Source: Alphaproteobacteria bacterium | GTDB taxonomy: Bacteria; Pseudomonadota; Alphaproteobacteria; CAAHEQ01; UBA3637 | Reading direction: 5' to 3' | Length of the DNA: 38,602 nt | Assembly (NCBI GenBank): GCA_015062385.1 | Contig: SUUT01000015.1 | Span: 1-38,602, forward strand | Shown here: positions 1-38,602 of the stretch, piece by piece | How the letters are laid out: each line of letters starts with the position of its first letter | Position numbering within the stretch: the stretch's first letter is position 1 | Notes under the pieces: generated by a model | Told to the model about the DNA's origin: nothing | The model's input: the letters and a program-made list of their open reading frames with translations, nothing else | The model's database searches: none | Position numbers and translations under genes: made by a program

Positions 1-462
1 CGGAGCAGGCTCAGCTGTTGGAGCAACCTTGGCAACAGGGGCCGGAGCAGGCTCAGCTGTTGGAGCAACCTCAGCAACAGGGGCCGGAGCAGGCTCGGCT
101 ATTGGTGCAACCTCGGCAACAGGGGCCGGAGCAGGCTCAGCTGTTGGAGCAACCTCGGCAACAGGGGCCGGAGCAGGCTCAGCTATCGGAGCAACCTCGG
201 CAACAGGGGCCGGAGCAGGCTCAGCTATTGGTGCAATCTCGGCAACAGGAACCGGTGTTGGCTCAGCTATCGGAGCAACCTCGGCAACAGGAGCCGGAGC
301 AGGCTCAGCTGTTGGAGCAACCTCGGTAACAGGGGCCGGAGCAGGCTCAGCTGTTGGAGCAACCTCGGCAACAGGGGCCGGAGCAGGCTCAGCTATCGGA
401 GCAACCTCGGCAACAGGGGCCGGAGCAGGCTCAGCTATTGGAGCAACCTCGGCAACAGGTGC
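1..462. repeat. 42-bp in-frame tandem repeat, about 11 copies
   Basis: A GC-rich 42-bp unit repeats about eleven times with single-base variation and continues past the window edge. The period is a multiple of three, so copy-number change keeps the minus-strand frame; each unit encodes 14 residues of the Pro/Ala/Glu repeat. It has no spacers and is not a CRISPR array. Confidence 0.9.
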
Positions 463-864
463 CGTCATTGGCTCTGCTGTTTGTTCCACTCCGGCAGTTT
501 CTGAATCATCGGTCGGTAAAGCAATCGAATCTTTTATTTCTAAAACAGGTAAGGGTACCAAGGTCGTATCGAAATCCAATGCTTGTGTTACTTCGTTGTT
601 TTTTGCTTCGGTATCTGTATTGGATATAATCACATTTTCGTTTGATGACAGCGTTTCCGTTGCTTGACATTTTTCCATAATAACTTTTAAAACGACGGCA
701 TCTAAGCTCGATTTTTCCGTGTCAATTTGTGCTAAGTGTGGTTCTAATTCTTGACAGGTATAGCATGCATCATTCCAAAAAATAGGTTTTTCGGTCGGAC
801 AGTCAGCGAAAGCCAATATGCTGAAACTAATGCCTGATAACAGTATTGCCGATAGTTTTTTCAT
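1..864 (-). CDS. Exported Pro/Ala/Glu-repeat protein, partial (C-terminus outside window)
   Basis: The minus-strand frame is open from the ATG at 864 to base 1, at least 288 codons, with no stop. A good ribosome site (AAGGAGAA) lies just before the start. The protein begins MKKLSAILLSGISFSILAFA, a typical Sec signal peptide ending near A20. A short Cys-containing segment follows (WNDACYTCQELEP), then an acidic linker, and from about residue 135 a repeat of 14 residues of the form APVAEVAP(T/I)AEPAP, about 11 copies up to the window edge. Such Pro/Ala/Glu stretches usually form stiff, extended spacers in envelope proteins, so a cell-surface or periplasm-spanning role is likely, but no domain with a known function is visible. 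Plus-strand reading frames over the same bases look silk-like (Gly/Ala/Ser) but lack a ribosome site and are antisense artefacts. Confidence 0.85.
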   Translation of the reverse strand, partial: MKKLSAILLSGISFSILAFADCPTEKPIFWNDACYTCQELEPHLAQIDTEKSSLDAVVLKVIMEKCQATETLSSNENVIISNTDTEAKNNEVTQALDFDTTLVPLPVLEIKDSIALPTDDSETAGVEQTAEPMTAPVAEVAPIAEPAPAPVAEVAPIAEPAPAPVAEVAPTAEPAPAPVTEVAPTAEPAPAPVAEVAPIAEPTPVPVAEIAPIAEPAPAPVAEVAPIAEPAPAPVAEVAPTAEPAPAPVAEVAPIAEPAPAPVAEVAPTAEPAPAPVAKVAPTAEPAP

Positions 865-1139
865 GAGGTTCTCCTTATGTTTTTTATACTTAATCTTATG
901 GGTAGCATAATATTTTTTATTGTGCAAGAATTTTTATCGGAAAATAAATGTGAAAAATCATAAAAATGAAATTTATTTATCAAAAAGTATGCAAAAAATA
1001 AACCGTTTTTGCCGTTTTATGCTTTTTTTTGCAGTTGAAATAATATTTTTTCATAAAAAACAGTATGTTAAAAATAGATTGTTTCATATACGATTATCAG
1101 TGGTTGTAATTGTGCAACAGATAAACGAAAGGAATTAAA

Positions 1140-1940
1140 ATGTCAGATATCAGACAAATGATACGTGGTGAAAAACCGATTAAACGCACAAATCCCCAAG
1201 CCGGACAAAGTGCTTATTATTACTTGGATACCCGAAACAGACCGGATAATTTTACGCTATTAACGGATGTTCCTCAAATCGATGTTGTCGGTCCGGATTC
1301 TCCAAATCCGTTGCGACAAGTATCAACTCCTGAAAATTATACCCCATCTTCCCCTGCATATGCAACAGCTGGTATAACATATGGAAATAATGTTTCTGTC
1401 AGTCCGCATCATTCACCGGTTGCCAATATGACAAGACCGGCACAAGTAGCAGTTAATCCAACAACTAATTTATCTTTTGACGGACGGTATTTAACTTTAA
1501 ATGAAAATGGGCAACCTGTTCAACAGTGGCCGGCACAATCAGGTCATGCCGATTATCAATGTGCCGATAATGTTCAGACTGTTAATAAAGGTCCTATTCC
1601 GCAAGGAAATTGGATTGTCGATCAATCACAGGTACAACATATTGATGATTTAAATTTGTATGAACGAGGAAAAAATATTGTTGGTTCAGTTATTCCTCAC
1701 GTTGGTAAATGGCCCGGAGATACGATGGCATGGGGACATCATCGGGTTTGGTTAACGCCGGAACAAGGAACCAACACTTATGGACGGAACGGATTTACTA
1801 TTCATGGCGGTAGCGATTATAATTCGGCCGGTTGTATTGATTTAGCCGGTCAGGATGCCAATTTTTTCAAAACAATTCAAGATAAAGGTAATTTGCGTTT
1901 AAACGTTCAATATCCGAATAATTGTTGGGAACCCCGATAA
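1140..1940 (+). CDS. DUF2778 / L,D-transpeptidase-like protein (possible peptidoglycan-targeting effector)
   Basis: This 266-residue protein has no signal peptide. Residues 1-115 are rich in Pro, Asn and Ser and look disordered. From about residue 116 (LSFDGRYLTLNENGQPV) the C-terminal half matches the DUF2778 pattern: a beta strand start, a GPIPQGNW turn near the middle, and an active-site-like block with H222 (IHGGSDYNSAG) and C232 (GCIDL). His plus Cys in an HG...S-x-GC arrangement is the hallmark of YkuD-like L,D-transpeptidases and of the type VI effector family Tlde1, which attacks peptidoglycan precursors. Lack of a signal peptide would fit an exported effector, but no secretion genes are nearby. 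A ribosome site (GAAAGGAA) precedes the ATG. Four small membrane-protein genes follow after a terminator. The family call is fairly secure; the toxin role is inference. Confidence 0.75.
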   Translation: MSDIRQMIRGEKPIKRTNPQAGQSAYYYLDTRNRPDNFTLLTDVPQIDVVGPDSPNPLRQVSTPENYTPSSPAYATAGITYGNNVSVSPHHSPVANMTRPAQVAVNPTTNLSFDGRYLTLNENGQPVQQWPAQSGHADYQCADNVQTVNKGPIPQGNWIVDQSQVQHIDDLNLYERGKNIVGSVIPHVGKWPGDTMAWGHHRVWLTPEQGTNTYGRNGFTIHGGSDYNSAGCIDLAGQDANFFKTIQDKGNLRLNVQYPNNCWEPR

Positions 1941-1947
1941 TGACTTG

Positions 1948-1998
1948 TTTGTCGGTTATTGCTTTTTTTATGGGCGTAACCGACAAATTTTATTTTTT
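1948..1998 (+). terminator. Rho-independent terminator after the DUF2778 gene
   Basis: An 11-bp inverted repeat (TTTGTCGGTTA at 1948-1958, TAACCGACAAA at 1977-1987) is followed by a T-rich run. It separates the DUF2778 gene from the membrane-protein array. Confidence 0.8.
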
Positions 1999-2174
1999 TC
2001 GTTAATGACCACAATAAAAATCAGTCTTTTGCACAAATAACAACTTCAAGTTGAGCTGGTTTTAAAAAATGCATTTTTTTATATCAAAAAGAGTATTTTT
2101 GAATAAAAAAGTATTTTATTTCCTTAAAAGATAATATATACTGATGGATACAAAACGGAACAAAAGGAGTATAA

Positions 2175-2528
2175 ATGCAATTTAAAAAGGCTTATTTTCG
2201 GCAGATAGACGTAAAGCAAATACCATTTTTTATGTTTATAACGTTAAAAGCATTGGGTTGTTTAGGTGTTTTGGGATTTTATCTGTTTTTGATTTTTTAT
2301 TTATGTCGGGATATGATATCCGGCAAGCCGTTTGATTTGGGATTTTTGGAATTAAACATTCCGGTATTTATTTGGATTGGTTATTTTGCCTTGTCGGCAT
2401 ATTATGGTTTTCGGTTGAAAGAAAAACACTTGTTGTGGGCAACGGTCTTTGTTTCGTTGGAATGGGTTTATGCCGGACTTGTTTGGATTTTATTTCATTT
2501 TGGTTTAGCCTCATTGTTTAGTTATTAA
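2175..2528 (+). CDS. Small integral membrane protein, tandem paralogue 1 of 4
   Basis: A 117-residue, very hydrophobic protein with about three membrane segments. I do not recognise the family. It shares two blocks with the next three genes: near the N-terminus Q-x-PF-x-F-x-x-LK, and near the C-terminus GY-x-x-LS-x-x-YG-x-x-L-x-x-KHL-x-x-ATVFVS-x-EW. The last block probably covers a cytoplasmic turn (the KH pair) between two helices. AAAGGAG stands 6 bases before the ATG. The gene is first in a tight array of four (gaps 11 and 25 bases, then a 1-base overlap) that looks like one transcription unit. Function unknown; an immunity role toward the upstream DUF2778 protein is a speculation raised in the findings. 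Confidence 0.75.
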   Translation: MQFKKAYFRQIDVKQIPFFMFITLKALGCLGVLGFYLFLIFYLCRDMISGKPFDLGFLELNIPVFIWIGYFALSAYYGFRLKEKHLLWATVFVSLEWVYAGLVWILFHFGLASLFSY

Positions 2529-2539
2529 AGGAGAATTGT

Positions 2540-2860
2540 GTGTATAAATTCTTATCATATTTAAAACAAACGCCGTTTTTTTTGTTTATTGCCTTAAAAA
2601 TCATTGCTGCTTGTCAGCGTATTTTTACGGGTATTGTAAATACGGGAGAATCGATGATACATTCTTATACAATCGGGCGATTTAATTGGGATATTTTTAT
2701 GCCCGATGTACCACTTGTGCCGTGGACGGGATATTTTATTCTTTCGGCATTATATGGATTCCGGTTAAAGAGAAAACATTTGTTATTGGCAACGGTTTTT
2801 GTCAGTTGGGAGTGGATCTTGATGGGACTGGTTTGGGGATTGGTGTATTCTTTTGAGTAA
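2540..2860 (+). CDS. Small integral membrane protein, tandem paralogue 2 of 4
   Basis: A 106-residue membrane protein with the same two family blocks (QTPFFLFIALK at the N-terminus, KHLLLATVFVSWEW near the C-terminus). The start is GTG at 2540, chosen because AAAGGAG sits 6-7 bases before it and the encoded N-terminus (MYKFLSYLKQTPFF) aligns with the paralogues. It begins 11 bases after the stop of copy 1, so the two are probably co-transcribed. Function unknown. Confidence 0.7.
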   Translation: MYKFLSYLKQTPFFLFIALKIIAACQRIFTGIVNTGESMIHSYTIGRFNWDIFMPDVPLVPWTGYFILSALYGFRLKRKHLLLATVFVSWEWILMGLVWGLVYSFE

Positions 2861-2885
2861 AGGTGGTAAATAGAGGAAACTGACT

Positions 2886-3194
2886 ATGATTAGAACGGTA
2901 ATAAAACAAATGCCCTTTTGGGGATTTATCGGATTAAAGGTATTTTTGTTTTTGGCATTATAGATAACATATATCAGAGATGTTTTTTCTTGTGATACGT
3001 CAACCTTGATTTTGTTGCCGTCTTTTTCTTTGGTTGTTTGGCTTGGTTATTTAATTTTGTCTGTTTTGTACGGATTACATTTACACAAAAAGCATTTATT
3101 TTGGGCAACGGTCTTTGTTTCATTAGAGTGGATTGTTTATATTGTTGATGGCTTGGAATCGTTGGGTGTTATTTCCGTTAAAGGGAGTTTATAA
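2886..3194 (+). pseudogene. Small membrane protein paralogue 3 of 4, interrupted by one in-frame amber codon
   Basis: The ATG at 2886 opens MIRTVIKQMPFWGFIGLK, matching the family N-terminal block, and then meets TAG at 2961-2963 after 25 codons. The same frame continues without another stop to 3194 and encodes the rest of the family pattern (GYLILSVLYGLHLHKKHLFWATVFVS and so on). A single nonsense change therefore separates it from an intact 102-residue protein. Its final TAA overlaps the ATG of copy 4 by one base, so loss of translation here may also lower translation of copy 4. The alternative, a separate short gene starting at TTG 3006, is unlikely because it lacks a ribosome site and the N-terminal block. 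Confidence 0.8.
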
Positions 3195-3526
3195 TGATTA
3201 AAATAATTTCAGCTGTTATTAGGACGTTGCAACAAATTCCTTTTTACTTTTTTATTTTGTTAAAATGTGTATGTGTATTTGTTTTAATAATGGTTTGGGC
3301 GAGTGATTTATTTTTTAAAATTCTATCCGATACGCCGTTTTCCATTTATTGGATAATACCACAGATGCCATTTACGCCGTATATTTTGTTTTTTGTTTTG
3401 TCTGTTTTGTACGGATTACATTTACACAAAAAGCATTTATTTTGGGCAACGGTCTTTGTTTCATTAGAGTGGCTGTATTTATTGTTGTTTTATTTTGTTA
3501 ATGGTCATTCTAATTGCTTAATTTAG
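3194..3526 (+). CDS. Small integral membrane protein, tandem paralogue 4 of 4
   Basis: A 110-residue protein with the same architecture as its upstream paralogues: QQIPFYFFILLK near the N-terminus, then hydrophobic helices around YGLHLHKKHLFWATVFVS. The ATG overlaps the stop of copy 3, with AAGGGA about 8 bases before it. A 77-bp stretch (3396-3472) is identical to 3055-3131 in copy 3, far more than the rest of the two genes, which suggests recent duplication or gene conversion. Function unknown. Confidence 0.72.
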   Translation: MIKIISAVIRTLQQIPFYFFILLKCVCVFVLIMVWASDLFFKILSDTPFSIYWIIPQMPFTPYILFFVLSVLYGLHLHKKHLFWATVFVSLEWLYLLLFYFVNGHSNCLI

Positions 3527-3617
3527 ATGAAATATATTTATTTTTATGATTGATAAGATTTTTTTATAAATTTAATTTTGTTTGAAAAATAATATAATTT
3601 ATGTGGTTTTTATCCGT

Positions 3618-3773
3618 AAAAAAAGGGAGGTATAAATGCAACACTTTTTTTCACATTTTGGCATTTTTTTTAATTTTGACTAAATAATTCAACTCAAACA
3701 ATAATCTTTCATTTTCTTAAAAATCCGATTTTTGTGATTCGCATAGGGAAAAAAAGGTCCCTTTTTTTATACT
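3618..3773 (+). promoter_or_regulatory. Invertible promoter element 1 (131-bp class, OFF orientation) before the pilin gene at 3811
   Basis: Distal site: seven A then GGGAGG (3625-3630) and TATAAATGCAAC. Proximal site: seven A, GGTCCC (3756-3761), seven T. The two cores are 131 bases apart, as at 33372/33503 and 38415/38546. Next to the gene lies TATACT (3768-3773). In the present orientation the hexamer 17 bases before it is A/G-rich (AGGGAA), not -35-like. Inverting the segment would bring GTTGCAT to that spot. Inferred OFF. Confidence 0.7.
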
Positions 3774-3810
3774 CTCTCTTATAAAGCAATGTATGACGAG
3801 AGAGGGGAAT

Positions 3811-5196
3811 ATGCGAATCAAGCTGAATGAACAAGGCCACAGTATGATAGAAATGCTCGGCGTATTAGCGGTTATCGGGGTATTAACGATAGTCGCAGTC
3901 GGAGGATACCGCTATGCATTTAATAAATATCAAGCGAATCAGGTTTACAAAGATATCAAGCTGATACAAATCAACCTTGTGTCACAAACGGATGGTGTTC
4001 CGTATGAGTGGGAAGAATTTGAAGAAGATTTACCAAGTCTCTATACATATTTTATTCGGCGGGATAAAGCTCAAAATGATTTTGTGTTGATAGAAGCAGT
4101 CGAACAAAAAATCTGCGTTCATTTAAACCGATTAGCCCAAGATGCCGGCGAACTCACGCTTTATACAATGGACAATACGCCGATGGACTGTTCAGCAGAC
4201 ACGCAGGAAGTTGTTGTTTCCTTTAACGGAGAAGAACAGCTGATACCGTGTGCCGATAATAATGAATGTCCGAATCAAGAGGGGATATATTGTGATGCAG
4301 ATGAAGAAATTTGTCAGGCATGTGGGTTTGACGAACGGCTGAACGATGACGAAGACGGGTGTATCGATTTATGTGCTGATAGAGCGGATGAAAAGATAAC
4401 ATCGTGCAAGATAGAGGCAGAAGAAATCGGATGGTGTTGTCGGTATGATGAGTTTTGCAGTGAAACAAAAGCCGGTGAATGTATTCCGAGTGATGGATCA
4501 TGTATCTATACATTTTTTGAGGCGGATACAGATTTTGGGTACACTACGGATTGTAGTTATTCTGTTCAAGAGGTAAAAAGTATCGGAGAAAAAACATACG
4601 AAACAGATTGTTCCTATACAGTTAGTTCTACAGGAGAGGTAAAGCATGCTACACAATGTACAGTCCCAAATCAATATTGTTTTTTAAATTGGACGAAATC
4701 GTCATGGAAAAAAGGAGAAACGGTACCAACGGCAAGTGCGGGAACAACGGGCACATTATACGGAAAATGTCAACGATTGATAATGCCTGGGGATCCGAAT
4801 ATAGCGTATCGTGAAGAAGTAAGTGCAAATATAGTCACGGTAACACCCCAAAAAAAGTGTAGCAGTCCGGAAAAATATTGTGCGTTAAATTGGACGAAAT
4901 CGTCGTGGAAAAAGGGAGAACCAATACCGACAGCCAGTGCCGGAGCGACAGGGACACTGTATGGTAAATGTCAAAGATTACCGGTTTTTTATACGCATCC
5001 ATATTTTGAGCAAGTAGTAGATAATAATAGAATATTTAAGTTAGAAAAGAAGTGTCCGCCGAAAATGTACTGCCATTTACAGTGGAAAGACATAAATTGT
5101 ACAGCAGCAGGAGCGGGAATAACGGGAAAAGTCTATGGAGCGTGTGCGTTATGGAATAAAACGAACACAACGTGCCCGAAACCGGCAGAAGAATGA
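3811..5196 (+). CDS. Large Cys-rich type IV pilin-like protein
   Basis: Start chosen at ATG 3811: GAGAGGGG lies just before it and MRIKLNEQG aligns with the paralogue at 33554; an ATG at 3793 would add six residues without support. The 461-residue product opens with a class III (prepilin) signal: short basic leader, Gly9, then HSMIEMLGVLAVIGVL with Glu at mature position 5 and a 20-residue hydrophobic helix. After about 120 residues of alpha/beta-like sequence comes a long Cys-rich tail, first acidic and EGF-like in spacing, then three repeats centred on YC-x-L-x-W ... GTLYGKCQRL (about residues 285-460). The product is probably a minor pilin or pilus-tip adhesin assembled by a type IV pilus or type II-like system encoded elsewhere. 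It is followed 29 bases later by a small exported gene and preceded by an invertible promoter element. Confidence 0.85.
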   Translation: MRIKLNEQGHSMIEMLGVLAVIGVLTIVAVGGYRYAFNKYQANQVYKDIKLIQINLVSQTDGVPYEWEEFEEDLPSLYTYFIRRDKAQNDFVLIEAVEQKICVHLNRLAQDAGELTLYTMDNTPMDCSADTQEVVVSFNGEEQLIPCADNNECPNQEGIYCDADEEICQACGFDERLNDDEDGCIDLCADRADEKITSCKIEAEEIGWCCRYDEFCSETKAGECIPSDGSCIYTFFEADTDFGYTTDCSYSVQEVKSIGEKTYETDCSYTVSSTGEVKHATQCTVPNQYCFLNWTKSSWKKGETVPTASAGTTGTLYGKCQRLIMPGDPNIAYREEVSANIVTVTPQKKCSSPEKYCALNWTKSSWKKGEPIPTASAGATGTLYGKCQRLPVFYTHPYFEQVVDNNRIFKLEKKCPPKMYCHLQWKDINCTAAGAGITGKVYGACALWNKTNTTCPKPAEE

Positions 5197-5225
5197 GAAA
5201 AATTAAGCAAGAAAGGAGAAAAGAA

Positions 5226-5624
5226 ATGAAAAGAAAAACGTTGATTATGGGACTTATCGGATTGATCATACTTCAACCGATAAATGTTCAGGCAGCAGAT
5301 TGTGCGAATGGGGCAGGGACAGAAATTAAAGGAAATGATCATGGGACGTATTGTGTATCAAAAGTTGGTATGAACTGGTGGAGTGCACATGCGTGGTGCG
5401 ATGCAATTGGGATGAAACTGGCTCCATTGAGTGAATGTGAGTGTCGTGATGAATCCAAGTGTGATATGACAAAGCAGTGTCCGAATTTATATAATACGGG
5501 AAGTGTATGGGCATGGCAGAGCACAATCTCAGGTAGCATCCTTGCCTATGACGTTAGTCTCCATAGTGGAGATGTAAAGGAAGGCAGGCACACCAATTCC
5601 AACTCCGCTTTCTGTATGCCTTAA
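5226..5624 (+). CDS. Small exported Cys-rich protein with C-type-lectin-like features
   Basis: Start chosen at ATG 5226, behind AAAGGAG, giving 132 residues; an upstream ATG would overlap the pilin gene and bury the signal peptide. The N-terminus (MKRKTLIMGLIGLIILQPINVQA) is a clear Sec signal peptide. The mature part has Cys at both ends and the block SAHAWCDAIGMKLAPLSEC, which resembles the W-x-x-A-x-x-x-C-x-x-x-G-x-x-L-x-x-x element of C-type lectin folds, ending in SAFCMP. The same kind of block sits inside the large pilin at 33554. With a 29-base gap it is likely co-transcribed with the pilin gene upstream and could be its partner on the cell surface. The lectin-fold assignment is from motif only. 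Confidence 0.65.
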   Translation: MKRKTLIMGLIGLIILQPINVQAADCANGAGTEIKGNDHGTYCVSKVGMNWWSAHAWCDAIGMKLAPLSECECRDESKCDMTKQCPNLYNTGSVWAWQSTISGSILAYDVSLHSGDVKEGRHTNSNSAFCMP

Positions 5625-5693
5625 AATTCTTTCTGTTATTATATAGAAAAATTGATTTTTATAATTACAAATGCAATTTGTTAGTATAAAAAC

Positions 5694-5733
5694 ATCTCCT
5701 GTTTTTTTGTTTTGTAAACAGGAGATATTTTTT
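5694..5733. terminator. Bidirectional terminator between convergent genes
   Basis: ATCTCCTGTTT (5694-5704) and AAACAGGAGAT (5716-5726) form an 11-bp stem with a T-rich tail on the plus side and an A-run before it. It lies between the convergent lectin-like gene and popZ. Confidence 0.8.
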
Positions 5734-5744
5734 TGTCTTTAAAT

Positions 5745-6125
5745 TTAACGATTATTGATAATTCGTTTAACTTCTTGCGTGACAATGCGTTCCACAATGT
5801 CCGGCAAGTGTGTGTTTAACCAGTCTTGCAACATCGGTTTGAGCTGTTCTTCAACAGAATTTGTTAATCCGTTGTTTGCTTGTGGTTTAATTTGATTCAG
5901 CTTTTCTAAAGAAGCCTGTGTTTTCATAACCGTTTGAGGCGTGATAAGCGTTCCTTTTGAAACCTGCATTTGTGGTGTCAGTTCAAAAATAGCTTCTTCC
6001 TGAATTGGTTGAATTGTTGGTTTTTGAACGGTTGATACATCTGTTTTTAATGTTTCCGCTTCACGGGAAAGGACTGTTCTGATAGATGATAAAATATCGG
6101 CAACGGATTGTGGTTCTTCCTGCAT
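5745..6125 (-). CDS. popZ: PopZ-like pole-organising protein (DUF2497)
   Basis: A 126-residue protein with the two-ended layout of PopZ. The N-terminal helix QSVADILSSIRTVLSREAE matches the conserved (E/D)ILxSIRxxIS segment that binds client proteins. A Pro/Gln/Thr-rich linker follows, and the C-terminus LKPMLQDWLNTHLPDIVERI is the oligomerisation region. In alphaproteobacteria PopZ forms a polymeric hub at the cell pole that anchors chromosome centromeres and signalling proteins. It is shorter than the Caulobacter protein (about 177 residues), the linker being the short part. AAGGAGCG lies 5 bases before the ATG, and the gene starts 10 bases after the tolC stop, so tolC-popZ is an operon. 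Confidence 0.85.
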   Translation of the reverse strand: MQEEPQSVADILSSIRTVLSREAETLKTDVSTVQKPTIQPIQEEAIFELTPQMQVSKGTLITPQTVMKTQASLEKLNQIKPQANNGLTNSVEEQLKPMLQDWLNTHLPDIVERIVTQEVKRIINNR

Positions 6126-6135
6126 GACACGCTCC

Positions 6136-7500
6136 TTATTCTACGTTATAACCAAACCATTTGTTTTTAACTTTATTATAATATTTTTTGTCATCGTATG
6201 TCGGAACATCTAATTTTAAATCTTCCGGATTTAATTGTCCGACTGCCGATAAAAGAGCATATGCTGATACAATTTCATCCCGATGAACTTTAACCAAAGA
6301 AACCTGATTATCTAAATGTTCCTGTTCGGCATCTAACACATCCAAAACCGTCCGAGAACCGACCTGTGCTTCACGAATTACGCCGTCTAATGCAATTTTT
6401 GAGGCTTTTATTTGGTCTTTTAACGATTTAATTTGTGCTTTGTTGGAGGCATAATTTTCCCAAGCACTGATTGTTTGAGCCCGAACATCCTGTTTAATTT
6501 TGGCAAGCAATATCCGATATTGATTTTCGGTTTGTTTTGCCGCCCGAATGTCGGCATATTCTGCACCGGATTGATATAAAGGCACTTTCATATTTGCCAT
6601 AACTTCCCAAGTGTCGTTTCGTTGAAATGTAGAAACTTCATGTTGTTTACCGGCACCAGCAGTGATATCAATTTGTGGTGATAAAGCTCCCTTTTTGGCA
6701 CTAACCGTATAACCGGCAGCTTGAACGGCATATTCGGCGGCTTTAATTTGCGGATTGCGTTCCATAGCAATTCGTAAGGCGTCTTCTAATGATTTCGGTA
6801 AACGCATTTCTGAATCGGTAACATCATCCATTTGTTTTGCCGGTGTTAATCCGATAACGCTAAAATAATTGGCGTTTGAAACTTCCAAAAAACCTTCGGC
6901 AGCAATACGATTCGCTGTTGCACCGGATAAACGGGCTTCTGATTGGGCAACATCTGTACGGGTTAATTCACCGGCGTTAAAGCGTTTTTTATAGGATTCT
7001 AAATGTCTAGCTAACACTTTTTCATTGCTGATTTGTAAATCTAAAACGGCTTTATCCCGAATCACATCCATATAAACGGAAACAGCGTCTAATAACGTAG
7101 CTTGTTCCGTATTAAATAAGGCAGAACGGGCAGAACGAACTTGTTGTTTTGCTGCTTCCACACTGTTATATGTACTTAATCCGGAAAATACGGGTTGTAC
7201 TAAATTGATTGAAACGGCGTTCGGGTCTTGATTTAATTTCATTTTTCCGCCACCGAAATCATTATCGTAAATACTTTGAGTATGAGAACGGCCGATACTG
7301 CCTTGTCCGATAATGGATGGCCGATATCCTGATTTTGCCCGAGCAACTGATTCATCCGTTGCCTTTAATCCGGCCCGTTCGGCATTAATTGTTAAACTGT
7401 TTTCATAGGTGTATGATAAAACATTGGATAAATTTTCAGCCATTGCCAAAGTGGAAACAGTTGATAAAACAAGTGCTAACCCTGTGATTTTTTTTAACAT
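6136..7500 (-). CDS. tolC: TolC-family outer membrane efflux/secretion channel
   Basis: A 454-residue protein with a signal peptide (MLKKITGLALVLSTVSTLAMA) and the internally duplicated, coiled-coil-rich pattern of TolC: NLVQPVFSGLSTYNSVEAAKQ in the first half, MKVPLYQSGAEYADIRAAKQ in the second, and the typical VGSRTVLDVLDAEQE segment near residue 385. TolC trimers span the outer membrane and form the exit duct of type I secretion systems and RND/ABC efflux pumps. Length is normal for the family. A ribosome site (AGAGGAG) precedes the ATG, and a matching promoter lies at 7532-7560. popZ follows 10 bases after the stop. Confidence 0.93.
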   Translation of the reverse strand: MLKKITGLALVLSTVSTLAMAENLSNVLSYTYENSLTINAERAGLKATDESVARAKSGYRPSIIGQGSIGRSHTQSIYDNDFGGGKMKLNQDPNAVSINLVQPVFSGLSTYNSVEAAKQQVRSARSALFNTEQATLLDAVSVYMDVIRDKAVLDLQISNEKVLARHLESYKKRFNAGELTRTDVAQSEARLSGATANRIAAEGFLEVSNANYFSVIGLTPAKQMDDVTDSEMRLPKSLEDALRIAMERNPQIKAAEYAVQAAGYTVSAKKGALSPQIDITAGAGKQHEVSTFQRNDTWEVMANMKVPLYQSGAEYADIRAAKQTENQYRILLAKIKQDVRAQTISAWENYASNKAQIKSLKDQIKASKIALDGVIREAQVGSRTVLDVLDAEQEHLDNQVSLVKVHRDEIVSAYALLSAVGQLNPEDLKLDVPTYDDKKYYNKVKNKWFGYNVE

Positions 7501-7531
7501 TTTACTCCTCTTTCACTGTTTTTGATGATTT

Positions 7532-7560
7532 AGAATAAAACAATTTTCAAAAAAATTCAA
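7532..7560 (-). promoter_or_regulatory. Sigma-70-type promoter for tolC-popZ
   Basis: Reading the minus strand: TTGAAT (7560-7555), 17-base spacer, TATTCT (7537-7532), about 32 bases before the tolC ATG. Confidence 0.55.
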
Positions 7561-7624
7561 GATTTTTTATTTTTTTTCTTGACTTGTTCTGAAAAATTAT
7601 ATAAGAATAAGTTATTCCTTTTGT

Positions 7625-7699
7625 GGCCGGTTGGCAGAATGGCTTATGCAGAGGACTGCAAATCCTTGTATGTCGGTTCGATTCCGGCACCGGCCTCCA
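7625..7699 (+). tRNA. tRNA-Cys (GCA)
   Basis: A complete cloverleaf: acceptor GGCCGGT pairs with ACCGGCC, anticodon GCA sits in an ACTGCAAAT loop context, the T arm has GGTTCGATTCC, the discriminator is U as expected for tRNA-Cys, and CCA is encoded (7697-7699). Confidence 0.95.
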
Positions 7700-7715
7700 A
7701 AAAGAATTATCGTGT

Positions 7716-7790
7716 TCCAGCGTAGCTCAGTGGTAGAGCAATCGGCTGTTAACCGATCGGTCGTAGGTTCGAGCCCTACCGCTGGAGCCA
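7716..7790 (+). tRNA. tRNA-Asn (GTT)
   Basis: Acceptor TCCAGCG pairs with CGCTGGA, the D arm has GCTCAGTGGTAGAGC, the anticodon is GTT within CTGTTAACC, the T arm has GGTTCGAGCCC, the discriminator is G and CCA is encoded. It lies 16 bases after tRNA-Cys and is probably in the same transcript. Confidence 0.95.
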
Positions 7791-7796
7791 TTAAAA

Positions 7797-7820
7797 CCCG
7801 CCTTTAAGGCGGGATTTTTT
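7797..7820 (+). terminator. Rho-independent terminator of the tRNA operon
   Basis: CCCGCCTT pairs with AAGGCGGG (7797-7813), followed by ATTTTTTG. Strong GC stem plus T-run. Confidence 0.92.
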
Positions 7821-7843
7821 GTGCCTGAAATTAAAACGGTATA

Positions 7844-7972
7844 TCTCTATTAATGTTATACCATTGGTTTATTGAAAAGACATAATTATCCCTGTCTATT
7901 AATGGATTTTGTATCTAAAATCTGCCGGTTATGTTGAAAAAACACAATTTTCCCTATCTATTAATGGAAAAT
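7844..7972. repeat. Imperfect intergenic direct repeat, about 61-bp period
   Basis: The gap 7821-8155 holds two imperfect copies (7866-7910 and 7927-7972) of a GGTT...TTGAAAA...TTTCCCT...TCTATTAATGG pattern, with a third trace of CTCTATTAATG at 7844. There is no coding sequence. Role unknown. Confidence 0.5.
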
Positions 7973-8073
7973 CCATCGGTTGTGTTTGTGTGTTTTTTTA
8001 TTTTAAAAGAAAATATTTTAAGATGTTGTTTTATCAAATTAAAATATATTTTATACCATTCACATTAAAAACA

Positions 8074-8102
8074 TTGATAACTATTTAAAAATATGATATA
8101 AT
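8074..8102 (+). promoter_or_regulatory. Promoter for the ankyrin gene at 8156
   Basis: TTGATA (8074-8079), 17-base spacer, perfect TATAAT (8097-8102), 54 bases before the ATG. Confidence 0.7.
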
Positions 8103-8155
8103 ATGCACATTCGTTTTTACCGGCTTATATCAAAAGTGAATAGAAAGGTTTTAGG

Positions 8156-8911
8156 ATGGCACAACAAAATACAGATATAGAAAAAGTTAAAAAATTTGTA
8201 CAGGAAATGCAGGGCGGATGGTATCCGCTTCGATATATCAGCGGTATTTCCCATTGTTTGTTTGATATTAATGCCCAAGATGAAAATGGTAATACTTTTT
8301 GGCATTATAATTTTGAAGTATGTCCGGATAGAGTGTATAATCAAGGTTTGTTAAAAGATTTTTGCCGAGCAACAGATCAAAAAATTGATTTAAGTAAAAA
8401 AAATAAGCAGGGTATTTCTGTTTTAGGTTCGTTAATTGGGAATAAAAATAATCCGTTTGTTTTTGAAGATATCTTACGTTATCCGGAATTTTACAAATCC
8501 ATAGATTATACAGCTCAAAATGAAAACGGGACAAGCATGCTGATGTATCTTGTTCAAGCGGGTTTTTTAACTTCTGAAATATATATGAATTATATTAAAG
8601 AATTATGCGAGCATTCCGAAATATTGAATTTACAAGATAAATCAGGGAATACGGCTTTGCATTATGCTTGTCAATTAGGAACATCTATTCAAGGGGTTCA
8701 AATGCTGATTGAATCGGGGGCAGATATCCGAATCAAAAATAACAACGGGATGCAACCGATTGATATGATTCAAGAGAATAGGGAATTAAAAGATTTATTA
8801 TCTATACATATGAGCAGAGAAACAATCGAATCAAATAATCACCCCACTGTTGTGATAAAATATTCTATTCCAAACAAGATGATGTCCCACTCAAACGGAC
8901 GAGCAGAGTAA
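8156..8911 (+). CDS. Ankyrin-repeat protein, 251 residues
   Basis: Ankyrin signatures appear as DINAQDENGNTFWHYNF (about residue 40), IDYTAQNENGTSMLMYLVQAG (about 120) and LNLQDKSGNTALHYACQLG ... LIESGADIRIKNNNGMQPID (about 160-215). Only the last two units are close to consensus; the first are degenerate. No signal peptide or membrane segment is visible, so the protein is either cytoplasmic or exported by a dedicated system. Ankyrin stacks bind other proteins; in host-associated alphaproteobacteria they are often effectors, but nothing here proves that. The start has GAAAGG upstream and a consensus promoter 54 bases away. It stands alone as a single-gene unit. Confidence 0.8.
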   Translation: MAQQNTDIEKVKKFVQEMQGGWYPLRYISGISHCLFDINAQDENGNTFWHYNFEVCPDRVYNQGLLKDFCRATDQKIDLSKKNKQGISVLGSLIGNKNNPFVFEDILRYPEFYKSIDYTAQNENGTSMLMYLVQAGFLTSEIYMNYIKELCEHSEILNLQDKSGNTALHYACQLGTSIQGVQMLIESGADIRIKNNNGMQPIDMIQENRELKDLLSIHMSRETIESNNHPTVVIKYSIPNKMMSHSNGRAE

Positions 8912-9206
8912 AAATGATAACTGTTTAAATAGATTATTGATGAATAAAGAAAATAAAGCGTTTATTCTGTTAATCTGAATTTGGTTTGGGTGTATTTTAT
9001 AGATTACCAATCATCCCGCTGTAAAAAAATGAATCGGCACGGGTGGGGGTGTTGTCTATTCGCTTTGTTCCCGTTCCCTTATTAATCCGGATTTGTTTTA
9101 GATTCTACGGTCAAATTCCCATATAACAGTTAAAAAAAAGACCCGAAGTCCTGAAAAGTAGATAGAAATTGACTTAAAATTATAAATATTTTTCTTTATT
9201 TTTTAA
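8912..9206. other. Intergenic, nothing recognised
   Basis: AT-rich sequence with no open frame carrying a ribosome site, no RNA gene and no clear terminator. It ends where the segmental duplication shared with 11207 onward begins. Confidence 0.5.
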
Positions 9207-9261
9207 AATTACACTATTGAAAAATATAAAAATATTAAACTTTAACTATAAGTATCGTTGC

Positions 9262-9441
9262 AAAAAAAGGTACGTATAATTGCAATCTTTTTTTTTACAT
9301 TTTTAAAACTTTTTGAGAAGTGTTTGATTTTTAATATTTCTTTTTGATTTTTAACAATAATTTTTAAATGTTTTGTTTCTTTTTTATCGTTATCGTTTCC
9401 AGCAAAATGAATAGGGAAAAAAAGGTACCTTTTATTACACT
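9262..9441 (+). promoter_or_regulatory. Invertible promoter element 2 (155-bp class, OFF orientation) before the pilin at 9561
   Basis: Distal site: seven A then GGTACG (9269-9274) and TATAATTGCAA. Proximal site: seven A, GGTACC (9424-9429), TTTTATTACACTTATAG. Core spacing is 155. The candidate -10 is TACACT (9436-9441); 17 bases before it stands AGGGAA, not -35-like, so the locus is read as OFF. Reversing the segment would place TTGCAA exactly 17 bases before TACACT. The interior is the reverse complement of the interior at 19672-19819. A roughly 110-base leader with a small GGCG/CGCC hairpin (9482-9495) follows before the ATG. Confidence 0.75.
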
Positions 9442-9560
9442 TATAGTTGGAAGCAACTGATTGTTTTCCAAAGAGACTAACGGCGAAAAACCGCCAAAGA
9501 AAAACTTTTATTCGTTCAGGGAATGAAGAAAAAGTACTCAAAGATGAAAGGAAAAGACAA

Positions 9561-10106
9561 ATGAAAAAAAATGAATCAGGTCGTTCAATGGTTGAAATGC
9601 TTGGCGTTTTAGCTATTATCGGTGTTTTATCAGTTGGCGGTATTGCCGGCTACACAATGGCAATGAATCGTTATCGGGCAAATGAAGTTGTTGATATGGC
9701 AAACAAATACGCCGTTATTGCATACTCTGCATATATGACAAGCAAAATGATGAACAACGGAACACCAGCTGCTAATGCCATTCCGTCATTTGCTTCAACA
9801 GGTTTGTTTGGTTCGCATTCTTCTGTCAACGGAACAAAAATTGGTAATGCTAAGGTTGATGAAGATTATGTACGTATTACGTTAACATTTAACAATGAAA
9901 AAATCTGTCAGGCAACAGCTACATCATTAGGTGCGGTAATTAGTTCGCCGGCTCCATCAAATTCGCCGGCTCCATCAAATTCGCCGGCTCCATCAACATC
10001 ATCAATTCCAGTACCTATGGCTGACCCAGAACCAGCTCCAAAACCAACAGTTTCACAAGCTAATTGTGGATCTAAAACAATTGAAGCCGTCTTTAAACAA
10101 AGCTAA
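9561..10106 (+). CDS. Type IV pilin-like protein with Pro/Ser repeat (small pilin P1)
   Basis: Start chosen at ATG 9561, behind AAAGGAAAAG; upstream in-frame codons lie in the leader RNA. The 181-residue product has a seven-residue basic leader MKKNESG, then the mature start RSMVEMLGVLAIIGVLSVGG with Glu5, the class III signal cut and N-methylated by prepilin peptidase. The helix continues as IAGYTMAMNRYRANEVVDMA. The middle varies between paralogues; the conserved ICQATATSLG block follows. Unique to this copy is a low-complexity stretch of three SPAPSN units plus a Pro-rich tail before the final Cys and the family ending VFKQS. Such proteins are pilus or pseudopilus subunits. P1 and P2 form a two-gene unit under element 2. 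Confidence 0.88.
   Translation: MKKNESGRSMVEMLGVLAIIGVLSVGGIAGYTMAMNRYRANEVVDMANKYAVIAYSAYMTSKMMNNGTPAANAIPSFASTGLFGSHSSVNGTKIGNAKVDEDYVRITLTFNNEKICQATATSLGAVISSPAPSNSPAPSNSPAPSTSSIPVPMADPEPAPKPTVSQANCGSKTIEAVFKQS
9945..9998 (+). repeat. 18-bp tandem repeat inside pilin P1
   Basis: Three copies of TCGCCGGCTCCATCAAAT (the third diverging at its end) encode SPAPSN units. Unit length keeps the frame, so copy number can change without breaking the gene. Confidence 0.85.
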
Positions 10107-10149
10107 TCTTTATATCAGATAAATATAATACGATAAAAAGGAGTTAAAC

Positions 10150-10638
10150 ATGAAGAAAAATGAATCAGGACGTTCAATGGTTGAAATGCTTGGCGTTTTA
10201 GCTATTATCGGTGTTTTATCAGTTGGTGGTATTGCCGGTTATACAATGGCAATGAACCGTTATCGTGCAAATGAAGTTGTTGATTATGCGAATAAATATG
10301 CTGTTATTGTTTATTCTGGTTGGATGACAGCAAAAATGATGAATAATGGAACAGTGCCAGATGATTATACAAATCCGACTTTTGCTCAAACAGGTTTGTT
10401 TGGTTCAAAAACAACGGTAAATGGGACAACTATTGCTTTGGAATCCACTGACCCGATTGGGGAAGGAGGGGTTAAAGTTGTTTTGACATTTGGTACAGAT
10501 GCGAAAAAAACATGTCAGGCTACTGCTACATCCTTGGGGATTGCACCAAATTCGGATACTGCTGGGGCTGATGAATGGTCACAAGGTAAATGTGATGATA
10601 CAAATCCAACTATTAATTATTTCTTCAAACAAAGCTAA
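10150..10638 (+). CDS. Type IV pilin-like protein (small pilin P2)
   Basis: A 162-residue paralogue beginning MKKNESG/RSMVEMLGVLAII, with a ribosome site AAAAGGAG 8 bases before the ATG. The first 45 codons are almost identical at DNA level to P1 and P3; here VVDYANKYAVIVYSGWMT replaces VVDMANKYAVIAYSAYMT. The middle is its own, followed by TCQATATSLGIAP and the ending FFKQS. It begins 43 bases after P1 and is probably co-transcribed. Two Cys bracket the C-terminal variable loop, as in the D-region loop of type IV pilins. Confidence 0.88.
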   Translation: MKKNESGRSMVEMLGVLAIIGVLSVGGIAGYTMAMNRYRANEVVDYANKYAVIVYSGWMTAKMMNNGTVPDDYTNPTFAQTGLFGSKTTVNGTTIALESTDPIGEGGVKVVLTFGTDAKKTCQATATSLGIAPNSDTAGADEWSQGKCDDTNPTINYFFKQS

Positions 10639-10654
10639 TTTGTGAGCGAGTTAG

Positions 10655-10833
10655 CCACATAAAAAATTATGTGGTTAGACGGCAGTGTTAAATGGTTTTT
10701 TTTTGAGTTCCCCGTTTTTCACTGCCGTTGATTAAAAATTACTTAAAGATTCCAAAGCTCTTTAAGTAAGGCAGAACGGCAGTATTAAACGGTTTTCTTG
10801 AGTTCCCCGCTTTTTACTGCCGTTTGTTTTTTT
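10655..10833 (+). terminator. Multi-hairpin 3' region after pilin P2
   Basis: Four hairpins in a row: CCACATAA/TTATGTGG (10655-10674), ACGGCAGTG/CACTGCCGT (10679-10728), ACTTAAAG/CTTTAAGT (10741-10767) and ACGGCAGTA/TACTGCCGT (10776-10823), the last followed by TTGTTTTTTT, the likely terminator. The same block follows pilin P3. Confidence 0.8.
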
Positions 10834-10946
10834 GTAATGGATACAATTTTTTGCTCTTGATAAAAAGAGGATAACAACTTGCGATGTTAAAATATTTAAA
10901 TCCCCCTATCAAGGCAGGGGGGATTGTTGTTTGTTTATTCCTGTTT

Positions 10947-11061
10947 TTATTTAAGTACATATTCCGGATAAATGGGTATCGGATCATCAATATCAACGTA
11001 TTTCATTTCAAATCCCTCCATTTCCGGCTCAACCATTTGAATGGTTTTTTTGTTTTATCCG
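10947..11061 (-). pseudogene. 3' fragment of the GNAT-Nudix gene carried in the duplication
   Basis: On the minus strand this stretch encodes the last ~35 codons of the gene at 12390-13334 (ending PIYPEYVLK and TAA) with only a few changes, plus a one-base loss near its 5' edge. Homology stops at about 11061. It has no start and is a passenger of the segmental duplication. Confidence 0.88.
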
Positions 11062-11206
11062 AATTAAACAATCCTAAATTTATTTCAGATTCTCAGGAAA
11101 ATGTAGCATACCATGCCCTTTTTCTGTCCATGACAAATTTCCGAATTTAAATCAAAATAGGAAGAAAATAATAGCAAAAACAAGTAAAAATGCTGATGGT
11201 TTATAA
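11062..11206. other. Unique spacer between duplication copies
   Basis: Sequence not shared by the two duplication copies. It has no gene or recognisable element and marks the junction between the Nudix remnant and the second promoter element. Confidence 0.5.
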
Positions 11207-11261
11207 AATTATACTATTGAAAAGTATAAAAATATTAAACTTTAACTATAAGTATCGTTGC

Positions 11262-11441
11262 AAATAAAGGTACGTATAATTGCAATCTTTTTTTTTACAT
11301 TTTTAAAACTTTTTGAGAAGTAATTGATTTTTAATGTTTCTTTTTGATTTTTAACAATAATTTTTAAATGTTTTGTTTCTTTTTTATCGTTATTGGTTCC
11401 GGCAAAATGAATAGGGAAAAAAAGGTACCTTTTATTACACT
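11262..11441 (+). promoter_or_regulatory. Invertible promoter element 3 (155-bp class, OFF orientation) before the pilin at 11561
   Basis: Near-identical to element 2: distal GGTACG at 11269-11274, proximal GGTACC at 11424-11429, core spacing 155, candidate -10 TACACT at 11436-11441 with AGGGAA in the -35 position. Same orientation as element 2, hence inferred OFF. The downstream leader carries a perfect GGCGG-AAAA-CCGCC hairpin (11482-11495). Confidence 0.75.
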
Positions 11442-11560
11442 TATAGTTGGAAACAAATAATTGTTTTCCAAAGAGACTAACGGCGGAAAACCGCCAAAGA
11501 AAAACTTTTATTCGTTCAGGGAATGAAGAAAAAGTACTCAAAGATGAAAGGAAAAGACAA

Positions 11561-12073
11561 ATGAAAAAAAATGAATCAGGACGTTCAATGGTTGAAATGC
11601 TTGGCGTTTTAGCTATTATCGGTGTTTTATCAGTTGGCGGTATTGCTGGCTACACAATGGCAATGAATCGTTATCGGGCAAATGAAGTTGTTGATATGGC
11701 AAATAAATATGCCGTTATTGCTTATTCTGCATATATGACAGCAAAAATGATGAATAATGGTAGTACAACAGCGGCAGATGCTGCTGTTCCGACATTTGCA
11801 GAGACAGGTTTGTTTGGGCAAAGTTCAAAAGTTAATGGAACAAGTTTTGATGTAAAATCAATTACAGAAGGCGGTGTTACAATGGAATTAACATTCCCTT
11901 CAGATGGAAAGAAGATTTGTCAAGCAACAGCAACTTCGTTAGGTATTAAACCGGATTCTACATCAACAATTAAAGTTCCAGATCCGGATGATCCTACAAA
12001 GGAAATAGACCAAGAAGTTTCCGCCGGTTGTAATTCAGACCAAAAATTAACTTATGTCTTTAAACAAAGTTAA
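11561..12073 (+). CDS. Type IV pilin-like protein (small pilin P3)
   Basis: A 170-residue pilin-like protein: leader MKKNESG, mature RSMVEMLGVLAII with Glu5, then the common stretch to MMNNG, a variable middle (TFAETGLFGQSSKVNG, shared with P4 and P5), ICQATATSLGIKP, a longer charged C-terminal insertion with DPDDPTKEIDQE, one more Cys and the ending VFKQS. The 5' part matches P1 and the 3' flank matches P2, so P3 may be the product of recombination between tandem pilins, or the ancestor of both. AAAGGAAAAG precedes the ATG. It is alone behind element 3. Confidence 0.88.
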   Translation: MKKNESGRSMVEMLGVLAIIGVLSVGGIAGYTMAMNRYRANEVVDMANKYAVIAYSAYMTAKMMNNGSTTAADAAVPTFAETGLFGQSSKVNGTSFDVKSITEGGVTMELTFPSDGKKICQATATSLGIKPDSTSTIKVPDPDDPTKEIDQEVSAGCNSDQKLTYVFKQS

Positions 12074-12089
12074 TTTGTGAGCGAGTTAG

Positions 12090-12280
12090 CCACATAAAAA
12101 TACCAATTTTTATGTGGTTAGACGGCAGTGTTAAATGGTTTTTTTTTGAGTTCCCCGTTTTTCACTGCCGTTGATTAAAAATTACTTGAAGATTCCAAAG
12201 CTCTTTAAGTAAGGCAGAATGGCAGTATTAAACGGTTTTCTTGAGTTCCCCGCTTTTTACTGCCGTTTGTTTTTTTTGTA
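12090..12280 (+). terminator. Multi-hairpin 3' region after pilin P3
   Basis: Same order of hairpins as after P2: CCACATAAAAA/TTTTTATGTGG (12090-12117, with a longer stem than in the other copy), ACGGCAGTG/CACTGCCGT (12122-12171), an ACTT-AAG hairpin, and GGCAGTA/TACTGCC (about 12220-12265) before a T8 run. Confidence 0.8.
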
Positions 12281-12342
12281 ATGGATACAATTTTTTGCTC
12301 TTGATAAAAAGAGGATAACAACTTGCGATGTTAAAATATTTA

Positions 12343-12368
12343 AATCCCCCTATCAAGGCAGGGGGATT
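12343..12368 (-). terminator. Terminator hairpin of the GNAT-Nudix gene
   Basis: AATCCCCC (12343-12350) pairs with GGGGGATT (12361-12368), 22 bases beyond the stop on the minus strand, followed by an AT-rich tail. A copy at 10899-10923 belongs to the duplicated remnant. Confidence 0.6.
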
Positions 12369-12389
12369 GTTATTTGTTTGTTCCTGTTT

Positions 12390-13334
12390 TTATTTAAGTA
12401 CATATTCCGGATAAATGGGTATCGGATTATCAATATCAACGTATTTCATTTCAAATCCCTCCATTTCCGGCTCAATCATTTGAATGGCATCTTTTGCTTT
12501 ATCCGTTTCTGATAAAGTGCATTCAAACGGGAAAACAATTTCGTGTCCTTTTCCACCCTCAAATGTGAAAATATTTTCGGCAATCGGTAAGGCTTTTGTA
12601 ATTTGAATATCTAACCCTGTTTCTTCTTTTAATTCTCGTTTAACGGCGTTTTCGGCTGTTTCGCCAAAGTGAATACCGCCCCCCGGCAAGCGATAAAAAT
12701 ATTGATTTTTAACAGAATCATATCCTTTAACAGCAAGAACGGTGTTCCCTTTGCGGATAACGGCAATGGCCAAAGGCCTGATTTCGCCTTTTTCTCGTTT
12801 ATCTGTTTTAATCCAAACATGATGTTCTATATGTCCGTCAACAACTGTGTCCGGTCGGGTATAACCACCCATTTCCCGCATAACGGATAACATAACCGAA
12901 TGAGAGGTTGGATTGTTTTCATCACAAGAAAGCATAACGTTTTCAAGATGTAGATTATTTTTGCAATAATCTAATACCAGTTTTAACCCTTGCTTTGCAT
13001 AGCCTCTTTTTCGGCAAGATGGCAAAATCTGATACGCAATATGACCGCCGGATTTTTTTAATCCCTCATTTAAATAATGGCGAACGTGATATAATCCGAC
13101 AAAACATTTGCCGTCAAATAATAATAAAACGGTTGCCGGAACTCTGTCTTGCGGAATAGGTCCGTTTTTGCAAGTATTTAAATAATCTAAATATCCGTCA
13201 AAGTTTTTTTCGGAATATTCAATCAGTTTTTGTGATGCATGAATATCAAACGGTGTCGGATTGGCTTTTAATTCCATAATTCCATTTAATAATTCCGGCA
13301 AAATTTCAGCTGTCGGTTCCATAATTTTAAGCAT
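12390..13334 (-). CDS. GNAT acetyltransferase-Nudix hydrolase fusion
   Basis: Start chosen at ATG 13334 because AAGGAGGAT lies 5 bases before it; a longer frame to 13391 would run through the promoter. The 314-residue protein has two enzyme domains. Residues about 20-175 are a GNAT acetyltransferase, with the acetyl-CoA loop in CRKRGYAKQGLKLVLDYC and the downstream NVMLSCDENNPTSHSVM. Residues about 185-310 are a Nudix hydrolase with a perfect box: G-x5-E-x7-REL-KEE-TG-L beginning at GGGIHFGETAE. GNAT enzymes transfer acetyl groups to amines; Nudix enzymes split nucleoside diphosphates linked to another group. The joint substrate cannot be told. The 3' end was duplicated to 10947-11061. Confidence 0.88.
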   Translation of the reverse strand: MLKIMEPTAEILPELLNGIMELKANPTPFDIHASQKLIEYSEKNFDGYLDYLNTCKNGPIPQDRVPATVLLLFDGKCFVGLYHVRHYLNEGLKKSGGHIAYQILPSCRKRGYAKQGLKLVLDYCKNNLHLENVMLSCDENNPTSHSVMLSVMREMGGYTRPDTVVDGHIEHHVWIKTDKREKGEIRPLAIAVIRKGNTVLAVKGYDSVKNQYFYRLPGGGIHFGETAENAVKRELKEETGLDIQITKALPIAENIFTFEGGKGHEIVFPFECTLSETDKAKDAIQMIEPEMEGFEMKYVDIDNPIPIYPEYVLK

Positions 13335-13361
13335 TTTTATCCTCCTTATTGTATATTTAAA

Positions 13362-13391
13362 AGCATACAATAATCTGTTAAAATCTGTCAA
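13362..13391 (-). promoter_or_regulatory. Promoter for the GNAT-Nudix gene
   Basis: Minus strand: consensus TTGACA (13391-13386), 18-base spacer, TATGCT (13367-13362), 27 bases before the ATG. Confidence 0.65.
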
Positions 13392-13402
13392 TGACTTTTT
13401 TG

Positions 13403-13431
13403 TTGATTTTTAAAATAACTTCCCATATGAT
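13403..13431 (+). promoter_or_regulatory. Promoter for the glycosyltransferase gene
   Basis: TTGATT (13403-13408), 17-base spacer, TATGAT (13426-13431), 30 bases before the ATG. It is back to back with the promoter of the GNAT-Nudix gene. Confidence 0.6.
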
Positions 13432-13460
13432 AAATACAGAATTATTAAAGGAGAAAATTG

Positions 13461-14447
13461 ATGACACAACCACTTGTTTCCGTTATTGTTCCAATTTATA
13501 ATGTTGCCGATTTGTTAGAGGGCTGTTTAGATAGTATTCTTAATCAAACGTATCAAAATTTTGAAATTATCTGCGTGGATGACGGAGCAACCGATAACAG
13601 TGGACAAATTGCCGATTCGTATGCTCAAAAAGATAAGCGGATTACCGTTATTCATCAGCAAAATAAGGGGCTTTCCGGTGCCAGAAACAGTGGTCTTGCC
13701 GTTGCGAAGGGTGAATACGTCACATTTTGCGATTCGGATGATTATTATCACCCGTTGTTTTTGGAAAAAATGGTTTCGCTTATACAGCAGGAAAATGCTG
13801 ATGTTGTGACCTGTTCGTTAATTCACACAAAAGAAAAAAATACGGGCAAATATGATGATTTAAGTTCTTTTGTGCCAACTGTTCGGATTTGTGATAATCC
13901 GATTATGGATTTTTTAAACACATCCTGTATTCCGACCGGTGTACACATTAAGTTATATCGGCGTGAGGCTTTGGGCGATTTGCAATTTGTTGACGGTATT
14001 TATTTTGAAGATATTCCGTTTACAACCTTGTTGATGATGCAAGTTAAAAAAGTGGTAAGTACCAATTATCCGTTGTATTATTATTACACAAATCCCAATT
14101 CCATTATGCGAACATCTTTTAACGTTAAAAAAGTGATGAGTTATATCCGTCTGATTCAACATATTTCCGAAAAAACGGCACAAATCAGACCGGAATTATC
14201 CGAATTGGTTCGTAAAAAAGTGCTAAACAGACGGTTTAAAATGATGGTTAATCAGGCCATTCGCAAACAAAAGAATAAAACCGAACGCATAACGTTGTTT
14301 AATGAAATTCAAAAACAGGTTAAGCCGTTATTTGAAAAAGGAATTATTTCGTATGACGGATTAAAACCGCATCATCGGTTGACCTTGTTTTTATTATTAA
14401 AATGCAAAACCTCTCATCCGGCCCGTTGGGTTATGACGTTAATTTAA
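13461..14447 (+). CDS. Family 2 glycosyltransferase (GT-A fold)
   Basis: A 328-residue protein starting at ATG 13461 (AAAGGAG 7 bases before). It has the classical GT2 layout: VSVIVPIYN at the N-terminus, CVDDGATDNSG (nucleotide binding), NKGLSGARNSGL, and FCDSDDYYHP carrying the DxD-type metal site near residue 94. These enzymes move a sugar from a nucleotide-sugar to a glycan, usually in capsule, lipopolysaccharide or surface-glycoprotein synthesis. No membrane segment is evident; the Lys/Arg-rich C-terminus may touch the membrane. It is followed 12 bases later by a 56-residue protein gene with which it is probably co-transcribed. Acceptor and sugar cannot be predicted. Confidence 0.9.
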   Translation: MTQPLVSVIVPIYNVADLLEGCLDSILNQTYQNFEIICVDDGATDNSGQIADSYAQKDKRITVIHQQNKGLSGARNSGLAVAKGEYVTFCDSDDYYHPLFLEKMVSLIQQENADVVTCSLIHTKEKNTGKYDDLSSFVPTVRICDNPIMDFLNTSCIPTGVHIKLYRREALGDLQFVDGIYFEDIPFTTLLMMQVKKVVSTNYPLYYYYTNPNSIMRTSFNVKKVMSYIRLIQHISEKTAQIRPELSELVRKKVLNRRFKMMVNQAIRKQKNKTERITLFNEIQKQVKPLFEKGIISYDGLKPHHRLTLFLLLKCKTSHPARWVMTLI

Positions 14448-14459
14448 AGGAGTTGACTT

Positions 14460-14630
14460 ATGAGCGAAACACAAAACACACAAAAAAACATAGATAATCA
14501 TGATAATGATATGTATATTTTAAATCAAAACGGGTCAATTACGCAGATAGAACCGATCGCTAAAAATGAAAAAGGAGTAGAGCAGGTTATACATGCTCAG
14601 AAACGGGAACGTTTAAAAACAAACGGATAA
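14460..14630 (+). CDS. Short hydrophilic protein, 56 residues
   Basis: ATG 14460 has AAAGGAG 7 bases upstream and lies 12 bases after the glycosyltransferase stop. The product (MSETQNTQKNIDNHDNDMY, then ILNQNGSITQIEPI, ending RLKTNG) is rich in Asn, Gln and charged residues with no Cys or membrane segment. I do not recognise it. The ribosome site, tight spacing and a terminator shortly after argue that it is a real gene. Confidence 0.6.
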   Translation: MSETQNTQKNIDNHDNDMYILNQNGSITQIEPIAKNEKGVEQVIHAQKRERLKTNG

Positions 14631-14703
14631 ATTTTTGTAGTCGTTTATCCGAGTGATATGTTTCGGTTTAATTTGACTGATATGTTGTTTTTTTTGTAAA
14701 TTT

Positions 14704-14730
14704 CCACCGGCTTGTGCCGGTGGTGTTTTT
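14704..14730 (+). terminator. Terminator of the glycosyltransferase operon
   Basis: CCACCGGC (14704-14711) pairs with GCCGGTGG (14716-14723), followed by TGTTTTT. Confidence 0.88.
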
Positions 14731-14893
14731 ACAAGTTTGTTTAGATGATAACGTTGTAAGTAATTATCTAAATTTGTCTGTGTGTTTGTGGTGTGGATTC
14801 TGACTGTTATTGATAATTTTAAGTGTTTATCGGTTGGGGAGGGGTATCTATAACCAGACTGCTTATACGGATAGTGTTGTGTTTGATACTAAA

Positions 14894-14925
14894 ACACCAT
14901 CCCGATTGTGGAATTGGGATGGTGT
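14894..14925 (-). terminator. Terminator of focA
   Basis: ACACCATCCC (14894-14903) and GGGATGGTGT (14916-14925) form a 10-bp stem; on the minus strand TTTTAG follows. The rest of the 14631-14959 gap shows nothing recognisable. Confidence 0.8.
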
Positions 14926-14959
14926 AGTTTGTTAAAACAGTTAAAGTGTATTTGTTTTT

Positions 14960-15754
14960 TTAGTCTTGTTTTTTTGTTGGATTATATAAATAACCGTAAA
15001 TTAAACCGATAAAAACTGCTCCGCCGATGATGTTTCCGATTGTTGCCGGAATTAAGTTGGATGTGATAAACGCACTCCATGTAATGTTTGCTCCGTTATA
15101 AATAGCAGCAGGAATAAAGAACATATTGGCAATGGAGTGTTCGTATCCTAATGTGACAAATATCATCACCGGTACCCAAATGCCCAAAGATTTGCTGACA
15201 ATGTCTTTTCCCGCATATCCCATCCATGTGCCTAAACAAACAAGCATATTGGCCCCGATTGCTTTATAAAAGACAACATCCCATGGCTTGGTTAATTTTC
15301 CAAGGGTCAGTGTATTTAAATAATCACTGTATGGTTGACCGGCAATAATGCCTGTTTTGTGGGCTAAAATATACGCAACAAATTGAGCGCCGACAAAGTT
15401 AAATAAATAAGCTAAACACCAAACTTTTAATAGCTGAATGAGTGTTGTTTTCTTTTGCATACAGGAGAGTGTCATTCCGGCACAATCACTGGTAAATAAA
15501 TCGGCACCGGCAACCGAAACCATAATCAATCCGACAGGGAATAAGGCCCCGGCAATAAATTTAACCAACCCAGGGGAGGAAATGGCATCGGCAGGCATAC
15601 CACCGGCAACAATAACGGTTAATAATCCGCCCAAAGCGATAAAAATACCGCCCATAACGGCTAATAACATAAATTTAAAAAACGAAGTGTTTGCTTTGGC
15701 TTTTGATGCATCAGCAAATAAAACGGCAATTTCTGCCGGAGAAGAGTAAGACAT
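14960..15754 (-). CDS. focA: Formate/nitrite transporter, FocA family
   Basis: A 264-residue protein with six membrane segments and family landmarks: a short amphipathic N-terminus (SSPAEIAVLFADASKAKAN), AGADLFTSDCAGMTLSCM in place of the usual AGSELFTGN slit region, NFVGAQFVAYIL, and the signature GYEHSIANMFFIPAAI carrying the central pore His. FocA pentamers let formate leave or re-enter the cell during mixed-acid fermentation. The neighbouring divergent gene is pflB, which makes that formate, so formate channel rather than nitrite channel is the natural reading. CAAGGAG stands before the ATG. Confidence 0.9.
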   Translation of the reverse strand: MSYSSPAEIAVLFADASKAKANTSFFKFMLLAVMGGIFIALGGLLTVIVAGGMPADAISSPGLVKFIAGALFPVGLIMVSVAGADLFTSDCAGMTLSCMQKKTTLIQLLKVWCLAYLFNFVGAQFVAYILAHKTGIIAGQPYSDYLNTLTLGKLTKPWDVVFYKAIGANMLVCLGTWMGYAGKDIVSKSLGIWVPVMIFVTLGYEHSIANMFFIPAAIYNGANITWSAFITSNLIPATIGNIIGGAVFIGLIYGYLYNPTKKQD

Positions 15755-15871
15755 AATAAACTCCTTGTTGAAAAAAATAATAAAATTGTATGTGTTTCAT
15801 ATATCCGTTTTGCTAAAAAATCAAGTGTTTTTTAAAAAATATTGAAAAGGATTGTAATATTTCTGATGTGA

Positions 15872-15979
15872 GAATGTGGCACTATGCACCCGTTGCTCCG
15901 AACAGAGCGTTTTATTCTTTTCGGGGAATGTGGCACTATGCAACCGTTGCTCTGAACTGTGCGTTTTATTCTTGTTTGG
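15872..15979. repeat. Two 54-bp direct repeats in the focA-pflB intergenic region
   Basis: Copies at 15872-15925 and 15926-15979 both read GAATGTGGCACTATGCA, then CCGTTGCTC-GAAC and GCGTTTTATTCTT, differing at a few bases. They lie between divergent fermentation genes and could be regulator sites or simple slippage products. Confidence 0.8.
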
Positions 15980-15982
15980 GGT

Positions 15983-15992
15983 GGGGGGGGGG
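15983..15992. repeat. G10 homopolymer tract
   Basis: Ten G in a row (preceded by GGGGT) in a very AT-rich background, midway between the focA and pflB starts (229 and 243 bases). Such tracts change length by slipped-strand mispairing. Confidence 0.85.
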
Positions 15993-16127
15993 AATCCTTT
16001 ATCGGACATTTTGAAGTTGGTTGTTTTTTTATGAGAACTCGGGAGGCAAAATTTTCCCGATATTTGTCTGTAAAAAGGTAAAATTTAATCAAAAAAGTGC
16101 ATTTTTTTGTTGCTAAAATTTTTGTAT

Positions 16128-16200
16128 CGTGATAAACTGCACAGCGAAATAACCGTCAGCCTAATCAGTGTTCATCTGGGGAAACACCGTTTTATGCACG
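16128..16200 (+). promoter_or_regulatory. Candidate structured 5' leader of pflB
   Basis: CGTGATAAA (16128-16136) can pair with TTTATGCACG (16191-16200) with one bulged G. The enclosed sequence can form a further stem (CAGTGTT with AACACCG, one mismatch). It ends 34 bases before the pflB ATG. It does not match any riboswitch consensus I know. Evidence is pairing only. Confidence 0.35.
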
Positions 16201-16234
16201 GGAATAACTATATTAACAATGAAAAGGAAATAAC

Positions 16235-18475
16235 ATGGATAATTCTGTCAAAGCCTGGGATGGCTTTAAACCAAACAAATGGCAAGATGAAATCAATGTG
16301 CGTGACTTTATTAATCACAACTATACTCCGTATGAAGGAGATGATTCTTTCTTGGCTCCGGCAACAAATCGTACGAAAAAAATGTGGGAAAAAGTTGCCG
16401 ATTTAATGAAACAAGAACGGGCAAATAATGGGTTGTTAGATGCCGATACAAGCGTTGTTTCATCCATTACATCACATGGTGCCGGTTATATTGATCAAGA
16501 TGAAGAAATTATTGTCGGTTTACAAACAGATAAACCGTTAAAACGGGCTTTAATGCCATATGGCGGTTATCGGATGGTTGAAGGTTCTTGTCAAGCCTAT
16601 GATTTACCGTTAGATCCGAAAATTACGGAAATTTTTACAACGTATCGCAAAACACATAATGACGGTGTGTTTGATGCTTATACACCGGATATTCGTGCCT
16701 GCCGTAAAAGCGGTATTATTACAGGGTTACCGGATGCTTACGGTCGTGGTCGTATTATCGGGGATTATCGCCGAATTGCTTTATACGGTATTGATCGCTT
16801 GATTGAAGACAAAAATCAACAAAAAGATTTAACAAATTTAAGCAGTATGACAGCTGACGTGATTCGTGAACGGGAAGAAATTGCCGAACAAATCCGTGCT
16901 TTAAATGATATGAAAAAAATGGCTGCTTCTTACGGATTGGATATTTCCAAACCGGCCGTTAACGCAAAAGAAGCCATTCAATGGACATACTTTGGTTATT
17001 TAGCTGCCGTTAAAGATCAAAATGGGGCTGCTATGTCCATCGGTCGTATTTCAACATTCTTGGATATTTATATTCAACGGGATATTGAAAACGGTGTTAT
17101 CACAGAAGAACAAGCTCAAGAAATGATGGATGATTTAGTCATCAAATTGCGTATGGTTCGTTTCTTACGGACACCGGAATACAATGAATTATTCTCCGGC
17201 GATCCGGTTTGGGTAACAGAATCCATTGGTGGTATGGGAATTGACGGCCGTACATTGGTAACGAAAAACTCTTTCCGTATTTTACACACATTATACAACT
17301 TGGGACCGGCTCCGGAACCAAACTTGACTGTTTTATGGTCAAATCATTTGCCGGAAGCATTCAAAAAATTCTGTGCAAAAGTTTCCATTGACACATCTTC
17401 TATCCAATATGAAAATGACGATTTAATGCGTGGTTTCTTTGGGGATGATTACGGTATTGCTTGCTGTGTTTCTCCGATGCGTATCGGTAAACAAATGCAA
17501 TTCTTTGGTGCTCGTGCCAACTTGGCGAAAACATTGTTATACGCTATCAATGGCGGTAAAGATGAAAAATCAGGAGTTCAAGTCGGTCCGGAATTTGCCC
17601 CGATTACATCCGAATATTTGGAAATTGAAGAATTAGAACGCAAATTTGATAAGATGATGGATTGGTTAGCAGAAACATATGTTAATGCCTTGAACATCAT
17701 TCACTATATGCACGATAAATATTCTTATGAAAAATCAATGTTGGCTTTGCATGACAAAGACGTTATCAGAACATTGGGTTGCGGTATTGCCGGTTTATCC
17801 ATTGTTGTTGACTCTTTATCAGCCGTTAAACACAGCAAAGTTAAAATCATTCGTGATGAACGTGGTTTGGCTACAAACTTTGAAATTGAAGGTGATTATC
17901 CGAAATATGGTAACAATGATGAACGTGTTGATTCAATTGCGCGTCGTGTTGTTAAACAATTTATGGATAAAATCCGTCGCTTACCGATTTATCGGAATGC
18001 CATTCCGACACAATCTGTGTTGACAATTACATCCAACGTTGTTTACGGTAAAAAGACAGGGGCAACTCCGGATGGTCGTCCGGCAGGTGTTCCGTTTGCT
18101 CCGGGGGCTAACCCGTTGCACGGACGGGATACAAACGGGGCTTTGGCTTCTTTGTGTTCAGTTGCTAAATTACCGTTCCAACATGCACAAGACGGTATTT
18201 CAAACACATTTACAATTATCCCGAATTCTTTGGGTAAAACCCGTGATATTCAAGTTGACAACTTGGTCAGTTTGTTAGACGGTTATTGCGGTAATGACGG
18301 TCAACACATCAATGTGAACGTTTTGAACCGTGAAACACTCAAAGACGCAATGGAACATCCGGAACAATATCCGCAATTAACCATTCGTGTTTCAGGATAT
18401 GCTGTTAACTTTATTAAATTAACACGTGAACAACAAATGGATGTTATTTCCAGAACGTTCCACGAAAAAATTTAG
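16235..18475 (+). CDS. pflB: Pyruvate formate-lyase (formate C-acetyltransferase)
   Basis: A 746-residue glycyl-radical enzyme that splits pyruvate with CoA into acetyl-CoA and formate. Diagnostic parts are present: N-terminal [19 protein letters not shown], the adjacent active-site cysteines in [20 protein letters not shown] (about residues 410-411), and the radical Gly in RVSGYAVNF, 25 residues from the C-terminus, exactly as in the E. coli enzyme. The product ends [10 protein letters not shown]. It is only slightly shorter than E. coli PflB (759). The enzyme works only without oxygen and needs the activase encoded just downstream. AAAGGAA precedes the ATG. Confidence 0.97.
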
Positions 18476-18494
18476 TAAGTGAAGTGAAGAATAT

Positions 18495-18526
18495 GCGATC
18501 CCGATATCAAATCATATCGGGGTCGT
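18495..18526 (+). terminator. Intercistronic hairpin between pflB and pflA
   Basis: GCGATCCCGATAT (18495-18507) and ATATCGGGGTCGT (18514-18526) form a 13-bp stem with a six-base loop, followed by only a weak T-rich stretch. It may be a partial terminator or mRNA-stability element that keeps activase lower than lyase. Confidence 0.65.
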
Positions 18527-18598
18527 ATTTCTTAAAAAAAACAGACAACGTCTGATACATAAAGGCAGATTTAAATTTATTGATAAATGGAGTATGAT

Positions 18599-19354
18599 AT
18601 GGAAAACTTAATTCAAACAACAGTGCGGATTCATTCTTTTGAAACGGGCGGAACGGTGGATGGTCCGGGGATCCGGTTTGTTGTTTTTACGCAAGGATGT
18701 CCGCTTCGTTGTCAATATTGCCACAATCCGGATACTTGGAATCCCAAAGGGGGGCGTGAAGTGAGTGGAAAAGATGTTGTTTCTGAAATTTTAAAATATA
18801 AATCCTTTATGCAATTTTCAAAGGGTGGAGTCACTTTTTCCGGAGGCGAACCTCTTTTACAAAAAAAAGCCTTGTTGCCGGTGTTTAAAGCCTTAAAGAA
18901 AGAAAATGTCCATATCGCATTAGATACAGCCGGCACAACAAATATTGATGATGCTACACTGGCCTTATTAGATGAAACGGATATGGTTTTGTTGGATGTA
19001 AAACATTTGTATCCGACAGAACATCAAAAATTAACGGGATTATCCAATAAACACACCTTTGATTTTTTAGATGTATTACGTCAAAAAAACATTCGGACAT
19101 GGGTTCGTTGGGTGGTTGTGCCAAACATTAACGATACACAGGCGTATGCTGATGAATTTGCTGACAAAATCAAGCAATATCCCAATGTGGAATTGGTTGA
19201 AATTTTGCCATATCATCAAAGTGGTGTTTTTAAGTGGAAAGAATTGGGTATTCCATATGCTTTAACTGACACACCGGAACCCAGCAAAGAATTGATTCAA
19301 AATTTATCTGTTATTTTAGAAAACAAAGGTATTAAAACATTATTTTCCCGATAA
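18599..19354 (+). CDS. pflA: Pyruvate formate-lyase-activating enzyme (radical SAM)
   Basis: Start placed at ATG 18599 because GGAG lies 6 bases before it; ATG 18587 in the same frame has no ribosome site. The 251-residue protein has the radical SAM cysteine triad C34-x3-C38-x2-C41 in GCPLRCQYCHNPDTW, the activase-type N-terminus VRIHSFETGGTVDGPGIRFV, and the SAM-binding GGVTFSGGEPLLQ. It binds a 4Fe-4S cluster and S-adenosylmethionine and abstracts a hydrogen from the PflB glycine. It lies 123 bases after pflB in the usual order, separated by a hairpin. Confidence 0.95.
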   Translation: MENLIQTTVRIHSFETGGTVDGPGIRFVVFTQGCPLRCQYCHNPDTWNPKGGREVSGKDVVSEILKYKSFMQFSKGGVTFSGGEPLLQKKALLPVFKALKKENVHIALDTAGTTNIDDATLALLDETDMVLLDVKHLYPTEHQKLTGLSNKHTFDFLDVLRQKNIRTWVRWVVVPNINDTQAYADEFADKIKQYPNVELVEILPYHQSGVFKWKELGIPYALTDTPEPSKELIQNLSVILENKGIKTLFSR

Positions 19355-19655
19355 TATTTTTAATCGTTTAAATTGTTTTTTTACAAAATAGCTGTTTATT
19401 TTGCAAATTAGGATTGATAATAAATTAACAACATTTTAATACGCTTTTTAATTCTTTGTTCTTGGAAAAAGGATGATGATGGTTGTGTGTGAATGTTGTT
19501 TTAATATTTTTTTACGGTAAAAAAGGTCTTTTATTGTAGAAAATCTAATGTTTTATTGATATTTAGGAATTTTTTTTGCTCGATTATTCGGATAAAATAA
19601 TTATATTTTTCAATTATTAATAAAAAATACTATTGCTTTTGGTTATATGCGTATC
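19355..19655. other. Intergenic, nothing recognised
   Basis: AT-rich sequence between pflA and invertible element 4. No convincing terminator, RNA or coding frame was seen. Confidence 0.5.
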
Positions 19656-19658
19656 GGC

Positions 19659-19837
19659 AAAAAAAGGGACCTTTTTTTCCCTATTCGTTTTTCCCAAGTC
19701 AATAAAGGAAAAAAAAGATAAAACAAGCAAAAATTATCTTTTAAAATCAAAAAGAAATATTAAAAATCAAACATTTCTCAAAAAGTTTCAAAAAAATAAA
19801 AAAAAGAGTTGCAAAAAAAGGTCCCTTTTATTACACT
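19659..19837 (+). promoter_or_regulatory. Invertible promoter element 4 (154-bp class, ON orientation) before the pilins at 19952 and 20414
   Basis: Distal site: seven A, GGGACC (19666-19671), seven T, CCCTATTCG. Proximal site: TTGCAAAAAAAGGTCCC (core 19820-19825) then TTTTATTACACTTATAG. Outer flanks match elements 2 and 3 directly (GTATCG-GCAAAAAAAGG on the left; TTTTATTACACTTATAG on the right), but the interior matches them only as the reverse complement (for instance AAATATTAAAAATCAAAC here against GTTTGATTTTTAATATTT there). The inversion puts TTGCAA (19809-19814) exactly 17 bases before TACACT (19832-19837), a plausible promoter. A GGCGG/CCGCC leader hairpin lies at 19877-19890. Confidence 0.78.
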
Positions 19838-19951
19838 TATAGACGGGAACAAATAATTGTTTTCCAAGAGACTAACGGCGGAAAACCGCCAAAACATACT
19901 TTAAACCATTCAGGGAATGGGGCAAAGGAACTCAAAAGAAAGGAACTCAAA

Positions 19952-20389
19952 ATGAAAAAGAATGAATCAGGACGTTCAATGGTTGAAATGCTTGGCGTTT
20001 TAGCTATTATCGGTGTTTTATCAGTCGGCGGTATTGCAGGTTACACAATGGCAATGAACCGTTATCGTGCAAATGAAGTTGTTGATATGGCTAATAAATA
20101 TGCTGTTATCGCATATTCTGCATTTATGACAAATAAAATGATGAATAATGGAGAAGAAGATACATCTGTTGTTCCAGCATTTAAAGATACAGGTTTGTTT
20201 GGACAAAGTTCAAAAGTAAACGGAACAAGTTTTTCTGTAACAAGTATTGATGAAGATGGTGTTACTATTCAATTAACATTCCCAAGTGACGGTAAAAAAA
20301 TCTGTCAGGCAACAGCAACTTCATTAGGTATTTCAGGTTCAAGTTGTACTGGTGGTGGTACATTAAGTTTTGAATTTAAACAAAGCTAA
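19952..20389 (+). CDS. Type IV pilin-like protein (small pilin P4)
   Basis: A 145-residue pilin-like protein: leader MKKNESG, mature RSMVEMLGVLAIIGVL with Glu5, common helix, variable middle (EEDTSVVPAFKDTGLFGQ), ICQATATSLGISGSSC and the ending FEFKQS. Two Cys bracket the C-terminal loop. AGAAAGGAACTCAAA precedes the ATG. It is first of two pilins behind element 4, the only element in the window in the orientation that builds a promoter, so this pair is the best candidate for the expressed pilin set in the sequenced cells. Confidence 0.9.
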   Translation: MKKNESGRSMVEMLGVLAIIGVLSVGGIAGYTMAMNRYRANEVVDMANKYAVIAYSAFMTNKMMNNGEEDTSVVPAFKDTGLFGQSSKVNGTSFSVTSIDEDGVTIQLTFPSDGKKICQATATSLGISGSSCTGGGTLSFEFKQS

Positions 20390-20413
20390 TAGTTTTTAAG
20401 AAAGGAACTCAAA

Positions 20414-20848
20414 ATGAAAAAAAATGAATCAGGACGTTCAATGGTTGAAATGCTTGGCGTTTTAGCTATTATCGGTGTTTTATCAGTTGGCGGTATTGCC
20501 GGTTATACAATGGCAATGAACCGTTATCGTGCAAATGAAGTTGTTGATATGGCAAACAAATACGCTGTTATTGCATATTCTTCTTATATGACAAGTAAAA
20601 TGATGAATAATGGGACTCCCCAAACAGGTGCTATTCCAGCATTTAAAGACACAGGTTTGTTTGGACAAAGTTCAAAAGTAAACGGAACAAGTTTTGGTAC
20701 TGCAACAATTAGTGATAATGAGAGTGCTGTGACAATTGAATTAACATTTCCAACAGAAAAAATCTGTCAGGCTGCTGCAACTTCTTTGGGTATCTCCGGA
20801 AGCGGTTGTGCAAACAAAACATTATCACCTGTCTTCAAACAAAGCTAA
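20414..20848 (+). CDS. Type IV pilin-like protein (small pilin P5)
   Basis: A 144-residue paralogue with the same leader, Glu5 helix and C-terminal Cys loop (ICQAAATSLGISGSGC, ending VFKQS). It shares the block AFKDTGLFGQSSKVNGTSF with P4, so the two are close relatives with differences concentrated between the block and the Cys loop. Its ribosome-site stretch AAGAAAGGAACTCAAA is identical to that of P4, and it starts 24 bases after the P4 stop, so they are one operon. Confidence 0.9.
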   Translation: MKKNESGRSMVEMLGVLAIIGVLSVGGIAGYTMAMNRYRANEVVDMANKYAVIAYSSYMTSKMMNNGTPQTGAIPAFKDTGLFGQSSKVNGTSFGTATISDNESAVTIELTFPTEKICQAAATSLGISGSGCANKTLSPVFKQS

Positions 20849-20865
20849 TTTGTTGAAGTTAACGG

Positions 20866-20958
20866 CTTAAAGAATCCAAAGCACTTTAAGTCGATTCAGG
20901 CAGTGATGTTAAACGGTTTATATTCTTGAGTTTCCGTTTTTCATCACTGTCTTTTTTT
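20866..20958 (+). terminator. Terminator region of pilins P4-P5
   Basis: A CTTAAAG/CTTTAAG hairpin (20866-20890), then a long hairpin in which CAGTGATG-TT-AAACGG (20901-20916) pairs with CCGTTT-TT-CATCACTG (20934-20949), followed by T7. Same plan as the regions after P2 and P3. Confidence 0.85.
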
Positions 20959-21010
20959 GTGCTTAAAATAAATGTACTTTATTGTATTTGTTCAATCTAT
21001 GTAAAATATA

Positions 21011-21039
21011 TTGATATGTCGTTTAGAATGTGATAATCT
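21011..21039 (+). promoter_or_regulatory. Promoter for the acetyltransferase gene
   Basis: TTGATA (21011-21016), 17-base spacer, TAATCT (21034-21039), 35 bases before the ATG. Confidence 0.55.
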
Positions 21040-21073
21040 GGAAGCATTAGAAAATCGGATATAGGAGAATACA

Positions 21074-21649
21074 ATGTCGGAAATTCAATCGCTGAATGAA
21101 ACCTTAATCGGTAAAGATGTTGTTTTGAAACGGGCAAAATTAAATAAGGATACGGCAGAAGATATTTTTCGGGTTGTCGATAAATGTCGGGACGTTTTTT
21201 TACCTTGGCTCGGGTGGGTCGCCTCTACGGTTTCGGTTGATGATACGTGGGCGTTTTTGGAAAAATCCGATAAAAAGTGGACGGATAAAGAAGGCTTTGT
21301 TTACGCTATTTATCATCAAGAAAAGTTTATCGGGCTTATTAGTGTGTTAAATGTAGCATGGAAACATGATCGTGCCGAAATCGGTTATTGGTTAGATACC
21401 GATTATACCGGACAGGGTTTTATCAGTCAGGCGATTTCTTTAATCGAAAAAGAGTTGTTTGGAAAAGGGTTTAACAGATTGGTAATTCATACGGATGTAA
21501 TGAATGAAAAATCGGCAAATGTTGCCCGTAGAAAAGGATATACGCATGAAGGTATATTACGTCAGGAAATTTTTTCCATAGCACATCAGCGATATCGGGA
21601 TATGAATGTTTTTTCAAAATTACGTGCCGATTATCAGAAAAACACATAA
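21074..21649 (+). CDS. GNAT acetyltransferase, RimJ/RimL type
   Basis: A 191-residue single-domain acetyltransferase. Landmarks are VVLKRAKLNKDTAEDIFRVV at the N-terminus, FIGLISVLNVAWKHDRAEIG, the acetyl-CoA site YWLDTDYTGQGFISQAISL (the Q/R-x-x-G-x-A/G loop is here GQGFIS), and VMNEKSANVARRKGYTHEG near the C-terminus. The RimJ/RimL branch acetylates ribosomal-protein N-termini or small amines; the exact substrate is open. AGGAG precedes the ATG. Confidence 0.88.
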   Translation: MSEIQSLNETLIGKDVVLKRAKLNKDTAEDIFRVVDKCRDVFLPWLGWVASTVSVDDTWAFLEKSDKKWTDKEGFVYAIYHQEKFIGLISVLNVAWKHDRAEIGYWLDTDYTGQGFISQAISLIEKELFGKGFNRLVIHTDVMNEKSANVARRKGYTHEGILRQEIFSIAHQRYRDMNVFSKLRADYQKNT

Positions 21650-21669
21650 GCACGCTTTTTACTTTTTGC

Positions 21670-21700
21670 TTGACAAATTGGCAATATTTTGCTATATAAT
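21670..21700 (+). promoter_or_regulatory. Promoter for the gene at 21805
   Basis: Perfect TTGACA (21670-21675), 17-base spacer, TATATA (21693-21698) overlapping TATAAT (21695-21700). A GTCTT/AAGAC mini-hairpin follows in the roughly 100-base leader. Confidence 0.7.
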
Positions 21701-21804
21701 GTGCATTATAATCAGAAAACAGGTTTTTGTGATTAAAGAAATTGAAAAGCTGTCTTGTTTTGCAAAGACGGTATTTTTGTGCACTTTATGAAGAAAGGAT
21801 TAAA

Positions 21805-22377
21805 ATGATAGAACATATTAAAATTGAAGATGAAATGGGTATAGCGGAAGAACCTAAAACAGAAATGGATACATTATTAGATTTGGCAGAAAAAACAGAT
21901 TATCAGGTTCAGCCGTTAAGAGAAGTACAATTGTGTGACGGTATGCGTGAACCGATTGGCATAACGGAAATTAAAATACTTTTGGGTAAAATGGATGCAT
22001 TGAGTCGATTAGTGTATCCGGATGCTGAACCAATGTCTTTTCAATTGGGTGTCACAAAGGTATTTGCTCCGCAGTATCTTGATGATATGGAGGCTGAAAA
22101 CGATATTGAAAACGAAGTGTGTGGTAATTGGCTTGATGAAGAAATGCCTAAAAGTGAGCCGATTATTGCCGAACAAACAGCTTTAGAAGAATTGGTTAAC
22201 AACGCTTTTTATCATCAAAAATCCGATTTTCATAAAAATAATCAAAAATGGGCAGATTTCTGTGCCGGAAAAGATTATGGTTTCCTTCCGCCGGTGGTTG
22301 CTGTTTCCTTTACATCCCGCACAGGTGAAGTTTTAAGATTAAAAGCCTATCGGGAAGGACAACATACAAAAGCTTAA
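21805..22377 (+). CDS. Acidic protein of unknown function, 190 residues
   Basis: Start chosen at ATG 21805, behind GAAAGGATT; the frame opens earlier but without a ribosome site and inside the leader. The product is acidic in the first two thirds (MIEHIKIEDEMGIAEEPKTE; EAENDIENEVCGNWLDEEM) and ends with a more basic, folded-looking part (WADFCAGKDYGFLPPVVAVS, then RTGEVLRLKAYREG). No signal peptide or membrane helix is seen. I do not recognise a family. It has its own strong promoter and a terminator at 22464, so it is probably a single-gene unit. Confidence 0.7.
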   Translation: MIEHIKIEDEMGIAEEPKTEMDTLLDLAEKTDYQVQPLREVQLCDGMREPIGITEIKILLGKMDALSRLVYPDAEPMSFQLGVTKVFAPQYLDDMEAENDIENEVCGNWLDEEMPKSEPIIAEQTALEELVNNAFYHQKSDFHKNNQKWADFCAGKDYGFLPPVVAVSFTSRTGEVLRLKAYREGQHTKA

Positions 22378-22463
22378 ATCAATTTGACGTGTGTTGAGTT
22401 AAATGCGAAAATCTTTTAAAATAAAAAATATATAAAATTAACTGAATATTCTATTCAACAAAA

Positions 22464-22488
22464 AAGTGGGTTATTACCTGCTTTTTTT
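22464..22488 (+). terminator. Terminator after the gene at 21805
   Basis: AAGTGGGT (22464-22471) pairs with ACCTGCTT (22476-22483), two G-U pairs, followed by T5. Confidence 0.7.
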
Positions 22489-22518
22489 GTGCTTGTTGGA
22501 TGAAAAATAATTTTTTTC

Positions 22519-22547
22519 TTGACTTTTGAAAAAGATTGACAGATAAT
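22519..22547 (+). promoter_or_regulatory. Promoter for the ankyrin gene at 22590
   Basis: TTGACT (22519-22524), 17-base spacer, GATAAT (22542-22547), 43 bases before the ATG. Confidence 0.6.
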
Positions 22548-22589
22548 ATCAAATATTATTTTAGAGTTGTTCATTATAAGGAGATATCA

Positions 22590-24296
22590 ATGAAATTATT
22601 GGACGGAATCAGTGTTTTGGGATTGAAATTAATTGCACAACCTAATCGTACAAAATATTTAACGGAGTATATTGCCGAAGGTAATTTGAAAGCGATTGAA
22701 TTATTGTTGGAAGCCGGAGCCAATCCAAACAGTGCTGTTAATGCCGATGGGGAGACAGCGATGTTAGTTGCATTAACAAAAGGGGATGCATACCTTTTGC
22801 GTTTATTGATGAAGTATGGTGGAAAATTACCGGATGTTAATGATGAAATGTTGGAAACATCATGGTTAGGTGTCGGATTAAATCAGAACAATTTAGGTAG
22901 ATTTGTTGAATGGGTCCAAGTGTTATCGGATTTCGGATTTTTTAAACGTCAATCTCCCAAAGTTGTTTTAAGAATGATGCAATATTGTACGGAACGAATT
23001 TTGCGTGGTGGTAATCAAGCGGTTTTATATGCCGATCAAAATGTTCAGAAAGCCTTTAAATGGATGATTCAAGATATATCCTTTCAGAATACGGATATAA
23101 AAACGGAACAAATAAACCGTTATTTTGTGGATTTTGTTTTAAAAAATCATATGAGCTATTTAATTGATGAGATGGCTCAACGAGGTTTGGATGTGAATAT
23201 AAAAGATTCTTCCGGTATGCCTTTAATCATGGGTTTGTTGCAACCGGAATTTGATTCGTACGATGAATCACTTCGAAATAAAACAGTTAGAAAGCTTTTG
23301 AAACATCCGAAAATTGATTTAAATACACAAGATAAATATGGAAACACGTTGTTACATTTCTTAGCAGCACAAAATGAAAGCGGATTCTTAAAAATGGCAT
23401 TGGAACAAGGTGCTAATCCAAATATTCAAAATTCAGAAGGATGTGTTCCGTTGGTTTCGGCGGCTCGTTGGGATTCCAAGGCTTGTGTGGAACAGTTGTT
23501 AAATAAAAATCCGGATTCAAAACAAGTTAATGAAGCCTTAATGCAGGCTGTTCATGGATCACATTTTGAGGTTGTTAAACTATTGGTTGAAAAGGGTAAT
23601 GCAGATGTCAATTACGGAGATGTGACACGGTTAGGGTTCGTATTATCAAATGATAATGAACAAAATAAAGGAAATTATTGTGAAACCCCTTTAATGAATG
23701 CACATACTTCACAAATAGCTGAATATTTAATTCAAAAGGGAGCAAATGTGAATGCCCGGGATTTGCAAGGATATACGCCATTAATGCATATCATTGATGA
23801 TTGTGAAGGAATGCGTATGTCTGATGTGGTTGATATTGTTGATTTACTTATTAAAAACGGAGCGGACATCAATGGCTCTGCCGGCGGGAAAACACCCTTA
23901 ATTGCCATATCCCAAAAACGTCAAGACCACATCGAAAATAAACTGATTTTTAATATGTTGGTTCGGCATCCCGATATTGATTTGAATGCACAGGATGAGG
24001 AAGGAAAAACAGCATTAATCCATTGTACTCAGTTGAATGATATTGATGGTGTTCATGCCTTATGCAAAGCCGGTGCCCGTATGGATATTCGGGAGAATAC
24101 GGGTAAAACAGCCATTCAGTTGGCGGCAGAAAATACACACGCTTCAGAGGTGTATGATGCATTATATCGCTACATGAAAGCATATTGTTTGTCTAAACAA
24201 GTGGAAGAAATTACCCGAAAAACTGAACCTGTATGTGTTGTAAACGGAGCAGAAAAAGGAGTTTCTCCTCAAAAACAATCCCATACAATGGTGTAA
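22590..24296 (+). CDS. Ankyrin-repeat protein, 568 residues
   Basis: Start chosen at ATG 22590, with AAGGAG 7 bases before; an in-frame upstream start would overlap the promoter. Ankyrin units occur in two groups. The first is at about residues 25-80 (LKAIELLLEAGANPNSAVNA). The second is a series from about 205 to 530, including LNTQDKYGNTLLHFLAAQNE, ALEQGANPNIQNSEGCVPLV, LIQKGANVNARDLQGYTPLM, LIKNGADINGSAGGKTPLIA and DLNAQDEEGKTALIHCTQLN. A less regular helical stretch separates them. No signal peptide or membrane segment is visible. It is a protein-binding scaffold; the partner is unknown, and an effector or host-interaction role is possible but unproven. Confidence 0.88.
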   Translation: MKLLDGISVLGLKLIAQPNRTKYLTEYIAEGNLKAIELLLEAGANPNSAVNADGETAMLVALTKGDAYLLRLLMKYGGKLPDVNDEMLETSWLGVGLNQNNLGRFVEWVQVLSDFGFFKRQSPKVVLRMMQYCTERILRGGNQAVLYADQNVQKAFKWMIQDISFQNTDIKTEQINRYFVDFVLKNHMSYLIDEMAQRGLDVNIKDSSGMPLIMGLLQPEFDSYDESLRNKTVRKLLKHPKIDLNTQDKYGNTLLHFLAAQNESGFLKMALEQGANPNIQNSEGCVPLVSAARWDSKACVEQLLNKNPDSKQVNEALMQAVHGSHFEVVKLLVEKGNADVNYGDVTRLGFVLSNDNEQNKGNYCETPLMNAHTSQIAEYLIQKGANVNARDLQGYTPLMHIIDDCEGMRMSDVVDIVDLLIKNGADINGSAGGKTPLIAISQKRQDHIENKLIFNMLVRHPDIDLNAQDEEGKTALIHCTQLNDIDGVHALCKAGARMDIRENTGKTAIQLAAENTHASEVYDALYRYMKAYCLSKQVEEITRKTEPVCVVNGAEKGVSPQKQSHTMV

Positions 24297-24316
24297 GAGT
24301 TTAAAAACAGATAAAA

Positions 24317-24349
24317 ACGGCATAGTAAATGATACTGTGTCGTTTTTTT
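24317..24349 (+). terminator. Terminator of the ankyrin gene at 22590
   Basis: ACGGCATAGT (24317-24326) pairs with ACTGTGTCGT (24334-24343), with two G-U pairs, followed by T6. Confidence 0.8.
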
Positions 24350-24429
24350 GATGCTCGTCATCCCATAAGCAAGTAGGTGGAGGTGGGGATTAAAATCGGA
24401 TTGAAGATAAGCGTAAAGATTTATTTCCA

Positions 24430-25724
24430 CGAGAATCTGAAACGAGTTCAGATTAACGGTGGGGGTAAAGGTTACTGTCATTTTTGAGATACTTTTAACT
24501 TCCACTACCATCAATCAACTTTAAAGAAAAAAGACTTATATATTTTATAAGTCTTTTTTATACTTATCGCTACCCCGAGTTTGATTCGGGGCCTTGTGAC
24601 GAAAGGGTAGGGTTTTTGTACCAGTTCTTTCCGAGAATCTGAAACGAGTTCAGATTGACGGTAGGGGTAAGGGTTACTGTCATTTTTGAGATACTTTTAA
24701 CTTCCACTACCATCAATCAACTTTAAAGAAAAAAGACTTATATATTTTATAAGTCTTTTTTATACTTATCGCTACCCCGAGTTTGATTCGGGGCCTTGTG
24801 ACGAAAGGGTAGGGTTTTTGTACCAGTTCTTTCCGAGAATCTGAAACGAGTTCAGATTGACGGTAGGTGTAAGGGTTTACTGTCATTTTGGACATCTTTA
24901 ACTTCCGCTATCATTAATCAACTTTAAAGAAAAAAGACTTATTTATTTTATAAATCCTTTTTATACTTATCGTCATCCCGAGCTTGATGTGGGGTCTCGT
25001 GACAAACGGGTAGGGTTTTTGTACCGGTTCTTTCCGAGAGTCTGAAACGAATTCAGATTGATGGTGGATGTAAAGGTTTACTGTCATTTTGGACATCTTT
25101 AACTTCCACTATCATCAATCAACTTTAAAGAAAAAAGACTTATTTATTTTATAAATCCTTTTTATACTTATCGTCATCCCGAGCTTGATTCGGGGTCTTG
25201 TGACGAAAGAGTAGGGTTTTTGTACCGGTTCTTTCCGAGAGTCTGAAACGAGTTCAGATTGATGGTGGATGTAAAGGTTTACTGTCATTTTGGACATCTT
25301 TAACTTCCACTATCATCAATCAACTTTAAAGAAAAAAGACTTATTTATTTTATAAATCCTTTTTATACTTATCGTCATCCCGAGCTTGATGCGGGGTCTC
25401 GTGACGAAAGGATAGGGTGTTTGTGCCTGTTCTTTCCGAGAATCTGAAACGAGTTCAGATTGACGGTGGGGGTAAAGGTTTACTGGCATTTTGGACACTT
25501 TTAACTTCCACTACCATCAATTAACTTTAAAGAAAAAAGACTTATATATTTTATAAGTCCTTTTTATACTTATCGTCACCCCGAGCTTGATGCGGGGTCT
25601 CGTGACGAAAGGGTAGGGTGTTTGTGCCTGTTCTTTCTGAGAATCTGAAACGAGTTCAAATTGATGGTGAATACTAAACACATTATCGTCATTTTTGAGA
25701 TGCTTTTAACATTCATTATCACCT
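24430..25724. repeat. Tandem array of six 201-bp palindrome-rich repeats
   Basis: An anchor (ATCAACTTTAAAG) recurs at about 24518, 24720, 24921, 25122, 25323 and 25524, i.e. every 201 (once 202) bases. Each unit holds three inverted repeats: a T-run hairpin (AAAAAAGACTTATA/TATAAGTCTTTTTT in the first two copies), a CGTCA-CCCGAG...CGGGGTC-TGACG palindrome like the dispersed elements of many alphaproteobacteria, and GAATCTGAAACGAGTTCAGATT. Outer copies are near-identical in pairs; middle ones share variants. Recurring 60-codon minus-strand frames exist but have no ribosome site and are by-products. The array fills the whole gap between the ankyrin gene and the minus-strand pilins. Confidence 0.92.
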
Positions 25725-25872
25725 AATGCTCCGACATGTGAAACGGATGAATAACGTTTTGTTTTAAATAAATCAGTGGTGTCTTTTTTTTATAAGTTTA
25801 TCGGTTCAGTTAGGTTGTTTTTTTATGTAAAGTGTGTTTTTTTTAGTTAAATATTGCTGTTTGTCATAAAGA

Positions 25873-25899
25873 AAAAGCCTACCAAAGAGGCAGGCTTTT
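25873..25899 (-). terminator. Terminator of pilin P7
   Basis: AAAAGCCT (25873-25880) pairs with AGGCTTTT (25892-25899); on the minus strand TTTTTCTTT follows. Confidence 0.8.
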
Positions 25900-25922
25900 C
25901 CGATAAATATACCATCAACAAA

Positions 25923-26360
25923 TTAGCTTTGTTTAAAGTCTGCTGTTAAGGTACCGCCATTTCCTGAACAACCAGAATTGCTGATACCTAAAGAAGTAGC
26001 TGTTGCTTGACAGATTTTTACATTGTCAAATGTCAATGTAATTTGGACATTATCTTCAGTGACTGTTGCAGTGCCGATTTGTGTTCCATTAACTTTTGAA
26101 TTTGAACCAAACAAACCTGTTGAAGCAAATGTTGGAACAGCATTAGCTTGGACGGTCCCATTATTCATCATTTTACTTGTCATATAAGAAGAATATGCGA
26201 TAACGGCATATTTGTTAGCCATATCGACAACTTCATTTGCACGGTAGCGGTTCATAGCCATTGTATAACCGGCAATACCACCGACTGACAAAACACCGAT
26301 AATAGCTAAAACGCCCAACATTTCAACCATTGAACGACCTGATTCTTGAGTTTTTTTCAT
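25923..26360 (-). CDS. Type IV pilin-like protein (small pilin P7)
   Basis: A 145-residue pilin-like protein with leader MKKTQESG, one residue longer than in P1-P5 and with Thr-Gln in place of Asn, then RSMVEMLGVLAII with Glu5. The common helix is followed by VPTFASTGLFGSNSKVNG, ICQATATSLGISNSGC and the ending FKQS. GAAAGGAACTAACT precedes the ATG. Unlike P1-P5 it has no GGTACC-type invertible element upstream; instead TTGTGT-17-TATACT stands about 208 bases before the start, so expression is probably not switchable in the same way. Confidence 0.9.
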   Translation of the reverse strand: MKKTQESGRSMVEMLGVLAIIGVLSVGGIAGYTMAMNRYRANEVVDMANKYAVIAYSSYMTSKMMNNGTVQANAVPTFASTGLFGSNSKVNGTQIGTATVTEDNVQITLTFDNVKICQATATSLGISNSGCSGNGGTLTADFKQS

Positions 26361-26567
26361 AGTTAGTTCCTTTCTAGTTTTCCATATGTAAAACGAGAAA
26401 CGAATCTTTTGCCTTATTTTCGCAGTTTGACCAAAGCTTCAAACTCTTTACGCTGTTTTCCCTTTCCCTGAAAGGTTAAACCATATTTTTTGTTGCGTGC
26501 GAACAACAATAGATTTCGTTCCGATGAAAAGGGTTCTTCCAAAGCTTTTCCCCCTCTCCACTTTTTT

Positions 26568-26596
26568 AGTATAAAAGATTATTTTTTTAAACACAA
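26568..26596 (-). promoter_or_regulatory. Fixed promoter of pilin P7
   Basis: Minus strand: TTGTGT (26596-26591), 17-base spacer, TATACT (26573-26568). Leader of about 200 bases with TTTCAGGGAAAGGG. Confidence 0.5.
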
Positions 26597-26652
26597 GCAT
26601 TTTTTTTTGAAAAAGAATAAAAAAATATTATTTTTGTACGAAAAAAGATTGC

Positions 26653-26687
26653 TCACAAAAAAAAGCCCACCACGGAGGCAGGCTTTT
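26653..26687 (-). terminator. Terminator of pilin P6
   Basis: AAAAGCC/GGCTTTT stem (26661-26687) with a run of eight T on the minus strand. It sits only about 57 bases before the P7 promoter, so the two pilins are separate units. Confidence 0.85.
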
Positions 26688-26710
26688 CTGATAAATATAC
26701 TATCAACAAA

Positions 26711-27148
26711 TTAGCTTTGTTTGAAGACCGGAGTTAAGCTACCGCCACCTGTTGTACATGTGCTGTTGCTGATACCTAAAGAAGTAGCTGTTGCTTGACA
26801 GATTTTTTGATTGTCAAAATTTAATGTCATTGTAACTTTATCTTCATCGACTGACGCATTACCAATTGTTGTTCCATTAACTTTTGAATTTGAACCAAAC
26901 AAACCTGTTGATTTGAATGTCGGAATAACATCATTACTTGCTGTTCCGTTATTCATCATTTTGTGTGTCATCCAAGCAGAATATGCGATAACAGCATATT
27001 TGTTAGCCATATCAACAACTTCGTTCGCACGATAACGGTTCATTGCCATTGTGTAACCGGCAATACCACCGACTGACAAAACACCGATAATAGCTAAAAC
27101 GCCCAACATTTCAACCATTGAACGACCTGATTCTTGAGTTTTTTTCAT
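26711..27148 (-). CDS. Type IV pilin-like protein (small pilin P6)
   Basis: Start chosen at ATG 27148 (MKKTQESG), with GAAAGGAACTAACT before it as in P7; the frame extends 12 codons upstream without support. The 145-residue product differs from P7 mostly in the middle (SAWMTHKMMNNGTASNDVIP, SVDEDKVTMTLNFDNQ) and in the C-terminal Cys loop (ISNSTCTTGGG), ending VFKQS. Helix and signal are unchanged. It is the upstream member of the tandem duplication. Confidence 0.9.
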   Translation of the reverse strand: MKKTQESGRSMVEMLGVLAIIGVLSVGGIAGYTMAMNRYRANEVVDMANKYAVIAYSAWMTHKMMNNGTASNDVIPTFKSTGLFGSNSKVNGTTIGNASVDEDKVTMTLNFDNQKICQATATSLGISNSTCTTGGGSLTPVFKQS

Positions 27149-27355
27149 AGTTAGTTCCTTTCTAGTTTTCCATATGTAAAACAAGAAACGAATCTTTTGT
27201 CTTATTTTCGCAGTTTGACCAAAGCTTCAAACCCTTTACGCTGTTTTCCCTTTCCCTGAAAGGTTAAACCATATTTTTTGTTGCGTGCGAACAACAATAG
27301 ATTTCGTTCCGATGAAAAGGGTTCTTCCAAAGCTTTTCCCCCTCTCCACTTATTC

Positions 27356-27384
27356 AGTATAAAAGATTATTTTTTTAAACACAA
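27356..27384 (-). promoter_or_regulatory. Fixed promoter of pilin P6
   Basis: Minus strand: TTGTGT (27384-27379), 17-base spacer, TATACT (27361-27356), identical to the P7 promoter. Confidence 0.5.
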
Positions 27385-27440
27385 GCATTTTTTTTTGAAA
27401 AAGAATAAAAAAAATATTATTTTTGTACGGAAAAAGATTG

Positions 27441-27830
27441 TTTTTTTGTAAAATATAAGGGGTTTTTGAAGTAAAAAATATCTAAATAAGGGGAGAATCA
27501 ATAAGCTTTTTAAGAGAAAACCAAAGCATTTTTTAGATAAATTCAGTGATTTTCCTATATGACAATAAATCTTTACACCTGCTGTCATATTGAACTTGTT
27601 TTAACATTTCGGGTAGATATAGCATGAATACTCGGTCCTTTTGTGACGACACCATGAATTAGTGCTCAGAGTGACGGTAGAGGTCAAAAGAGAACAGAAT
27701 AAAGGTCGGGATAATAATCAGTATGATGATAAGCTAAGTATAAAAACGAAAAGAACAGATGCGAACGAAGTATTATAACACTTCCCGAAAAAAGTGAATT
27801 TTTCAGGAAGTAATTTACTTGTTGTGTGAT
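27441..27830. other. Intergenic between pilin P6 and accC
   Basis: No gene is seen. 27590-27690 faintly resembles the 201-bp repeat (GTCAT...GTGACG...GAGTGACGGTAGAGG). A 13-position stem with one mismatch (27780-27792 with 27799-27811) lies just beyond the accC stop but lacks a T-run on the minus strand, so its role as terminator is doubtful. Confidence 0.4.
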
Positions 27831-29192
27831 TTATTCTTCGATGATTTCATCTTTATGTTCATCAATAAATTTTTCCAACCAATGAATATTGTATTGACCG
27901 TCCAAAAATTCCGGGTTGCCAATAATTTTTTGATGAAGTGGAATGGTGGTGGATATACCTTCAATGACAAATTCTTCCAATGCCCTTCGTAAACGCATTA
28001 AGGCTCCGTTACGTGTTCTGCCATGTACAATCAATTTGGCAACCATGCTGTCATACGTTGGTGGAACCCGATAACCGGCATACATTCCCGAATCAACCCG
28101 AACTTCCAATCCTCCCGGAGTGTGCCAAGACCCGATTTTGCCGGGGCAGGGGATAAATGTTTTTGGATTTTCGGCATTGATACGGCATTCAATGGCATGA
28201 CCTGAAAATTGAATGTCATCCTGTGTGTATCCTAATTGAGCTCCGGCAGATACCCGTAATTGATCACGTACGATATCAACACCCGTTACCATTTCCGTAA
28301 TCGGATGTTCCACTTGCACACGGGTATTCATTTCCAAGAAATAAAAATGACCATTTTCGTATAAAAATTCAATTGTTCCGACATTGGAGTAACCTAATTT
28401 TTTCATTGCCTTGGCAGCAATTTCGCCGATTTCTTTTCGTTCTTGGGCGTTTAATGCCGGTGATGGTGTTTCTTCCAATACTTTTTGATGATTGCGTTGT
28501 AATGAACAATCACGTTCGCCCAAGTGGACAACATTACCATAATTATCCCCGATAATTTGTACTTCGATATGACGGGGTGTTTGCAGATATTTTTCAATAT
28601 AGACAACATCATTTGCAAAAGAATTGCGGGCTTCATTTTTTGCCAATGTAAATGCATCTGTCATTTCAGCGGCATTGTGGGCAACTTTCATCCCTTTGCC
28701 TCCACCACCGGCAGCAGCTTTTACAATAACGGGGTAACCGATTTTTTCGCCCCACATCAATGCTTCTTCAACCGTTTTAACATCGCCGTCCGAACCGGGG
28801 ACAACGGGTAAACCGGATTCAATGGCGGCTTTTTTTGCCGTCACTTTATCGCCCATCATGCGAATCATTTCCGGTCTAGGACCGATAAAAACCATTCCAT
28901 GAGCTTCTACCATATCAGCAAAGTCAGCATTTTCAGATAAGAAACCGTACCCCGGATGAATGGCATCCGCACCGGTAATTATGGCGGCCGAAATAATGGC
29001 AGCTTTGTTTAAATATGAATCTTTCGGAGAAGCCGGACCGATACAAATGGCTTCATCGGCTAATTTAACATGCATTGCATTGGCATCGGCAGTTGAATGA
29101 ACAGCAACGGTTTTAATGCCCATTTCCCGACAAGCACGGTGAATACGTAATGCAATTTCGCCACGATTGGCAATTAATACTTTTTCAAACAT
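27831..29192 (-). CDS. accC: Acetyl-CoA carboxylase, biotin carboxylase subunit
   Basis: A 453-residue ATP-grasp enzyme that carboxylates the biotin on AccB, the first half-reaction of fatty-acid synthesis. It starts MFEKVLIANRGEIALRIHRA, has the glycine-rich lid AAAGGGGKGMKVA, the active-site region ERDCSLQRNHQKVLEE and the metal and ATP site FLEMNTRVQVEHPITE, and ends at the usual length. It begins 3 bases after the accB stop, with GGAATAAGG as overlapping ribosome site, so translation is probably coupled. Confidence 0.97.
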   Translation of the reverse strand: MFEKVLIANRGEIALRIHRACREMGIKTVAVHSTADANAMHVKLADEAICIGPASPKDSYLNKAAIISAAIITGADAIHPGYGFLSENADFADMVEAHGMVFIGPRPEMIRMMGDKVTAKKAAIESGLPVVPGSDGDVKTVEEALMWGEKIGYPVIVKAAAGGGGKGMKVAHNAAEMTDAFTLAKNEARNSFANDVVYIEKYLQTPRHIEVQIIGDNYGNVVHLGERDCSLQRNHQKVLEETPSPALNAQERKEIGEIAAKAMKKLGYSNVGTIEFLYENGHFYFLEMNTRVQVEHPITEMVTGVDIVRDQLRVSAGAQLGYTQDDIQFSGHAIECRINAENPKTFIPCPGKIGSWHTPGGLEVRVDSGMYAGYRVPPTYDSMVAKLIVHGRTRNGALMRLRRALEEFVIEGISTTIPLHQKIIGNPEFLDGQYNIHWLEKFIDEHKDEIIEE

Positions 29193-29195
29193 ACC

Positions 29196-29651
29196 TTATT
29201 CCAATGTAAACAATGGTTGATTAAATTCTACCGGATTTCCGGATTCTACTAAAACGGCAGATATCCGACCGGCTTTTGTTGCTTTAATCGGATTAAATGT
29301 TTTCATCGCTTCAATTAAGCAAACAGTATCACCAACGGAAACCATATCTCCGACTTTTACAAATGGTGGGTCGTTTGGTGTTTTTGTTAAGTAAACAATA
29401 CCAACCATCGGAGAAACGATATCGTTTTCAACTTTAACAATTGGTTTGGGTTCTGAAACAACCGGCATCGGATTAGCAACCGCTACCGTAGGGACACCGG
29501 CAGAAACAACCGGAGCAACATCACTATGTGCTGTTTTAGGACCGACAATGCGAATATGAACACCGTTTGATTCATAGTCAATTTCAGATAAATTGTTTTC
29601 ATGTAACAATTCGGCTAACTCTTTAATGGCTTGTTTTTGTTCTTTTTCCAT
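29196..29651 (-). CDS. accB: Acetyl-CoA carboxylase, biotin carboxyl carrier protein
   Basis: A 151-residue BCCP. The N-terminal helix (MEKEQKQAIKELAELLHENN) is followed by a Pro/Val/Ala linker and the C-terminal biotinyl domain, with the modified Lys at 117 in CLIEAMKTFNPIKA. The thumb segment MVGIVYLTKTPNDPPFVKVG is of the bacterial ACC type. It carries the carboxyl group from AccC to the transferase. It is first in accB-accC; GGAAAGGG lies before the ATG. Confidence 0.96.
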   Translation of the reverse strand: MEKEQKQAIKELAELLHENNLSEIDYESNGVHIRIVGPKTAHSDVAPVVSAGVPTVAVANPMPVVSEPKPIVKVENDIVSPMVGIVYLTKTPNDPPFVKVGDMVSVGDTVCLIEAMKTFNPIKATKAGRISAVLVESGNPVEFNQPLFTLE

Positions 29652-29689
29652 TGATTTTCCCTTTCCTTATAAATCTGATACTTTTTGTT

Positions 29690-29718
29690 CTTTTACCCTA
29701 TTTAAATTGAAATTGCAA
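29690..29718 (-). promoter_or_regulatory. Promoter for accB-accC
   Basis: Minus strand: TTGCAA (29718-29713), 17-base spacer, TAAAAG (29695-29690), about 40 bases before accB. The TTGCAA hexamer is the same as the -35 proposed for the switched-on pilin element. Confidence 0.45.
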
Positions 29719-29796
29719 GCATTAAAAAAGAAACTTTTATGACGAAAATATTCAGTGTGATGTAAATTTTTGTGGATTTTCTGAAAAAGTCCTGTT

Positions 29797-31971
29797 ATGA
29801 TGCCTGTTATGTTTATGAATAAGAAACAAAAAATTTACGAATCCTTATTAAATGTCGAAGATGATGCCCGTCAGATTCGGTCATTTAAAAATAGACTCAT
29901 TGCTTCAAATGCAAAGGGAACGGTTCTGTTTGGCACAAAAGAAAATCCGTTTTCGTTTTTAAAAGATACAACGGATACGCCTCAATTACAAAAATTGGTT
30001 GATTCGTTTTGCAATTTAATTCCGCTTGAAACCGAAATTAAAACTCCGCAAAATGTTTATCAGATTTCCATTAAAAAATTATCCGATTCGCTGTTGATTA
30101 TCGCCAAGGATAAAACGGCTGATTTTGCCGTTCATACCAGTTTAATGCGTCAGTTGGGATTTATGTCCGATGTGCTCAGCACACTTGAATATCCTATTTA
30201 TTTAACGGATCAAAGCGGAAAAATCGTTTATGTTAATCGAGCATTTTGTCAGTTGTTCCATCTGGAATTTAAAGATTTGTTAGGGCATTACTTAAAAGAT
30301 TATATTTATGAAAACTGTCCGGATTTTCATGGGTTTTGGAAAGGAACAAGTTATTTGAAACTGCAAACGGGCATTGTCCCGTACACAATTACGCAAAGAC
30401 CGTTTGAAATTGACGATATTGTGTTTTTTTCAGGTATGGCAGAGCAAATTCATACGGTTGCACCGGCCATTGATGAATATGTTTTTCAGGAATCACCATT
30501 GCCGACCATTGTTGTCGATGTGTTGGAACATCGAATTGTTTATACAAATAGTGCTTTTTTATCCGCTTTTAAAACAACGGAAATCGATTCATTTAATCAG
30601 TTAAATGTAGATACATTGTTTTCCGAAAATACACAGGAATTGTTAAATGTCCGTTTGTCCAAGCTGTTGACAGGAACAGCCAAAAACGATAAACTGGAAT
30701 TGATAACGGCCCCGATTTTTGGCAGTAAAACGTTTAATGTGTTTGTCGGATTTACCACCGAAAAAAAAGAAGCCTTTATTATTTATTTAATTGATGCCAG
30801 TGAACGGAAAAATTTGGAAATGCAATTTGCACATGCTCAAAAAATGCAAGCTATCGGACAGTTAGCGGGCGGGGTTGCACATGATTTTAACAATTTGTTG
30901 ACGGCAATTATCGGTTATTGTGATTTATTGTTGCAGCGTCACACCGTCAGAGATCCGGACTTTTTGGATATTATGCAAATTAAAGGTAATGCAAATAAGG
31001 CTTCCGGTTTGGTAGGACAATTATTAACATTTTCCCGTAAAAAACCCAGCAAAATTCAAGTGATTAATTTTCATGATGCTTTTGTGGATTTATCGGCATT
31101 GTTGCAACGTAGTATTGCTCCGTTTGTATCATTAAAAACCGATTTAAAACGCAATCTCGGTTGGGTTAAAATGGATCCTAATCAATTAACGCAGATTTTT
31201 CTTAATTTGGCAGTTAACGCCAAGGATGCCATGAAGAACGGCGGAACGTTGCGGATTAGTGCAACAAAAGAAAAATTAAAAAAAGCCAAGGCATGCGGAA
31301 ATGATATGATTCAAGCCGGTGATTATATTAAAGTTGTTGTTGCCGATACTGGTTGCGGTATAGCTGCCGAACATCTTCCTCACATATTTGAACCATTTTT
31401 TACAACAAAATCAAGTTCAAATGCTTCTGGAACAGGGTTAGGATTATCAACCGTTTACGGGGTTGTTCGGGGAGCCGGTGGTTATGTTTCTGTTGATAGT
31501 GAACGTGGAATCGGCACAACTTTTGTGATATATTTGCCTCGCATAGAGCAAGGACCGATAATGGTTAAAGATATTAAGCAGGTAAGACCGGTCTTTACAC
31601 CGTTGAAATCACCTCAAATTTTGTTGGTTGATGATGAGGATGGTGTACGATTGGTGGTATCTCGTGTGTTAAAAGCAAAAGGTTTTTTGGTAACGGAATG
31701 TGCTAATGCAGAACAGGCATTGGAAGTGTTGGCAAACAGAAATGATTTTGATTTATTGTTAACAGACATGATTATGCCGGGGATGGATGGAGAAACATTG
31801 ATTAAACAGGTAAAAAAATCATATCCTTGTTTGAAAACATTGTTAATGAGTGGATATTCCGAAGATATGGCACGCCACGGATCTTCGGAAAATAACGAGT
31901 TAGAGTTTTTGGCAAAGCCATTTGAGTTGAATCAATTATTAGAAAAAGTAAAAGAAGTGCTTCAAAAATAG
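29797..31971 (+). CDS. cckA: CckA-type hybrid sensor histidine kinase
   Basis: A 724-residue protein. After about 125 residues of unclear fold come two PAS domains (about 130-225, LEYPIYLTDQSGKIVYVNRA; about 230-340, SPLPTIVVDVLEHRIVYTNS), a HisKA helix with the phospho-His in GGVAHDFNNLLTAIIGY (about 363), an HATPase domain with NLAVNAKDAMKNGG, DTGCGI and GTGLGLSTVYGV, and a receiver domain from about 605 with the acceptor Asp in LLLTDMIMPGMDGE (about 655). This layout and the H-box sequence are those of CckA, which drives the ChpT-CtrA cell-cycle phosphorelay. Unlike Caulobacter CckA, no membrane helices are seen at the N-terminus. The start is uncertain: ATGs at 29797, 29800, 29809 and 29815, none with a clear ribosome site. 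Confidence 0.88.
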   Translation: MMPVMFMNKKQKIYESLLNVEDDARQIRSFKNRLIASNAKGTVLFGTKENPFSFLKDTTDTPQLQKLVDSFCNLIPLETEIKTPQNVYQISIKKLSDSLLIIAKDKTADFAVHTSLMRQLGFMSDVLSTLEYPIYLTDQSGKIVYVNRAFCQLFHLEFKDLLGHYLKDYIYENCPDFHGFWKGTSYLKLQTGIVPYTITQRPFEIDDIVFFSGMAEQIHTVAPAIDEYVFQESPLPTIVVDVLEHRIVYTNSAFLSAFKTTEIDSFNQLNVDTLFSENTQELLNVRLSKLLTGTAKNDKLELITAPIFGSKTFNVFVGFTTEKKEAFIIYLIDASERKNLEMQFAHAQKMQAIGQLAGGVAHDFNNLLTAIIGYCDLLLQRHTVRDPDFLDIMQIKGNANKASGLVGQLLTFSRKKPSKIQVINFHDAFVDLSALLQRSIAPFVSLKTDLKRNLGWVKMDPNQLTQIFLNLAVNAKDAMKNGGTLRISATKEKLKKAKACGNDMIQAGDYIKVVVADTGCGIAAEHLPHIFEPFFTTKSSSNASGTGLGLSTVYGVVRGAGGYVSVDSERGIGTTFVIYLPRIEQGPIMVKDIKQVRPVFTPLKSPQILLVDDEDGVRLVVSRVLKAKGFLVTECANAEQALEVLANRNDFDLLLTDMIMPGMDGETLIKQVKKSYPCLKTLLMSGYSEDMARHGSSENNELEFLAKPFELNQLLEKVKEVLQK

Positions 31972-31984
31972 GAAAGGATAAAAA

Positions 31985-33187
31985 ATGACATATACAGATT
32001 TGGCACAAGGTATTGAAAGTATTACGCCGGCGAACGGATTAAAAGAAAAATTGGAATTGGCAAAAAAAGAAAATCGTCCGCTTATCATTAAGTTCGGTAT
32101 GGATCCGACAGCACCGGATTTGCACTTGGGACATGCAGTCGGTTTGAAAAAAATTCGTCAGTTTTTGGATGCAGGACATGAAATTCACTTGATTGTCGGT
32201 AATTTTACGGCATTGGTCGGTGACCCATCCGGTCGCAATTCAACCCGTCCGCCGTTAACACCGGAAGAAGTGCAACGCAATGCCGAAACGTATGTTTCTC
32301 AATTATCCAAAATTTTTGATACAAGCAAAATTCATATTCATTACAACAATGATTGGTTGGGTCAAATGAGTTTTGCCGATGTGTTAAAATTGCTTTCAAA
32401 AGCAACGCTTTCACAAATGATGCAACGGGAAGATTTTAGAAATCGGTATGAAAATAACGTGCCGGTTGCATTGCATGAATTGATTTATCCGTTAATTCAG
32501 GGATATGATTCCGTGGCCATTAAATCAGATATTGAATTTGGCGGACGGGATCAATTATTAAACTGTCTGTTTGGTAAATCATTACAAGAAAGCCTAGGAA
32601 TGGATGGACAAATTGTTTTAACGATGCCGTTGCTTTGCGGAATGGATGGACATATTAAAATGAGTAAATCCAAAGGAAATTACATCGGTTTAACGGAGCA
32701 TCCGAATGATATGTACGGCAAAACAATGTCTATTCCAGACTTTTTAATTCCGGAATGGGTTGAACTGACTACCGATTGGACGCCGGCAGAAAAAGCCGAT
32801 GCCGTTGCTGATTTTAAAAACGGAACGACAAATCCAATGGAAATTAAAAAGAAAATTGCCTTCAATATTGTTAAGCAATATCACAGTGAAGCCGACGCTA
32901 TTGCGGCAGAAGCCTTTTTCTATAAACAAGTTCAACAAAAAGGGTTTGATACAAAAGAATTTAAAGAGGTTTTATGGGCTGATGTCGCCCCGACAGGCAG
33001 TATCGGATTGGTTGATTTGGGGGCTAAATTATTGGAACAAAGCAAATCAAATATTCGTCGGTTGATTGAAGGCGGGGCTGTTTCCATAAATGGAGAGAAA
33101 ACTGGCGATATTAATTTGACTTTATCAAATGATGGTTCCGAAATTCAGTTGAAATTGGGAAAACGAGGTTTCTTTACCTTAAAATAA
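31985..33187 (+). CDS. tyrS: Tyrosyl-tRNA synthetase
   Basis: A 400-residue class I synthetase that charges tRNA-Tyr. It has the HIGH-type motif DLHLGHAVGL near residue 45, the tyrosine-pocket segment YPLIQGYDSVAIKSDIEFGG, the KMSKS loop MSKSKGNYIGL near 224, and a C-terminal S4-like RNA-binding domain (SNIRRLIEGGAVSINGEKTG). The HLGH/KMSKSKGN pattern fits the bacterial TyrZ-like branch. AGGAAAGGAT precedes the ATG, 13 bases after cckA, so co-transcription with cckA is likely. Confidence 0.95.
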   Translation: MTYTDLAQGIESITPANGLKEKLELAKKENRPLIIKFGMDPTAPDLHLGHAVGLKKIRQFLDAGHEIHLIVGNFTALVGDPSGRNSTRPPLTPEEVQRNAETYVSQLSKIFDTSKIHIHYNNDWLGQMSFADVLKLLSKATLSQMMQREDFRNRYENNVPVALHELIYPLIQGYDSVAIKSDIEFGGRDQLLNCLFGKSLQESLGMDGQIVLTMPLLCGMDGHIKMSKSKGNYIGLTEHPNDMYGKTMSIPDFLIPEWVELTTDWTPAEKADAVADFKNGTTNPMEIKKKIAFNIVKQYHSEADAIAAEAFFYKQVQQKGFDTKEFKEVLWADVAPTGSIGLVDLGAKLLEQSKSNIRRLIEGGAVSINGEKTGDINLTLSNDGSEIQLKLGKRGFFTLK

Positions 33188-33207
33188 TATTTTTTTTAAT
33201 AAAAATT

Positions 33208-33243
33208 AACCGCACGACAAAATATTGTTGTGTGGTTTTTTTA
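33208..33243 (+). terminator. Terminator of cckA-tyrS
   Basis: AACCGCACGACAA (33208-33220) and TTGTTGTGTGGTT (33225-33237) form a 13-bp stem, followed by T-rich sequence. The rest of the gap up to 33364 shows nothing recognisable. Confidence 0.88.
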
Positions 33244-33364
33244 TGGTGTCGAACATAATATGTGCTACGTAAATTCAGTTTGGTTGCAAAACGTATAAAG
33301 CCTTTAATGAGGATTTAAAGGTGTAATATCATTTACGTTAGTTGATGGAATATTAGCTATCTGT

Positions 33365-33520
33365 ACAAAAAGGTACGTATAAATGCAACACTTTTTTTCA
33401 CATTTTGGGATTTTTTTTGATTTTAGATAAATAATTCAACTCAAACAATAATCTTTCATTTTCTTAAAAATCCGATTCTTTCGATTCGAAGCGGGAAAAA
33501 AAGGTACCTTTTTTTATAAT
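33365..33520 (+). promoter_or_regulatory. Invertible promoter element 5 (131-bp class, OFF orientation) before the pilin at 33554
   Basis: Distal site: AAAAAGGTACG (core 33372-33377) then TATAAATGCAACA. Proximal site: seven A, GGTACC (33503-33508), seven T. Core spacing is 131. A perfect TATAAT (33515-33520) lies next to the gene, but 17 bases before it stands CGGGAA. Inverting the segment would place TTGCAT exactly 17 bases from TATAAT. Inferred OFF. The interior matches elements 1 and 6 in the same orientation. Confidence 0.72.
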
Positions 33521-33553
33521 ATAAAGTAGTAGTTTTTTGTAGGGAGGAGCCAA

Positions 33554-35677
33554 ATGTTTAAAATCAAACTGAATGAAACCGGACGAAGTATGGTGGAAAT
33601 GCTAGGGGTATTGGCAATTATCGGTGTATTATCTGTTGCCGGTGTTGCTACTTACCAATATGCGTTAACGGCTTATCAAGCCGGCAAAGTGCAGGATGTT
33701 CTCGGAAAAGCCAAAACATTGGCACAAACAGATTCTCGGGCTTCTCATGCATTGGAAGTCAATCGGTTTATTAAATCAGCACTTTCCGAATATGTCCCTG
33801 ATGACAAAAAGTCCATGGTCAAGTTGGTTAATAGTAATTATCAGGTAACGACATTTAAAGTGGTTTATAAGGTTTGTGAAAAACTCCTTCAAAAGGAAGG
33901 TATATTGAATGATATGGGTATTTCAATTTTAACAAGAACGTGCGGAAATCCAAACAGCAAAACAAATATGGTGTTTTCTTTTAATGCAATTCCGGTTGTT
34001 AATTCAGACAGTCATTTCGGCGGAACCACTGAAACAGAAACGGATAATCCAAATATTGAACCGCAATCCTGCCCCGATAAAATGGTATGGCGACAAAAAG
34101 AAGATGGTACATATGGTTGTGTTTGTCGTCACGAATATGAATTTGGAGATAATTGCGAACGGTGTTATCCGCCCAAAGAATGGTTTGAAGATGAAACAAC
34201 GTGTCGTTGTCCGGATATGACACCTGTATGGCATAATGAAGAATGTGTTGAATGCATCGATGACAGTACGTGTCAAATTCCGAACCTTGTCTGTGATACA
34301 TCAAATAATACCTGCAAATCGTGTCCGGATGAACGTCCATTTTATAATGTGAACAGTACAAATCCAGACAAATGTGAAAAATGTCCGGATGCAACACCGG
34401 TATTTGCCGTTAATACAAATGAATGCATTGCCTGTCCGAGTTCCGCCCCGTATTGGAACGGTAAAGAATGTTCGCCGAATGAATGCGAATCGAATGAAGA
34501 TTGCCATAAAATTTATAAAGATACAAATTATTTCTGCTCAAAAGGGGCAAATATTTGTAGTTCGGAAGCGTTTAAAGGAGCACGTTGTAAAAAAGCACTC
34601 TATCATACATTTACAATTAACGGAGTTAATTTTTACTGGACCAAGGATGCTTTGGGGGACAATTCCAAAGATTGGGAAGCTGCTGTTAATTTTTGTTTGG
34701 CTCTTGGAAAAAAGATGGTTTCTATAACGGAAGATTTAGGCTGTTCAAAAACGGTTGCATATAATAATTTCGAAACATCTTGCAGTGGCGATGAAAATTC
34801 AGTTTATAAACAAATTCGGACAAAAATAGCAGCACTTGGATATACTTCTGCACCGTGGGTTTCTTATTATCCTTGGAGTAATGAAACTACTTATACATGT
34901 GAACGGGGTTGTATATGGATGGACAGAAACAGAATTAATACAAGTCAGAATTTTGATGATCATGGTGGAACACACTACGCATTATGTCGGGATTGGGGTC
35001 CGATGTGTTTTGCCCCCTATACTCGTGAAGGCGATAAATGTGTCTGTCCGACAGGAACATATGATACAGGGACAACCTGTGCAACGTGTACAGCACCGTA
35101 TATCATAAATGCCACACAAACAGGATGTACTTGTCCGACCGGTTCACATGATAATGGCACAACGTGTATTACGTGTCCGGAGGGGTCAACTTGGAATGAT
35201 GAACATAAAGCGTGTGCCGTAACCGTTTCGATTGAAAGTGGAACGAAAGAATATATTACAGATTATGCTTGGTATTCACTGTCAAAAGAGGGATGGCTTG
35301 ATGTGGTTTTTCCCGAAAATATTACAACCGGAAAATGGCAACTTGTTGGTACAAATGAAAAAGCCAATCTGTCTTGCGGTGTTCAGATTATTGGTTGTTC
35401 CCTTTGGGATAGTCATTTTTCATTAACAAGTAATACATTTGATTTAACAAATAATACCGTATCAGGTATTGAACCGGTTGAAAAATCACAGTTGGAATGC
35501 GGAGTGGCTCCTGATGGTATGAAACATGGGCAACATTTAGATGTAGAAATGAGAAAGCCAAATGCATATACTATACAGGTGCTAATGCATGTTAATAGTC
35601 ATATTAATTATGCCAGTCCATTCTATGCGACACCGACTGTATCATCTGCAACCGCACAAGCTATTTTGGTGCAGTAA
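33554..35677 (+). CDS. Giant pilin-like protein with EGF-like and C-type-lectin-like regions
   Basis: A 707-residue protein behind GGGAGGAG. Domains in order: class III prepilin signal MFKIKLNETG/RSMVEMLGVLAII with Glu5 and hydrophobic helix (1-40); a pilin-like alpha/beta part to about 165; a Cys-rich stretch with EGF-like spacing (about 173-340; repeated CPD-x-x-P, CP-x-x-x-P); a C-type-lectin-like region (about 350-490; WEAAVNFCLALGKKMVSITE, later HGGTHYALCRDWGPMCF); more Cys-rich repeats (CPTGTYDTGTTC, CPTGSHDNGTTC); and a C-terminal beta-rich domain (about 560-707). Known analogues are minor pilins with adhesive domains at the pilus tip. This architecture suggests a surface adhesin, probably binding glycans or host protein. 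The lectin call is motif-based. An invertible element lies directly upstream. Confidence 0.85.
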   Translation: MFKIKLNETGRSMVEMLGVLAIIGVLSVAGVATYQYALTAYQAGKVQDVLGKAKTLAQTDSRASHALEVNRFIKSALSEYVPDDKKSMVKLVNSNYQVTTFKVVYKVCEKLLQKEGILNDMGISILTRTCGNPNSKTNMVFSFNAIPVVNSDSHFGGTTETETDNPNIEPQSCPDKMVWRQKEDGTYGCVCRHEYEFGDNCERCYPPKEWFEDETTCRCPDMTPVWHNEECVECIDDSTCQIPNLVCDTSNNTCKSCPDERPFYNVNSTNPDKCEKCPDATPVFAVNTNECIACPSSAPYWNGKECSPNECESNEDCHKIYKDTNYFCSKGANICSSEAFKGARCKKALYHTFTINGVNFYWTKDALGDNSKDWEAAVNFCLALGKKMVSITEDLGCSKTVAYNNFETSCSGDENSVYKQIRTKIAALGYTSAPWVSYYPWSNETTYTCERGCIWMDRNRINTSQNFDDHGGTHYALCRDWGPMCFAPYTREGDKCVCPTGTYDTGTTCATCTAPYIINATQTGCTCPTGSHDNGTTCITCPEGSTWNDEHKACAVTVSIESGTKEYITDYAWYSLSKEGWLDVVFPENITTGKWQLVGTNEKANLSCGVQIIGCSLWDSHFSLTSNTFDLTNNTVSGIEPVEKSQLECGVAPDGMKHGQHLDVEMRKPNAYTIQVLMHVNSHINYASPFYATPTVSSATAQAILVQ

Positions 35678-35714
35678 CAGACTGTTTTATCAATAAAAAA
35701 GAGGGGAACAAATT

Positions 35715-35740
35715 AAAGGGCAGATTTTTTTCTGCCCTTT
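35715..35740. terminator. Hairpin terminator between convergent genes
   Basis: AAAGGGCAGA (35715-35724) and TCTGCCCTTT (35731-35740), 10 bp, six-base T loop. It lies between the giant pilin and the convergent ankyrin gene. Confidence 0.75.
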
Positions 35741-35765
35741 ATAGTAGCTTTCGATAATAAAGGAA

Positions 35766-37469
35766 TTATTCGTTTATATGGGGTTCTTGGTTGTTTTTCT
35801 GTATCGGATTTGTCTGATGTCGGGTAATTGTTGTTGCAACCGATTGTGTGGTATTGGTTTGTTGATGTTGATAATCAGCAACCTTCAAATGCTTAATAAT
35901 TTTGCATAATGTATCGGACCGCCGAGCATATTCTTCAGAATCCATATTTGTTTTTTCCGTTTTTAACCTGTCATTAAGTTTGTAAGCCAAATCCAATGCT
36001 GTTTCGCCCGTGTGATTTTGTAATGTAATATTTACTTGGTTTTCCAATAAAATTCGGATAACGGGTAAATTTTCCTGATAAACGGCAAAATGTAATAATG
36101 TTTCTCCGTGATTGTCCTGAATATTTTTATCAATACCTAAATCTAAAAATTGTTTTAGTAAATCTACATTGTTCATTTTAATAATCGGCCAACACACATT
36201 CCGTCCCCAAGTATCGGTAATATGGGGATTAATGCCATTATTTAATAAAATTTGCGTTGCTTCCGGATTGTTTTTTAAAATGCTGAAAAATAAGGCGGTT
36301 TGACCTTTGTTGTCAACGGAATTGATATCAACTCCTTGATTTATCAAATATTGAACAATATGATTATGTCCTTTTTTAATGGATAACATTAAGGCAGTAC
36401 ATCCTTCATCGTCTTTGGCATGAATGTTTGCTTTTTGTTGAATGCAATATTGCAGTCCTTCTAAATTACCCAAATAGGCGGTATTTAATAAGGCAGTTCT
36501 TTGATAATCCGGTGTACGCCACTCAATATCTGCTCCGTATTCCAATAACAAATTTGCTTTTTTAAAATCTTGATGTTTAATGGTTTTTTGCAATGCCGAA
36601 TAGTAATAGGTATCCGGTTGGTCAAGGTTAATTGGTTTTTCTCCGTTTTTCAATGAACGATTATATGCTGCAAAACAGTCTAAAACAATTTTACAGATGT
36701 GATAATCATCCTTAAACATACAGTGATGTAAAATCGGATTTCCCTGATTATCCGGTTGCATGGCATTTGCTCCCAAGCAGAGTAAACCGTAAAACAGATT
36801 GAAATATTTGTATTTTAAAGCATCCCAAAGACAATTTCTTCCCTGATTGTTTAAAAAGTTGATATCGGCTTTGTACTGATATAATAAAAATAACAACTTT
36901 TTATTGTTTTTAAATACCGCCGAAAAAATAGGGGTATTTCCATATTTATTCGGAATATTTGGATCTGCTCCATGTTCCAATAACACTTTAACGGTTTCTT
37001 CACTTTCGGCATAAGTTGCTTTTGATAAAGCGGTATTTCCGATTGAATCCTGTGCATTGATATTTGCTCGGTTTCTTAAAAAATAACGAGCAAGTTCAGA
37101 TTGTTTTTCACGGCAGGCAATGTGAAGCGGAACACGGGATAATTTATCTCCAACATTTAAATTATAACGCATTTTGTCAACTAAAAAACGGATAATATCA
37201 TCTTGTTTATCAATAATGAATTGATTCATCATCATATTTTCACCACCGTATGCATACATATCTGCACCGTTTTTAATCAGATAAGCGGCAACTTTAAAGT
37301 GCTTGTTTTTAAGGGCTAAATAAAGAGGGTTAATTTCTATTGCTTCTGTTTTAATACGTATGTTGATGAAAGCCCCTTCTTTTAGAAGAGATTTTACGGC
37401 ATTTAAATTGCCTCTTGAACAGGCATGTAATAATTTTTTATTTAATTCGTTTTGTTGTTCGGGATTCAT
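35766..37469 (-). CDS. Ankyrin-repeat protein, 567 residues
   Basis: Nearly the whole protein is ankyrin repeats, about 13-14 units from residue 10 to 505: for example HACSRGNLNAVKSLLKEGAF, VPLHIACREKQSELARYFLR, NIQDNHGETLLHFAVYQENL, NITLQNHTGETALDLAYKLN. A charged, Gln/Thr/Asn-rich tail follows (QHQQTNTTQSVATTITRHQ). No signal peptide or membrane segment is seen. AAAGG lies about 10 bases before the ATG. This is a protein-binding solenoid of unknown partner, similar in size to the protein at 22590 but more regular. It stands alone. Confidence 0.9.
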   Translation of the reverse strand: MNPEQQNELNKKLLHACSRGNLNAVKSLLKEGAFINIRIKTEAIEINPLYLALKNKHFKVAAYLIKNGADMYAYGGENMMMNQFIIDKQDDIIRFLVDKMRYNLNVGDKLSRVPLHIACREKQSELARYFLRNRANINAQDSIGNTALSKATYAESEETVKVLLEHGADPNIPNKYGNTPIFSAVFKNNKKLLFLLYQYKADINFLNNQGRNCLWDALKYKYFNLFYGLLCLGANAMQPDNQGNPILHHCMFKDDYHICKIVLDCFAAYNRSLKNGEKPINLDQPDTYYYSALQKTIKHQDFKKANLLLEYGADIEWRTPDYQRTALLNTAYLGNLEGLQYCIQQKANIHAKDDEGCTALMLSIKKGHNHIVQYLINQGVDINSVDNKGQTALFFSILKNNPEATQILLNNGINPHITDTWGRNVCWPIIKMNNVDLLKQFLDLGIDKNIQDNHGETLLHFAVYQENLPVIRILLENQVNITLQNHTGETALDLAYKLNDRLKTEKTNMDSEEYARRSDTLCKIIKHLKVADYQHQQTNTTQSVATTITRHQTNPIQKNNQEPHINE

Positions 37470-37599
37470 TTTGTTTAAGCCTTTCTGTTTTTTTATTGAT
37501 TTTTGAAATTATATAGTATTTATTGGAAAAAATCAACAAAAAATCAAAATGTAAACTTTTCTTTTTTTGTTCTGATAAAAAATCAATATTTTAAAATGC

Positions 37600-37628
37600 T
37601 TGACAAAATGAAAAAAGTTAATTATATT
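37600..37628 (+). promoter_or_regulatory. Promoter for the gene at 37669
   Basis: Perfect TTGACA (37600-37605), 17-base spacer, TATATT (37623-37628), 40 bases before the ATG. Confidence 0.7.
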
Positions 37629-37668
37629 ATTATAATAAATCTCATTATTAAATAACAAAAGGAAAAAG

Positions 37669-38097
37669 ATGAAAAAGAAAAGCCAAGAGCATTTTACGAT
37701 AAAATCAATTTGTGAGTATCATCCTGAGGCCAAAATTATTGAGGAAGATACTGAAAAAATGGTTGTGCAACTGGATAAAAGCGGAACGGATTTTTATGTT
37801 GTTCCAAGGGAACCGCAACAGGATGAGTATTCATTCAAACAAAATGCTTTTCAATTTTTAAAATTTATGTATGCCGTGGGAGCTGTTTGTAAAAAATTGA
37901 ATGATTCACCGAAAAGATTATTACATGATGAAGAAGGAGAGTTCAAATCTTCTTTGCACAACGTTTCTCCTATTAAAGGGTATGCTATTCGTGTTTCTTT
38001 TACTTCAAATACGCCGATATCAAAATTATCATCCGATACATTATGGGATATGCGTTATAAAATGGTAAATGAACGTCGAGCAATGATTTACGCATAA
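37669..38097 (+). CDS. Small protein of unknown function, 142 residues
   Basis: ATG 37669 follows AAAAGGAAAAAG, with a consensus promoter 40 bases upstream. The product is mixed charged (MKKKSQEHFTIKSICEYHPE, KMVVQLDKSGTDFYVVPREP) with one moderately hydrophobic stretch (FQFLKFMYAVGAVCKKL) too short and polar for a sure membrane helix, and ends YKMVNERRAMIYA. No signal peptide. I do not recognise a family. Confidence 0.7.
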   Translation: MKKKSQEHFTIKSICEYHPEAKIIEEDTEKMVVQLDKSGTDFYVVPREPQQDEYSFKQNAFQFLKFMYAVGAVCKKLNDSPKRLLHDEEGEFKSSLHNVSPIKGYAIRVSFTSNTPISKLSSDTLWDMRYKMVNERRAMIYA

Positions 38098-38155
38098 AAG
38101 GCAACAAAACAGTGTATTATTTTATTGCCTTTAACATAAAATCAAATCAGTTTGA

Positions 38156-38230
38156 TTAACTTTGCTTGAATACGGCTGTTGCAACAGGGGATGTCGAATC
38201 ACAATCACACGTTGAAACAAGTTTAATATG
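38156..38230 (-). pseudogene. 3' remnant of a small pilin gene
   Basis: On the minus strand this reads ...STCDCDSTSPVATAVFKQS and TAA, matching the family ending (Cys loop followed by VFKQS, DNA TTCAAGCAAAGTTAA against TTTAAACAAAGTTAA in P3). The frame upstream does not resemble a pilin and there is no start, so only the tail of a former gene survives. It lies in the gap 38098-38407, otherwise without features apart from a weak AAAGGCAA/TTGCCTTT hairpin (38097-38132). Confidence 0.55.
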
Positions 38231-38407
38231 ATGATTTGTATAAAAATTTATCGTCATTTTGGAAAAATGTGTGTGATAGTATTTTGTCCGAAATCTTATC
38301 ACGACAATGTCAGAATATTTGTGTCGGTTTTATACGAAATTCCGGTTTCAATTTGGGATGACAGCAGGTTTAAAGAGTTGTGCAATACAATTAAAATCCC
38401 TTGCTAT

Positions 38408-38563
38408 AAAAAAAGGTACGTATAAATGCAACAATTTTTTACACATTTTAGCAAATTTTTTGATTTTGGATAACTTATTCAATTAAAACAATAATCATTC
38501 ATTTTTGTAAAAATCTGATTTTGCCGAAACGCATAGGGAAAAAAAGGTACCTTTTTTTATAAT
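38408..38563 (+). promoter_or_regulatory. Invertible promoter element 6 (131-bp class, OFF orientation) before the gene at 38598
   Basis: Distal site: seven A, GGTACG (38415-38420), TATAAATGCAACA. Proximal site: seven A, GGTACC (38546-38551), seven T. Core spacing is 131. TATAAT at 38558-38563 with AGGGAA in the -35 position, as in elements 1 and 5. Inferred OFF. Confidence 0.72.
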
Positions 38564-38597
38564 ATAAAGTAGTAGTATCTTTATAGGGAGAAGTCGT

Positions 38598-38602
38598 ATG
38601 TT
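38598..38602 (+). CDS. Start of a further pilin-like gene, cut by the window edge
   Basis: Only ATG and two more bases (TT) are in the window. The preceding sequence (TATAATATAAAGTAGTAG, then AGGGAGAAG) is almost the same as before the giant pilin at 33554, whose product also begins Met-Phe. A large pilin-like protein is therefore expected. Confidence 0.6.

Follow-up and report, generated by a model that had tools for sequence, protein, structure and literature searches.

The segment at positions 19659 to 19837 of the window (the whole 38,602-nucleotide stretch of DNA, from a gut-type alphaproteobacterium, that was analyzed) is, with high confidence, one of approximately 100 site-specific inversion switches (invertons) that lie mainly in front of pilin-type genes. 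The segment is inverted relative to its paralogues at 9262 and 11262. The ON and OFF assignments and the enzyme are inferred, as is phase variation of the cell surface, the presumed purpose of these switches.

Alignment of the three loci detected a flipped interior between fixed flanks. Positions 19672 to 19819 were identical to the reverse complement of 9275-9423 at 119 of 149 positions (z = 13.2; 300 dinucleotide shuffles) and to that of 11275-11423 at 118 of 149 (z = 13.1; dinucleotide shuffles). Direct alignments yielded only 72/151 and 73/152, respectively, with a z score of −2.5 in each case, worse than for shuffled sequence. The gene-side (right) flank matched directly at 105 of 132 positions and scored 171, whereas shuffled sequences averaged 43 and did not exceed 65.5. 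A first-pass annotation of this DNA had proposed this arrangement at the same coordinates, which were correct, and had also described both outer flanks as shared. This holds for the gene side; the left (far-side) flank was weaker than implied, with ∼15 bases in common (GTATCG..GCAAAAAAAGG) and a 60-base score only ∼1.6 standard deviations over shuffles. The site AAAAAAAGGNACC was present 17 times in the window at ≤1 mismatch, compared to 1.0 expected. The three loci of the annotation were confirmed but formed a small part of the set, as three further elements in the window (at about 3621-3765, 33368-33512, and 38411-38555) and ∼98 other paired elements elsewhere in the genome had been missed.

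Table 1. Invertons, promoter elements, and pilin-type genes in the window, and elements of the source genome (G000) in the ON orientation; the ON and OFF states are inferred
Feature	Position	Strand	Details
Inverton, OFF orientation	3621..3765	+	Far arm altered (GGGAG, not GGGAC)
Large Cys-rich pilin-type gene behind 3621 OFF element	3811..5196	+	461 aa, 28 Cys
Inverton, OFF orientation	9262..9436	+	Core GGTAC
W end of 9262 inverton	9264-9286		Far side
S site of 9262 inverton	9414-9433		Gene side
−10 box by 9262 inverton	9436..9441	+	TACACT
Pilin-type gene behind 9262 OFF element	9561..10106	+	181 aa
Further pilin-type gene	10150-10638		After 9561..10106
Inverton, OFF orientation	11262..11436	+	Core GGTAC
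Pilin-type gene behind 11262 OFF element	11561..12073	+	170 aa
Inverton, ON orientation	19659..19832	+	Core GGGAC in both arms
S site of ON inverton	19662-19681		Far side
W end of ON inverton	19808-19829		Gene side
−35 box of ON inverton	19809..19814	+	TTGCAA; within flipping segment, 17 bp from −10
−10 box of ON inverton	19832..19837	+	TACACT; fixed gene-side flank
Pilin-type gene behind ON element	19952..20389	+	145 aa; N terminus G^RSMVEMLG; Pfam N_methyl, below cutoff
Second pilin-type gene	20414..20848	+	Directly downstream of 19952..20389
Two pilin-type genes without inverton	25923..27184	-	Fixed promoters; comparison for switched genes
Inverton, OFF orientation	33368..33512	+	Core GGTAC; −10 TATAAT in gene flank
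Large Cys-rich pilin-type gene behind 33368 OFF element	33554..35677	+	707 aa, 44 Cys
Inverton adjoining contig end	38411..38555	+	OFF-like layout (S end toward truncated gene side)
Six ON elements of G000	C4:7458, C6:4881, C9:85925, C11:19808, C13:34528, C26:97303		C11:19808 = 19659-19837

The second gene behind the ON element is probably cotranscribed with the first, as part of an inferred operon. At the OFF element at 9262, the −35 slot located 17 bp upstream of the −10 box (9413-9418) reads AGGGAA and is without a TTG. By sequence, both pilin-type genes that lack an inverton are preceded by TTGTGT-N17-TATACT, and a promoter scan reported this for the gene at 26360 only. Several other features of the window were recorded. 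Near-identical duplicates (95 to 100%) at 10667-11051 and 12110-12494, located 3′ of pilin genes, suggest a recent duplication of a pilin cassette. A repeat of ∼201 bases is present in six tandem copies at 24483-25788, most of which contain a short minus-strand open frame. The contig start (1-580) consists of a 42-base tandem repeat encoding a Gly/Ala/Ser-rich repeat protein, and three ankyrin-repeat-like proteins, recognized by eye, are encoded between the pilin loci (8156-8911, 22536-24296, and 35766-37469).

A genome-wide census was performed by searching G000 for the site at each end of the element and by reading ∼100 stretches around these sites. Matches to the site of the first end numbered 102 at ≤3 mismatches (reversed control pattern, 0) and those to the site of the other end 110 (control, 0), giving 104 paired elements, 6 of them within the window. 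Each element carries two sites with the core AAAAGG-NA-C, inverted relative to each other. One end, termed S, is symmetric (AAAAGGNACC-TTTTTTTCCC), forming a 20-base palindrome that is conserved in about 100 copies, and the other end, termed W, is asymmetric (TTGCAT/A-TTATAC-GTNCC). Spacing between the arms is nearly always 123 bases, with a small subfamily of 146 or 147 bases that includes the 9262, 11262, and 19659 elements. The two arms carried an identical core base N in 103 of 104 elements (73 G/G, 29 T/T, and 1 A/A), which would follow from a requirement for a common 2-bp overlap between the sites; the single exception was a poorly matching element. In having a short segment upstream of a gene with inverted repeats at its two ends, these elements show the defining form of invertons.

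An element was scored as OFF when its S end adjoined the gene and as ON when the W end did so. Orientation could be assigned for the 92 elements with a pilin-type gene on exactly one side, and 86 of these were OFF and 6 were ON. The element at 38411-38555 was omitted from this count, with only 47 bases of flank remaining. Among the 12 nonoriented elements, several were located at contig ends and others preceded different genes, the clients being two ankyrin-repeat proteins, a putative nucleotide kinase, a secreted protein, and one more pilin-type gene that was overlooked by the pilin motif search. The elements before ankyrin-repeat, secreted, and kinase-like genes rather than pilins were C40:57331, C42:60893, C36:29295, and C3:34660 of G000. 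Contig ends were found within 300 bp of an element in 18 of 76 cases, compared to 1.4 expected, an enrichment that was not counted as proof because repeats give an equal signal.

Both orientations were detected between otherwise matching flanks. The cleanest case was a pair of elements in G000, C26:97303 (ON) and C33:57925 (OFF), which had 297 of 300 gene-flank bases in common and interiors that agreed at 144 of 145 positions only as the reverse complement (direct, 80/155); these loci are judged from their alignments to be recent duplicates. Similarly, C6:4881 (ON) and C6:7579 (OFF) matched at 140 of 150 far-flank positions and, only when flipped, at 139 of 145 interior positions. A sister species, represented by a metagenome-assembled genome (MAG) from water buffalo rectum (RGIG7750; G008), had 36 paired elements, of which 25 were OFF, 3 were ON, and 8 could be assigned to neither state; the core base was equal in both arms in 35 of the 36. 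The alternative orientation, which the annotation had proposed to look for in related genomes, was found there in a partial run of that check. The gene flanks of L131 of G008 (OFF) and C9:85925 of G000 (ON) are 99% identical, and the far flanks of L138 of G008 (ON) and C12:81036 of G000 (OFF) are 98% identical. As each pair matched well on one flank only, these are regarded as close loci and not as proven full orthologues. A different pattern was seen for C36:26093 and C36:35141 of G000, in which the interior was 100% and the far flank 94% identical and the gene sides differed, suggesting, as far as an alignment can, cassette exchange at the S site; many other pairs found in a search for mosaic elements merely shared conserved gene starts, and only this clear pair was used. 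Overall, these comparisons strongly support a putative genome-wide inversion system. The evidence is comparative, coming from paralogues and one sister species, and is not the "direct evidence" that had been claimed initially, there being no reads that show both states of one locus.

Genes for Mpi-like small serine recombinases were present in both G000 and G008. Scores against the Mpi family model (NCBIfam NF009949; cutoff, 272 bits) were 271.3 for the C26 protein of G000 and 258.8 and 273.4 for the C170 and C193 proteins of G008, and, as these lie near the cutoff, the proteins were named Mpi-like and were not filed as Mpi. Relatives of the G008 Mpi-like protein with solved structures were DNA invertases and resolvases. 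The C170 gene (200 aa; L162) has a counterpart in G000 at C42:49092-49667, with an acetyltransferase gene and a NUDIX gene as common neighbors; the last 120 residues of the two products are nearly identical. The G008 copy is intact, whereas the G000 copy (L096/L176) lacks ∼46 codons at the N-terminal end and, with them, the catalytic serine region. Another Mpi-like gene, at C26:78023, is intact in G000, and its closest relatives (72 to 75%) occur in genomes without the site. An Mpi-like small serine invertase is likely the best candidate for the enzyme, its action on the sites being inferred. The truncation of the shared gene means that switching in G000 is perhaps frozen or is carried out by another enzyme.

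It is accordingly possible, if doubtful, that the elements are remnants of an ancestral inversion system whose cognate invertase is broken in G000, leaving each element stuck in its present orientation. In addition to the truncated gene, which is intact in G008, the state of the arms favors such an explanation: an altered far arm was found in four of the six ON elements (C4:7458, C6:4881, C9:85925, and C13:34528) but in only 8 of 86 OFF elements (Fisher's test, P = 0.002; P = 0.02 with G008 added). The numbers are small, and ON elements with an altered far arm are possibly locked ON. Against a system frozen as a whole, what survives of the Mpi-like gene product is all but identical to its G008 counterpart, which makes the loss look recent, and a second Mpi-like gene, at C26:78023, is intact. 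Furthermore, nearly all elements have kept their arms and core base, and a near-identical duplicate pair (C26:97303 and C33:57925) differs by a flip.

The other enzyme considered was a tyrosine recombinase of FimB/FimE size, which would flip the elements in place of an Mpi-like serine recombinase. Two intact genes of this type, encoding 193 and 198 aa and weakly resembling tyrosine-type DNA invertases, were found in G000. The 193-aa gene is, however, 92 to 96% conserved in G001 and G002, both of which lack the site, and is represented only by fragments in G008, which carries it; the 198-aa gene had no counterpart of >31% in the 23 relatives searched. Neither gene meets the expectation that a recombinase of the FimB/FimE type be present in the site-carrying genomes. 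The 2-bp NA core in a palindrome also points away from such an enzyme, as it is established that small serine recombinases use a 2-bp core inside a palindrome. Inversion by a tyrosine recombinase is on these grounds unlikely.

Analysis of promoter motifs was limited to elements with usable flanks. In all scored elements the −35 box (TTGCAT/A) was located inside the flipping segment and the −10 box (TACACT, TATAAT, or TATACT) outside it. The −35 box occurs at the W end only, and the matching −10 box in the gene-side flank. When OFF elements were flipped in silico, the number with a TTG −35 and a TA...T −10 at 16 to 18 bp increased from 0/85 to 85/85, all with a spacing of 17 bp; flipping of ON elements reduced the number with a promoter from 6/6 to 0/6. 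The far side of OFF elements offered a −10 partner in only 3 of 85 cases. The presence of TTGCA follows by construction from the element search pattern, but that of the −10 box and the spacing does not. As a −35 box, TTGCAT is modest, with three of six consensus bases, and TTGCAA has four. With the −35 box inside and the −10 box outside, it is well supported, in the absence of any observed transcript, that the flip would move the −35 box rather than a whole promoter and that inversion would join or separate promoter halves. With the S end (TTTTTTTCCC) by the gene, there would be no −35 box, and an off state is predicted for the gene; inversion of the segment by the recombinase would place TTGCAT/A exactly 17 bp from the −10 box, with a predicted change to the on state. 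The inversion proposed in the first-pass annotation is supported; its description of the promoter as flipping needs correction, since no scored element contained a whole promoter within the invertible segment. A whole promoter inside is the usual inverton layout and not a requirement, and the split layout marks a variant. With this layout, the OFF state would be clean and would need neither a terminator nor a wrong-facing promoter.

The same promoter data bear on whether the conserved segment is merely a binding site for a regulator, with an orientation that has no effect on transcription. The S end, as a 20-base palindrome kept in about 100 copies, has the appearance of such a site, but the finding that an in silico flip creates a 17-bp-spaced promoter in 85/85 OFF elements and destroys it in 6/6 ON elements, with only 3/85 −10 partners in the far flank, makes this explanation very improbable. 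A far-side motif, [AG]CAGATA, is weakly conserved across the genome, and ON elements keep it too. A miniature transposon-like repeat inserted both ways before pilin genes, with no in-place inversion, could explain the many copies, the terminal inverted repeats, and the near-fixed length but is hardly tenable, as it calls for independent insertions at unrelated places, and the elements instead have conserved flanks and a near-constant place before a pilin-type gene (92/92 orientable elements), gene-side and far-side motifs that do not change sides in ON elements, and duplicates in which one flank is shared nearly base for base and the differences are confined to the region inside the sites.

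Returning to inversion switches that join promoter halves, a more detailed scheme can be put forward only tentatively. One invertase would keep ∼100 pilin-type genes mostly silent, with a few expressed by joining of the promoter halves; the core base (GA, TA, or AA) would define compatibility classes that limit recombination between elements; and exchange at the shared site would reshuffle gene cassettes between switches.

The genes behind assigned elements start with a type IV pilin-like leader (GRSMVEMLGVLAIIGVLS), identified by eye, with a Glu at +5. Pfam N_methyl matches to these genes had E values of 0.0025 to 0.008, below the cutoff. Complete client genes of G000 and G008 encode 145 to 912 aa, and most have many cysteines. 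As judged from the predicted products, the majority of clients are surface proteins of the type IV pilin type, and these are mostly large and Cys rich. ATPases of the T2SS/T4P family are present in G000, and an export route is therefore plausible.

The closest parallel is Mpi of Bacteroides fragilis, which inverts 13 regions (PMC4747536). In both cases one global small serine invertase would act in trans on many invertible promoters of surface genes, and the candidate enzymes described here score from slightly under to slightly over the NCBIfam Mpi cutoff. The present system differs in belonging to an alphaproteobacterium, in its site, in comprising 104 paired elements of one site family, in having pilin-type clients rather than capsule operons, and in that only the −35 box flips and the −10 box stays. 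The fimS element of Escherichia coli (FimB/FimE) is similar in that inversion of a short segment before a pilin gene decides expression. However, the promoter of fimS lies inside the element, the enzymes that invert it are tyrosine recombinases, and its clients are chaperone-usher fimbriae. Piv inversion in Moraxella exchanges pilin coding segments, as is also stated in the title of the cited 1988 paper, whereas here a promoter half would flip at ∼100 loci. Inversion and type IV pilin expression are linked in both, here by prediction; Piv inversion controls type IV pilin expression in Moraxella (cited in PMC5903667).

Surveyed gut invertons are likewise short promoter segments bounded by inverted repeats near surface genes (PMC11892184). 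The largest repeat-homology group in that survey comprised 72 invertons pooled over 125 strains, compared with 104 paired elements of one family in a single genome here; the highest total per genome was 181, in Mitsuokella, and was not stated to be one family (PMC11892184). An earlier read-based survey detected invertons in 0 of 4 alphaproteobacterial samples (PMC5903667), and a literature search, in which most subscription journals were not covered, did not find a matching alphaproteobacterial, pilin-driving, or rumen inverton system. The elements described here are best regarded as a variant of known inverton systems that is unusually large and has a split promoter. If this is true, they represent a large trans-acting phase-variation system in Alphaproteobacteria, tied to a very large pilin-type repertoire. 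With ∼100 switches of one design, metagenome reads would give the ON fraction for each, and orientation bias, coswitching, and selection become directly testable.

In a scan of 58 relatives, the site was found only in G000 and G008. All matches in the GTDB 220 genome set, with own-genome records excluded, were from RGIG7750 except for four stray single matches outside the genus (Paenibacillus, a Firmicutes, a Proteobacteria, and an Elusimicrobia MAG). The site was not found in a scan of viral contigs, and there was no phage link. Related elements with a CGTAC core and a 140-base interior were detected upstream of pilin-type genes in sister species G004, G006, and G007. Loci L222 of G004 and L231 of G006 matched at 123 of 138 gene-flank positions and at 116 of 140 interior positions only when flipped, which suggests that a wider set of putative switch families is present in the genus. 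Loci of this CGTAC-core inverton-like family in G004 and G006 were L214, L216, L222, and L231; L214 is flanked by two divergent pilin genes, each of which is faced by a −35/−10 pair.
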